This document shows positions 1-64,000 of a stretch of DNA of 64,000 nucleotides, in pieces; positions within the stretch are counted from its first letter, which is position 1, and every line of letters begins with the position of its first letter. The stretch comes from Coptis chinensis (lineage: Eukaryota; Streptophyta; Magnoliopsida; Ranunculales; Ranunculaceae): the NCBI GenBank assembly GCA_015680905.1, contig CM027381.1, forward strand, positions 85,957,501-86,021,500, given 5' to 3'. The notes under the pieces were generated by a model. It searched no databases. It was not told where the DNA came from and was given only the letters and a program-made list of their open reading frames with translations. Both the position numbers and the translations under genes were made by a program.

Positions 1-1650
1 TGAATTACCAATGTCAGAACCTAATCACTCAAGTAGGAACATTTTGTTTTATATATAATGCCTATTTATACATAATGCTTAGCAAGTTGTTCCGTGAGAC
101 TAATCTCTTTATGCTATATATTCACTTATCCAGAAGTAGATATGACAATTCTGGGACTTTCAAGAGGAGGCTGAGAAGAAACTGACACTATTGCTAGATT
201 GAGCTAAGGCAATTTTCTAGAATCTTAACATTTTGTGATTTTTCTAGGACCGTGTATTTAATTGCTATCCTCTACCTCGGTCAATTTCCGACTTTTCCTT
301 CTTTGCGTTTTTGGGAGAAAATAGTGTTAAACCATCAAGAATTTTAACAGTGTTATTTATTTATTTTTTCTATTGTTGTCGATTTAATATCAACATTATG
401 TATTGTTGTCTCAGTTTTAGCTCCATAAATGAATAAACTAAAGCGTATTGTTGTCTTAGTTTTATGATGCCAACTGCAACTGAATCCCTCAATTGACATT
501 CCCTAAATTATACTGTTTACGTTGCTTGGTCATTTGAAATGGAATCCATAATTGTCTCGATGCTACCTTATTACCCGTGAGTGGTCTCTTGGCCCATGTT
601 GGGGGAGCATACAAATCGAAGTGAGTTTATAACATAAACAAGAGGCTCTAAAGTACACTATTAGAATTTAGTTTGAAATCGATTATTGTCGAACCTCCAC
701 TATTAACTTTTGTGTCAATGAGGTACAATATATTTCCAACGGTATTATTTAACCTCCACTATATAATGAAACAGGTGTTATATGTATAACTTACAACATA
801 TTTCCATTTCAGTTGGGCATATGTGGTTCTACATATGAAATCAGTTCATCAAAATTTTCTGATGAAAGCATTTCACCAATTTTTTTCTGAAAGCAGTTGG
901 ATATATAATGTGCAGGGAAACTTGGTACCTAAAAGTTCAATATTACTGTCGGAATGAAGGCAAACTACTATTTCGTAATGCAATTGTGTGTTTGTTCCGA
1001 AAATGATATGTGGTACTATTTTAGGTTGATATGGTCGATTCACTACCCGAAGTTTGTCAAGTGGTAAAGAAGACTGGGGCAGTAGCCTGCAGCTAATGTA
1101 TCTGTCTGTGATGTTTCTATACTTACGTTTATTTTTTGTGTTTTTGTACATGTGAAATCAACTTTGTAATTATTTTGTCTTAATGAAAGTATAGTTTACC
1201 GAACTCTATCAGAATAGCGTGATCAGGCTCCGTGATCTACAAATCTATATTGTTAATAATGCATCATGCATGATGTGCATGATGCTAATATGAATAAAGA
1301 AGCTAACATCAATGTCAAGTTTTGCACTTTCGTGTGTTTGTCACCACGTGTCCACTCTTTTCAGTTCACTTTTTGACCACAATCCAACCCAAATTTAAAA
1401 TAAAGCATAATTCCCCTTATACCCCCGTATATAACCCTTATAACCCTGATCACTTTTACTTCTTATCTAGCCGCCATGAGTTCATCACCATTAACAAATC
1501 TCTACTTTCCTTTATCTCTTTCTCTTTTCTAGTTCATCTATTTCACTTTTTTTTTTTTTCTCTTTATCTCATTTATTTTTATTTTTCTCTATCTAATTTT
1601 AACTGTGTTCGGTCGACAAGTTGAGAGAATTTAATTTAACTTTCAGAATT
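1..1650. other. AT-rich intergenic DNA, no gene recognised
   Basis: Both strands carry only short open frames of low complexity, and none resembles a protein family I know. There is a short palindromic stretch around 1260-1285 (repeated CATGATG/GCATGATG) and a pyrimidine-rich run near 1540-1600. No RNA gene or clear transposon end was found. Confidence 0.5.
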
Positions 1651-1659
1651 CATCAAGAG

Positions 1660-1878
1660 GATTGGTAGCACATATTTGTCGAGTCGGTTAAAACCGTCAA
1701 ACAATCGGTTCGGATCGGATATCGGTTAGATTAGAAATTGGTCAGTTCGGTTTCAGGTCGGTTAAATCTAGAACATCGGTTCAGTTCGGTTCTTGTAGCA
1801 CATAAACCGACAGGATCAGTTCGGTGGTCGGATTTACTCTAAAACCAACTCGAACCGACCCGTGCACACCCCTAATTT
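1660..1878. repeat. Possible hAT-like non-autonomous repeat (TCGGTTCGG-rich)
   Basis: The stretch is built from repeated TCGGTT and CGGTTCGG words and ends in GTGCACACCCCTA. Plant hAT MITEs often have termini of this CACCCCTA type with such internal repeats. Only the right terminus is convincing. No matching left end or 8-bp target duplication was found, so the family assignment is tentative. Confidence 0.35.
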
Positions 1879-2307
1879 TCAAGCAAAAATTGGTTTTCAT
1901 GATTATTTTTACCCGAAATTTGTCCTTGTGAGTGATTATAAAAAAAACTCTGTCCTCTAGAGTTGTTTTGCATCGAAATTGGTCCATGGGACCAATTTCT
2001 TGTATTGAAAATCAGTCTCTTCTGTTTTGCTTTGGGTCAATTTGAGATACCCCCTATTTGAGAAGTTATTTTTGAGATACCCTCCCGTTTTGAAAATCGA
2101 GAGAGATACCCCCTAACTAACGTCTCTCGTCAGTTAACTAATATTTACTGACCAAAACACCCCTCTAAAAAATATTTGAGATACGCCCCTACCATACAAA
2201 ATTATTTGAGATACCCCCCCTGTGTATGAACAATCATTGTTCATACCTATTTGGGGTATGAACAATCAATGTTCATACCTAAATATAATGTAAGATCAGT
2301 ACTAAGA

Positions 2308-2401
2308 ACATCTATTGGAGTATGAACAATGATTTGGGGTATGAACAATCATAACAATGATTGTTCATACCCCAAATCATTGTTCATACTCCAATAGATG
2401 T
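2308..2401. repeat. Perfect hairpin, 45-bp arms and 4-nt loop
   Basis: Positions 2308-2352 are the exact reverse complement of 2357-2401, separated by the four bases AACA. Each arm contains two GTATGAACAAT-type words. The hairpin lies inside the left arm of the MULE-like element, and the words recur in diverged form in its right arm. A transcript from either strand would fold into a long perfect stem of the kind processed to small RNAs. Whether it is transcribed cannot be told from sequence. Confidence 0.9.
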
Positions 2402-2424
2402 ACCTCAACATGAGTTATGAACAC

Positions 2425-2925
2425 TCATTGTTCACACTGTTCATATATCAACATGAGCAGAAGGTTAACATAATAACGAATCATTGATCGTGTCCAAGTA
2501 ACCCTAGAACGATTACCACCTAATGTTTGCAATATACTTGGTACTGATTCAGTTGCAAACATAACCTCAACAGGGACAAGTCTGTCACAAACATTCTTCT
2601 CTATTTCCCTCACTCTTATTTCATAAGGAGAAATGTCCATTACCTCGTCTATGCTCCTCCACGCCATATCCTCTCCTGAATGTGATGAATCCTCTGAACC
2701 TTTAACCAAATATCTATCTACACTAAGTGTATGTGGAGATTGTAGATCTCCTGATGCTTCAGCATTACCTGTTCTTGAGAAATTAACATGGAAAAATTTC
2801 ATGGTTACCTAATTGGTCGCATGTTCCATCCGCAAGCGCATTTCCATATATCTTGCACAAATCATTATAATATGGCAATAATTTTGTCCTATAAGATCGT
2901 TTCTTGGTGTGTACCTGCATTACCA
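2425..2925 (-). pseudogene. Fragment resembling a plant Myb/SANT-like protein
   Basis: On the minus strand, 2925-2786 encodes a stretch including KLLPYYNDLCKIYGNALADG. This resembles the segment after the SANT helices in plant Myb/SANT-like (Myb_DNA-bind_3, L10-interacting) proteins, where a PYYDxLCxIFG pattern is usual. It ends in a stop, and a second frame from 2802 to 2425 continues for 125 codons, as expected if a frameshift split one gene. The second frame runs into the inverted arm of the surrounding MULE-like element, so its end is element sequence. This is probably a captured host or transposon-accessory gene. The similarity is short and the assignment tentative. Confidence 0.4.
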
Positions 2926-3097
2926 TACATAACCCTATACCGAATCAACAATGTCACAAACATCAAATACCGAATCACCATCCAATTTAAATACGCAAAG
3001 TACCTTTATATAATCATCCTAAACATCATCTTTAACAATCAGCATTTGTCATACTCTGTCCCAGTGAAACCCCTCCTGTGAGAACTGTTATTCATAC

Positions 3098-4342
3098 TGA
3101 TAGGGTTTATATACTAAAAGCATTACTTTTGTATTAACTCTAATTCTTTATATTTTGAATGAGAATCATATGGGCAAATATTATGCATATTATATATGTT
3201 ATTAATTATATGCATGCGTCTAATATTTTATGTTGTAGATGATATGGTGTGTGGTGACACACAGAAGATCATATCATCAGTACCTTATAAAGTATAATTA
3301 AATGTTCATAACCTAGATAGATTTGGACAAACCATTGGTACGGTTGTAGTATAATCTGGTATTAGTCTATCTTGACTACAAGATTACACTAGTACACTTT
3401 GTGTGTATTGAACATGACCAAATGAGGTTGTTTCTCTTTATACTGACTATATAAGAGAACAAACACCTCTGTTATTATGGATGCTTGTCCTCTTAATCCA
3501 GATATAATAACGGGCACTTACGTGCATTGTACATTGTTTTAAATCATCAATGAGTGAGATTCATTTGTGAATCAACAAACTCGATAGATTGGGTAATGAC
3601 ATTGTATGTAAGGTGTGCTGTTGATTATAGAAGAAATCTGTGACCCGCAAGAAGTCGAGCTGATGATGTCCCATTGAGGAGCTCATAATGATTATCATGT
3701 AAACCCTGCAGGTGGATTTTAATTAGACATGACAATGAGGTTAAGTAGTACTACTCAAGGACATAAGAAGTTGATTAATGTAGTTGTCAGTAACTTGACT
3801 TAATAAACAAGCATTCGATATCTTAAACACGGGGAGATCAACGAGCATATAATATAGAGCCCATAAACGTAATTTGGGATTAGGGAGGTAGTGCAACAAT
3901 GGCCTTTAGTGGAATAAGCCATTTGTTGACAGACTTGGGTTATGTGTTCTGGGCGAACATGGGAAGCCCAAGCCCGTCAGGAGACCTAACCCTAATTTCT
4001 CTTCATAGTCCCTGTTGTAGCCTATATAAAGATCGAAACCCCTCTTTCTCTGGCCGACCCACTCAGTTTTTGCTCAAGAAAAGTTAGTTCATAAATTCGG
4101 TTCTAAACTAAGAGAATGAGAGAGACCAAGAGAGAAAGAAGGGGTTGGAAGATCGTTGCCCACACAATGTCCATTCTAAGGATAGGAATACAACAAAAGA
4201 TCAAGAGGTTGCTGATTCTCAGAGTTATCACAGCTGATCAAAAGGTATGATTTCTAAACAAAATCGTGAACACCCTTTATTCCGCTGCACATGGGTTTTC
4301 ACGGTTTGTAAACCATTCGATGAAACCATAACGGTTTCTACA
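3098..4342. mobile_element. Solo LTR (about 1.25 kb) inside the MULE-like element
   Basis: The sequence starts TGATAGGG and ends TTTCTACA, so it has the TG...CA ends of an LTR. It is flanked by the 5-bp direct repeat CATAC at 3093-3097 and 4343-4347. A TATA-like TATATAAA sits at about 4023-4030, where the promoter of a plus-strand LTR is expected. There is no second copy and no coding sequence. The simplest reading is a solo LTR, left by recombination between two LTRs; a very small non-autonomous element is the alternative. Confidence 0.75.
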
Positions 4343-4825
4343 CATACCTCAATTTGATCATGTCATTTTCCTTACTGATCATACATTATGTTGATATATG
4401 AACAGTGTGAACAATGAGTGTTCATAGCTCATGTTGAGGTATGAACAATCATTCTTCATACTCTAATAGATGTTCTTACTGATCTTACATTATATTGAGG
4501 TATGAACAATCCTCAATTAAGTATGAACAATGATTGAATAATGATTGTTTATATACAGAGGGTATCTCAAATAGTTTTTAGAGGGGTGTTTTGGTCAGTA
4601 AATATTAATTAACTGGGGAGATGTTAGTTAGGGGTATCTCTCGATTTTCAAAACAGGGTATCTCAAAAAAAAAAGACTTCTCAAACAGGGGTATCTTAAA
4701 TTGACCATTTTGCTTTTTATTTTTCAGTTTTCTAGCTTTACTATCCCCAAGAACTTAGGCCAATTAGCTTTACCCCCAAGTTCTTTCATCTAGAGATTTG
4801 CCCCCCCTAAGATCACACCACATCC

Positions 4826-5212
4826 AAGTCAACTGTTATCTTTTTGGTCAATGCATGTAAAAAAACTTAATTGCCCTTTGCCCTTTTAATAGTTTTCTAG
4901 CTTTACCCCCCAGAACTTAGGCCAATTAGTTTTATCCCCCACAGTTATTTCATCTAGAGGTTTGCCCTCCAGAACTTAGGCCAATTAGTTTTACCCCCCC
5001 CCCCCCAAGACCACAACACATCCAAGTCAATTAAGCTTGACCGTAATGTTTTTTGTCAAGACAAATGAAAAGACTCTAATGCCCTTTTCTAGGTATAATT
5101 ACATAAATACCCTGTGACTTTGGCAAATACAAAATTGGAATTCAAATCATCTAGGACACATGTCACGGTCTTGTGAACTATATCCGTCGGCTATACACCA
5201 TCACTACTATCT
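4826..5212. repeat. Left inverted arm of the outermost nested element
   Basis: This segment matches, inverted, positions 17675-17943. Shared landmarks are AGTCAACTGTTATCTTTTTG, CCAATTAG followed by TTTCATCTAGA, and TAATTACATAAATACCCTGT. Identity looks like roughly 75-80 percent by eye. The left arm has an extra internal duplication (the CTTAGGCCAATTAG words occur at about 4758, 4917 and 4977) and two poly-C runs. The pair most likely marks an old foldback or MULE-type element into which the later elements were inserted. I could not fix its outer ends or find a target duplication. Confidence 0.7.
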
Positions 5213-5747
5213 AGGGGTGCAAACGGATAGGTTCGGATTTGGATATTGTCACACCCCGAATTTCGACAGAATTCGAAAAAACAATATTTGTTCCCGACTC
5301 TTCGATCTTCGAGGTGTGACGCACTCTCAACTCCCAAAAACCCATAAACAGTTTAAATATGCGGATAATTAAAAACCAATAAAAATTTTAACTTAAACAA
5401 AAGTCCTCTTCATTACAAAAATTTACAAATAATATTAGGTTACAAATCTCTTTTCAATAACTCTTTATTTAAATACAACTGAAAATATAAAACAACATTT
5501 GTCTCAACTAAAAATCTATTACACCTTAAAGAAAAAAACAAAACATATCCCGAATGCGACGCTAAAGCAAAACCACAATCAAGAACCAACCCTTCTTCAA
5601 CATGAAACCCGTCAAGACTTATCAACTATGTTCATTTAATGAAACAGACCGATAAGCAAACATGCAAATCGGTCAAGATTATAAAAATCTTGGTGTGAGT
5701 AGCTCTAGAATACAACATATACTTCTACATATACATACACAATCTAT

Positions 5748-5851
5748 AAGGCAGTTAGTTCTTCCACCGAGGCGCCTTAACTTCTAACAACTAATACAAC
5801 ATTCTTAACTACAATAAGTAAGGCAGGTAGTTCCTCCACTGAGGCGCCTTA
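5748..5851. repeat. 72-bp tandem repeat, split by the CACTA insertion
   Basis: Units begin AAGGCA(G/T)...TAGTTC and contain GAGGCGCCTTA. Unit 1 is 5748-5819 (72 bp). Unit 2 is interrupted: 32 bp lie before the CACTA (5820-5851) and 40 bp after it (14121-14160), again 72 bp once one TTA copy is removed. Unit 3 starts at 14161. The exact sum independently confirms the borders of the CACTA insertion. Confidence 0.85.
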
Positions 5852-6235
5852 CACTACACCATATGGACTGATTTGTAACGGATATGCATCCGTCACTAAA
5901 AATATTAGTAACGGTTATCTTGCGTTGACACAAAAGCGTGACAATCTACAGTAACGGATATTAGTCACGTTTATTTTCCGTTACTAAAATTAGTCACGGA
6001 TAATATACGTTACTGAAATTAATTTCAGTGACATATAAAAACCGTTACAATTCATTTCCAACGTTTATTAATTTCGCCCAACGTTTGTTTGCAACTGATA
6101 AAGTGTTGGTATTTTCCGTTTCTGACATTTACTAACCGTTACTAATTTTCCATTACTAACGGTTATATATCCGTTACTAATTATTTACATTCCTAACGAT
6201 TTTCTATCCGTTACTAATTATTTCTCATTTATTAA
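5852..6235. repeat. 5' subterminal repeat region of the CACTA
   Basis: Short words related to TAACGGAT, CCGTTACTAA and AACGGTTA occur many times in both orientations here. A smaller set is found at the other end (about 13990-14100). Such subterminal arrays are where CACTA transposases bind in characterised families. The specific binding word here is inferred, not known. Confidence 0.7.
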
Positions 6236-6449
6236 AAAAAAATGGTTTTTCTGGCCCTTTTATGTGAGGTCACCTGCACTCTTTTCAGTCTACAATGTAT
6301 CAATTAAATTCTTTCATTCATCAATAACTCAATCTAACAATTAAATTCTTTCTATTCATCCACAACGAAAAGTAATGAAGAACAACATAGATGTTCTAAA
6401 CACCCCGCCCCGCCAACCAAGTAAAATAGCAAAGTTTACACAAAAGGAC

Positions 6450-6689
6450 ATTTTGCGGCGAAGTTAGTTCCCTATTTGCTGATATTATTGCACCTGGATT
6501 TGAAAATGGCGGCACACTTCAAAGGTATACTTCTCCATTACTATATCCAGCAACGACTTTACTTCCAAAGGGGCATGCCCAACATGAAGAAGTAACTTTC
6601 TTTGTTTCATTCGATTATGACAGCATGTTTCCACCCATAAGAAGAATTCCCTTACTTTCTTCAAGTCCCCATAATACAATAAGACCATC
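6450..6689 (-). pseudogene. Captured exon of a WD40 (tomosyn / L(2)gl-like) gene
   Basis: Minus strand, one frame from the acceptor at 6690 downward. It reads DGLIVLWGLEESKGILLMGG, then after a stop KKVTSSCWACPFGSKVVAGY and SNGEVYL. These are WD40 blades as in the plant transducin family related to tomosyn and lethal giant larvae, proteins that act with SNAREs in exocytosis. Two in-frame stops break it: TAA at 6615-6617 and TGA at 6519-6521, the second in place of the blade Trp. The 5' border is a plausible AG acceptor. Only about 80 codons of a protein usually near 1000 residues are present, so this is a fragment and not a functional gene. Confidence 0.7.
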
Positions 6690-6824
6690 TCAGAAAATTA
6701 TAAGTACCCTACATAGAAACAAGAGTCACAAAATAATATAGGAGATCATAGATTTGCCAAAGCAAGGATTGAAAAACGAAACTCTTCAATCTTTATCATT
6801 TACTGTTACATTATTACCTGACAT

Positions 6825-7234
6825 GGGTGTTATTGTCGCCATGCTTGGAGCTCTCCTCCGTATCTTTGTCCCCACGATCTAACTCGGCTTGAGGCTTTGA
6901 GACGTTATCATCAATAGTGGATAAGGATAAGGAAGTCGCACAGCTTACTGCACAATTATCTGCAAGTAAACAAGATGGCATCAGAAAAAAAAAATGTAAC
7001 ATGTGCTCCTACCTTCAGGAGTTTGTAGAACCTTAATTGTTGTTCATGCTTACCTAATTGCGTCATAGGACTACTCTGACCAGGTGAAGATGTCGGAATC
7101 ATGAAATTCTGATTGACATAGGTGTGGGAGTGAATTGGGGAGGGAACAGAACCAGTTCCAATAGAAAGATTGCGACGATGGTGCTTATTACCATCAAAAA
7201 GGTGCAGGCCCATCAGTAAAGGGTGTTCATACAT
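6825..7234 (-). pseudogene. Exon-like pieces of unidentified captured gene(s)
   Basis: Minus-strand open segments with splice-like borders lie here. One (about 6960-6825) runs from a CAG acceptor to a GTAATA donor and encodes a Ser/Asp-rich piece with LSLSTIDDNVSKPQAELDRG. Another (about 7234-7055) encodes NKHHRRNLSIGTGSV and PTSSPGQSSPMTQL and ends at a GTAAGC donor. I do not recognise the parent gene. The first piece might belong with the WD40 exon downstream on the same strand, but this is only positional. They are listed because border signals and amino-acid composition are exon-like. Confidence 0.4.
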
Positions 7235-8030
7235 CTACACCATTGGAAATAGTTTTACGGGGAGTAAAAGAATCTCCAATTCCTAAAGCAAATGGTACGC
7301 TAATCCCTGCAACAGCAGTGGCAAAGGCTTTCTTTCCAATTTGACGTACGGACTTTGGGTCTCATTCTACGCCGACCAGGAAGCGAAACAAGAGAAGACT
7401 GATGTTGGCTAAAGTATCCAACACTGTGAGGCTCTAGCTTGGCAGGAAAAACATGATGAAAATGAGATTTATCACTGATGGTCCTAGCAATACACCTCCC
7501 TGGCATTACGTAAAGAAAGCATCTAACATTAAAGAAAACAAAGTATTTTATTATGTAAATTCCATCAAATAATACAATTTTAACAGCAAATAGAGATATA
7601 TGTCAATCATACATGTATTATGCTTTTAGCTTTTAGCTTTCAAGAAGCATCAATGCACTATTATTCAAGTTTGACTTGGCTAATGACTAGGAAAACTCGC
7701 CTAATTTAATTGCATATTTGTCAACCCAGTAATTTTTTATCTTCATTCTTAAAAATTGTCAGAATAGAAATCAAGGTAATGTAATTAAAATCAACAGAAA
7801 ATACTTACAATAATCTCAGCGATTACACGAGGCTGTCTCATAGGCTTTAGAAGAAGCGCAAGAGTGGGAGACGAAAAGTACAAGACATATTTGCAAAATG
7901 ATAAGAGGGAGTGAAAAATGAAGAGGATTATCACCGTGGAATACTCCACTAGATCAGATGTCGCCCGCTTCATTGGTAATGGGCATGGCTGTCCTGTAAC
8001 ATTCGCCGCCATTGCACCACCAAGATTCAC
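7235..8030 (-). pseudogene. Captured 5' part of a CHX-type cation/H+ antiporter gene
   Basis: Two minus-strand exons are visible. The first (about 8030-7809) starts near AMAANVTGQPCPLPMKRATS and ends in [14 protein letters not shown] at a GTAAGT donor. The second (7499-7235) begins in phase with GGVLLGPS after an AG acceptor and continues with SLTVLDTLANISLL, FLVGVE and RQIGKKAFATAVAGISVPFA. This is the N-terminal transmembrane part of plant CHX (CPA2) monovalent cation/H+ antiporters, which are endomembrane or plasma-membrane proteins. The normal membrane segment between the start and [13 protein letters not shown] is replaced by unrelated sequence. In-frame stops occur at 7434-7436 (TAG) and 7362-7364 (TGA). 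The rest of the roughly 800-residue protein is absent. A dead fragment, assigned with good confidence. Confidence 0.8.
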
Positions 8031-8176
8031 AAGTATTAAATTCTTATTCTTTCAATTCAATACCTGTCCAAAAGAAACAACCATCAAATATAATCGAAAA
8101 TTTCCTGCCATAAGACCATAACTCTAATAAACTCGATCAAACTAGTAGTATCATTCTGGTTTGTAAATATATTTAC

Positions 8177-8395
8177 CTTGAGTATGTCTGTCATTTCCAC
8201 TCCAGCCACCTGCCTTTGTTTCTTCAGCCTTTTTAACCCTTGGATCAGAAGGCTCCATCTGGGGAGTCTCCTGAGATTCCAATGAATTCCAGTTACCGGT
8301 TCTAGGGGACTCACTTGATGATTTTATTGTGTTCCAACCAACAGATTTAGACGACTCCGACTCACGGGACTCATTTGGTTGACCCCGCCGAGATT
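8177..8395 (-). pseudogene. Captured exon rich in isolated Trp motifs
   Basis: A minus-strand segment of 219 bp (73 codons) is bordered by a TATAG acceptor and an AAG/GTAAAT donor and is open in one frame. It contains VGWNTIKSSSESPRTGNWNS and KAGGWSGND in a Ser/Glu/Pro-rich, hydrophilic context. Trp residues next to Gly or Asn in disordered sequence resemble the GW/WG platforms that bind Argonaute in plant silencing factors such as the Pol V largest subunit or SPT5-like. That comparison rests on composition only. The parent gene is not identified. Confidence 0.4.
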
Positions 8396-9812
8396 CTATA
8401 TGGTATTAGCAATGTAACCAAACAATCAAGAACATGCATAATGAAGCATTGACAAAGCACGTTTTTACAAGTCAGTAAACAGTGCCCCTTCATATCCATT
8501 ACTTTCCCCATGTATGGAGTGCACAATCTTAATCTCAAAGTTCTCTCGTACTAGTTTGAAAAATACATATCAGAATAGACAACAAGCAAGTTTACAAGTA
8601 CACAAGTTACAAGTATACATGCTGAGCAATGCTAACAGACATTGTATCAAAAAAATAGAAAAGAAAAGCTTAATGTTATCTTCCTCATCCTCGTCACTTC
8701 AATTTTCCATATCATCATTAAACGACAACCTCAAATTCCCGTAAGATTGGCCATTCAGTGCTCTCTTTCTAACTTGCATTGAATATAGAGTAACAAATAG
8801 ATATGATCAAAATAGATTGGATACATAAAGTATTTCACTCAAACAACAAATAGATGAAGAAGGCTAACCATTTACAAGAAAAGGAGTCTTAGAACATAAA
8901 TAACTTTAGTACCAGCACCTTCAAATAGAATGAAAGAGTAGCTATCAAACAGCAGAGGACTAACCCTGTTCCAGAAGTCTACAAGTGCAAATCATCAGGC
9001 CTTATATTCATCAAAGAGTGATACTTTAAAATTCTAAGCTAGAGGCAGACTATTACTACCACGTACCAAAAGAAGGGATCGTCTTCCAGCTCTATCGGCT
9101 TTTAGATTCTCAGTTCTCATTACACAAATCAGATCACATTATACCAGCAGATAATAAATCTGGCATCAATCAAGTATTACAGAACATATCAGGTGATTCT
9201 AGGTTTCAAGTCTACTAAAACTCAGACCATGCCAATAAGCAAGCTTGCCTCAATTTAAGAGCTGATAGATATATTCAGAAATGCTTTACCTAGAATATAG
9301 CAAGTAAAATATATGCGATTGTGCGGTAAACACGCAAAACACAACAGAGAAAAGGCTTATAAGACTTGAAAAGGCCGAGATTGCCAAGGTAATACATCAA
9401 GACATCCAGGGCCAAACCTAGTGACAGCTTATGATTTTTTTTTTCCCAAGATTTTTACAGTTATTTATTGCCCCATTTCCTCCCTCTCTAGGTTAGGGGA
9501 CAGGGGAAGTAAAAGTGTATCATTAGAACATTATTCAAATAGCAAGTCCATTGGTTATAAGCTTCATGACATTCTTAGCTTTGTTTATGAAGTTTTGACA
9601 ACACTTCCCTCTTTTCCCTCCCCCATAAAAGAAAAAAGAAAAATACCAACACAAACAACAATGGTTGAGTGATCTTTTCTGAAAGCTAGACATGAAATAG
9701 GTGATTAAGAGGGTCCATGTTCCACACTTCCTACCTAAATGCTTAGCTTCAGTGGTTTTCATAACCACATACCAAATCAAGCATGAACCTAGAAATAATA
9801 TAAAAGCTTTAC
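8396..9812. other. CACTA interior, mostly intron-like, one acidic exon-like piece
   Basis: Most of this stretch looks like AT-rich intron sequence from captured genes. On the minus strand near 8750-8660 a short piece reads SYGNLRLSFNDDMEN, then a stop, then SDEDEEDN, resembling an acidic C-terminal exon of some gene. No family could be named. Confidence 0.35.
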
Positions 9813-11669
9813 CTGGTTATAGTACGTTGGCATCGACATGAGAAGAATGAAAGTATTTCGCTCCATCGCATCATTGCCACCGACAATAAGCTTATTTTCA
9901 TCAAAGCTAAGTTGAGGGTCCTCTAGTGGTGAGCTGTGTGCCTATGCATCAGTAGCCAAATTAAAACCTGGTCATTGAAAGGAAATAGTGAAGCTAATCC
10001 ATGGTACAAGTTTATTTTGTAAATTATATAAGCTATCCATGAGACCATGACATAATAGTTTTTCGTTAGTGGCTATGAAGCACGGACACTCCTCTAAGGG
10101 TAATGTATCCGTGTCGGACACGTATCCGACACCGACACTCCCCGATACGCCTCCGACACATGACGTCGGATACTCGATTTGGAGTGTCGGATTTATTAAT
10201 TAATTTATAGAATTTCCGACACTCCATGGACACATTGGGGACACGGGGGACACTTCTACATTTTACTCTAAATTTTAAAAAAGTGATTAAAATACTTAAA
10301 AGAAAACATGACTTGGTAGGAGTTTTATTTCACTCTTGAAATAAGGAGGCACAATGCACAACTGCACACTTTTGATGATTGCCAAGTTCTTTTTAAGTTT
10401 TTATATATATTTGTTATGAATCTTCTGTAATTGTTATTTCTTTCGTTGGCATTAGCTTGCATTTTTGGACATGTATGTTGTTTAATCTTTTAGAGTTAGA
10501 CATGTTCAAAACTAGTTTTCATATTTTGATTTAAACTTAGTGGAGAGGGTTAAATTTCATGAAAATATATATATAAATTTTCTTTAACGTGTCCATGACG
10601 TATCCATGTCCTACGTATCCGTGTCCACGTAATTTTTGAATGATGTCGTGTCCACGTATCCGTGTCATGTCATATCCGTGTCGCGTGTCGGTGTCCGTGC
10701 TTCATAGGTTAGTGGCCCATCTGCTTAGTGGCCTTATCTGCTTTGAACATTAAATCTTATGATTTCTGTTTCTTATTTAAATGCCGGCCTATTATTATTT
10801 GGAAGGGATATTCAGATGGACTGGTGATGACCCATGAGCTGTGAAATTTTCTTGATTGGAATAGATATTCTGAGGATTTTTGTTAGATTACTATGAAGCC
10901 AATGAAACTTGATATGCTAAAAATATCCATATTCTAGCACAAGAAACTTACTGAAAAAACATACTGCCAACAAAATATCCATAGGGATTGGTGCTGACTC
11001 GTGAGGTTTTGTTGATTGAAATATATATTGTGAGGATTTCTATTAGATTATTAGGAAGCTAAACTTGATATGTTATAAATATCCATATGCAACACAAGAG
11101 ACTTGGTGAAAAAACACGCTGATGACAAACATAATTAAGTAATAACTAAGAGGACCAGAATTCCCTCGAGATGGAATTTACCTTACTAAGTCATATAGCA
11201 AACCACACGGTTCTAAGAGAGCCAAGGGAGTAAAATACTGATGGCCACCCAAACTTATGTATCAAAAAAGGGGATAATGCTAGGCCAGTTACTGAACCAA
11301 GGTACATCCCAGTATCCCACTATATACAAGAGCTAACGACTGACTTCTTTCTGCTACAGGAACCCACTTTGATAGAATATTATTCATTGCAGGCATGGCA
11401 ACACCCTGAAGGTATTAACTGAACATAGCGCCAAACAGAACGAGACTATAAGATATGAAATTTATGCTAAAGCAAAAAATAAAATGTGAGGAATATTAAG
11501 TTATAAAACTGGCCTCACCAATCCCCATGAATGCACGCACAACAAGCAAAAAAGGCAAAACGAGTTTAGCAGCAATAGGCATGAGAGCTGTGGCAATAGA
11601 CCACCAGATTACGGCAAATCCCAATACAAACTTCCCACCAACTGTGTCTGCCCATATACCTCCAGCAAC
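9813..11669 (-). pseudogene. Captured middle part of a PHT4-type plastid anion/phosphate transporter gene
   Basis: Three minus-strand exons keep their introns. Exon a (11669-about 11519) reads VAGGIWADTVGGKFVLGFAV and ends MGIGE. Exon b (11405-11182) reads GVAMPAMNNILSKWVP, then SLALVYSG, and continues as MYLGSVTGLALSPFLIHKFG. Exon c (9941-9813) reads SSPLEDPQLSFDENK, then TFILLMSMPTYYNQ. These match the major-facilitator PHT4/ANTR family of plant plastid phosphate or ascorbate carriers. Exon b has an apparent 8-bp insertion (ATACTGGG) shifting the frame between VYSG and MYLG, and a TGA near its end. In exon c the segment before TFILL is missing. A hAT-like MITE lies in the intron between b and c. 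N- and C-terminal parts are absent, so it cannot make a transporter. Confidence 0.8.
10073..10707. mobile_element. hAT-like MITE inside the CACTA
   Basis: The ends CTATGAAGCACGGACAC and GTGTCCGTGCTTCATAG are perfect 17-bp inverted repeats. The 8-bp direct repeat GTTAGTGG flanks the element at 10065-10072 and 10708-10715, which is the hAT duplication length. The 635-bp interior repeats TCCGTGTCC and CCGACAC words and encodes nothing. A 9-bp reading of the duplication (GTTAGTGGC) is possible but makes the ends asymmetrical. Confidence 0.85.
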
Positions 11670-11897
11670 CTTTAATCAAATTAGTATTAGCCACATGTTC
11701 ATTGCAAGATAAGTTTGGAGTTTGTAATGTTCATTACAACAATGTCTTCTTTTCCACAAGTTTTTCACAAAAAAATTGAAACCTTTTGGTTTCTTTCATT
11801 TATGGTTCAATTAGCTAGTGAAGACTGAGAAAGACCTAACAAAACATAAGCCAGGCATCAAAGCTTAACACCATAGATCTGAAATTCCCAACCCATT

Positions 11898-11924
11898 AAA
11901 AAAAAAAAAAAAAAAAAAAAAAAA
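11898..11924. repeat. Poly-A run (27 bp)
   Basis: An uninterrupted run of 27 A, between the first PHT4 exon and the likely leader exon on the minus strand. It could be a decayed retroposon tail or simple slippage. No target duplication was found. Confidence 0.8.
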
Positions 11925-12239
11925 CTGGATATGTTGGAGTTCAATAACATGAAGAGATGAACAAAGAGAAGAAAATCAAAACTTACCCATTCCACTATCT
12001 TATATTCGGATTCGAGTTCGAGTGAGAAGAATGGTTATGGCTTGTTGAAAACGAGAAGATGAAGTGGAGAGGACAGGATCGAGATGGAAAGAATATGTAC
12101 TAAAGATGGATGGGGACAAGTGGCTGAGATGAAACTGTAGGAATTATCAGGAAGGGGGTGAATTAGGTTTGCAAAGGAAGCAGGAGTCTAAACGCGTTTG
12201 TGTATCCAAGTAGTTATTTTTAGTGGAGTTGTGGCCCAT

Positions 12240-12410
12240 GGGACCGAAAACTAAATAGGTCATATAAGACGATGACATAATGTGAGGGAGTATGTAACTG
12301 TTTTGGGAGAATAGTCACATATAATCGTCAATACATGAACCCTTTCCTAGAAAAAGGATTTGTGACGGTTCTAGATGCAACAGTCACAAAGCCCATTTCT
12401 TTACTAGTGG
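12240..12410. mobile_element. Partial terminus of a second CACTA-type element
   Basis: The segment ends GGGCCCATTT-like sequence then CTTTACTAGTG. Read on the minus strand it begins CACTAGTAAAGAAATGGGCT and then TTTGTGACTG with repeated GTCACAAA/GTGACGG words. Many plant CACTA elements start this way. The opposite terminus was not found in the window, so this is probably a truncated relic within the larger CACTA. Confidence 0.5.
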
Positions 12411-13640
12411 TCCTACATCATACCACCTATTTCTTAAGCAATAAAATCAAATAAATATAAAAAAAAAATAAGCCACCATATAATATCCAATAATGATTTC
12501 ACAATAATGCAACAAATATCCTTGCCTAAACAAATATCCACTAAGCAACAATCTTACTACCTGGAAAGAAACTAAGGACTTATATTCAAGAGAATGGATA
12601 AGCAACAAAACAATGGAAAAAAAAAAACTTTAGCCTAGTACCAAAAGACACTACCAAACTGAAGGCCACAAGAAGACCTAGCTTGTTTAATGTGCATATA
12701 ACACATCAGATAAATATCTCAACCCCATAAATGCATAAGCCTGTGCACAATAATATCAAGTAATATACATAGCTATTTGATCCAAATCCGAACCTTGACA
12801 TCAAAGACCAAAAGTTTTATATTGGAAAGTCCACAGAAAAATAAAATAAGATGACAATTTATCTGCCTTAATAATATACAAAGTGTTATGTGATGCAAGA
12901 CTTAGCATGAGTAATGAAACCACATTCCAAACAAAAAAAGCCGTTCACACCAACACAAAAACTATACTTCATTAACTGAAGCTTGAACTTAAAGTTGAAG
13001 CACAAGTAATTACTAGTTGCTAACGATGATTTTATTTTTTGATGTGAATCTAATGCTCTAGTCCAAGACAGTCCTACATTAAGCTACAAGAATATTTTTT
13101 CGCTTATATTATCTATCAAACAATGCCAATATTATTTAGAAAAACCTCACTGATTATAAAACCTGACAATAAACTGAACATGAGAACACCATATATGAAG
13201 CTATAAAGATGCAATATTTTACTTAAAAATTTAAAGTTTAACCAAACCCATAAGCTAAAATCTTAATGTCAAAAACACTACCTTAGGGTTGTTACCTTGA
13301 GTAGATCAAACACTTAGTAAGAAGCAAGAACAGCAACGACAACAAGCACCTTCAAAATTTTAGAATATTGAACCCCAAATCATGAATTCAAAGCATTAGA
13401 AATTCAAAGCAACAACCAATAAGAGAAATTGGTACCTTATGAACAGAGAACTGGAAAAGCTACAAGCTTGCTTGATATCTGAATTAGAACCTTAAGAAAC
13501 AGAGATAAACTTGTTACTTAGAAACTTAGATATCAATCTTTAACTAAATTTAATCAAAATGTCATTTTTTTTTTCATTTTAAAAACAATCGTTTACTGGA
13601 TTCTTTAAAAACAAGCGACCAAAAATTAAAATGCTCTCAG
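12411..13640. other. CACTA interior without recognisable genes
   Basis: AT-rich DNA with short A-runs and no open frame of note on either strand. From its position between the 5'-leader-like region (13640-13870) and the captured exons it may be intron sequence of a captured transcription unit. Nothing specific could be identified. Confidence 0.4.
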
Positions 13641-13870
13641 ATAAGGAAAACCCTAAAACCGTGACCAACAATTACTTACTTCGATTGGAAGAGATCATTT
13701 GCTCAATAGATCGAACAATTAACCCTAAAATGAAAATATCGAAACCCTAGCCATACAAAATCAAAACCCTAAATAATTTGAACAAAGAGGGAAGAAGTGG
13801 AGAGGGCGACTCACCCGCTAGTGAGGAATAACTCGTCAAGCTCATTGTTTTCTCCTATTTTTGGATGAGC
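13640..13870 (-). promoter_or_regulatory. Captured promoter / 5' leader-like segment with telo-boxes
   Basis: Four AACCCTA words (near 13650, 13721, 13742 and 13765) are clustered here. In plants such telo-box motifs lie near transcription starts of growth and translation genes, and the pyrimidine-rich minus-strand sequence beside them resembles a 5' leader. All captured exons downstream share this orientation, so this could be the promoter from which a chimeric minus-strand transcript starts. The role is inferred. Confidence 0.45.
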
Positions 13871-14160
13871 TGAGAAGTGAAAAACTCCCGCTTGAGTTCA
13901 TTTTTTTTTTTCGTATTTCTTTGTTTTTTTCTTAGTTTCTAACATATCTCTAAACGTCACTAAATATCTGCATAAATGTTAGAAAATAATTCAACTAATT
14001 TAGCAACGGTTGAGAGTATTGCTAACGGATTATAAGTGTGATTAACTTCGTAACGGATGTGTAACTGTTACTAATGATAAATTCTAACTGTGGCCAATTC
14101 ACCCAAATGGTGTAGTGTTAACTTCCCACTAACCACACAACAAACCATACGCATAATAAA

Positions 14161-14647
14161 AAGGCATTTAGTTCCTCCACGAGGCGCCTTAGGTTCTAAC
14201 TAAACTAATAACCAGCCAAGCATATTCTATATTTACCGCATTTCATGCTCAATTACAAAGTGGGTCGTCTTTGCCCAAGTAATTAGTTTGACCCACCCTT
14301 ATGCAAAACCATATACAATCATCTGTCTAAAGATATATCATTAACCAATATATTACCATAATTATATTAATTAAGGCTTTCTTTGTGTGTCCCTAAAATC
14401 ACTTCGTATATATGTCTTACCTAGTTTCCCTGGCTACCACAATCGCTTCCCAACGCTGAACATGTACATCCACATGCCTCCCCTTACATAATGAACCACT
14501 CCGTGCGTAACTACTTCGCGGGCGGGATGCGCGACACCGTAACCCTCACACGAAAAGCCATTATGTAAGTACTGCCATTATTCGGCATAAAATATCGTGC
14601 GTCTCGTTCTAATTTTGTGAACGGAATAATCAAGTCACTATTCGGCT
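14161..14647. other. Right half of the TG...CA element, spacer
   Basis: Begins with the third 72-bp repeat unit (AAGGCATTTAGTTCC) and continues as non-coding sequence with no recognised gene. It resumes the element interrupted by the CACTA. Confidence 0.6.
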
Positions 14648-14805
14648 ACGCCAGAAGGGCCATTCAGATTCACTAAAACGCCAGAAGGGCCAATCACATT
14701 ACTTACGCTCGAAGGGCCATTCAGATTCACTAAAACGCCAGAAGGGCCAATCACATTACTTACGCCCGAAGGGCCATTCAGATTCACTGAAACGCCAGAA
14801 GGGCC
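14648..14805. repeat. 57-bp tandem repeat, 2.8 copies
   Basis: Copies start at 14648, 14705 and 14762. Each contains two sub-repeats built on GCC(A)GAAGGGCCA followed by TTCAGATTCACT or ATCACATTACTT, so the unit is itself a duplicated half-unit. Copies differ at only a few positions. It lies within the TG...CA element. Confidence 0.9.
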
Positions 14806-15615
14806 AAATCCCATGAGTTTGGGTAGCTAGGTTCTAGGATTTTTGTTACGTAATTTATTCAAGTGTCATACCTTTATAACTCATAATAATTCCACTATAT
14901 CACGCGAGGTCAAATACCTTATTGCATTTAAGCTACAATATTTAGAAATATCTCAATTATATCTCAGTAACCACTTTCATTCTTTCACGCCAATGTATTA
15001 TCATCTGATAACGCCACACTCCGTGGGAAATATCCACAAATACTCTACTAGCATCTCGGATAAAATAATGTAGGGTTTATACATTTATTTCTCCACAACT
15101 ATTGCATTTAATATATATATCCCAACATATTATATAATGTCACAATTGCTTCAAAACGTATCGCATAATATTTTTATAGCGTTTTAGGAATATTATATCT
15201 CCTAAAGTTTCTATCTCACACGTGTCAAAATATACACAATATCAACGTCAAATCTTTTCTTAGATAATGACAACCAAATTTATACAAGCTTCCACAAAGA
15301 TTTTAGCATTTGATTTGTCCATACAATTTACAACATAAAACGTAAAGACAATTAAACAGTCCCCCACGGTCCACAATCAAATCCCAAAAATCTAAAGTCC
15401 ATGAATCTAAGTCCAGATATAATTTAATACTCATAAAAAATATATATATCTAAGTCTTATAAAAATTCCCCGCTTGTTACGTGCCAATATATTATATGCT
15501 TTACACACTACTCACGTCAAATCTTAATTAGATAATGACCAACCAAATTATACAATTTACGACAATATTTTATTACTACATTTGTCTATATTCTTAAATA
15601 TGTGAAAATCTAGAA

Positions 15616-15779
15616 AAAGTCAACATTCCACAGTCAACGGTCAAAGTCAACGGCCAAAGGACAAAGTCAACGGTCAATGGTCAAAGTCAACGGTCAATGG
15701 TCAAAGTCAACGGTCAATGGTCAAAGTCAACAGTCAACGGCCAACGGTCAAAGTCAACACATCATTGTCAAAGTCAAAC
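15616..15779. repeat. GTCAA-rich array (W-box-like cluster)
   Basis: The word GTCAA occurs 19 times in about 164 bp, largely in a 20-bp unit GTCAACGGTCAATGGTCAAA. On the minus strand each is TTGAC, the core of the W-box bound by WRKY transcription factors; many are extended to TTGACC or TTGACT. The array lies in the right half of the TG...CA element, where an LTR promoter could sit. Regulatory function is inferred from motif density only. Confidence 0.75.
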
Positions 15780-17263
15780 TGTCGTTTCCATTATTCAATG
15801 GGTTCATTAGCCATGTAGCCGTGGGTTCGTTTTAAGTAAGGCAAAGTCGTCCCACTTCATTCGCACATGACTAAGGTAATAGTTATGGTCATGGTTCGGA
15901 CCCAACTAGCCAAGCCTATGACTCAACCAAAGATTCAAATAATGTTAGCCGGATTCAACATAAAAACCAAACTAGAAACCGACCCAACAATAGATTTAGC
16001 CCAACTAGAAATATCTAGAGAGAACAGATCCACTTAAAACAATAATGGCCCAGCCCACAAAAAAAAAAAAAAAAAAAAGAGAACTGGTCCATGTACACAA
16101 AAAATTAGAACGGCCCCAACCAAAAAGATTAATATCGGCCCATCACTAAACAAAATAGAATCGGGCCCAACAACTAAAATAGAATCGGGCCCAAACAAAA
16201 CAAATAGAACTGGTCCAAACTTAACAAAACTGGTTTGGCCCAACGATTTAAACCGGCCCAAGTAACTGATTGGTTCGGCCCAAGGCCCAAACCGATCATC
16301 TTCTCCATCAGTTCTCTCCTCCACCACCACCCAAAATCGACCACCACAATCTCCACTCGCCCACCCATTTCAACTAACCGAAAATGAAGAGGGTACAAAC
16401 CCCCACCACTTTAAAAAACGTGAATCCTCAATTCTTGAATTCAACATCTCGACCAAAACTAGATCTGAGACCGTTCGCCATTAATGGCTTCTACCACCTC
16501 CGACAGCCCCCCATCCAAATCCAACCTTCAACCATACATCAACAACCAACTATTTAACATCACAGTATAAAAAGTGTTCAAACAAATCCATCAGGAAAAT
16601 TTGCTCCTGTGGCTTGGCGACGCCATTAACGCCTTTCCAGAGCTTCGTCCGCACCACTAACAGTTTACCCAACTCTCCAATACTCTAACACCCACCAATA
16701 CAAACAACATAAATAAACTGGTCGTACGATTCATGGGGCTCGCGCCTCCATTAACGGCCTCCAAGCTTCCACAGTCCCAAGGCACATTATCACAGTATAA
16801 CATAATACTAAAAGTTCAAATAGAGATACTGGGCGATTTCTTGCTGTGGGACTCGCGACGCCGCATTGACGCTCTGTCGAGCTTCAACAATTCAAATAAA
16901 AACTAAAAGATATCGACAGAACTAAATAACTATAAAAACTGGTCGGAAACACTCGATAGTAAATTCGTAAATACTAAACAGACGAAAATCATAGTTTATG
17001 AAATTTGTAAATTCTAAACAGACAAAAATTATAGTTTTAGTAGTGGTGAGAGATAAACTCTACTCACCATTATTATTATTTTTTATTCTCTAAAAACCCT
17101 ATTCTCTAGAACAATGTGATTATATCTTTCAAACCCAAGCTCAACACGCACTTCGGCCCAAAACCGGGGCCCACATATCCCAAATCCAATCCAACAGATT
17201 TTATATAAATAATTAAATTAATTAATTAATAAATAATTACGTATTTTAAATACGGGCGTTACA
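15780..17263. other. Right part of the TG...CA element, non-coding
   Basis: Contains repeated GGCCCAA/GGGCCCAA words between 16040 and 16290, an A-run at about 16060-16078, and pyrimidine-rich sequence. Minus-strand frames in 16034-16398 are translations of these repeats and look non-coding. It ends in the terminal AAATACGGGCGTTACA. Confidence 0.5.
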
Positions 17264-17445
17264 GATATGGTTGTATTCGAATCTGAATTCGAAAATTTAT
17301 ACCGATATTCGAACCCGTATCCGAAATCCGACGAATATTAAAAAAATTATCTGAATCGGATATCGGATAATATCCGATCCGAGAATTAAAATTAATTAAA
17401 ATTTTATTTGCTTTGAATAATTCATTTTACCACTATAAAAACTAG

Positions 17446-17526
<81 letters not shown>

Positions 17527-17674
17527 TTTATTATTATTATTTTGTTATTATAATTTTATATTATTATTTTATGATTTTATATAATATTTTATACAATAAA
17601 AAATAAATAAATAAATTATATATTTTATATATTTTGTTATATACCAATCCTTATCAAATGACATCCACACCCTT
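17264..17674. repeat. CGGATAT-rich repeat and AT-rich spacer inside the outer arms
   Basis: After the duplicated GATAT the sequence repeats CGAATCTG, CCGATATTCG and CGGATAATATCCG words. The same type of sequence precedes the TG...CA element at 5210-5246. It then turns AT-rich and includes the AT microsatellite at 17451. It ends CACACCCTTAG, which may pair with CTAGGGGTGC at 5212 as hAT-like ends, but the match is short and no duplication was found. Confidence 0.45.
17451..17524. repeat. (AT)n microsatellite, 74 bp
   Basis: About 37 uninterrupted AT dinucleotides. Length is likely to vary among individuals and may be imprecise in the assembly. Confidence 0.95.
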
Positions 17675-17943
17675 AGAGAGTGGTGTATAATGTCGGATAG
17701 AGTTCACAAGATCAGCGTATACATGTCATAGATGATTTAATTTGAATTTTGTATTTCTTTAAAAGTCACAGGGTATTTATGTAATTATCCTGAAAAGTAT
17801 TAGAGTTTTTTCATTTATATTGACAAAAAGTATTACGGTCAAACTCAATTGACTTGGAAACATCTAGATGAAAGATAAAGCTAATTGGCCTAAATTCGGG
17901 AGGGTGGAAGGGGGGGGTTGACCAAAAAGATAACAGTTGACTT
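17675..17943. repeat. Right inverted arm of the outermost nested element
   Basis: Inverted copy of 4826-5212, with the landmarks ACAGGGTATTTATGTAATTA, TACGGTCAAACTCAATTGAC and ATAACAGTTGACTT in reverse-complement order. It ends only about 220 bp before the PTAC16 start codon, so the upstream region of that gene is bordered by transposon DNA. Confidence 0.7.
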
Positions 17944-18161
17944 TGGTTGGGTATTGTAAGTCAATGTTCGTACCATGCATCACTGTTGGTTCTCATGCTG
18001 GAGCAGATAATATATGATATGACGTGGCCAAATTTAAGAGGTTCACAAACCACACTCTCCATCCAGATAATCTCAAGCACAGAAATCACATCTGTTCCCA
18101 CTCATATCTAAGCACAGAAATTAATTCACGTCACTTGAAACTTGTTCTAACCATAGTATTC
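17944..18161 (+). promoter_or_regulatory. PTAC16 promoter / 5' leader region
   Basis: The 218 bp between the transposon arm and the start codon contain GATAATATATGATATGACGT at 18007, ending in GACGTGGC (18021-18028). ACGTGGC is a G-box/ABRE-type core and GATAA an I-box-like word, both common in light-regulated plastid-protein genes. The transcription start is not determinable; part of the stretch must be 5' leader. Confidence 0.45.
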
Positions 18162-20939
18162 ATGGCTCATAGTCTCACGTCCAATTCGTTTCTCTTCATC
18201 ACCACTCCTCATTCAAAACCAAGTCACAAGAACCAAAAGCTAAGGGTATCTGCCCAAGGAAGTAGGCCTTCTCCCTCTGCATCATTTGGTCTTGGCAAGA
18301 AACAAGGACTAGAAAATGTTAATGGAGTCTTTCAGGATTTGGGAGGGAAGATATCTGATGTCAAGTCATTGATACCAGTTAGTAAGTCATCTCCTCTAGG
18401 CAACTTTAGACGTAAGGATGGGGGGACAGTGTTCGTGGCTGGTGCAACTGGTCAAGCTGGCATTCGTATTGCGCAGACTCTCCTGCGTCAAGGATTCACT
18501 GTTAGAGCTGGTGTGCCTGATCTTTCTGCTGCTCAAGAACTTGCTCTTCTTGCCTCCAAATACAAGGTTAGCGCAGCGCTTAATATATTTCAGATTAAGA
18601 GCAGTTCTGAATTTGTGCGCAGCGCAATTAGCTTTTATTTAATTTAATCTGACTTAGTATTCGAAAAAAGAAAAAGAAAAACGAAAAACATGTAAATCAA
18701 AGTTAAGCATAAACGAGAAATTAAACAACTCATAACATATATAACTCATAGCATATTAAGACGAGATAAGTTTCACTTTTGGAACAACTGCTATCAACTC
18801 AATTAACAGATTATGTTTCCTAAGTGAGGTGCTAGGTAGCTCTTTGGCTAATGTCATTGTCTTTGAAAGGACTGTCTAGCTAATGTGGTATGCATTTAGG
18901 ACAAATGGAGGATCATGTAGTACATAAGATAGATTGGACCAGCTGATAGCCTGATGAGTGATCATTGCGAAGTAAAGTCATATCAATAGCAAACAGGCGA
19001 AGGGGAAAGTGGTGCAATAGTTTGTGGACCTACGAAAATGCAGAACAACGAGTTCGAAAACTCATCAAATTATTTTTAACATTTCCAAATTTCTCATTAT
19101 GGCAGATCATATCTCCTGACGAATCGAAACGTCTGTTTGCCGTGGAGTCCACCTATGAAAAAGCAGAAGCCATTGCGAAAGCCATTAGCAACGCCAGCAA
19201 AGTTGTGGTAACAATTGGTCCCACAGAAAATGGCCCCAGCTCCGAAGTTACCACTGCCGATGCCCTACAAGTCATCCAAGCCTCTCAGCTTGCAGGTGTT
19301 GGTCATGTGGCAATTATTTATGATAGTAAATCCAATTCGTCCCCATCCACGTACAGTGTACTGGGTGGGATTTCGTCATTCTTCAGCAATATGTTTGCAA
19401 AGTCTCAACCATTAACAATAACGGAGTTTCTGGAGAAAGTGGTGGAAACAGATTTGAGTTACACCTTGATAAAGACTAACTTGACAGAGGATTTCTCCCC
19501 GGAGAGTTCCTATAATGTCGTGGTATCGGCTGAAGGGACCTACGGTGTAAACGACTTCAAAGTAATGTAATGTATGCGACAATGATTAATAATTTTTATT
19601 TTTTATATATTTAACTAATTTATTTATTTTGTTTCATCTAATAGACTGATAATCGTGCTGTTTTGGTATAGGTATCCAAGTCACAGATAGCGTCACTTGT
19701 GGCTGATGTCTTCTCCAATACTGCTGTGGCAGAAAACAAGGTAATGTTAACTTATAGCAATCCCTAATAAGTTGCTGGGTAATCCAAGTGTACAGTCCTC
19801 ATTCATAACTCAATTTAACCCTATTTAAAAAAGACTGAAGGATAAGCGCATAAGCTTCCATGGTGAAAATTCCTATTATGACATATATACTGTTAATCTC
19901 TACAAGTGGAATCAAGTTGAACCGTTTCTGACTACTAATTAATAGAGCTTATTGTGAAAACATTTGGAGATGTCTTGCGGTATCTGCTAAAGAAATTGTG
20001 AGCACCATTGCATACGCCTTAACTATGGACCAGTTTGTTTCCCATCTCGTATATATTTTCATTCATGTATGTTTTAGTATACCTTTAATATGTTTCTCTT
20101 ATAAAGAATTCAATCTCAAAAGTCATATGATTTTAATTGATTTACATGCATACGTATGCTATTTCTAAAATGAAGTGAATGCTAAGATTTCAATAATGTT
20201 TGTTCAGGTTGTCAAAGTTTCTACTGATCCAGCAGCACCATCAAAACCTGTGGATCAACTTTTCAGGTAACTGCATTTACCTACTACCTTCAATCATTAC
20301 TATATTGGGAAAAGTTTACACAAACCATCAAGTGTGTGTCTGCTACAGTATTGGTTATTTATTTGTTTTTAGGAAGAGGTTTAATATCTTCCTCATGATT
20401 ACAGCATTATTCCTGAGGATGGGAGAAGGCAAGCTTATGCTGAAGAATTGGCAAAAGCCAGGGCGGAGGAGGAAGCAATAAAAGCCTCTGAGAAAGCCCG
20501 TGAAGCAGCTGAGGCAGCAAAGAAACTAGAAGAAGAGGTGAAAAAGCTTTCCGAACAAGAAGCTAAAGCCAGTAGCCTTGCAGAAGAAGCTCGAAAGAAG
20601 GCAGAGGCTGCAGGGACCTCTGTTGAGAACCTGTTCAACAAAGCGAAAGATATGAGTGCAGGATTTTCTTGGAAAGAATTCAGCTCACAGATAGCAACTG
20701 CTGTTCAAACGCCTGATGAAAAACCAAAAGTTCAGATTGCCACTGTACGAGGTGAGGCCAAGGCTCGCACATTGCCAGCCAAGAAGGCAGTCATCAAACA
20801 AATCACCCCTAAACTGCGCTCTTTGACGCCAAAGAAAGAACTGAAATCAAAAGCAGCACCAACAGAACCCAAAAAGGAAGTGAAGAATGTGTTTGGTGGT
20901 CTGTTTAAGCAAGAAACCTTCTACATGGACGACGATTAA
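18162..20939 (+). CDS. PTAC16: Plastid transcriptionally active chromosome protein 16 (pTAC16)
   Basis: Five exons join in frame: 18162-18566, 19106-19561, 19672-19740, 20208-20266 and 20405-20939. All junctions have GT...AG borders, giving 507 codons plus TAA, close to the usual length near 510. The Met at 18162 is chosen over an in-frame Met 46 codons upstream because a Ser/Thr-rich plastid transit peptide follows it. Residues 88-120 form a Rossmann start with the dinucleotide-binding motif VAGATGQAG. The NAD(P)-binding-like domain continues through exon 2. Exon 5 encodes an Ala/Glu/Lys coiled coil (about residues 340-400) and a basic tail ending FYMDDD. In Arabidopsis pTAC16 is found in plastid nucleoid preparations and at thylakoids and is phosphorylated depending on the STN7 kinase; a membrane-anchoring role for nucleoids is proposed. 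No disabling change was seen. Confidence 0.93.
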
Positions 20940-22102
20940 AGAATGAAGTATGTTTTGTGCAGGCTATTTTTGTTTAAAATGGTCCAAGAGGGTCTAAAAT
21001 GTCTTGGAAATGTTGGTTTTGATATTTATTTGTTCATGTTTCTCACGAAGATGATATCTTTATTCCTTGTAATGGATCTTATTTTATCGGTCTGTCTCTA
21101 GATGTTCCATCTGTTGAGGCTGTGAAAAGAAGAGATAGACGATTAAATGACTAAGACATTAAATATCACTTTGAGCAGCAATCATTGGTTGAGTTTTTGT
21201 AATAATTTGCACCATCTAAAGCTCTGGTAAGCTTATCTGAACACATTAAAGTCCAACAACTCTGCTATCTCATGGTTGATTAAACAGACCGAGACGTCAT
21301 TTGTCACTGAAAAAGCGTCGGTATTAGTGTATAAGGAGTGGAAACACTTTTAGTAAAGATGGAGCAAATTGCATATTTCCTATGTAGATCAACGTCTATA
21401 TGTGCCCTGTCAACGAGTGTTGGACTGGTTTGCTCCCCCCCGAACAGACCAAACACCTAAGAGGCAAAAGATACTGTGCCATGTCAACTACAGAAGGAGC
21501 CAGGTACATACTAAACTGTGAGCTGTCGATGGAGGCATGTCTAATGAATGCATGTACATGCTATTAAACTACTTCTACCATGTGTGATAGAACTGTTAAA
21601 TTACATGTTAGTGGTGATGCTAAAAGAGTTGTGATATTGATATATTGAGAGAAACCAAGAAAAAGAACAATGGATTGAGAGATTGGAGATTGATTAGAGT
21701 TAGAGTGATTGAGTTGAATTATTGTTCTCTATCCAGAGTTACACATTTATACTTGCTTGGGTTCCTACTTTAGGTGTGAAATAACCAAATTATTAGATAT
21801 GGATGTTCACACTTATAAAAACATGGGACTTTACATATATGATATATTTTAATAGGAGCATAAACATGTAATTCGTTGAACAACGTGTCTTTGTGATGCT
21901 TAAAAAGAGCCTCTGAGGTAAACAAACATCAAGACTTTTTGTGGTTGGGGACAGCCAGATTGAAGTTAATTTCCTTGAGGATAGTTACTTTTCGGTTTAT
22001 TTTGTGCTCAAGAAACCCTTTCTAGGCATAAGTTAGTTAAAGAGTTCTTCGATCAAAAGAATTTAAGCGAGAAGTCACTCTCTCCTTAAAGTTATTTATT
22101 TT
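20940..22102. other. PTAC16 3' flank and intergenic DNA
   Basis: The first 100-300 bp are the probable 3' untranslated region of PTAC16, T-rich and without a clear single polyadenylation signal. The rest is non-coding with no recognised element. Confidence 0.5.
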
Positions 22103-22314
22103 AGGGTTAACTAGTATTACTCCTACTAGATGAGCCAATTATGATTTTTTCCCCGATTAGATGGGGAAATCTAGGTCAAAAAAAAAAAAAAAACACGGTC
22201 AACCCAAGTTGATTTTTTTTATTGTGTGTACTTAGGGGAAAACCCTAATTTCCCCATCTAGTTGGGGCAATCCTAATTTGCTCATCTGGTAGGGGGGTAA
22301 TACTAGTTAACCCT
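22103..22314. mobile_element. 212-bp MITE
   Basis: The ends AGGGTTAACTAGTATTAC and GTAATACTAGTTAACCCT are perfect 18-bp inverted repeats, and similarity continues inward (CATCTAGT/ACTAGATG, TTCCCCATCTA). The interior has a 16-bp A-run. No convincing target duplication could be defined because the flanks are T-rich, so the superfamily is open. Confidence 0.75.
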
Positions 22315-22345
22315 TTATTCTATTTCTAATCAAACTCTGTTGTAG

Positions 22346-24377
22346 GATGAAGATCGAAAATGCAACCCTAAAGAATGTATAGAGAGTATGGATCACTTGA
22401 CGTCCTCTGTTCATAGGCTTCCCCTGTCGCTCTTGAAGGTAATTTCTCTATGGCATTTTCCCCTTTACGAAATGATCCCGTCATTGAAAAGAAGTAGTGC
22501 CTTTTAAAGAAGAAAATGAGTAATATTCTGAAAACTAAAAATTGAATTGAAAAACTTATGATTATTACATCAGTTCTTGTATTTATACTACTTTTACAAT
22601 CACTACATAAATTGGTGACTAGACATTCTGTTACACCTAACTGATTTTGATTATGACCTTTTGTTATTCCTAACTAACTCTGATTCTGTTGTAACTGTCT
22701 TGAGCTGACATGGCTAGCATCATTTGTTACATGTTCTCCGTTACCTTTGAGATGAATTAATTATCTTAATTTCTCCGAATAATGAATAGTAACTTTGTAG
22801 GCACAGCTCATTTCTGGTTTTATACACTGGTAGTTGAAATAGCGAAGCTTTTTTTTTGTGTGCAAACTTAGTTTCATCGTTTTCCCAAAATAGTAGGTTA
22901 TATAAATTATAAACTGCCTGACACTCATTATGTAGGCCAAAGATTCCTCAACGTCATCAGGCTTTGTTTCTAGCACACTTGCAGCCCTCGATGGCATTAT
23001 CACCGAAGCAAAACTTGTAAGGACAGCTCTTGGGAGTTCTCTTCCTGTTAGCTCGTTAGCTGAAGCGGACACTGGACCAATTGGTGAAACTCATGCCTTG
23101 GAGCCCACAGATGGTTGTGGGGTTCCAATAGTGAAAAACTGGACTCTCTTTCTGCTGCTGGATTTGAGATAGTAGAGCTCCTGTTTCTTTTTTTTTTGCT
23201 AAGGGTAATTGGTTGTATTAAGGGCATCTTCAATAGGGGTGTAAACCGTTATAGAGTGGAAATTTTACACCCCAAATGCCAAAAACTCTTTCAATGGGGT
23301 GTTAGGGCATCTCCAATAGAGAGTGTAAAATTCACATCCACATAAGCTCCACATAGATGCCATTAGGATTATATACTCTATCTACCTCCTAAGTAAATAA
23401 GGTCTATATTTACACTTTATAGCTCTTTTAATGGTAGGTGGAAGAAAATGTGTAAAAACAGATAGCGACGGACTTAAATTGTCGTTTATTTAAAAATAAA
23501 GAAGAGTATCAGACTTGGCCCATCGCAATGATATTAAATAAATGTTGAAATGTGTTGAAGTGACTTCTATTTTCACTCAAACCCATAGCGACGGACCGGA
23601 TCTGTGGCAAAGCCATTTAATAATCTTGAGACGTGATTTCAAGTGACGTCCGATTTTTTTTTTCTTTGGGACGTGTGTTGGAGTGTCGTCCGGGCTATTT
23701 TATCAACTAATAGTGGGATGGAGAATTTCCCACCCCCTCTATTAACTGATAGGCTATTACATACGGTTTAACACCCCCATTGGATAGAGTTTTTTGACAC
23801 TTACGGTGTAATTTTTTTACTCTATACGGTTTATACTTTCCATTGGAGATGCCCTTCTACCGTAGGTAATAGAGTATTAGTTGATAGAGAGGCTGGGAAA
23901 TTTTCCCTCTCGCTATCAGCTAATAAAAAACCCGGGTGACACTCGAATAGACGTCTGAGTAAAAAAAAATTTGGACGTCACTTGGAGTGTCGTCCCTATC
24001 TATTTCTAAAGTTACAATTTGAAAATTTTAAACTCGGACGACACTTGAAGTGACGTCCCACTTAAATTTAAAGAGAGACGTCACTTCAAGTGTTATCCGA
24101 GTTTAAAATTGAATTTTTTTACGCTTCTCCATTGAAAACAATAGAGAGTGAATATTTATGGACTCTACAATAATTTACAATTAGAGTTGTAAAATCCTAA
24201 TGACACTTAAGTGGCGCCTATGTGGAGGTGTAATTTTACACCCTCAATTGGAGATGTGTTGGTGAGAACCTTGAGTAGGCTCTCCAACATTACAATTTAC
24301 AAGAGCTCCTGATTCTGGCAGCTCAGACTTTGAAAGAGGGCTTGATTGGAAAGGCCTCTGAAGATAAAACCAGATGA
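22346..24377 (+). pseudogene. 3' fragment of an unidentified gene, frameshifted and split by an insertion
   Basis: Exon-like segment 1 (22346-22438, 31 codons) lies between a TGTAG acceptor and an AAG/GTAATT donor and includes NPKECIESMDHLTSSVHRLP. Segment 2 starts at 22936 after TGTAG with AKDSSTSSGFVSSTLAALDG. It continues ALGSSLPVS and then needs a frameshift near 23110 to reach SNSEKLDSLSAAGFEIVELL. There it is cut at 23183 by an insertion. Beyond it, from 24302, the frame resumes ELLILAAQTLKEGLIGKASE and stops at TGA 24375-24377. The composition is that of a helical, coiled-coil-like C-terminus, but I cannot name the family with confidence. No upstream exons were found, so the gene is 5'-truncated. 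Confidence 0.6.
23184..24301. mobile_element. Inverted-repeat-rich insertion with 10-bp flanking duplication
   Basis: AGAGCTCCTG occurs immediately before (23174-23183) and at the end of (24302-24311) this 1.1-kb stretch, within one exon. Inside are two overlapping inverted pairs. GGGCATCTTCAATAGGGGTG (about 23220) pairs with a copy ending near 23853. GGGCATCTCCAATAGAGAGT (about 23306) pairs with TTACACCCTCAATTGGAGAT near 24255. Several GGACGTCACTTG/AAGTGACGTCC blocks lie between. The 10-bp duplication fits a MULE, but the best inverted repeats do not sit at the very edges, so this may be a composite of two MITEs. Confidence 0.65.
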
Positions 24378-25864
24378 ATCCATTGTGTATATGTATAATT
24401 GGCAATCCGTTGTAAATAATTTCTTGTGAAAATGTGTTTTGATACGTACTCCCAAATGTTTGCTTTGGCCTAGAAGGAAGAATGGAATGCGTATAGCAAA
24501 GGAAAACAACAGTCAGCTGTGCCTGTGAGTTATATTAGATTGAAATGTAAATTAACTTCGCGACCTGAATGTGCGTATTCTAAGTGGTCGAGTGAGTGAA
24601 TAACACTGAATATACGTTCGTTTCACAATAGATTAATATCTCAATTTCTGAGTACTATTTTCTGTCTTCATCAACAGTTTCTCTGTTCAATTTCTCACTC
24701 ATACAGAGAAGAACAAAATCGCAAATCTCATAAATGAGAAAGAAACTCTCTTCATTTACAATTGCCGACTTCCCTGAAGAAGTTCAGCTCTGCCGTTGGA
24801 ACGAGCCTCCCTTAGTCAACAATTTAAGATAATTGTTTTCTTCTACTTGTGAACAATTCACTGTTACGACGCTACCTTGGCCAATGAATCGTTCTTGGGG
24901 AACACAACACTACGATATTAGAAAAGGGAAGAAGAGGATATTCAAAATTTGGTGGTGTTCAAAAATGTCTCACATGTCAATTTTACACAAAGCATTGCTC
25001 TCTAAAGTCTAGAACCTAAAAACCATCAATCAATTAACCTTCAACTAGAAGTGAAGCCTGAATCAAAACCAACTGGTTCTATAATTTTGGGAGCTGATCA
25101 ACAGAGAAGCAAAGATCTGGAGATTATGACCAGCCAGTTGGTAAAATCTTAATAGAGATAAGCAAGCATTCAGACCAAAGATCAAGTTGCAGAAAACACA
25201 ACAGAAATCGATACAAAATTAAAATAGCAATCACTTGATCATTACTAAAACCTAATGCTCTTTCATACCAAAAGAGAACCACTTGAAACCACAACTCCAC
25301 TTCTCCGGCAAAGAAGGGGCACTTGGGAACCAATGCCAAGTTTGCCTAGCACAAAGCCTCTTGGCCATGTATAGTAGTGTAAACATGCTGATAATTATGG
25401 GAGCAAATGTACATGAACTTCTTGCACATATCTCTAACAAACTCCCAATCTCCATCCATTCTCTTCTTGTTTCTCCTCCTCTTAAACCCCACAACTTCAT
25501 GCTTCTTAATATTCCATGTTTTCCGATTCCTCCAATCATATACAGTTTTTCCCATCACCAGCATTACTCACCAATCTAGCAAATGTAAGCTCACCATTAC
25601 CTGATAGGCTAATCTCTCCAGTTTCCGCTCTCCAAATCAAACGCCACAAAGTACAATCATTTCATCGGATAACTGAGAAGTCTAAACAACTTATTATTTA
25701 GATCATTTGTAACTAACATATAAAGCTACATTATCACATCAATATAATAACACTATCATCCATTACGCATTCAACATAATTGATTAAAATAACAGCAGCA
25801 CATAATCCAAAATTAATAAAACATCTAAGTAAAAACATGAAAAGTAATAACCAGAGTGAGTCAA
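24378..25864. other. Intergenic DNA, including the RPL26 3' flank
   Basis: No gene is supported. A minus-strand open stretch at about 25564-25250 (Trp/Arg/Lys-rich, including KTWNIKKHEVVGF) has plausible composition but no start context, splice partners or family match. The last 100-200 bp before 25865 should contain the RPL26 3' untranslated region. Confidence 0.4.
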
Positions 25865-26302
25865 TCAATCGACGTTCTGCATAACATCCTCAGTAGTAAA
25901 CTTAGTCCCCTTGTCCTTGTCAGCAGCACGACCCTTGGCCTTACGTTCAAGAAGAGACTTGCGATCCTTATCAAGCCTCAACTTAGTGACAACAACTTTG
26001 GATGGATTAATACCAACATTGACAGTTGACCCATTGACTTTCTCACGAGTGATTCTCTCAATATGAATGACCCACTTACGACGGTAAACTTGAACTACTT
26101 TACCTTCACGTCCTTTGTATGTACCACGAACGACTTGGACTTCATCATCTTTGCGGACTGGGACAGAACGAACGTTGTATTTGCTACGGAGATCTGTTGA
26201 TAGTGGGGCAGACATTAACACGCGGCGAACGCTGGATGGTGCCGTGAAATGTGCCTTGCGGTTCTTGCGACGGGAACTCGTCACTCGAGGACTGAACTTC
26301 AT
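25865..26302 (-). CDS. RPL26: 60S ribosomal protein L26 (uL24)
   Basis: A single uninterrupted frame of 145 codons on the minus strand, the normal length for eukaryotic L26. It begins [20 protein letters not shown], the basic N-terminus of the family. The KOW motif follows at about residues 50-78 ([20 protein letters not shown]). It ends with a Lys-rich tail and [10 protein letters not shown]. The protein binds 25S/5.8S rRNA near the polypeptide exit tunnel in the cytosolic large subunit. No intron is present in the coding part. Site II and telo-box motifs lie upstream, typical of plant ribosomal protein genes. No disabling change is visible, so the gene is probably functional. Confidence 0.96.
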
Positions 26303-26500
26303 TGTTCTGGTGACTCTGCCGCTGCTCTGCTCTGCTTTCCTTCAGGGGAGAAAATGAAGAAACGAAATAAGTATGTTTTTATATTGGTTTCATCTCTAGG
26401 GTTAGGGGATGTTTGTTTGGGCTTTTGTTATTTGGGCTTACTCGTAGAGATTCAGAGTGTGATGGATGTGCTGTTCTTATGGGTATTTTGACTAAACCCT
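26303..26500 (-). promoter_or_regulatory. RPL26 promoter with site II and telo-box motifs
   Basis: TGGGCT occurs at 26418-26423 and 26433-26438; read on either strand this is the site II element (TGGGCY) bound by TCP factors. A telo-box half TAGGGTT lies at 26397-26403 and AAACCCTAG near 26493. Paired site II and telo-box motifs just upstream are the standard arrangement in plant ribosomal protein genes. Confidence 0.65.
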
Positions 26501-26965
26501 AGGGGTGAAATTTGGGTCGGGTTAGCCCAAGCCCGATGAGCTAAAACCCAACTTTTGTTGGTCCTGGGCTAACATTTCAGTTCCGTAGTTGGGCTTCATC
26601 TTATAAAATTAAATAAGGGTTAGGCTAGAATATCAAATAACTGAAAAACCCAAGCTCGTGTGCATATATCTTCATTCATTTTATTCCGTTATATTGTTTT
26701 CTTATAGGGATATATTTTTGACAAAAATAAGGTTGAAAATATCCATTTTAAAGAGAATAATAGAATCATACAAATTATTTTTCTTTTTAAATAATCAAAT
26801 CCCTTTGATTTCATTATAATATTACAATTTTGATGTTATTTATCTCCTAAAAACCCGAGAAAAATACCAACCCGAGTTGGGTTTGGGCTCACATATTTTG
26901 GTCGGGTTAGGACTTGGGTTGAAGCATAAACCCGCCCACCCCCCGTCCCCCCAAAGTAACAATCG
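26501..26965. repeat. GGGTCGGGTT-type repeat DNA
   Basis: The stretch starts CTAGGGGTGAAATTTGGGTC and ends with AACCCGCCCACCCCCC-type sequence, with GGGTTAG/CCAACCCG words inside. This is reminiscent of hAT-like non-autonomous elements, but no target duplication was identified. Nothing coding is present. Confidence 0.35.
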
Positions 26966-27369
26966 TCACAAAAGACACCCCCCCCCCCCCCCACTCCATC
27001 TTGATTCCGTCTCAAAACTGTCAGGTAATCGTTTGCTTTTTCAATACCAAATTTACCCTTACAACTAGTCATTAAGATTATATCCCTATTTTACCATTAT
27101 ACATCCTTTATAAACAACCAACGACTTATTCCTCACCAAACACACAATTGTGCTGAAATCCTCTCTCATGGCCGTGGTTTTGATAAGGTCAAATCAACTT
27201 AATCCATCTCACATTCTCTTGCATTATTCATCTTACCTCTCACTTCCTTCATTTGTCATCTTATTTCCTTGATTCGTCTGAACTCGAATTGGTCAGTTGA
27301 GTAAAATCAAAATGCTTTACTAAATTTGGGAAATAAAGTTTTATTGTTGTTCTGATTTTTGAGGTACCA

Positions 27370-27702
27370 ATGAGTTACGAGAAAGGAATGTCATCGAGAA
27401 GCAAAAAGGGTTGTTTTAATTGTGGGGAATCTGATCATTGGAAGGTTGATTGTCCTTGGCATGACATCCGTTGTCCTAAACCATGATGTCCAGAAACTAC
27501 GAAGCTTCGTTGGAATGAGCAGGAACATAGCAAAGGAAAGAGGTTCCTTATTGGATGCAATGGAGCACCAAGGTGTAAGGGTTTCATGTGGGTTGATGAT
27601 GTTGCTATAAAAGGTGTTGTAAAGGATAAAACTATGAAAGGCATTGTGAAGGAGGTTGAGAGGCAGGTGCCGACTAGCAAAGTCGATAAAACCTTTAGGT
27701 GA
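27370..27702 (+). pseudogene. CCHC + GRF zinc-finger protein frame carried by the MULE
   Basis: From the ATG at 27370 one frame of 110 codons runs to TGA 27700-27702, broken by a single TGA at codon 39 (27484-27486). Residues 15-28 form a CCHC knuckle (CFNCGESDHWKVDC). A GRF-type zinc-finger pattern follows (RFLIGCNGAPRCKGFMWVDD), then a Lys-rich tail. CCHC and GRF fingers bind single-stranded nucleic acid. The frame lies inside the MULE, opposite in direction to the transposase, like the second gene of MuDR, but it is not an obvious mudrB homologue. It may be cargo from a host gene or an accessory factor. One change separates it from an open frame. Confidence 0.6.
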
Positions 27703-28301
27703 TGATACCAGAGGTCTGGGGCTCGAACCTCGCTAGCATCAAAGAGTTACTGATCTTATTTATAATAGGCTTGCCAAAAAAATGAGGTGGAGAACCCCAT
27801 GGAAGGTGGGAAGTGAAGCTAAGCATTGATGGTCCTGGTGGTATTAAGATGCAAATTAAAGGCAGTGTATCTGATGTTACTGAAATTGAAAAAAAGCTAT
27901 CACTTTAATGTAACTTAATGGAAGTGACCTACTTTATTGTTACAAGTGATCTACTAATACTTGTCATACACACATAGCAATATATGCACAAAATTTACAA
28001 CAAACCAAACTTGAAGATCCAAACATAGCATTGACACTAGTGTTATACAATCAAAAAACACATAGCAATCAAAACATAAGACGACATAGTAGTGCTTCAA
28101 AAGCGAGCATTGTCAAATTGTTTAAGTGAAAGCATAAACATAACACTAACGACATATACAAAATGCTTCCAAAACATAACAGCAAAGACCTAATTAAACT
28201 ATTTTGTGTAGTCTCTGCCTCTGAAGGTCCACAAAAAGAACAAGATGCCTTAGTGGCCTTCCACTTGGTGTTATAGGTGGCATAAGAGTCATGGCTGGTA
28301 T

Positions 28302-31300
28302 CTATAACACTAGCCTTACATGAGATTCAATTGGTTGTAACTGACTTGATTGACTGGGTTGTTCAATACTCTGAAATGTCATGGTAGAATGTGTTTGCCT
28401 TGATTGACCTGTCTCAGCACTGACTATGGCCCTTCTTCTTCCAGTTGTGTCATTTCCCTCACATTGACCACTATTGGTTCTACATCTTCCTCTTCCAGTT
28501 CTGCCACCTCCCCCACCCTCACCACTATTGGCTTTACCCTTTCCTCTTCCAGTTCTTCCTTTTCCCCTACCCTCACCAGAATAGGCTCCAGCCTCAACAA
28601 CATTTCTTTTCCCCCTTCCTCTTCTAGTTCTTCCACCTCCCCTACCCTCTCCAGCATTGCCTCCACCCTCATTAGCATAGGTCCTAGCATTAGCAGCATT
28701 TCCTCTACCCCTTCCTCTTCCAGTTCATCATTTTCCCTACTTTCACCAGCATTAGCTATATTGTCACCAGCATTAGCTATATTGTCACCAGCATAAGCCC
28801 CACCCTCAACAGCATTGGCTCAAGCCTCACCAGCATAAGCCCCAACCTCACCAGCATTGGCTCCAGTCTCACCAGTTGCTTTTCCCCTAACCCTTCCCCT
28901 TTCTTTGGCAGCTTGAAGTACTTGGCTTTCATCTTCAACATTAATTGGTTTATGTATAAAAGGATTAAGCATTGCCTTTGCTCTTGGTCTCCCACCCCTT
29001 CCTCCTGCAATGGGTAAATTCATATTGCCACCCACCTCACCATCTTGACAAGTTCTAGCATTATGCCGCCCAAATCCATCACAGCGTGAGCACCTTGTTG
29101 TTGTAGTTTTATCTTCACCTCTTCTTCTATTAATCATTGGCATGTCAGGCTGCCTCTGTCTAAATCACAAAAAATTAAAAATGATAGGATAAACATAAAA
29201 CATATTAAAAGGACAAACAAAAAAGCAAAAGATTGTACTCACCACTGGCCATTCATCTTCATGCAAATAAGGGGTGATGCGACTACTGCAAGCTCTTCTA
29301 TAAGTTTCTACAATGAAGTAAAGGCTACAATATCTAAAAACAATAAAAGTAACTCAAGTAACAACAACTATTCATAAAAGTAACAAGCAAGCATAAATAA
29401 TGTAGGTAAACTTTACTCATTGAACATACGACAATCTCCTTGGCTTGATGACGACCCCTGGCGTGAACACATACAATCCCTATGACTTGCCATTCATTAC
29501 AATTACATATTTATCTTTGCAGATCTACGTACCACCATTTGTCAAATGTATGAGTTACTAAGAACTTCCCATTATTAGAACCACCCACATGAAGATCACT
29601 AATTTCATTTTCTCTTTTCCTAATAATTTCCATCACCCTTGGCACAAATGGATCAATCAAAGTAATAAACCTCTCTTTCCTATCATACAACAGTTTTATT
29701 TGTAAAACCATAATAACTGAAATATCATCTTCACAATAGGTTTATCTCTAGCTTCTAGAATGTGACTATTTCAAGCTTTTGTAAAGTTATTAGACAAATG
29801 ATCAGACTTTACAACATGATCAAAATGGGGCCTTGCCCATAATCTTGGATCTTCATTCATCAGATACTTTTTGGCTCTAACTTTTTTTTTTCAAGCACAT
29901 CCATTAGTTTCTCAAACTCGGATGGTGTAAATTCCTTGGCTGCATTCTAATCTTCTAAACCTAGTTTTCATGTTCTTTACCATGTGCTTGAAATAAAATC
30001 TCGGTTGCAGTAATGGAACACACTTGCCCACTGCATTATTCAACCCCTTATGCCTATCTGAGATAATCGTAAGTCTTGCAGGATGGTTACTCAAGTATGG
30101 CTCTATTATTTCTAAAAATTCGGTCCATATTTTGTGTTTTTTGAACCACATATAAAGAAGGCAATAGGGAACAAGCCATTGTTACCATCCAAAGAAATGA
30201 TGAATAGACATACACCTCCATGCTTACTTTTAATGACCCATCAAGTCCTAAGAGAGGCCTACAACCTTGCACAAATCCATCCAAACAAGCCTTGAAATAA
30301 ATACACACCTACTTAAAACTCTTGAAGTTTTCATGTCTAGATTTCCTTGCAATATTTCTACGGGTGGTTTTTAAAAGCTGCATACACAGCTTAGGCAGTT
30401 TTGAGTAAGAAGTATCATAACTTCCATATATTTTCTCCATGGCATGGTTCCTTGCATTCTATGTCTGCCAGTACTTGACTCTGACTTGGAACCTACTCAT
30501 CATAATTGTTTGAATATCACAAGTCTTATAGCTCTTACAATGCTGTCTCATATCCTCCTCAATCACATCTGCAATCCATGTTGCATTTGCCAATATGTTC
30601 TTATCTTATGCATCCCCTTCACAAGTATGTATGTTATTCAACTTCTTAAGCTTCATGGTATGGCCATCTGTTGTGACCCTCACATAACAACTCCACTTGC
30701 AAGTCTCAACCTTACATATGAACTCAAGCTTATCACTATCATTTCTCTTGTATTTCCAAGTAAACTTGTTTTTAATAGCATACAACCTCATATCTATCCG
30801 TCCATAGCTAACCAACTTTCAACTTTAACCCTACATTAACAACACAAACACTTTCATCAGTTGGTATTTCAAAGGTTCTTTGTATTACTTTATCCACTAA
30901 GTTATCATCAAGAACTAATTACTTGCCTTGATTCAGGCTGTCTTCATTAACCAAATCTATGTCTTCACTATCACTTAGCTTTTCACCTTCATCTGGGATG
31001 TATTCCTCATCTGATGAGCTTGCACTATGGTAGTACTCTTCATCATCAACTTGATCCACATTTACAACACTAACTCCCAAGATTGGTAGATCTACAATCC
31101 AAAAAGCAAGGTTATAGATAGACAACAACCATTAAATTGGAATTAAAATTTTGTTTAAATCTATATCTTACCATTACCATTGGTACCAAACACCTCCTCA
31201 GCAGTATAAGAAGAAGGTCAAAAGCTTAAAAAAGATTCAAAATCATCTCCAAATTTTGATTCATCGCAATACATAAATGATTATGAACTTCCAAAATGAA

Positions 31301-32003
31301 ATGAAATGAAAATCACAGGGGCAAAGAGCAAACAATATACCTTCAGCAGTGGCTTTGCCCTTGCCCTACGTGCTCTATTTGCTTTGTTTAGACTTTTCTT
31401 GGCTTGCCCCCAACTGGTCCCCTCCATGTCCAACTTGTTTCCCACACTATAAAGTCCCATGCCCACCATTTAAAGTCAATGTCTTATTCCTAGGCTTCTC
31501 TATATTATATTCGAAAAGCCTTTGCTTCTTACAGGTTGCCAACTTGGACAATTTATCCACTTCTTCAATAGTTGGCCAGTCATCAAGATCAAACACTTGG
31601 CCTTTCTTCACACGTCTATATGAGAAATCTTCAAACTCTTTTTCAGACATATTGCAAACATATCATATCCTTCAGACTCCTCATCACTCTCAACATCCAC
31701 TCTTTGCCTCATCCTCATCACTACTTATATCCTCAATGACAATCACCTTAACATACAAATGAGTGAACCCTGCTGCATCCACATATACAACAAATCATGA
31801 TCATATGTCATTAATCTTCTTTCTCCTGCATCAAACACTGGATCAGGTGGTGTTGAAATCCTTTCTGATAACCAACTAATCATATCAAGCATGTTTACTT
31901 TATCACCATCAAGCAACTCAGTGTCATGTCTTCTCCCACCCACATATGTACATACATGATACATCAACCCCATTCCTAACAGATTCTTCCCATCTCCCAC
32001 CAT
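28302..32003 (-). pseudogene. MuDR-type MULE transposase, degenerate
   Basis: Domains appear in normal order but in broken frames. The N-terminal MULE domain is at 32003-31743 (YHVCTYVGGRRHDTELLDGD). An acidic linker follows at 31128-30919. The MuDR DNA-binding domain is at 30815-30606 (FICKVETCKWSCYVRVTTDG, then NNIHTC). The DDE core lies at 30308-29912, with one Asp in RPLLGLDGSLKV and one in TIISDRHKGLNNAV. The SWIM zinc finger is near 29520-29450 (CNCNEWQVIGIVCVHA). A CCHC-like finger follows near 29080 (CSRCDGFGRHNARTCQ). The tail is Arg/Gly-rich (GEGRGKGRTGRGKGK) and ends at 28302. Multiple stops and shifts disable it. Confidence 0.8.
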
Positions 32004-32791
32004 AATGAAACCTAAGAACCCTGAACCCTAGCTAGCTCAACCATCTCTCTGAATTAATTAAACAACACAACAACAACCTTCACACTGAGTACAAATTAAT
32101 ATAACAATATAGTAGAGCAGTAACAAAATAAAATTACAATACATGCATACAAATTTGAACTTAAGTACAAATTTAACAAAACCATCGAAGAAAGTTGAAA
32201 TCTTGAAACTATTCGGGTAAAATAACTGTAACTTCTATATAACAAAGCAACCTTAACCTTTGGATCTACTTATAATGCTTATGACGTGGTAGATCTTAGG
32301 GCTTATAGGGCGTAGACAGTATAATAAGTGGCAACAGGAGTATTGAATCATTGTTTGAAGTCAACAAATGTGGCTGGACTTTTTGGGTGGGTAGTTGGGC
32401 TTTTTTTGTCGGGCTTCTGCTGGGGCTTTTTAGTATCATATGACACGAGCCAAATCTAGTACCAGTACGAAGCTTGCATTGGAACGTATAAAGAAGAAGA
32501 ATAGCAACACGTTTGAGAGCAATGAGAGAGAAGAGTAGTGACGATCAGCAATCGAGAGCATTGGGAGAGAGAGAGACACACACAGAAGCATCCGCCGTCG
32601 AGATAAAGAGATAGAGAAAGTTAAGGCAAACAAATAGGGGTTTATTAACATACTTATTATAATTAATCTTTACTGTTTGTTTTGGGGGGAAACCCAAAGT
32701 CTTCCCGCTTTCCAATAAGGGTAATTTGGTATTTTGAAAAAGCAAATGATAAACTAGTAGTTTCGAGGTGGAGTGGGGGGTCTTTTGTGAC

Positions 32792-33006
32792 TAATAATCA
32801 TCCAAAACTATAATATAAAATCCCATAGAGACATAACATTTTGGTTAATTAATTATGTGTTTAATAATTGTGAAATAATTATATTTGCGTGCTTTCACAG
32901 GTTTTCACAATCAACGTAGAAATGATGGTAAAAACAGTATTTAAGCATGGAATAGTCTTTGTACTTGAAGTATTCCTACTCAATACATGAGAAACTCAAC
33001 AAAGCC
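32792..33006. other. Short unannotated spacer between MULE and LINE
   Basis: AT-rich, no open frame, no recognised element. Confidence 0.5.
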
Positions 33007-33051
33007 TTTTTTTTTTGAATTAGTTAGGGGTTAGGCAGGCCCCAACCTGTA

Positions 33052-36000
33052 TTAGAAAATCAGGTAACTTCTTTGGTACATCATACCCCTAGCATCCTCC
33101 TCCACTATTACATTTAACTCATACGCTAGAGGAGGCATGCTATATAAGGTGCTTTGACTCTCACAAGGATGACAACTACCCATAGCAGTATTGGCCTTGG
33201 CCAGCCAGTCTGCCACTCTATTTCTCTCCCTAAACACATGGGAGACGACAACGGACTCAAACTTCCTCATGGTTCTCGATCCACAAAGAACCAGTTCTAG
33301 ACAATACCAAGGACATATCTCCCTCCCGTTGATCACTTGAACTGCCCTCAAGGAATCGGATTCAACCAATATGTTCTTACAGTTCATGTATTGGGCTGCT
33401 AAAAGCCCAGCTTCAACTCATTTTAGCTCTTGGATAATTACCGATCTTAGATTTGAGTGGCCCATGTAGGTAATAACTAGTACCTCTTCCTGATCCCTTA
33501 GAACTCCACCATATCCCGTTCCTTCAGCATTTACTGCTCCATCAGTATTAACCTTTATCATTCCAAGAAGTGGTTTCACCCATTGTCCTATAATTGGAGT
33601 ACTCTGTTTCAGCGGTAATACAATTCCGATACTGGCAATGATCTTCCTAGTTTTCGGTGTATCTTCTGCTTCTTTTATCACTCTCTGGAGGTAGCTTCGC
33701 ATCCTTTCGATAATATCACTAGAGAGTGTGGCAGCTGCATGAGATTTCTGTTTGAACTTCTTGCTATTCCTCTCATTCCAGAGCCCATATGTTGTGGCGC
33801 AAACAACATCTTTGATTATCTCACTTTTCACCGAACTTTGCCGACTTAACCGAAAAATACTCTGCCATTCTAAAGTAGAATCACTAATAGTGGCTTGTAA
33901 CCCCATACGCTAATTTACTGTTGCCCACACTGTGTGTGTACTCACAGTTGAAAAAGAGATGTTTCAAATTTTCGGGATGGGCCTCACAGAAGCAACAACT
34001 CAAAGTGGTGATAATCCTCCATTGTATCAACCTGTCTTGAGTGGCTAGGCACCCAGCAAACAGCTGCCATGTTATGAACGAGTGTTTTGGGACTGTGAAC
34101 TTACCCCAAACCAGCTTGTGAAATTTGACTTTCTCTCTGACCTTCCTTATAGCCTTATATGCAGATTTAGAGGTAAACTTACCACTGCTGGAAGGAGTCC
34201 ACACAACTAGATCGTTCCCTATGTTTGGGTTGATGATCTTCTGCAGTATGTTCTCTTTCAGCTCTCCTTCTAGTAACTGTGCTACCACCTCATTCCATCT
34301 ACCATTGGTAATCATTTCACTCACTTTAGCGTCATCTGGAAAATCCTGCAGTAAGTTTCGAGCTTGATTATCATGGATCAACAGCTTTGATGACATCCAG
34401 GGATCATGCCACAAGCTAGTCCCCTCACCATCTCCTATCAAACATCGTATGAAGTTTCGAGCTGTCTTTCGGTGTTTGAGAATGCATCTCCAGGTCCAAG
34501 AACAGTCATGCGGTATCCTCATGGTCCAAAAATGCTTGTTCCTTATTTGATATTCCCAGGTCCACTTTGTCCATAAAGATTCCTCTTTACTCACCACTTT
34601 GAAGACTAGACCACAATATGCCGCTTTGTTCCACACTCGCGGATCCATAATGCTTAACCCCCCCTTCAGATTTGTGTAATCTCAGTTTTGCATGATTGGC
34701 TTTATGCATCTTTTATTGCATAGACACTCTAGCCCAGAGAAACCGGTTGCACAGCTTGGCCACCTTATCAAGAATTCTCATAGGCAATATAAAGGTCTTA
34801 GCCCAGTAGATGTGGAAAGAAGAAAGAATAGGGATCAGATAAAATTTTGTAGTCTTCCCAAGATAAGATAAAGCTCTCACCACTTTAAAGACTAGACCAC
34901 AATATGCCGCTTTGTTCCACACTCGCGGATCCATAATGCTTAACCCCCCCTTCAGATTTGTGTAATCTCAGTTTGCATGACTGGCTTAATGCATATTTTT
35001 TTGCATAGACACTCTAGCCCAGAGAAACCGGTTGCACAGCTTGGCCACCTTATCAAGAATTCTCATAGGCAATATAAAGGTCTTAGCCCAGTAGATGTGG
35101 AAAGAAGAAAGAATAGACTGTATAAGTTGTAGTCTTCCCACATAAGATAAAGCTCTCGCCACTTTAAAGACTAGACCACAATATGCCGCTTTGTTCCACA
35201 CTCGCGGATCCATAATGCTTAACCCCCCATTCAGATTTGTGTAATCTCAGTTTTGCATGACTGGCTTTATGCATCTTTTTTTGCATAGACACTCTAGCCC
35301 AGAGGAACTGGTTGCACAACTTGGCCACCTTATCAAGAATTCTCATAGGCAATATAAAGGTCTTAGCCCAGTAGATGTGGAAAGAAGAAAGAATAGACTA
35401 TATAAGCTGTAGTCTTTCCGCATAAGATAAAGCTCTATTCTTCCAGTTTGAGATTCTAACCGATATTCTTTCAATCAAAGGCAGACAGTCCTTGGAACTT
35501 ATTCTCGCAGAGATAAAAGGTAATCCGAGGTACTTTACAGGAAGACTAGTCCTCTGTCATGCTACCAGTGAGCATATAAGTTTTCATGGAGTTAATCTTG
35601 AGACCTGTAAGCTTGGAGAAGCAATCAATGGACTCCTTTACTGCGGTAATAGACGCTGTTTCCCCTTTACAGAAAAGAAGAACATCATCTGCAAAACTCA
35701 AGTGAGTGATGGCAAGTCTTCGACACCTTGAATATGGAATAATACTTCGTGAGTTCAAACCCTACTTTAAGAGGCCCCCCAACAGTTCCATGATCAACAC
35801 AAACATATATGGAGATATTGGGTCTCCTTGCCTGAGCCCTCTCTTGCGTTCAAAATACCCCTGCGGGCATCCGTTCACCAATATAGAATAAGAAGGAGAG
35901 GTGAAGCACATGACAAGCCATTTGATAAACTTCTCGGGAAATTCAAATATTTTAAGGATTAGTATCAATGTTTCCCGGTGACCGCGGTGTCTGAATGTCC

Positions 36001-37775
36001 ACTTTGATTGTACATCTCGGGGACCATGCTTCCTTGTATATCCTTTGAGAAGCTCATGCCCTAGCAACAAATTGTGTTGTATACACCTTCCAGGGATAAA
36101 AGCCGACTGATTTAGCTCTATTAACTCTTCCAGATGATGTTTCATCATGTTACTTAAAACCTTGGCAACACATTTATAAGTAACATTACAGCAAGCAATC
36201 GGTCTATACTCATCAACCTTATAAACAATAGCTTTCTTTGGAATTAAACACAGGAAAGTCGTATTTGTACCTCTGTGAATATTGTTATTCCTGAAGATAG
36301 ATTGGATAGCTCTGAGGAAATCACTACCCACTATATCCCATGTTTGCTTGTAGAAAAAAGCATTATACCCATCCAGGCCCGGGGCTTTTGCATCTTCCAT
36401 GGAGAAAAGAGTTTTCGTAATCTCTTCATCTGATATATCTTTAGAGAGCATATCTGCTGTCTCTTGATCCACCACTTTTACGATAGGATCTTTTTTTGTA
36501 ACAAAGCATCGAGCACATAGCTTGGGATTGAACACCCAGGGAGACCTTGATAGAACTGAAGGAAAGCTTTTGAGACATTGACCCCCTTCATGTTTTACAC
36601 CCTCCATATCAGTCATAACCCAAATGGAGTTTTTATTCTTTCTTTCCTTGATAGCTTGATGAAAGAATTTGTTTCCTTTATCCCCATAATCAAGCCAATC
36701 ATTTTCTGCCTTGGATTTTAAATCCATATACTCCATCTCTATCAAGGTACAGAGCCTATCTCTAGCCTCTTTCTCCTGCCTAGTTAACTGAGCATCCTGA
36801 GGGAACTGTTGAAGTTTTCTTTGTATTTCTTTCAACTCCTCTCTTGCTGCCTCTATTTTAAGATGTATGTCCGACATGCGAGTTCTGGCCCATCTGCGCA
36901 ATCTGTTTTTCAGCAACTTCAACTTATGAACCAGGATATAAAGCGGACTACCAACCACTTCAACATCCCAAACTTGCTGTACAACCTCCTTAAACTCTTT
37001 ATGAAGTGTCGGACATTGCATAAACGAAGCGAAACTCCCCCTTTCCATTTCAACCCGGATGCACCCAAAGATAGGTGAGTGGTGCGAGATACCTTAAGTT
37101 AAGAATTCAGCCGTGGCATATGCAAATACTTTTGACCATTCAACATTTACAAGCACTTTATCAATTTTTGACCATTTCCTGTTACTGCCAGACCCATAAT
37201 TAGTCCAAGTGTAAAAACACCCTAATGCTTTTAAATCATACAGCCTTGTATCAGCTAGACATTCCCCAAAAGGTATCGTTTCCCTCGATTGCATAGCTTC
37301 CCCAATCCTTTCATGAGAAAAAAGAACATTGTTAAGATCACCCAAGAACACCATTGTTCAGAGATGCTTTGGTGTAGCTGTTTAAGATCCATCCATAGTC
37401 CCACCCTATCCTGACTGTTATTACTGGCATAGATAACAGTTGCAAAAAAGCTGGAGGAGTTACAATGCACTGACACCTTACAATGGATAAACTGAGAGGT
37501 TTTATGCAGCTTGTGTACTGATACAAGATTCGGATCACATAATACCCAAATCCGTCCGGTTAAGGTTGCTCTTGTAGTTATTAACAAAACTCGGTTAGGT
37601 GCACACCTACTACTAATAATGCTACTCTTACGCCTCCTTTACTTTAGTTTCCATCAAACCCGGGGAGACATAATTTATTCTTCAAAATGAAACTATAAAT
37701 TTCATCCGCTTTCTTGAAATCATTAAGCCCTATGATATTCCAAGCGCAAAATTTTGTCATCGAACCCATCTAATG
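33052..37775 (-). pseudogene. LINE ORF2 (endonuclease, RT, zf-RVT, RNase H), broken
   Basis: The apurinic-type endonuclease starts near 37765 (KFCAWNIIGLND) and continues at 37354-37094 (MVFLGDLNNVL, KWSKIDKVLVN). The longest piece, 37048-35762 (428 codons), holds the reverse transcriptase with APGLDGYNAFFYKQTWDIVG and RGLRQGDPISPYMF. The catalytic LSFADDVLLF follows at about 35690 after a frame change. The zf-RVT region is in 34648-33884 (CFCEAHPENLKHLFFNC). A plant-type RNase H lies at 33906-33052 (KVNTDGAVNAEG, NILVESDSLRAV). At least five breaks separate these frames. A tandem triplication sits between RT and zf-RVT. Confidence 0.85.
34592..35435. repeat. About 280-bp tandem triplication inside the LINE
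   Basis: Three head-to-tail copies start at about 34592, 34878 and 35157 with CACCACTTT(G/A)AAGACTAGACC. They share CGCGGATCCATAATGCTTAA and TAGATGTGGAAAGAAGAAAG. Periods are 286 and 279 bp. On the minus strand each copy encodes MDPRVWNKAAYCGLVFKV and the upstream LCNRFLWARVSMQ region of the RT thumb-to-zf-RVT linker. One copy is normal for the family, so this is a secondary amplification. Confidence 0.85.
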
Positions 37776-38125
37776 TTTTTTCTTCCCTGACCTTTTGGGT
37801 GCGACCTTTCTTCATCTCACTGATGTGGATATCCTTGCTCTTCTCATTTCTGGTTCTCGCACTTTCTTTTTCAAGCTCAACAGCTCTTTTTTGAGCTCGA
37901 GTCTTAGCTTTTACCACCACATCCCTCAGGGGTAAATGATCACTGAAGTATTCCACATGGACCCCTTCAGATATATCATCTTCTATCTCATCCTCACTCT
38001 CAACTAGAGCTTGGAACGAATTTTGCTCATTTACATACTTTTCATACCTCGAGCATTTCTGTTAGTGACAGGAGTGAAATTCTGTTTGGTCTCTTGCTGA
38101 ACTGGTATCTATGGGGGTTCATATT

Positions 38126-39598
38126 TGATAAGAGCCCAAAACTGTAGTTTTAACCCTGTAACAGTCATACTTTTAGACCAATTATGTGAGTAATAATTAA
38201 GAGTTAATACTGATTACGTGTTTTCATGCATTTTAGGTTTCAAAGTCCATTATGTGTAGAGTGCCACTTTAGCGAGATAAAGGAGCAAAGGTCGGTTCTT
38301 TGAGGAGTTACGTGATTAAAGGCCAAGATTCAAGAAGACAAAGCCTTTCTAAAGCCCGGTCAAAGCTGAAAAGTCAAAGTCAACGCGGCTGAAAAGACAC
38401 AAGTCGTGAGAACTTCCGAAGGCCGTATCTTTGGACTCAGACCTCGGAATTGGGTCTACCTTATGTCAAAACGACCGGCTCAGAAAGAGCTTTCCAATGG
38501 TCCAAGCCTTGGCCCAATCAGAGGAGCAAAAGTGAACGAAAAGTCTGTCAAAGACAACCGCAGCTGAAAAGGCATTTTTGGACTGAAAGTATTTAGTTTT
38601 GGGCCTGATTCTCTGGCCCAAAACATGGCTCCAAGCCCATGCACGATTTTTGGATCTGAACATATAAAAACAAAAGCTTAGCTCTTTGTTAATGGTAGCT
38701 AGTTAGACCTAAAACTATAGATAATTCTAGATCTAGTTTTCATTAATTAAATTAAGTTTAGTTTAAATTCAATTCTTGTTTTAGATTAAACTCTTAGAAT
38801 CATTGTTCTTCATTAGTTTGATAAATAAAATAGTTAGTTTGTCAATTTCGATTTTTGTCATTTACAATTGTTTAGATCTAAATTCCTTTATTACTTGTTA
38901 TTCATTCCTAGTTATTACCTAAGATTTCAATTATTGTTTAGATAAATTGCATAAAGATAGAATTTTTATATGATGTCTAGTTATAATTCAATGGGAAATT
39001 ATAGTGCTATGAATCAAGGCTAAACCTCCATTAGAGGGGTTGAAGAAGCCTTGATGGCGCTTGATCTTTGTTAAACTTAGGAATCGTCGTGATAATTATT
39101 TCACTCTAGGACCGATTAATTCACCATGAGAATGGGTTTAATCGCTCACATGCTAGTTATGAATTGGTAGAAATGCCATGTATAATTAGGGATTATAATT
39201 ACTATTTTGATATGCAAAGCATTCAATATGGATCACGACGAGTCTTTGTTAGTAGGATTAAGTCGAGTTAAGGTGGATTCAATTCCCTTTAATTCTTTAT
39301 CTAGATTCAAACCCTTAATATTCTCTCATTTCGTTATTAAGTAACTTGTTAATTGTTTTCCCCTTGTAGTATAGAATTCCCTTCGTAAATCTCTCACTAG
39401 ACTTAAGACCGATTAATTAGACTAGAGATCATTCCATGCTAAAGAACTAGGAGTGGAATGAATTTGTTACTCCACTCTATTTCGATAGAATTGAGAGTAG
39501 AAAACTTGATAAATTAAGCACGTATTAAGTTTTAGTTTACTTATGTTTTGAGTTTTATCGTTCATTTCGTAGGTAAATTATCATTTTTATACTTATCA
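38126..39598 (+). repeat. Element 1 5' LTR
   Basis: 1473 bp, starting TGATAAGAGCCC and ending ACTTATCA, so the terminal 7 bp are inverted repeats. A TATA-like CATATAAAAAC at 38661 is conserved in the other LTR copies of this family in the window and probably marks the promoter. Confidence 0.9.
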
Positions 39599-40109
39599 AA
39601 TGGCACCGCTGCCATCTTAGTTACCTTTAGCATTGTTTTCATAGTATAATTAGTCATTTTTAAGTCCCATTAAACCCACCCACCCTTGTTTGATTCATAC
39701 TGTGGTTGTCCATTTCAGCATTGAAAAGTTCCGCGAAAAAAAAACCACATTGACGACACTGCAAAAGCTTGGAACCACTAGTGACACGCCAAAACCGAGT
39801 GACCAGCTCAAACATTGTAACTTGAGTTTACACAGAGCGCACCTGCGCCCAAAGGGAGCACCAGCGCTACTCGAAATTTGAATGATTTTGGATTTCCACG
39901 CGAGGGTTTGTTTCGAACTTCGATTTTTTAAGCTTTTCAGTGTTCTAACTTGTTATATACATTGAACACGCGTAAACAAGACACTATTCATAAGTGAAGC
40001 AAGGACGCAATCAGGTATTCCTTTCTTCCAAACCTCGCATCTCGGTTAGAGGTTTATACTAATATATCAAGATTGTTTGGAGTGTTGTCGTGTTTAGATT
40101 TAGACTTGC
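39599..40109 (+). promoter_or_regulatory. Element 1 primer-binding site and leader
   Basis: AATGGCACCGCTGCC follows the LTR directly. Athila elements have TGGCGCCGTTGCC here, complementary to the 3' end of a tRNA, so this is the likely minus-strand primer site in slightly altered form. The leader contains GTGACCAGCTC and GAGCACCAGCGCT motifs that recur in element 2. Confidence 0.65.
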
Positions 40110-41872
40110 ATGAGATTAAGGTGCGGTGGGAGAAAAACACCGAGCGTAATTAACCGTCAGCGTCAACAAACAAGTCTATCGAGTATACCAATCACTACAC
40201 CTCTAGCTACTATCCACCCACCACACGACATAATGGTGAAGAAAAGAGACTCTCTCTCTCGACTTTTACAAAGCCTTGGCGATAGCCCTAAATCTTGCAT
40301 CGTTCTAGCGGACCGGTGGGGATTTTGAATCCCCAAACATATTTAATTTGTTACCGTTTTTCATGGTTTAGACCATGAAAAACCTTATCGGCATTATCGT
40401 AGGATTGAACAAGTCCTTACAACATTCCACCATCCTACGGTTGGTGCGGAACAAATTAAACCGAGGGTATTCCCCTTCACTTTAGCCGATAAAGGCGTCT
40501 TGGTTAAGCGCTTAAAGCGCCTAACTCTGTGGACTCGTAGGCTAAACTTGTTCAATTTGTTTATGGAACATTTTACCCACCCCTAAAGGCGGATGAGATG
40601 CTTTCCAAGATTCATTTTTTTTACCGAGAATCCTCATGAATCATTTTTTGAGGCTTGAAATCGTTTCACCGATCTGCTTATAGAGTGTCCACACCATAAC
40701 CTAGCAAAAGACACGTTAGTTCGTGCTTTTTTCAAAGGACTTCTACATCACCATCAAGAAGTCCTTGACATAATGAATGGGGATAGTTTCCTAAGTAAAG
40801 GAGCCTCGGAGGCTTACAAATTTTTAGAAGATCAAACTAAAGCGCCAATAATGGTGGGGGTAGTGATGATATCCCCGCTCGCTAGTTCTTCTCCAACGGT
40901 TAAGGCGCCCGTATATGTTTGAGATGAAACCCGATCGAACTTAAAATTTAATCGAATCTCTAACTAAAAAGGTAGAGGTTATTTCTATTCAACAAAAGCC
41001 TATCCCCGTCATGAATGTCAACTCCAACCCATGTAATTTATGTTTGAGTCCTGAGCACCCTGACTCCTATTATCCTCTCGCCTATGTACAACAACAATTA
41101 GAGCAAGATAATGTTTGCTCCATTAATAGCTATCCTATTCCTAATGCCCCATGGAGACAACATCCCAACTTTAGTTGGCGAAACAATCAACAAGTTACAC
41201 CTCCAGGGTTTAATAACCAAAATGTTAGGCAAGCAAACAATTATAACCAAGTTCCACCTAGACAAGGACAAGGTCAGGGGAATTATAATAATTATAACAA
41301 CCAAAGCTTAAACCACCGACAAGGTCTAGCACAAGGTCGGGGGTAATTATAATAGTTATAATACCAATAGAGGTATCGTTCCGGTGGACAATAGTAACTA
41401 TCACAACCCACCCATAAATAATCAACGTGAGATAGTTCTAGTCGCACCACCTGTGACTACTACACCTACACAACCGGATCGTATCGACGCCTTTATACAG
41501 GTTACCCAACAACTTTTCCAAACAATGACTCAATCAAACCAACAGATCTTACAATCCATAAATCAGGGCATACAACAGTTAGCCCAAGAGAAAGCCCAAC
41601 CAAAAGGCGTGTTTCCATGACAAGTGATACCAAACCCTAAAATAGTAAACACAGCCTTTGAGGTAAAAGGTAATAATAGTACGGAAACTACAATCGTAGG
41701 TGACCTAAATGCCATCACCACTCTCCGTTCTGGAAGAGTGGTTGATAACAAAGTAACTATGCCTATAGTTACCCCATCCGTACTCCCTACACCGGATATC
41801 GAACTAGATACCAAAATAGAAACTGAAGAGCCTACCACTATAGAGGTACCAGTTAAACAACAAACTAAATAA
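40110..41872 (+). pseudogene. Element 1 gag, broken
   Basis: Starts at ATG 40110 (MRLRCGGRKTPSV, matching the element 2 start at 47128). It is frameshifted repeatedly before 41011. From there an Asn/Gln-rich nucleocapsid-like region is open, including CNLCLSPEHPDSYY, a zinc-knuckle relic whose last Cys is absent. It continues to 41872. The gag of this clade packages element RNA. Element 1 cannot make the full protein. Confidence 0.75.
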
Positions 41873-41950
41873 CAGAAAGCCAAGGTTACACATCAAGTCG
41901 AGCCATACGCTAAACATAGAGCGAAACCACTGTTCCCTCAGAAATTAGCC

Positions 41951-44900
41951 ATGCTAACCAGGGATACAAACTTTGAGGAGATTAGGAACGTTTTCAAAAA
42001 TCTAACGATAAACCTTCCTTTTCTCAAAGATATTAAAAAGCTCCCTAACCACGCTAAGTTTCTTAAGGAGTTGTGCACTATTAGGCGTAAGACCAACATA
42101 CCTAAAGATGCCTTTCTAACTGAACAGTTCCCAACTTTATCCGAAAATAATGGAATTGTTAAGTACAAGGACCCTGGACGTCCTATTGTAAAATGCACCT
42201 TAGGAGAATCCCACACGACGACCGCTTTATTAGACTTGGGGGCGAGTGTTAACTTACTCCCATTTTATTTGTATAAACAAATAGGTCTACAAGAAATGCA
42301 ACCTACAAAAATGACGTTGCAGTTAGCAGACAGGTCTATAAAGTATCCTAAGGGTGTAGTGGAAAACGTGCTTGTTAAGGTTCAGGATTTCCACTATCCT
42401 GCAGATTTTGTTATCCTCGATACATAAGTCGCTAACGACTCTGTACCGATCATCTTAGGGCGCCCCTTCTTGGCAACTGCCAATGCGCTTCTAAATTGCC
42501 GCGATGGTAAGATGTCCTTATCTTTTGGCCATCTTTCTGTTGAGGTAAATGTTTTTAAAATGATGAAACAGTTACCAGAATCGTCTATAGATGGGGAGGT
42601 TAGCATGATTGAGAGCTTAGCTCAAGATTATTTTAACAACACATTTCCCGAAAACCAGATGTATAAATTCCTTTCTTTTGGAACTTCAGATTTTGTAAAT
42701 GACTCCTACTTAGAGGAAGTCAACACCATCCTTGAGTCCACACCAATTGTAGACCCGCCGGTTGCTCCATATCTTGAGTATGAAGACTTGCTACCTAAGC
42801 AAGTATTCATTATGCAAAATGGACCACGATGAAACATCTATCGACATTCCTTCCACCCGATTGCTTAAACCTCTTCCCGGAGTTAAAATATATTCAACTT
42901 GATCCGGATGATAGCCATCCGGTAATTATATCTTTCTCTGTTATCTAAGGATGAAGAGAGACACGTTTAATCGGGGTGATTAGGGAACATCGGTCTGCGA
43001 TTGGTTGGTCCCTAGCCGACATTAAGGGAATTGACCCTAATGTTTGCACTCATCGCATCCATTTGGAGGATAACCACGAAGACTTTCGTGAACCTCGGTC
43101 GTCGAACCCCTGCCATGAAAGAGGTGGTTAGGGAAGAAGTCTTTACGATTTTCGATCGCGGGTATCATATACCTAATCTCGATAGCGAATGGGTAAGCCC
43201 CATTCATGTAGTTCTTAAGAAATCGGGGAGTTACCATGGTGCGTAGCGGAAATGGTGACTATGTTGTCACCACAAGGTCCTATGAAATGGAGAATCTGTA
43301 TTGATTCTGGGGCGTTTAAATGCTATGACACGAAAGGATCACTTTCCTTGACCTTTTATAGATCGGATGCTTTCGAGCGCCTAGGCTGGTCATGCTTTTT
43401 ATTATTTTACGGATGGCTACTCGGGGCTATTTTCAGATTATTATTGATATTGATGACCAAGAAAAGACTACCTTCACATGTCCCTTTGGAGCGTATGCCT
43501 ATAAGCGAATGCCTTTTGGCCTTTGTAATGCTCTGGTACCTTCCGGTGGTGTATGCTTCATATATTTAGTGACATGGTAGAAGCTTTATGGAAGTTTTCA
43601 TGGATGATTTTTCTATCTATGGAGACTCCTTCTTGATTGCTTGTCTAACTTTGTCTAAGGTTTTGACACGGTGTGAAGAAAGAGCCTCGTTTTAAACTGG
43701 GATAAGTGTCATTTCATGGTGAAAAAGGGCATAGTACTAGGTCACATTGTATCTAGTGATGGCATCGAAGTAGATAAGGCCAAACTAGATAAGATAGTGA
43801 CTCTACCTAAACCACGGATTTGTCAGTGATATTAGAGCCTTTCTAGGCCATGCGGTTTTATAGGCATTTTATTAAAGATTTTCGAAAATAGCTAGGCCTT
43901 TAACTAATCTGCTTTTTGAAGGATGCAATCTTTGATTTTAATTTTAAGCGTAAGCGGGCTTTTAAAACTTTAAAAAGCCCTAACCTCTGCACCAATTATC
44001 TGACCTCGATTGGTCTAAACCTTTCGAACTCATATGTGATGCTAGTGATTATGTAGTTGGTCTTTGTCATGGGACAGAAACTAGATAATAAGTCCATTGT
44101 TATTTATTACGCTAGTAAAACCTTAAACGATGCTCAACGGAATTATTCAACTATCGAAAAAGAATTCTTAGCTGTCATTTATGCTTTAGATAAGTTTCAT
44201 CCTTATTTGGTTGGTTATAAAACTTTAGTTTACATGGACCATGCAACCCTTAAGTACCTTCTTGCAAAGAAGGATGCTAAGCAGAGATTAATCCGATGGA
44301 TCCTTCTCCTGCAAGAGTTCACATTAGAAATAAAGGACAAAAGAGGGGTCGAAAATGTAGTTGCTAACCACTTATCTAGACTTACAAACGACGATAATAG
44401 TGATTCTGAGTCCATATCGGACTCTTTTCCTGATGAGCATCTGTATGCTATTTTTTTAGCACCATGGTATGTTGACATTGTAAATTATTTAGCAGCTGAT
44501 GTTATGCCTTATAATTGGTCAAGAAATGAACGTAAGAAGTTCTTGGCCAGAGTTAAGTTATACTACTGGGATGAGCCCTACCTTTTTAAGTATTGTGCGG
44601 ATCATATTATTCGTCGTTGCATTTCCCAGTGGGAATATAATGAAGTTATATCGTTCTGCCATGACAAAGAGTGTGGTGGCCATTTTAGTGGAATGAAAAC
44701 AGTCGCTAAAGTTCTTCAATGTGGATTTTATTGGCCTACCCTTTTTAAGGATGCCCAAGTGCATTGCAAGACGTGTATTCGTTGCCAACAACTTGGGAAT
44801 CCTGGCGTAATATGATGCCATTAAATCCAATCTTGATAGTAGAAATTTTTGACGTTTGGGGCATTGATTTCATGGGTCCCTTCCCTGTTTTCCACGGTTT

Positions 44901-45081
44901 CATTTATATTCTAGTTGCCGTGGACTACGTGTCTAAATGGATAGAGGCCATGGCTTGCCGTAACAATGATCATAAGACAGTGGTATTTTTTATTAAGGAG
45001 TATATTTTCTGTCGTTTTGGCATTCCTAAAGCCATCATTAGTGATGGTGGAACACATTTTTGCAACAGAGTTGTTGCATCC
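41951..45081 (+). pseudogene. Element 1 pol, 5' part: protease, RT, RNase H, integrase N-half
   Basis: The protease is recognisable at about 42231 (LLDLGASVNLLP, with Leu in place of the usual Thr after Asp). The reverse transcriptase at 42960-43700 is heavily frameshifted but keeps the FMDDFSIYGDS catalytic core near 43595. RNase H is open from 44057 ([20 protein letters not shown]). The integrase has the HHCC finger ([15 protein letters not shown]) and two catalytic Asp regions ([10 protein letters not shown] and [10 protein letters not shown]). At 45081 it is cut by element 2; the remaining part with the catalytic Glu lies beyond 61455. Confidence 0.85.
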
Positions 45082-46568
45082 TGATAAGAGCCCAAAACTA
45101 TAGTTTTAACCCTATAACAGTCATACTTTTAGACCAATTATGTGAGTAATAATTAAGAGTTAACACTGATTACGTGTTTTTATGCATTTCAGGTTTCAAA
45201 GTCCATTATGTGCAGAAATGTGCTACTTTAGTGAGATAAAAGAGCAAGGGTCGATTACTAAGGAGTTTCGTGATTAAAGGCCTAGATTCAAGAAGACAAA
45301 GCCTTCCTAAAGCCCGGTTAAAAGCTGAAAAGTCAACACGGGCAGAAACAGCACACAAGTTAGCAGAACTTCCGATTGTCGTATCTTTGGACTCAGACCT
45401 CGGAATGGGGCCTACCTTATGTCAAAACAACCAGCTCGGAAAAAGCTTTTCAATGGTCCAAGCCTTGACCAATCAGAGGAGCAGAAGTGGACGAAAAGTC
45501 TGTTGAAGCCAACTGCAGCTGAAGAGGCCTTTTTAGACTGAAAATATTGGGTTTTGGGCCTGATTCTTTGGCCCAAAACATGGCTCCAAGCCCATGCACG
45601 ATTTTTGGATCTGGACATATAAAAACAAAAGCTTAGCTCTTTGTTAATGGTAGCTAGTTAGACCTAAAACAATATAGATAATTCTAGATCTAGTTTAATT
45701 AATAAAATTAAGTTTAGTCCCATTTTCAATTCTTGTTTTAGATTAAGTCTTTGAATCATTGTTCTTGATTGATTAGATAAATAAAATAGTTATTTTATCA
45801 ATTTCGAATTGTGTTATTTCAATCTATTAGATCTAGTTTTAATTATTGTTGGTTACCATTTCTTAGTTGTTAATTATAATTTAATCATTGTTTAATTAGA
45901 TTAGTAAATTTGAATCTTGATAATATGTTTAGTTTAGATTCATATGGGAATGATTGCGGAATGATTCAAGGCTAAAACCTCCATTAGAGGGTTCATGAAG
46001 CCTTGATGAAAACTTAGTGGTATAGTGTAGAAGCATTGTAGAGTCTATTCCAATCTAGAAGGTAAGTGATTTGCCATGAGAATGGGTGGGCGACCTCACA
46101 TGCTAGTTTAGTACTTTCGGTAGAAATGCCATGAACACTAGGGATTAGAACTCAAATTTCTTTCCGAAGAAGAGCGTAAGAATCGAGATACAAGAATCTA
46201 TGCTAGGTTATTAAGTTGGATTTGAGGTGGATTCAATTCCCCTCTAATCCTTTATCTAGATTCAAAACAATCATATTGCCATAGCATTAAGTAGTTAGAT
46301 TCAACATAATCAATTTCATATAGGTATCGTAGTATAACACACCGCCAGTAAAGCTCTCATTGACTTAAAGACCGATTAATTAGATTAGAAAACAATTCCA
46401 TGCTAGAGCACTAGGAGTGGAGCGAACTTCCTACTCCACTGTATCTCATAGGATTGAGAGTAGAAATCTTTGATAAGCATATAGGATCATAAATAGTTTT
46501 AGTTTACTTACGTTTTGAGTTTCATCGTTCATTTAAGTAGGTAAGCTATTCAAATTTATCAATTATCA
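45082..46568 (+). repeat. Element 2 5' LTR
   Basis: 1487 bp, TGATAAG...AATTATCA. It shares diagnostic bases with the 3' LTR at 60007 (ACTATAG at the start, AACACTGATT, GTCAACACGGGCAGAAA) that differ from the element 1 and solo LTRs, so the two form a pair. Confidence 0.92.
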
Positions 46569-47127
46569 AATGGGCTGCTGCCATCTTAGTTGCACTTTAG
46601 CATTGTTTTCATAGTAGAATTAGTCATTTTAAGTCCCATTAAACCCACCCACCCTTGTTTGATTCATCTTTGTGGTTATCCGTTTCAGCGTTGAAAAATA
46701 CCGACAAATTTTTTGGTAGCGACGGCGCTGTAAAGGCGCGCACGCCCTATAGTCACGGAACGAGCGCGACCAGCCCTCGGACCCGTGACCAGCTATTTTC
46801 TTTGGACCACGAGTGCGACCCGCCCTCACACCGGTAGCGACCAGCTAAGTCATCTGAACAAGGGAGGCATGACCGCGCTATTATTCGAAGCGCCCGCCCC
46901 AACAAAATTTTCCGGATTTCTGAGGTTTGTTTGAACCCGATTTTTAAGTTTTTCAGTGTTCTAACTTGTTATTTACACTAAACACATGTAAACAAGGCGC
47001 TATTCATAAAGCGAAGCAAGGGCGCTATCAGGTATTCCTTTCTTCCATACCTCGCATCTCCAGTTAGAGGTTCATACTAATATATCAAGATTGTTTGGAT
47101 TGTTTTCGTGTTTAGACTTAGACTTGC
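46569..47127 (+). promoter_or_regulatory. Element 2 primer-binding site and leader with GACCAGC motifs
   Basis: AATGGGCTGCTGCC follows the LTR as an altered primer site. The leader repeats GACCAGC (near 46770, 46787 and 46847) within GC-rich sequence, including GCGACCAGCCCTCGGACC at 46766-46783, which recurs exactly at 57133-57150 in front of the accessory ORF. Their role is unknown; packaging, splicing or translation signals are possible. Confidence 0.55.
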
Positions 47128-48900
47128 ATGAGATTAAGGTCTGGTCCGAGAAAAACATTGAACGTAATTAACCGTCAACAAACAAACATATCGAGTATAC
47201 CAATCACTACACCTCTAACTACTATCCCACCAACCATACCTGACATAATGGCTGAAGAAAGAGAGACTCCTCTCTTCGACTTCTACAAAGCTTTGAGCAA
47301 TGACCCAAAATCTTGCAACTATCTAGCAGACCCAGTGGGGGATTTTCGAATTCCCACAAACATATTTAATTTGTTACCCGTTTTCCATGGTTTAGGCCAT
47401 GAAAAACCTTACCAACACATGCGTAGGATTGAACAAGTCCTTACAACATTCCATCATCCTACGGTTGGTGCGGAACAAATTAAAGCGAGTATATTTCCCT
47501 TCACCTTAGCCCGATAAGGCGATGTCTTAGTTAAGCGCTAAAGCGCCTAATTCTATGGACTTCGTGGGCTAAACTTGTTCATTTGTTTATGGAACATTTT
47601 ACCCCCCTAAAGGCGGATGAGATGCTTTCCAAGATTCATTTTTCCGGCCGGAATCCTCACGAATCATTTTTCGAGGGCTTGGAATCGTTTCACCGATCGC
47701 TTATAGAGTGTCCACACCATAACCTAGTAAAAGACCGTTAGTTCGTGCCTTTTCAAAGGACTTCAACATCACCATAAAAAGTCCTTGACATAATGAATGG
47801 GGTAGTTTCCTAAGTAAAGGAGCCTCGGAGGCTTACAAATTTTAAGAAGAACAAACTAAACTTAATAACAATTGGGGGTAGTGATGATATCCCCGCTCTG
47901 CTAGTTCTTCTTCGGCAGATTAAGGATTTGGTATGTTTGAGATGAAACCCGATCGAGAACTTAAAAATTTAATCGAATCTCTAACTAAAAGGTAGAGGTT
48001 ATTTCTATTCAACAAAAGCCTATCCCCGTCATGAATGTTAACTCCAACCCATGTAATGTCCGTTTGAGTCACGAGCACCACGACTCTATTGTCCTCTCAA
48101 GCCTATGAACAACAACAATTAGAGCAAGATAATGTTTACTCCATTAATAACTATCCTATTCCTAATGCCCCATGGAGACATCATCCGACTTTAGTTGGCG
48201 AAACAATCAACAAGTTTCACCTCCGAGGGTCTAATAACCAAAATGTTAGGCAAAGCAAACAACTATAATCAAGCTCCACCTAGGCAAGGCCGGGGACTAA
48301 GTTGGGGAAATTATAATAATTATAACAACCAGCGCCAACCCGACAAGGTTTAGCACAAGGTCGGGGTAATTATAATAGTTATAATACCAATAGAGGTATC
48401 GTTAGGTTAACAATAGTAACTATCACAATCCACCCATAAATAATCAGCGTGAGATAGTTCGGTCACACCACCACGTGACTACTACACCTACACAACCGGA
48501 CCGTATCGGCGCTTTATCACGAGGTTACCCAACAACTTTTCAATCAATGACTCAATCAAATCAAGCGGATCTTACAATCCATAAATCGGGGCATACAACA
48601 ATTAGCCCAAGAGAAAGCCCAACCAAAAGCGTGTTTCGGGACAAAGCGATACCAAACCCTAAAATAACCAACCACAGCCTTTGAGGGTAAGCGGTAATAC
48701 TAGTGCGGAAGCGACAATAGTAGGCGACCTAAATGCCATCACCACTCTCGCTCGGAAGAGTGGTTGATAACAAAGTAACTATGCCTATAGTTATCCCATG
48801 ATTACTCCTACACGGATATCGAACTAGATACCGAAATAGAAACTGAAGAGCCTACCCTTTGTAGAGGTACCGGTTAAACCACAACCTAAGAAACGAAAGC
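47128..48900 (+). pseudogene. Element 2 gag, broken
   Basis: Opens at ATG 47128 for 129 codons, with the N-terminal gag segment including SKSCNYLADPVGDFRIPTN-type sequence and RRIEQVLTTFHHPTV. It shifts frame at about 47515. The remaining gag can be followed by comparison with element 1, but frameshifts occur every 50-150 bp. Many of these coincide with CTG or CAG in the other copy. Confidence 0.75.
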
Positions 48901-48965
48901 CAAGGTAACACATCAATTCGAGCCATACGCTAAATATAAAGCAAAACCACCATTTCCTCGAAGTT

Positions 48966-51900
48966 AGCCATGCTAAACGGGGATACAAACTTTGAGGAGA
49001 TTAGGAGCGTTTTCAAGAATCTAACGATAAACCTTCCTTTTTCGAAGCTATTAAAAGCTCCCTAACCACGCTAAGTTTCTTAAAGAGTTGTGCACTACTA
49101 GGCGTAAGACCAACATACCTAAAGGCGCCTTTTAACTGAGCAGTTCAACTTTATCGAAAATAATGGAATCGTTAAGTACAAAGGACCACGGTAGATCCTC
49201 TTTGTAAAATGCACCTTAGGAGATTCCTACCACGGCGACGGCTTTATTAGACACGGGGACGAGTGTTAACTTACTCCCCATATTATTTGTATAAGCAAAT
49301 AGGTCTACAGGAAATGCAACCTACAAAAAAATAGCGTTGCAATTAGCGGACGGGTTAATTAAGTATCCTAAAGGGTGTAGTGGAAAGCGTGCTTGTTAAG
49401 GTTCATGATTTTTACTATCCTGCTGATTTTGTTATCCTCGTCTGAGGGAAGTAAGCTAGCGACTCTGTACCGATCATCTTAGAAGCCCCTTCTTAGCAAC
49501 CGCTAGCGCGACTTATAAATTGCTGCGATGATAAGATGTCCTTATCTTTTGGCCATCTTACGGTTGAGGTAAATGTTTTTAAAATGATGAAACAATTACC
49601 AGATTCGTCTATAGATGGGGAGGTTAGCATGATCGAGAGCTTAGCTCAAGATTATTTTAACAACACGTTTCCTGAAAACAATATGTACAAATTCCTTTCT
49701 TTTGGAACTTCAGATTTTGTAAATGACTCTACTTAGAGAAGCCAACACCATCCTTGAGTCCACCCCAATTGTAGACGCCGGTTGCTCCACATATTGAGTA
49801 TGAAGACTTGCTACCTAAGCAAGTATTCATTATGCAAAATGAGGACCCCGACGAAACATCTATTGATTTTCCTTCCACCCAAGTGCTTAAACCCCTTCCC
49901 CCAGAGTTAAAATATATTCAACTCGATCCGGATGGTAGTCATCCGGTAATTATATCTTCTCGTTATCTAAGAATGAAGAGACAAGTTTAATCCGGGTGAT
50001 TAAGGAACATCGGTCTGCGATTGGTTGGTCCCTAATCGACATTAAAGGAATTGACCTAATAATATTTGCACTCATCATTATCCATTTGGAGGATAGCGAA
50101 GACTTCTCATGAACCTTCAAGCGTCGCTTGAACCCGACCATGAAAGTGGTGGTTAGGGAAGAAGTCTTACGATTACTTTCGATGTGGGTATCATATACCC
50201 CATCTCGATAGCGAATGGGTAAGCCCCATTCATGTAGTTCCTAAGAAATCGGGGAGTTACCATGGTGCGAAATGGGAAGGGTGACTATGTTGTCACCACA
50301 AGGCCCTATGAAATGGAGGATCGTATTGATTACAGACATTTAAATGCTATGACACGAAAGGATCACTTTCCCTTACCTTTTATAGATCAAATGCTTTCGA
50401 GCGCCTAGCTGGTCATGGTTTTATTGTTTTACGGATGGCTACTCGGGCTATTTTCAGATTATTATTGATATTGATGACCAAGAAAAGACTACCTTCACAT
50501 GTCCCTTTGGAGCGTATGCCTATAAGCGAATGCCTTTTGGCCTTTGTAATGCTCTTGGAACCTTCCAGCGGTGTATGCTTCATATATTTAGTGACATGGT
50601 AGAGCTTTATGGAAGTTTTCATGGATGATTTTTCTATCTATGGAGACTCCTTCCGCAATTTGTTTGTCTAACTTTGTTTAAGGTTTTGACACGGTGTGAA
50701 GAAAAGACCTCGTTTTAAAGCTGGGAAAAGTGTCATTTCATGGTGCAAAAGGGCATAGTACTAGGTCACATTGTATCTAGTGATGGCATCAAGTAGATAA
50801 GGCCAAACTAGATAAGATAGCGACTCTACCTAAACCCGCGGACTGTCCATGATATTAGAGCCTTTCAAGGCCATGTAGGTTTTATAGGCGATTTATTAAA
50901 GACTTCTCGAAAATAGCTTGGCCTTTAACTAATCTGCTTTTGAAAGATGCAATCTTTGATTTTAATTTTAGCGTAAGCAGGCTTTTGAAACTTTAAAAGC
51001 AGCCTGCAACCTCTGCACCAATTATACTGACCTCCCGATTGGTCTAAACCTTTCGAACTCATGTGTGATGCTAGTGACTATCGCGGTTAGTGCGATCTTG
51101 GGACAAAAACTAGATAATAAGTCCATTGTTATTTATTATGCTAGTAAAACATTAAGCGATGCTCAACGGAATTATTCAACTTCCGAAAAAAGAATTCTTA
51201 GCCGTCATTTATGCTTTTAGATAAGTTTAGTCCTTATTTGGTTGGTTCTAAAACCTTAGTTTACGGACCATGCGCTTTTTTTAAGTACCTTCTTGCGAAG
51301 AAGGATGCTAAGCGAGATTAATCCGATGGATCCTTCTCCCCGCAAGAGTTCACATTAGAAATAAAGGACAAAAGAGGGTCGAAAACGTAGTTGCCGACCA
51401 CCTATCTAGACTCACAAAGCGATGATCGGTGATTCGAGTCCATACGGGACTCTTTTCGATGAGCATCGTATGCTATTTTTTCAAACACCATGGTATGGTG
51501 ACATTGTAAATTATTTAGCGGCTGATGTTAAGCCTTATAATTGGTCAAGAAATGAGCGTAAGAAGTTCTTGGCGAGTTAAGTTATACTCTTTGGGATGAG
51601 CCCTATCTTTTTAAGTATTGTGCGGATCAGATTATTCGTCGTCGTTGTATTCCCGATTGGGAATACAATGAAGTTCTATTGTTTCGCCATGACAGAGAGT
51701 GTGGTGGCCATTTTAGTGGGATGAAAACAGCGCTAAAATTCTTCAATGTGGATTTTATTGGCCTACCCTTTTTAAGGATGCCCAAGTGCATTGCAAGGCG
51801 TGTATTAGATTTGCCAACAACTTGGGCCGAATCACGGGCGTAATATGATGCCATTAAATCCAATCTTGATAGTAGAAAGTTTTTGACGTTTGGGGCATTG

Positions 51901-52796
51901 ATTTCATTGGTCCTTTCCCAGTTTCCCACGATTTCATTTATATTCTAGTTGCCGTGGACTACGTGTCTAAATGGATAGAGGCCCTAGCTTGCCGTAGCAA
52001 TGACCACAAGACCGTTGTATTTTTTATTAAAGAATATATTTTCTATCGGTTTGGCATTCCTAAAGCCATCATTAGTGATGGTGGAACACATTTCTGCAAT
52101 AGAGTTGTTACTTCCCTAGTGAAAAAGTATGGAGTTACACACAAAGTAGCAACTCCTTATCATCCACAAACTAGCGGACAAGTAGAAGTTTCTAATAGGG
52201 AAATCAAAAAGATTTTAGAAACAAATGTAAACCCTGATAGGAAAGACTGGTCAAAGCGTCTATCGGATGCCTTATGGGCGTATAGAACTGCTTTCAAAAC
52301 TCCTATAGGTATGTCTCCCTTTAGACTTGTATTTGGGAAACCATGTCATTTGCCCATTGAATTAGAGCACCGTGCTATGTGGGCTATAAAAAGCCTTAAC
52401 TTCAATATTGATGAGGCATGTGTCAAACGCAAGTTGCAATTGAATGAGCTTGAAGAAATCCGTAGCGATTCGTACGATCTCGCGAAGGATTATAAAGCTA
52501 ACATGAAACGTGTTCATGATAAACATATCTTGCGTAAAGAGTTTGTGGTCGGTCAAAAGGTCTTGCTTTACAACTCCCGTCTACATATTTTCCCAGGAAA
52601 ACTAAAAACCCGTTGGTCCGCCCCTTTCGTTATGAAGTCCCCTTACGGGGCAATCACCTTGGTAAATCCAAATGACAACAATTACCTTTCAAGTTAATGG
52701 TCAACGGTTAAAACATTTTCCGCGAACTTCATCCCCCGATGTAGAGAAGTCCTTTTTTACAGGACCTATCTATGAGGACTGACTTTGTCATTTAGT
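48966..52796 (+). pseudogene. Element 2 pol, broken but with an open integrase C-half
   Basis: Protease near 49245, reverse transcriptase to about 50700, RNase H around 51120-51420 and integrase from 51590 follow in order by comparison with element 1. From 51954 a frame of 247 codons is open. It contains the second catalytic Asp region ([12 protein letters not shown]), the Glu region ([19 protein letters not shown]) and the conserved C-terminal part ([25 protein letters not shown]). Upstream parts carry numerous frameshifts. This is the better-preserved integrase copy of the window. Confidence 0.82.
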
Positions 52797-53138
52797 GTAC
52801 TTCCTTTCACTCCCATATAGCGGTAAGTGCACCATTCAGGTAACCGGGCCCTCCCTATGGAGTGTGTGGCTGTAAGTATCGGATCCTAAGTCCACGGTTA
52901 ACATAATTCATGTTTTCCACCTTTGCATGTTTTCTTGGTTTTTGAGTCATGTTCCTCTATGGGGTGAATTATTTATTTATTTTTTTTCGTGTTTCTTATA
53001 ATAAACTAATAAAAAATAAAAAAATAAAAATAAAAATAAAATAAAAATTCTAAAATCATAGAAATAGCAATCCAACAAGTCTTGGGAATCTGACTTTAAA
53101 CGACCCACGTTTTAAATGTTAAAAATTTGTTTGGGGGT
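52797..53138 (+). other. Element 2 post-pol spacer, left part
   Basis: Non-coding, with A/T-rich repeats (AATAAAAATAAAAT). It ends TTTGTTTGGGGGT, where the solo LTR was inserted. The same spacer in element 1 (about 62150-62480) is uninterrupted. Confidence 0.7.
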
Positions 53139-54637
53139 TGATAAGAGCCCAAAACTGTAGTTTTAACCCTTTAACAGTCATACTTTTAGACCAATTATGT
53201 GAGTAATAATTAAGAGTTAACATTGATTACGTGTTTTTATGCATTTCAGGCTTCAAAGTCCATTATGTGCAGAAATGTGCCACTTTAGCGAGATAAAGGA
53301 GCAAAGGTCGGTTACTAAGGAGTTCCATGATTAAAGGCCAAGTTTCGAGAAGATAAAGCCTTTCTAAAGCCCGGTCAAAAGCTGAAAAGTCGATGCGCAT
53401 GTAAAGCTTGACACAAAGTCGTGAGAACTTCGAAGGACATATTTTTGGACTCAGACCTCGGAATGGGGCCTACCTTATGTCAAAACGACCGGCTCGGAAA
53501 GAGCTTTCCAATGGTCTAAGCCTTGACCCAATTAGAGGAGCAAAAGTGGACGAAAAGTCTGTTGAAGCCAACTGCAGCTGAAGAGGCCTTTTTGGACTGA
53601 AAGAATTGGGTTTTGGGCCTGATTCTTTGGCCCAAAACATGGCTCCAAGCCCATGCACGATTTTTGGATCTGAAAGTATAAAAACAAAAACTTATCTCTT
53701 TGTTAATGGTAGATAGTTAGACCTAGAAATAGATTAGATTAGTAGCCTCCATTAATGAATTCTAGATCTAGTTTTTCATGTAGATTAATTAAGTTTAGTT
53801 CCATTTCAATTATTGTATTAGATTAAACATTTGAATCTTGTTCTTCATTTTGATTAGATCAATAAAGTAGTAATTTTATCAATTTCGATTTTTGTCATTT
53901 CCATTTCTAGATCCAATTTCAATTCCTGTCCTTATTGCATTTTAGTCATTAAATTAGATTTCATTATTGTTTAATTAAGTAAATTTCAATTCTTTATATC
54001 ATGTTTAGTTTAAATTTAATCGGAAATGATTGCGTAATGATTCTCGGCTAAACCTCCATTTGAGGGGGTTGAGAAGCCTTGATGAAAGCTTGATTCCGAT
54101 TAACGTAGATTTATCGTAATTTCTTTTCCACTCTAGAAACGTTTAGTTCACCATGAGAATGGGTTTAATCGTTCACATGCTAGTTATTAATTGGTAGAAA
54201 TGCCATGTGTAATTAGGGATTAGGAAGAACCAATTGTTCTGAAGGCGATTCAATTCGGATTTCTGACGATTTGTAGTTAATAGGATTAAGTCGAGTTAAG
54301 GTGGAATCAATTCCCCTCTAACTCCTTATCATCGAATCAATGTAGCATTCCCTTAGTTATTCCCATCGTCGACTAGTTGCATTTCGTGGGTAGTTGCATC
54401 GTAGTCTAGTTGCCTTTTTCGTAAATCTCTCATTAGACTTTAAGTTTAGAGTACTTACACTTGAGAACATAGCATGCGGAAGGACTAAGAGTGGAACGAA
54501 TCACTCTACTCCACTATATCTCATAGACTTGAGAGTAGAATCTTTGATAATATAGGCACTTAAGATAGTTTTAGTTTACTTACGTTTTGATTTCATCGTT
54601 CATTTCGTGAGTAGACTATTCATTTTATGTTTTATCA
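53139..54637 (+). mobile_element. Solo LTR of the same Athila-like family, inside element 2
   Basis: 1499 bp, TGATAAG...TTTTATCA, flanked by GGGGT at 53134-53138 and 54638-54642. Element 1 shows the empty site GTTTGGGGGTGGGCAGTCGG at about 62466, where the sequence passes without interruption. A single LTR with its own duplication is the product of recombination between the two LTRs of a third element. Confidence 0.92.
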
Positions 54638-55287
54638 GGGGTGGGCAGTCGATCTTTCCATCTGGATTGCTCGAACTTTCCATTTGTGTTGCTTAGGCCC
54701 ATTACTTATAGTTCAATTGGGTTGACGTAATCTAAACTTAGATTTTCTTCGTTCGCATAACTTACGTCACACACGCACTTCGAGGCGTTCTTCCACCCTC
54801 TTATACATCACCCATGGTTGGAATTGAATATTTTATGGATCATTGGATTGGAAATTCTCTACTGATTATTTCCATAACTCATTCGCCAAAATCGAGCTAG
54901 TAACGAAGCGGCAAATTGAATTTGAAGTTGCGCGAAAAATCGGAAAATTTCGGAATTCACATTGGGCTTGGGCCCAAACCGCATACGCACGACTGTGCGT
55001 CTCCTTCCTTCCCAAACCCGCGCCACGGTGTTTCCCTTTTGAATCCGCCGGTTACCAATTTTAAAGCAAACCTTGAACACCAAAATAAAAATAGAGATAG
55101 AGAAGAAAATCAAATCCACCTAAAATCTTCTCTAAACCATCATCCAAACCAACCCAACTCCGAAAAACAGCCACCAATTAAAGTCTCCACCACCGCCATC
55201 ACCGCCACCAACGTTGTTTTTAGTTGTTTTCTTCAAACTCGCCTCCCCCACAGTCTACAAAACCATTAGTTGTTTAACAAAACTTCA
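54638..55287 (+). other. Element 2 spacer before the ATHILA-type ORF
   Basis: Non-coding by comparison with element 1 (62466-63140). Contains an ACC/CCA-rich stretch ahead of the ORF. Short open frames here are not conserved between the two copies. Confidence 0.6.
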
Positions 55288-56434
55288 ATGGCGCTACGAC
55301 GTAGAATTTTGCCGGAACACACGTTTGCTTACTGACAGTTTCGCGCCATTTTATGACGTGGAGATGATTAAGAGGCATTTGAACGGACTGTGGTACTTGA
55401 CTGAGGAGTTCTATCACTATGATTTGGTAGAACAGTTTTATAAAAAGTGAGAATTGGAAGGGGATAGGATTTTCATAAAGTTAAAAGGAACGAGGAGGGA
55501 AGTAACAAGACAGTTGTTGGCCGAACTGTTAGGAATTACACTTGAAAGCAACCTGGTAACGACAATTCAGGAATCCCAGTATACTGGAGTTCCTGCTTTG
55601 ATGAAGGATACTGTCCTGGAGGGTGAATACAATCCGACATCTCATTGCGTCCGCCAGTCCACCCTGAGAACCAATCAACTGGCTGTAGCTTAGTGGATTG
55701 GTAGGAACGTCCTCGGGAAAGACAAAGTCAGTGATATCGGCCTGCAATGTCTACACGTTCTCTGGATTTTGCAAACAAATAAGTATAATTTCTGCATCTT
55801 TGATTTAATGTTTAATGTGATTCGAGGAGTGGGGAAGAGCTTGGCGCCTCTTCCCATATTGATCACTAAGATCATGCTCTCCTTTAGAGTCGCCGCAAAG
55901 ATCTGCTCCTATTAAGATCAAATTGCATTCTAATGCAAGTATCTATACGGATTGCATCCAAGAGACTTGGCCGTTGTCTGAAGAAAAAATGGTTGAGTCA
56001 GAGGATGAAAGGGAAGATATGACATGTCTGGATGAAGATGCATTAGATAATTGTAATTCTAATTTAGAACGCATGCAAGTGTTGCAAACTGCCTTGCGGT
56101 GCGTTTATGGTATTTGTGGAAATATCCGAGATAGACAGATTGTAGTTCAAAAGAAGCAAGGAACCTTCAGAGGAGATTTGAAATGCTTGAAGGGGTTCTG
56201 GACAATATCTTGTCTAACATGGAGACTATCCACCAGCATCAACAAACCCAGTATGCAGTACTCGGTACTGAGATGGAAACCCAGCGCTTGTTCCGAATAG
56301 AGATGCTACGACGCATGCCACCCGTGGAGGACTCTGGTTCAACCGAGTCCGATAGGCATGAGCGTCATCGCCAAAGGACAGATGGTTCAAGCCAATCTCC
56401 ATCCTGGGGGGCCCATCATCATCACGAGAACTAG
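55288..56434 (+). pseudogene. Element 2 ATHILA-type post-pol ORF, broken
   Basis: The start MALRRRIL-equivalent ATG is at 55288 but is out of frame with the following conserved part (FAPFYDVEMIKRH, GLWYLTEEFYHYDLVEQFYK). A TGA at 55448-55450 is shared with element 1. Then GDRIFIKLKGTRREVTRQL and QESQYTGVPALMKDT continue, and a TAG follows at 55691-55693. The C-terminal part ends SPSWGAHHHHEN at 56434. This resembles the ATHILA ORF found after pol in Athila elements, sometimes called env-like; no membrane or signal segment is evident. Function is unknown. Confidence 0.7.
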
Positions 56435-57252
56435 GTGTTCACCATCGGTTGTGTTATTTGTTATTTCATGATTGTTTTATTAGTTGAATTTTAATTCAGT
56501 AGTTAAATTTAAATAGTAATGTGTTTATTTAAGGTTATTTGGATTTAAATTTTATTTTTAATATAATTGGTTATTTTCGAGTACTGCTTGTTTTATCATA
56601 AATCCCACCTTCCCGACTTGTTTGGGGGTGGAAATATTTATACCGAGCATAAGTCGTTATATGATCATCTGCTGTAAAGTTGTATTGGAGGAAAGGTTGA
56701 TAATTTGGCCGATATCGGAATATCTATGATTTTTGTGGTGGTCATGAACCCTAGGAGAGTTTAGAAGTTACTATTCTAAATCAAGTATGAAAGATACCAG
56801 GATTTATAGAAAATCATGGAAATGGTTTGTTTCCGTTTTTGGGTTTGGAATTTTTCTATTTCCGGAAATTGCCTTCAAATAATTTGGGAACTTCCCGATT
56901 CGTTTTGGTAGCTCAGAACCTATTTAAACTCCTTTCTTTCTACACTAACAAACCACACTACATCCCACCATCATCCCGCACCTTCCACTCCAAGTTTTTC
57001 TTTCTTTTTGCTCTAAACTCCGGTTTTAGCACGCCGAGAGCGCCTTGCCCCTTTACATTTACGAAAAATTTTCGAAAAATTTAGTGAGCGCGACCAGCGA
57101 CCAAAAAAACTGTAAAAGCATTAACACACGAAGCGACCAGCCCTCGGACCGAAAGTGCACCAGCGCCAGCCGCCTTCTACATTAAGCGGAAAATTCCAAT
57201 TTTCAGGACGGTCATTCAGGATTTTTGTGGAGCTATTCAAAGAGTTATTGTG
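56435..57252 (+). other. Element 2 spacer with second GACCAGC leader-like block
   Basis: Non-coding. At 57095-57180 it has GAGCGCGACCAGCGACC and GCGACCAGCCCTCGGACC, matching the 5' leader of the element at 46762-46783. The block lies just ahead of the next ORF, as the first lies ahead of gag. Confidence 0.55.
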
Positions 57253-57916
57253 ATGACATCTCCTATAGTCATACCGAACAGTCCTTCAAAGATGTGTTGG
57301 GCACGAGACCTATGGACATTGGTTCCGACAAAGAATCCCGCAGATTAGGATGGCGTCATCATCTTGGTAAGTGATGACGATTCATATTCACCACAACTTT
57401 CTTGCTTATTTCTACGCGACCATGTTAAATTCTATTGTAATCGGGATGGAGAACAAGAATTCTTTGTCGTAGTCGAAGACCACGACACATCAATTCGATA
57501 AAAATGTGGTCGCTCTAGTTCGGGATTACCAATACCGATCCCTGTTCACAAATGGGTATATGACCGATAATGCATATCTTTATGATTATACATATTTCCA
57601 TGAGTATTATGGGGAGGGTATTTCGAAAGTAATGGACCGGGGCGATATAGCATTGCCCTTGGTAGCCTTTCCTAAACGTAGGCACCACCATGTTATTCAT
57701 CCCGATGAATATTTTGGGGAATGGCGGTTCATTTTCGCAAATAGTACTGCTGGTGACATTTTCCTCGCTTTAGCTGAGGGACGTCGCCGAGATGACATTC
57801 CCCGAGTATTAGTCGCTAGTCTTAAGAGAGCCCAAACCATGAGGTGTAAGTATCTTCTTATGCCTGTGTTAGTAAGCCGCATCATGCGTAGTTGTTTACC
57901 TGTATTCTGTGCATAA
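57253..57916 (+). pseudogene. Element 2 accessory ORF of unknown function
   Basis: From ATG 57253 a frame starts MTSPIVIPNSPSKMCWARDL, is broken by TAG, and continues with DHVKFYCNRDGEQEFFVVVE. After a frame change, 57506-57916 is open (RDYQYRSLFTNGYMTDNAYL, then PKRRHHHVIHPDEYFGEWRF). About 220 codons in all, rich in Tyr, Asp and Arg. I do not recognise the family. It sits downstream of the ATHILA ORF and could be an accessory gene of this lineage or captured host sequence. Element 1 cannot be compared because the window ends first. Confidence 0.5.
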
Positions 57917-59170
57917 TTCACAGATTGGAAAAGGGTTGAAGTCATGAGACCCACCAATCGGGTGGTTCGCTCGTTCGCGAATAATGACTTGGCGGGATGG
58001 CGGGTGCGACCTCATTTGGTCGCCCGTACATCCCATCGGACATGATAACACTTAACAGGTTAGCATTAGTAGATGATAACCTGGCGGCAAGCTTGGCAAA
58101 TTACAATGGTGGCGGGGATCTTGAAGGAACCTCGTCTCACTAACGAGGAAGAGGATGCTTAAGCGGGAGATAAGGTAAGTTTTTAGTTTTGTTAGTATCT
58201 GCTTATGTCCCAAGCAATTTAATTCGGTTAACCCCATAATGGGTGGAACTCTTATAGAGTTGCGTCAGTTTTTATTTCCTATATTAGTACGTTCTAACTT
58301 TGTTTTGCAGATGTTCCTGAATTTCACACGTTTCAATGGTATTTTTCCTACCCTCTTTATTTACAATACTTTGAGGACAAAGCATAATTAAGGCATCTGT
58401 TAGGATATAGATATGTATAATATGCATTTGTTTTTTAGTTAAAGTTTCAAAAAATATAAATAAATAAGTTTATGCTATACACTTAGGAATATTGGTATTG
58501 TTTTCTTTCTCTATGCTCTTAACAACCTAGAAGTCTCACGTAGTTTTTGCATCAGAATAATTGTTAGAAACTTAGGTTAATATGTAGGTAATAATCTTTG
58601 CATCTATCTATAAATATATTACATGAGTATCTATGATTGTTAGCACTAAGTTTATGAAATCTAGGCTAGAGTACTTATTCTACAAATCCTATGAGAATAT
58701 AGCCTAAAGCCTTATATGAGCGAAACATTTGAGAAATGACACAAGGGAGAAGTAAAATCCGGATAGAGAAATCACACGTCCACTTGCTTGATCACTATGC
58801 CATATCCTAAGCGAGAATTTAGGCCCTCTTTGGATCGATATAGCCAGAAATTCAAACCTATGAATTATTTTCGCTAGTCGCCCCTCTGAGCCTTTCTTTA
58901 GCCTTTCATAAACCACAAATCCTTTACCCTGTTACAAACAAAACAAAATAAAAAATTCAACCTACCCAATTTAGATAAGTCTGAAAATAGAATGAGGAAG
59001 AAAGAAGAAGAGAAAAACCTGTGTATACAAAAGTTAGTTAATTGCTTCAGAAAATAAAGAAAAAGAAGTTTCCATCCAAAGAAAAGAAAAATAAAAATAG
59101 AAATAAAATAAAAACTCCAAAAATAGAATAAAAAGGGAGTTAAAAGCCAAAGAAAAGAAAGAAAGAAAAA

Positions 59171-59172
<2 letters not shown>
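57917..59172 (+). other. Element 2 3' non-coding region
   Basis: Non-coding and AT-rich. A purine-rich stretch (AAAGAAAAG-type words) from about 59040 leads into the AT microsatellite. No conserved open frame. Confidence 0.5.

Positions 59173-59240
<68 letters not shown>
59173..59240. repeat. (AT)n microsatellite, 68 bp
   Basis: Thirty-four uninterrupted AT units within element 2. The minus-strand Tyr/Ile frame over it is an artefact of the repeat. Confidence 0.95.
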
Positions 59241-59243
<3 letters not shown>

Positions 59244-60006
59244 TAAGGATGGAAACAAAGTATAGAAGCAAAAGTAAATAACAAGGTTTTCTCTAGTTAC
59301 ATAATATGAAGACTCTATTATCTCAGACTTGTCCTTTTGAATATCCATTTCCTTCCTTCTTAAACCATCTCCTAATCCCCGCAACACCTAATAAAGACCT
59401 CTAGCTCAATTAGGAATAGGTTAGTGTGATAGTAAGTGGCAGATGATGTGTTTGATCGACTCGCTTCCTTGTTTGTCATTGAGATTGTAAGGTAAAGTGT
59501 GCCCACTACACACCGGAGTATGAAACTTGAGTGAAAAAATCGAGAGTGGTTTTGTCTTGACATTTATGTGAGGACCTACTTAAGGACGCTATTCGAAGTT
59601 TTCAAAACGAACACTGCTAGGCATTTCATATAGTTTTACTCATAGTATATATATTTGTATCATAGATGATTGATTATTATGCATATATTAGTTTAGGTTT
59701 TGACTTGGTTATTCTTATTCAATTGCTAGTGAGATGTATAGATAGTTGAGACATGAATGAGGAAACAATAGTTTTATTTCTTAGTCGTTGTAGTATAGAT
59801 AAAGTTTGTGAGTACCTTCACTGAAAAACTCTCCGCGAGGCTATAACTTCGTCCACTAGGGAATTCCTAGTGGTTTAAGGCCTTGTTGCATATGGTCAAT
59901 GCAATCGCACTCAGCGAAACGAGAGTAGATATAACTCCATTTTTGGTAACTTATTCTACTTCTCATCTTTGCTTGAGGACAAGCAAAATGCTGTTTGGGA
60001 GTGGTT
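59241..60006 (+). promoter_or_regulatory. Element 2 3' untranslated region and polypurine tract
   Basis: Shortly before the 3' LTR comes TTTGCTTGAGGACAAGCAAA followed by ATGCTGTTTGGGAGTGG. CTTGAGGACAAGCAA followed by a G-rich tract is characteristic of the end of Athila and Tat elements and marks the plus-strand priming region. Confidence 0.6.
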
Positions 60007-61454
60007 TGATAAGAGCCCAAAACTATAGTTTTAACCCTCTTGAATCATACTTTTAGAGCAATTATGTGAGTAATAATTAAGAGTTAACACTGATTACGTG
60101 TTTTTATGCATTTCAGGTTTCAAAGTCCATTATGTGCAGAAATGTGCTACTTTAGCGAGATAAAAGAGAAAGGGTCGGTTACTAAGGAGTTCCATGATTA
60201 AAGGCCTAGATTCAAGAAGACAAAGCCTTCCTAAAGCCCGATCAAAAGATGAAAAGTCAACACGGGCAGAAATAACACACAAGTCAGTAGAACTTCCGAT
60301 GGCCGTATCTTTGGATTCAGACCTCAGAATGGGGCCTATCTTATGTCAAAACAACCGGCTCGGAAAGAGCTTTCCAATGGTATAAGCCTTGACCCAATCA
60401 GAGGAGCAAAAGTGGACGAAAAGTCTGTTGAAGCCAACTGCAGCTGAAGAGGCCTTTTTGGACTGAAAATATTGGGTTTTGGGCCTGATTCTCTGGCCCA
60501 AAACATGGCTCCAAGCCCATGCACGATTTTTGGATCTGGACATATAAAAACAAAAGCTTAGCTCTTTGTTAATGGTAGCTAGTTAGACCTAAAACAATAT
60601 AGATAATTCTAGATCTAGTTTAATTAATAAAATTAAGTTTAGTCCCATTTTCAATTCTTGTTTTAGATTAAGTCTTTGAATCATTGTTCTTGATTGATTA
60701 GATAAATAAAATAGTTATTTTATCAATTTCGAATTGTGTTATTTCAATCTATTAGATCTAGTTTTAATTATTGTTGGTTACCATTTCTTAGTTGTTAATT
60801 AGAATTTAATCATTGTTTAATTAGATTAGTAAATTTCGAATCTTGATAATATGTTTAGTTTAGATTCATATGGGAATGATTGCGGAATGATTCAAGGCTA
60901 AAACCTCCATTAGAGGGGTTGATGAAGCCTTGATGAAAACTTAGTGGTATAGTGTAGAAGCATTGTAGAGTCTATTCCAATCAAGATGGTCGGTGATTAA
61001 GCCATGAGAATGGGTGCACGACCTCACATGCTAGTTAGTACTTTCGGTAGAAATGCCATGAACACTAGGGATTAGAACTCGAATTTCATGCCGTGAAGAA
61101 CATAAGAATCGAGATACAAGAATCTATGCTAGGATATTAAGTTGGATTCGAGGTGGATGGATTTCAAATCCTTTCTCTAGATTCAAAACAATCATATTGC
61201 CATCTAGAGTTAGATTCAACAAATCAATTTCATATAGGTATCGTAGTATAACATAAAGCTCTCATTGACTTAAAGACCGATTAATTAGATTAGAAAACAA
61301 TTCCATGCTTAGGAGTGGAAGAACTTCCTTTCACTATATCATGAGGATTGATTTCTTTGATAAGTATATAGGATCATAAATAGTTTTAGTTTACTTACGT
61401 TTTGAGTTTCATCATTCATTTCGTAGGTAAGCTATTCAAATTTATCAATTATCA
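60007..61454 (+). repeat. Element 2 3' LTR
   Basis: 1448 bp, TGATAAG...AATTATCA, paired with the LTR at 45082. Most differences from its partner are single substitutions, plus several short deletions in the last 350 bp. Confidence 0.92.
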
Positions 61455-62140
61455 CATCCCTAGTGAAAAAGTATGGAGTTACACACAAAGTAGCAACTCT
61501 TTATCATCCACAAACTAGCGGACAAGTGGAAGTTTCTAATAGGGAAATCAAAAAGATTTTAGAAACAACTGTAAATCCTGATAGGAAAGACTGGTTGAAG
61601 CGTCTATCGGATGCCTTATGGGCATATAGAACCGCTTTCAAAACTCCTATAGGTATGTTTCCCTTTAGACTTGTATTTGGGAAACCTTGTTATTTGCCCG
61701 TTGAAATAGAGCACCGTGATCTGTGGGCTATAAAAAGCCTTAACTTCAATATTGATGAGGCGGGTGTCAAACGCAAGTTGCAATTGAATGAGCTTGAAGA
61801 AATCCGTAGCGATTCTTACGATGTCGCGAAGGATTATAAAGCTAACATGAAACGTGTTCATGATAAGCAAATTTTGCGCAAAGAGTTTATGGTTGGTCAA
61901 AAGGTTTTGCTTTATAACTCCGTCTACATATTTTCCCAGGGAAACTAAAAACCCATTGGTCTGGTCCTTTTCTGGTCACTGAAGACACCCCTTACTGGGC
62001 AATCACCTTGGCAAATCCCAAGGATAACAGTACCTTCCAAGTTAATGGTCAACGGTTAAAACATTTTCACGAACCGTCCCGATGTGTAGGAAGTCCTTTT
62101 ACAAGACCCTGTCTATGAGGATTGACCTTTGTCATTTGGT
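61455..62140 (+). pseudogene. Element 1 integrase, C-half after the insertion
   Basis: Starts with the second CATCC and continues the integrase. The catalytic Glu region ([19 protein letters not shown]), [17 protein letters not shown] and [13 protein letters not shown] are open to 61948. A frameshift precedes the chromo-like C-terminus ([12 protein letters not shown]-type sequence). It corresponds to 52110-52796 of element 2. Confidence 0.85.
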
Positions 62141-63140
62141 GTACTTCCTTTCACTTCCATATAGTGGTAAGTGCACCATTCAGGTAACCGGGCCCTCCCT
62201 ATGGAGTGTGTGGCTGTAAGTACCGGATCCTAAGTCCACGTTTCACATAATTCACGTTTTCCACTTTTGCATGTTTTCTCAGTTTTTGAGTCATGTTCCT
62301 CTATGGGGTGAATTATGTATTTATTGTTTTTCGTTTTTCTTATAATAAACTAATAAAAAAAAATATATAAAATAAAAATTCTAAAATCATAGAAATAGCA
62401 ATCCAACAAGTCTTGGGAATCTGACTTTAAACGACTCACGTTTAAAACAAATTTTGTGTTTAAAAATTTGTTTGGGGGTGGGCAGTCGGTTTTTCCATCC
62501 GGATTGCTCGAACTTTCCATTTGTGTTGCTTAGGCCCATTAGTTGTAGTTCATTTGGGTTGACGTTATCTAAACTTAGATTTCCTTCGTTTGCATAACTT
62601 ACGTCACACACGTACTTTGAGGCGTTTTTCCACCTTCTTATACGTCACCCATGGTTGGAATTGAGTGTTTTATGGATTATTGGATTGGAAATTCTCTACT
62701 GATCATTTCCATAACTCATTCGCCAAAATCGGGCCAGTAACGAAGTGGCAAATTGAATTTGAAATTGCGCAAAATATCGAAAAAGTTCGGAATTCGAATT
62801 GGGCTTGGGTCCAAACCGCACACACGTCTGTGCGTCTACTTCCTTCCCAAAAAATGCACAGTTGTTTCCTTTTCCAATCCTGCCGGTTACCAAAGTTTAA
62901 AACAAACTTAAACACCAAAATAAAAAAAAAAAAAAAAACACACCTATCTACACCACACCCATTGTAACCAACAGCCGAGTCCTCTCAAATAAATTTTTCA
63001 CACCACCGAAAACAGCCACCAATTCAAGCTCCCAACCTGCCACCGTACCCACCATCGCCACCACCAGTGTTTTAGGTTGTTTTACATCAAACTCGCCTCC
63101 TCCACCATCTACAAAACCATTGGTTGTTTCAAAAACTTCA
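62141..63140 (+). other. Element 1 post-pol spacer
   Basis: Uninterrupted counterpart of the element 2 spacer, including the empty solo-LTR target at about 62466. Contains an A-run near 62920 and the CCA-rich stretch before the ORF. Confidence 0.65.
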
Positions 63141-64000
63141 ATGGCGCTACGACGAAGAATTTTGCCGGAGCACGCGTTTGAGGCCGACCGCTTCGCACCA
63201 TTTTACGACGCGGAGATGATTAGGAGAAATTGGAATGGACTGTGGTACTCGACTGAGGAGTTCTATCACTATGATTTGGTAGAACAGTTTTATAAGAAGT
63301 GAGAATTGGAGGGAGATAGGATTTTCATTAAGGTAGCAGGAACGAGGAGGGAAGTAACGAGACAGTTATTGGCTGAGCTATTAGGAATTACGCCTGAAAG
63401 CAACCTAGAAATGACCATTCAAGAATCCCAGTATACTGGAGTTCCTGCTTTGATGAAAGATACTGTCGTGGAGGGTGAATACAATCCGAGATCTTATTGC
63501 GTCCGCCAGTCAACCCTGAGAACCAATTAACTGGCTATAGCTCAGTGGATTGGTAGGAACGTCCTCGGGAAAGACAAAGTCAGCGATATCGGTCTGCAAT
63601 GTCTGCACGTTCTCTGGATTTTGCAAACGAATAAGTATAATTTCTGCATCCCCGATTTAATTTTTAATGTGATTAGAGGAGTGGGAAAGAGCATTCGCCT
63701 CTTCCCATATTGATCACTAAGATCATGCTCTCATTTAGAAGCTGTCGCAAAATCTGCTCCTATTAAGATCAAATTGCATTCTAATGCAAGTATCTATACG
63801 GATTGCATCCAAGAGACTTGGCCGTTGTCTGAAGGATATGTGGTTGAGTCGGAGGATGAAAGGGAGGATATGAAATGTTTGGATGACGATGTATTAGATA
63901 GTTGTAGTTCTAATTTAGAACACATGCAAGTGTTGCAAACTCGCTTGCGTTGCGTTTATGGTATTTGTAAAGATATCCGAGATAGACAGATTGTAGTTCG
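63141..64000 (+). pseudogene. Element 1 ATHILA-type post-pol ORF, partial at window end
   Basis: In frame from ATG 63141 (MALRRRILPEHAFEADRFAP) through HYDLVEQFYKK. Then comes TGA at 63300-63302, at the same place as in element 2, where Trp is likely. The frame continues GDRIFIKVAGTRREVTRQLL and stops again with TAA at 63528-63530, where element 2 has Gln. Later parts are shifted. The start is better preserved than in element 2. The gene runs beyond 64000. Confidence 0.7.

Follow-up and report, generated by a model that had tools for sequence, protein, structure and literature searches.

How a single transposon came to hold fragments of several unrelated host genes is the question raised by positions 5852-14117 of the window, that is, of the whole 64,000-nucleotide stretch of Coptis chinensis DNA that was analysed. 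We found that this segment is a complete non-autonomous CACTA element, a jumping element of this plant, whose cargo derives from five host genes (tomosyn/Lgl, AtC3H46-like CCCH, CHX, NRPE1 and PHT4), each represented by a minus-strand fragment. Very probably, it is a Pack-CACTA element that was assembled in steps and amplified afterwards. Its features are listed below, with the strand in brackets where one applies; stretches 8496-8888 and 12410-12695 carry no origin assignment.

5849-5851: left copy of the target-site duplication TTA (right copy at 14118-14120)
5852-5861 (+): left terminal inverted repeat CACTACACCA, exact in 18 of the 20 relatives examined
5862-6431: left arm of family A, bearing subterminal GTAACGG repeats, from repeat count and comparison with relatives
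6432-6752 (-): tomosyn/Lgl fragment, protein match P0002 (6.2e-41; 89% over 93 aa)
6750-7217 (-): AtC3H46-like CCCH zinc-finger fragment covering two exons plus introns; its parent is C9:83949927-83950394, 4.9% substitutions
7216-7233 (-): 18-bp scar made up of the opening bases of an LTR (TGTATGAACACCCTTTAC); it meets the CCCH piece at two shared bases, AC
7234-8133 (-): fragment of a CHX cation/proton exchanger gene, from exon 1 through the intron into part of exon 2, PF00999 at 5.9e-13
8134-8405 (-): patch of 272 bp within the CHX piece; 8176-8401 matches an NRPE1-type gene
8406-8495 (-): CHX sequence continuing upstream, with two short matches of 85 and 91%
8889-9100: MITE-like repeat, found at 85-93% in at least 27 other places, from scoring 40 of 76 candidates
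9107-11729 (-): fragment of a PHT4-type transporter gene, covering three exons and introns; gene at C7:84313700-84317700, 10.0% substitutions
10073-10707: MITE in a PHT4 intron, 8-bp duplication GTTAGTGG; site empty in the C7 gene and in the family-B copy
11925-12409 (-): terminus belonging to a foreign CACTA family, B, CACTAGTAAAG...; a related one lies at C4:77699720
12696-14107 (-): family-A right arm, telo-boxes at 13650-13775; 5.8% substitutions against relative L019
13845-13812 (-): start-like exon ATGAGCTTGACG... followed by GTGAGT, in the right arm, from sequence reading
14108-14117 (-): right terminal inverted repeat, inverse of CACTACACCA, exact match

Borders, family and mobility

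The exact borders proposed by an earlier sequence-only reading hold, with CACTACACCA at both ends and TTA on both sides. Among the eight window matches to CACTACACCA with at most one mismatch, only the two at the element ends are exact. The motif GTAACGG/CCGTTAC occurs at 10 sites in the window, nine of them inside the element (eight in the left arm, one in the right); the right arm is poor in subterminal repeats, with one GTAACGG and one TAACGG, and both arms thus carry them. A copy of the GAGGCGCCTTA repeat (5841) directly precedes the element start. An uncut copy at 5769 continues into ACTTC, matching the right flank after the TTA, and diverges thereafter; it may represent a weak analogue of the empty site.

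Short CACTA terminal inverted repeats and a 3-bp target-site duplication place the element in the CACTA (En/Spm) superfamily, and each of the six family-A elements read at both ends has a matching 3-bp duplication (TTA, TAT, TAG, GTT, AAT and TAG). It is a Pack-CACTA element in that it contains host coding DNA, has no transposase of its own, is present in more than one copy and has its donor genes elsewhere in the genome. Pack-MULEs have long MULE inverted repeats and a 9-bp duplication, and Helitrons have neither terminal inverted repeats nor a target duplication; both readings were rejected, given the CACTA ends and 3-bp duplication seen here. Rfam and tRNA scans over the whole window returned nothing.

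Of the mobility evidence that the earlier reading called for, further copies and related ends were found, and target duplications besides. Two further full copies (L009 and L011), 98.0 and 97.1% identical to the window element, have their own target duplications, TAT/TAT and TAG/TAG. Substitution divergences among the three full copies are 1.12, 1.89 and 2.12%, unevenly distributed (0 to 5.9% per 500 columns), so that exchange between copies may blur dates. Many partial relatives are also present in the genome, some of which match CACTA transposase. An ORF of one of them, L012, contains DUF4216 (1.9e-12), a domain that we take to be linked to CACTA transposase. This ORF is matched in 7 of 20 relative loci and two more match just its neighbour ORF, on the minus strand in every case; the window element matches neither ORF. 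Transposase_24 was seen in relative L010 at E 0.031, under the cut-off. Transposase from such coding relatives would move the window element.

Host-gene fragments and their sources

The minus-strand pieces of a WD40/tomosyn-like gene, a CHX antiporter and a PHT4 transporter named by the sequence-only reading are all real, at 6432-6752 for the first, by the PF00999 match for the second and by a gene on C7 for the third. That list was incomplete, a fifth gene, CCCH (6750-7217), having been missed. The candidate donors are scattered (tomosyn on C4, CCCH and CHX on C9, NRPE1-type on C81, PHT4 on C7) and are not pre-ordered at one locus. The tomosyn fragment, with at least two in-frame stops, has a candidate parent at C4:33546304-33546621 (94%, DNA match only). 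Both it and the CCCH piece are also found in relatives without the remaining cargo. Pfam searches with the single tomosyn, CHX, CCCH and W-rich exons, and with the joined tomosyn string, gave no family above chance.

The CHX fragment is damaged by frameshifts and a stop, and C9:82556120-82557021 is its parent or a close relative thereof (7.2% substitutions). A degenerate inner CACTA end, CTACACCATTGG at 7235-7246, was considered and rejected, as this is CHX coding sequence with similar sequence in CHX relatives. The patch inside CHX corresponds to what had been called a W-rich exon. The match is real: 8176-8401 is 93% identical to C81:48412-48637, a stretch of an NRPE1-type gene within its WG-rich 3′ part. 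It is an exon-internal patch and not a retained exon, and its splice borders are thus fortuitous. The NRPE1 name is given because an ORF (L036), on the same strand and about 3.9 kb from the matched C81 piece, matches the Pol V largest subunit (1.1e-34; Pol IV, 1.6e-5), and we infer that this ORF and the WG-rich piece belong to one gene. For the NRPE1 C-terminal string, neither Pfam (no family above chance, likewise for the L036 ORF) nor a PDB search gave a match. The NRPE1 frame is identical in L009 and broken by indels in L011, and of its 13 changed codons 7 encode a different amino acid; there is thus no sign of selection on it.

Of the PHT4 piece, the secure part is 9508-11729, since 9107-9507 consists of a dispersed repeat, present in the intron of the PHT4 gene too. 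The fragment shows an 8-bp duplication and an 88-bp exon deletion, and its first splice donor reads GC in place of the gene's GT. Between 10073 and 9862 the difference from the C7 gene is just 5.2%. Pfam matches of the three single exons to MFS_1 were below the cut-off. The MITE at 10073-10707 is, judging by the length of its duplication, presumably hAT-like; a 9-bp version of this duplication was dropped, the 8-bp version giving symmetrical ends. A PHT4 pseudogene is also carried by a family-B element (C4:77699720-77706001), whose right end and TTT/TTT duplication were located by scanning AT-rich sequence for an end resembling the known one. The exon-deletion junction, GAAATAC/TTTCATT, is common to this element and the window element.

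Fusion of two transposons and order of acquisition

A fourth, 18-kb copy (C4:72740956-72759094, TAG/TAG) has the same right part as the window element and a different left arm. Its CHX sequence is on the same side as a family-A left arm and is interrupted by an LTR retrotransposon with GTAGA duplications (loci L037 and L042); no tomosyn or CCCH match was found in this copy. CHX exon 2 occurs at 12 further places together with the 490 bp that come after it in this copy. A reading of this copy as truncated at 7217 was rejected, since its left end is present beyond the LTR element. Window positions 7233-7216 match the first 18 bp of both its LTRs, at 18/18 for the 3′ and 17/18 for the 5′ one, and past this remnant the window element continues into CCCH/tomosyn sequence. 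The remnant joined to CCCH/tomosyn, together with the other left arm of the fourth copy, indicates that the window element is a fusion of two transposons.

Close relatives in the genome make a rough order of acquisition readable, and steps of a probable pathway can be followed in them. The exon-deleted PHT4 fragment resides in family B, and in the window element it adjoins a B-type end; it may have been transferred from B to A. CHX lies with a family-A left arm in the fourth copy, and in the window element the NRPE1-type patch is inside it, possibly as filler DNA from break repair. An LTR retrotransposon entered the CHX piece of the fourth copy, and in the window element just the first 18 bp of that LTR precede the left arm of sister elements carrying tomosyn/CCCH. 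This last step would have been a deletion between two adjacent, like-oriented elements whose outer ends then served one element, as in the published Pack-TYPE fusion model, with gap repair and template switching as the alternative. The hybrid with CACTACACCA ends is present at the two further places. Substitution divergences (PHT4 10.0%, CHX 7.2%, NRPE1 6.6%, CCCH 4.9%; LTR pair of the fourth copy 3.1%, 12/383 bases; window against fourth copy 2.3%, 8/341 bp; full copies 1.1-2.1%) agree broadly with this order, with CHX/NRPE1 and LTR pair/window-to-fourth copy too close to rank, values mixing coding and intron sites, and some donors possibly paralogues of the true ones.

Thus, the element that the sequence-only reading described as a multi-gene Pack-type CACTA does carry unrelated gene fragments on one strand, but it did not collect every piece straight from genes: PHT4 is also in family B, and the left part arrived with another element's arm.

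A gathering of all pieces in a single break-repair burst with template switching, the shorter relatives being later derivatives, would fit the filler-like NRPE1 patch and the mere 2 bp shared at the CCCH joint. We consider it very improbable, because tomosyn and CCCH occur in relatives without the remaining cargo, CHX exon 2 and its following 490 bp at 12 further places and PHT4 in another CACTA family, the LTR scar requires an earlier retrotransposon insertion, and divergences between pieces span a two-fold range; barring assembly error, the fourth copy contradicts it. Likewise, MITEs and a foreign CACTA end do lie inside the element, as they would if unrelated transposons and pseudogenes had piled up between coincidental CACTA ends. 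This reading is refuted, with next to no probability left, by the same end-to-end internal order in L009 and L011 with different flanks and target duplications.

More room, although still doubtful, is left for functional expression, in which a putative telo-box promoter in the right arm would drive a spliced chimeric RNA, of the kind that the sequence-only reading proposed, or a protein. The right arm, with its telo-boxes and start-like exon, is shared with relatives, one strand holds all five pieces as well as the family's transposase matches, and several splice signals are intact, as the sequence-only reading had stated of intron borders in general; the NRPE1 borders are not intron borders and the first PHT4 donor is GC. 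Transcription, if any, would run from the right arm to the left, on the strand of the family's transposase genes. Pieces of the soybean element Tgm-Express1 are described as spliced as cassette exons (PMC1947982). Function is disfavoured by damage to three of the five pieces, with frameshifts, a deletion or stops in those of tomosyn, CHX and PHT4, and by the NRPE1 frame, broken in L011 even if identical in L009; the damage leaves no single reading frame through all five. The common orientation, earlier thought seldom seen, is indeed that of all five pieces but is only weakly unusual, its random chance being about 6%, or 3% relative to the transposase strand.

Comparison with known systems

The way in which DNA transposons acquire fragments of genes is largely deduced from the finished elements. 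The present case shows that such a fragment may come to a transposon second-hand, and this bears on any count of capture events. NRPE1 is a subunit of Pol V, in the pathway that silences transposons. We may speculate, with little confidence, that CACTA families trade cargo as modules, across families and by arm fusion, more than they capture it afresh, and that the NRPE1 piece could be a source of decoy peptide or small RNA against the element's own silencer. Among the matches listed by our literature searches, none held NRPE1 and, judged by title, none dealt with CACTA elements of Coptis.

There are precedents for CACTA elements that carry about five gene pieces. Tgm-Express1 (Zabala and Vodkin; PMC1947982) contains exon and intron fragments from five host genes unrelated to one another; it lies within an intron, and its chimeric RNAs have been demonstrated. 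The window element resembles it in carrying exon/intron fragments of five host genes; its full copies, unfused sibling and second carrier family let the order of acquisition be read. Chenopodium CACTA elements (PMC8978399) also hold host fragments, in elements with a transposase domain; those described have fragments of one gene each, whereas several genes are stacked here. Maize Helitrons (PMC3288121) captured several gene pieces stepwise; the gain is likewise sequential here, in an element with terminal inverted repeats and a target duplication. Finally, fusion of adjacent elements is the proposed route to new DNA for Pack-CACTA/Pack-TYPE elements of Arabidopsis, rice and maize (PMC8903248). 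Gain by fusion of neighbours would be shared with the window element, in which an 18-bp LTR remnant marks the fusion point and one piece is common to a second CACTA family. With the hybrid, its LTR-bearing unfused sibling, the left-arm relatives and the second carrier family in one genome, the Pack-CACTA fusion model becomes checkable base by base.

Borders, relatives and surroundings of the element

The window corresponds to C5:85957501-86021500 in the 935.6-Mb genome (116 contigs). The exact borders proposed by the sequence-only reading for the CACTA element at 5852-14117 were found: both ends read CACTACACCA, with a TTA target-site duplication alongside, and nine of the ten GTAACGG repeats in the 64-kb window fall, as subterminal repeats, in its arms. 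The element begins directly 3′ of a copy of the GAGGCGCCTTA repeat. An uncut copy of this repeat at 5769 goes on with ACTTC, five bases identical to the right flank, and then diverges; it is a weak empty-site analogue. A GAGGCGCCTT-containing repeat occurs in three copies around the element (5769, 5841 and 14181).

Using the left 601 bp as query, we found at least 58 matches in the genome (40 of the 435 first candidates scored), and 20 matching places, extracted at 10 kb each, were compared with the element. Two are full copies, L009 (98.0% identity) and L011 (97.1%), as expected for a mobile element. The left 1366 bp are common to L010, L013 and L019; in L019 the right arm is matched as well (86-88%), and in L013 the final 195 bp are (70%). 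The remaining 15 loci have at most 904 bp in common with the element, followed by different sequence within the 10-kb extracts. The 3-bp target duplications match in all six elements of this family (family A) with both ends read, the other family-A loci having no exact end or an end beyond the extract. Compared in pairs, the three full copies show substitution divergences of 1.12, 1.89 and 2.12%. Along window 6841-9795 and its counterparts in L009 and L011, divergence varies from 0 to 5.9% per 500 columns, a pattern suggestive of sequence exchange between the full copies.

A DUF4216 domain (Pfam, 1.9e-12), which we take to be a CACTA transposase domain, was found in an ORF of locus L012. This ORF is matched by seven of the 20 loci, and two more match only the adjoining ORF, which has no Pfam name; all nine matches lie on the same strand as the captured genes. 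The window element has no match to either ORF. From what is known of the family, it would move by cut-and-paste with transposase provided by relatives.

Elsewhere in the window, a second inverted-repeat element (2125-4621) has 82-nt arms that are 83% complementary and separated by 2.3 kb; its inner palindromes are of GTATGAACAAT type. Three 280-bp tandem copies (95%) at 34590-35436 lead into a presumably LINE-like ORF, and an ORF with intact-gene appearance at 25865-26341 is presumably a ribosomal protein L26 gene. Near-CACTA motifs occur twice at nearly equal spacing (40193-42361 and 47205-49382); they are probably not CACTA ends, given ORFs there that we take to be retroelement coding sequence.

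Candidate parents of the captured gene pieces

The tomosyn-like, CHX and PHT4 pieces named by the sequence-only reading were all recognized. In a protein search with the tomosyn/Lgl piece, 24 of 303 candidates passed E 1e-3, the top one being the Coptis Lgl-like protein P0002 (6.2e-41; 89% over 93 aa). At the DNA level the piece has 31 matches in the genome (all candidates scored); C4:33546304, where the match is confined to the gene part, is the likely parent. The CCCH piece (6750-7217) matches C9:83949927-83950394, a locus (L039) containing exons of protein P0028 at 85-100%. Much larger parts of the CCCH gene are held by L013 (PF23182 1.7e-32, zf-CCCH) and L010, and the left arm carrying the tomosyn and CCCH pieces is the arm present in L010, L013 and L019.

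The CHX piece contains PF00999 (5.9e-13, joined string), and a 900-bp stretch including an intron matches C9:82556120-82557021 at 85%. The piece described as a W-rich exon is 93% identical to C81:48412-48637, within a 398-aa WG-rich reading frame. About 3.9 kb away on the same strand, an ORF matches the Pol V largest subunit at 1.1e-34 vs 1.6e-5 for Pol IV, and we infer that this ORF and the WG-rich frame are parts of a single NRPE1 gene. The W-rich piece has no retained intron borders: in the C81 parent the matching stretch is internal to an open exon, which makes the acceptor- and donor-like bases that flank it in the element fortuitous. At L036:2123-3022, a presumably LINE-like ORF separates the Pol V core ORF from the WG-rich end of this NRPE1-type gene.

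The PHT4 piece contains MFS_1 (3.4e-23, joined string; gene P0001), and the gene locus C7:84313700-84317700 matches window 11729 to 9107, introns included. Within this intron stretch, 9100-9520 is a repeat found at six other places (86-88%), so the secure part is 9508-11729. Other parts are nested in the element:

10073-10707, MITE with an 8-bp duplication
8889-9100, MITE-like repeat, at least 27 other places (40 of 76 candidates scored)
12409, end of a different CACTA family; window 12196-12399 recurs at eight other places (80-87%)

The MITE at 10073-10707 is absent from both the C7 gene and the copy in a second CACTA family (family B), indicating insertion after capture.

Probable transfer between families, arm exchange and order of acquisition

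The family-B element (C4:77699720-77706001, 6282 bp) terminates in CACTAGTACAAAAAAGGTTT and CACTACAAGAAAAAAGGTTT and is flanked by TTT at either end, the right end being located by a scan for a similar end and the TTT duplication being weak in AT-rich sequence. It holds a PHT4 pseudogene that has the exon-deletion junction GAAATAC/TTTCATT and extra upstream sequence in common with the window element, showing that this cargo travels in family B too. PHT4 substitution divergence is 6.5% between the window and family B, 10.0% between the window and the C7 gene, and 11.3% between family B and the C7 gene. The family-B element's own end is 78% like the inner end of the window element over 130 bp. 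Because a B-type end lies inside the A element, we infer that the cargo moved from family B to family A.

A fourth copy (C4:72740956-72759094, 18,139 bp, TAG/TAG) is 96-98% identical to the window element over the latter's right part. Its CHX piece is interrupted by an LTR element bounded by GTAGA duplications and continues beyond for about 41 bp, followed by further sequence and a family-A left arm. This arm is 79% like that of the window element over the best-matching 188 bp and has TGGTGTAGTG at its end. No tomosyn or CCCH match was found in the fourth copy, of which all but the central stretch of the LTR element was covered. At 12 of 12 further places, CHX exon 2 adjoins the same 490 bp that lie behind it in the fourth copy, so this arrangement is old. 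The segment that borders the exon-2 piece, in each of the 12 other places with that piece matched alone, is L042:552-1043.

In the window element, CHX runs to 7234; next come precisely the 18 bp with which the fourth copy's 3′ LTR begins (17/18 against its 5′ LTR), then CCCH, with AC common to both sides of the latter joint. Eighteen matching bases placed exactly there are no coincidence, so the window state descends from an LTR-bearing state. The arm swap could be a Pack-TYPE fusion, in which two neighbouring elements lose their inner ends and move as one, as in the published model (PMC8903248; review PMC13317346). Such a fusion fits because the joint has two bases in common and relatives of both source elements exist. 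Break repair with template switching would also be a fitting route for the arm swap, and is favoured for the NRPE1 patch.

Substitution divergence of the parts
PHT4: 10.0%; one stretch 5.2%
CHX: 7.2% (intron 8.1%)
NRPE1 piece: 6.6%
CCCH: 4.9%; two L013 pieces 4.6 and 3.5%
LTR pair of the fourth copy: 3.1%
Window element and fourth copy: 2.3% over 341 bp

The order of these values is consistent with how the parts are nested (NRPE1 and the LTR both within CHX, the joint within the LTR), with CHX and NRPE1, and likewise the LTR pair and the fourth copy, too close to rank by divergence alone, and with the comparison limited by rates that differ between coding and intron sites.

Strand, coding capacity and kind of element

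The gene pieces do run in one direction, five of five on the strand of the transposase matches; because chance alone would give this in 3% of cases, we build no argument on it. As for the proposed spliced chimeric transcript, some splice signals are intact and others altered, and on the evidence of frame damage one protein through all the pieces is excluded. The history of the element is unusually readable. Altogether, the element is real and well founded, and is a Pack-CACTA of an already known kind, to which Tgm-Express1 also belongs.
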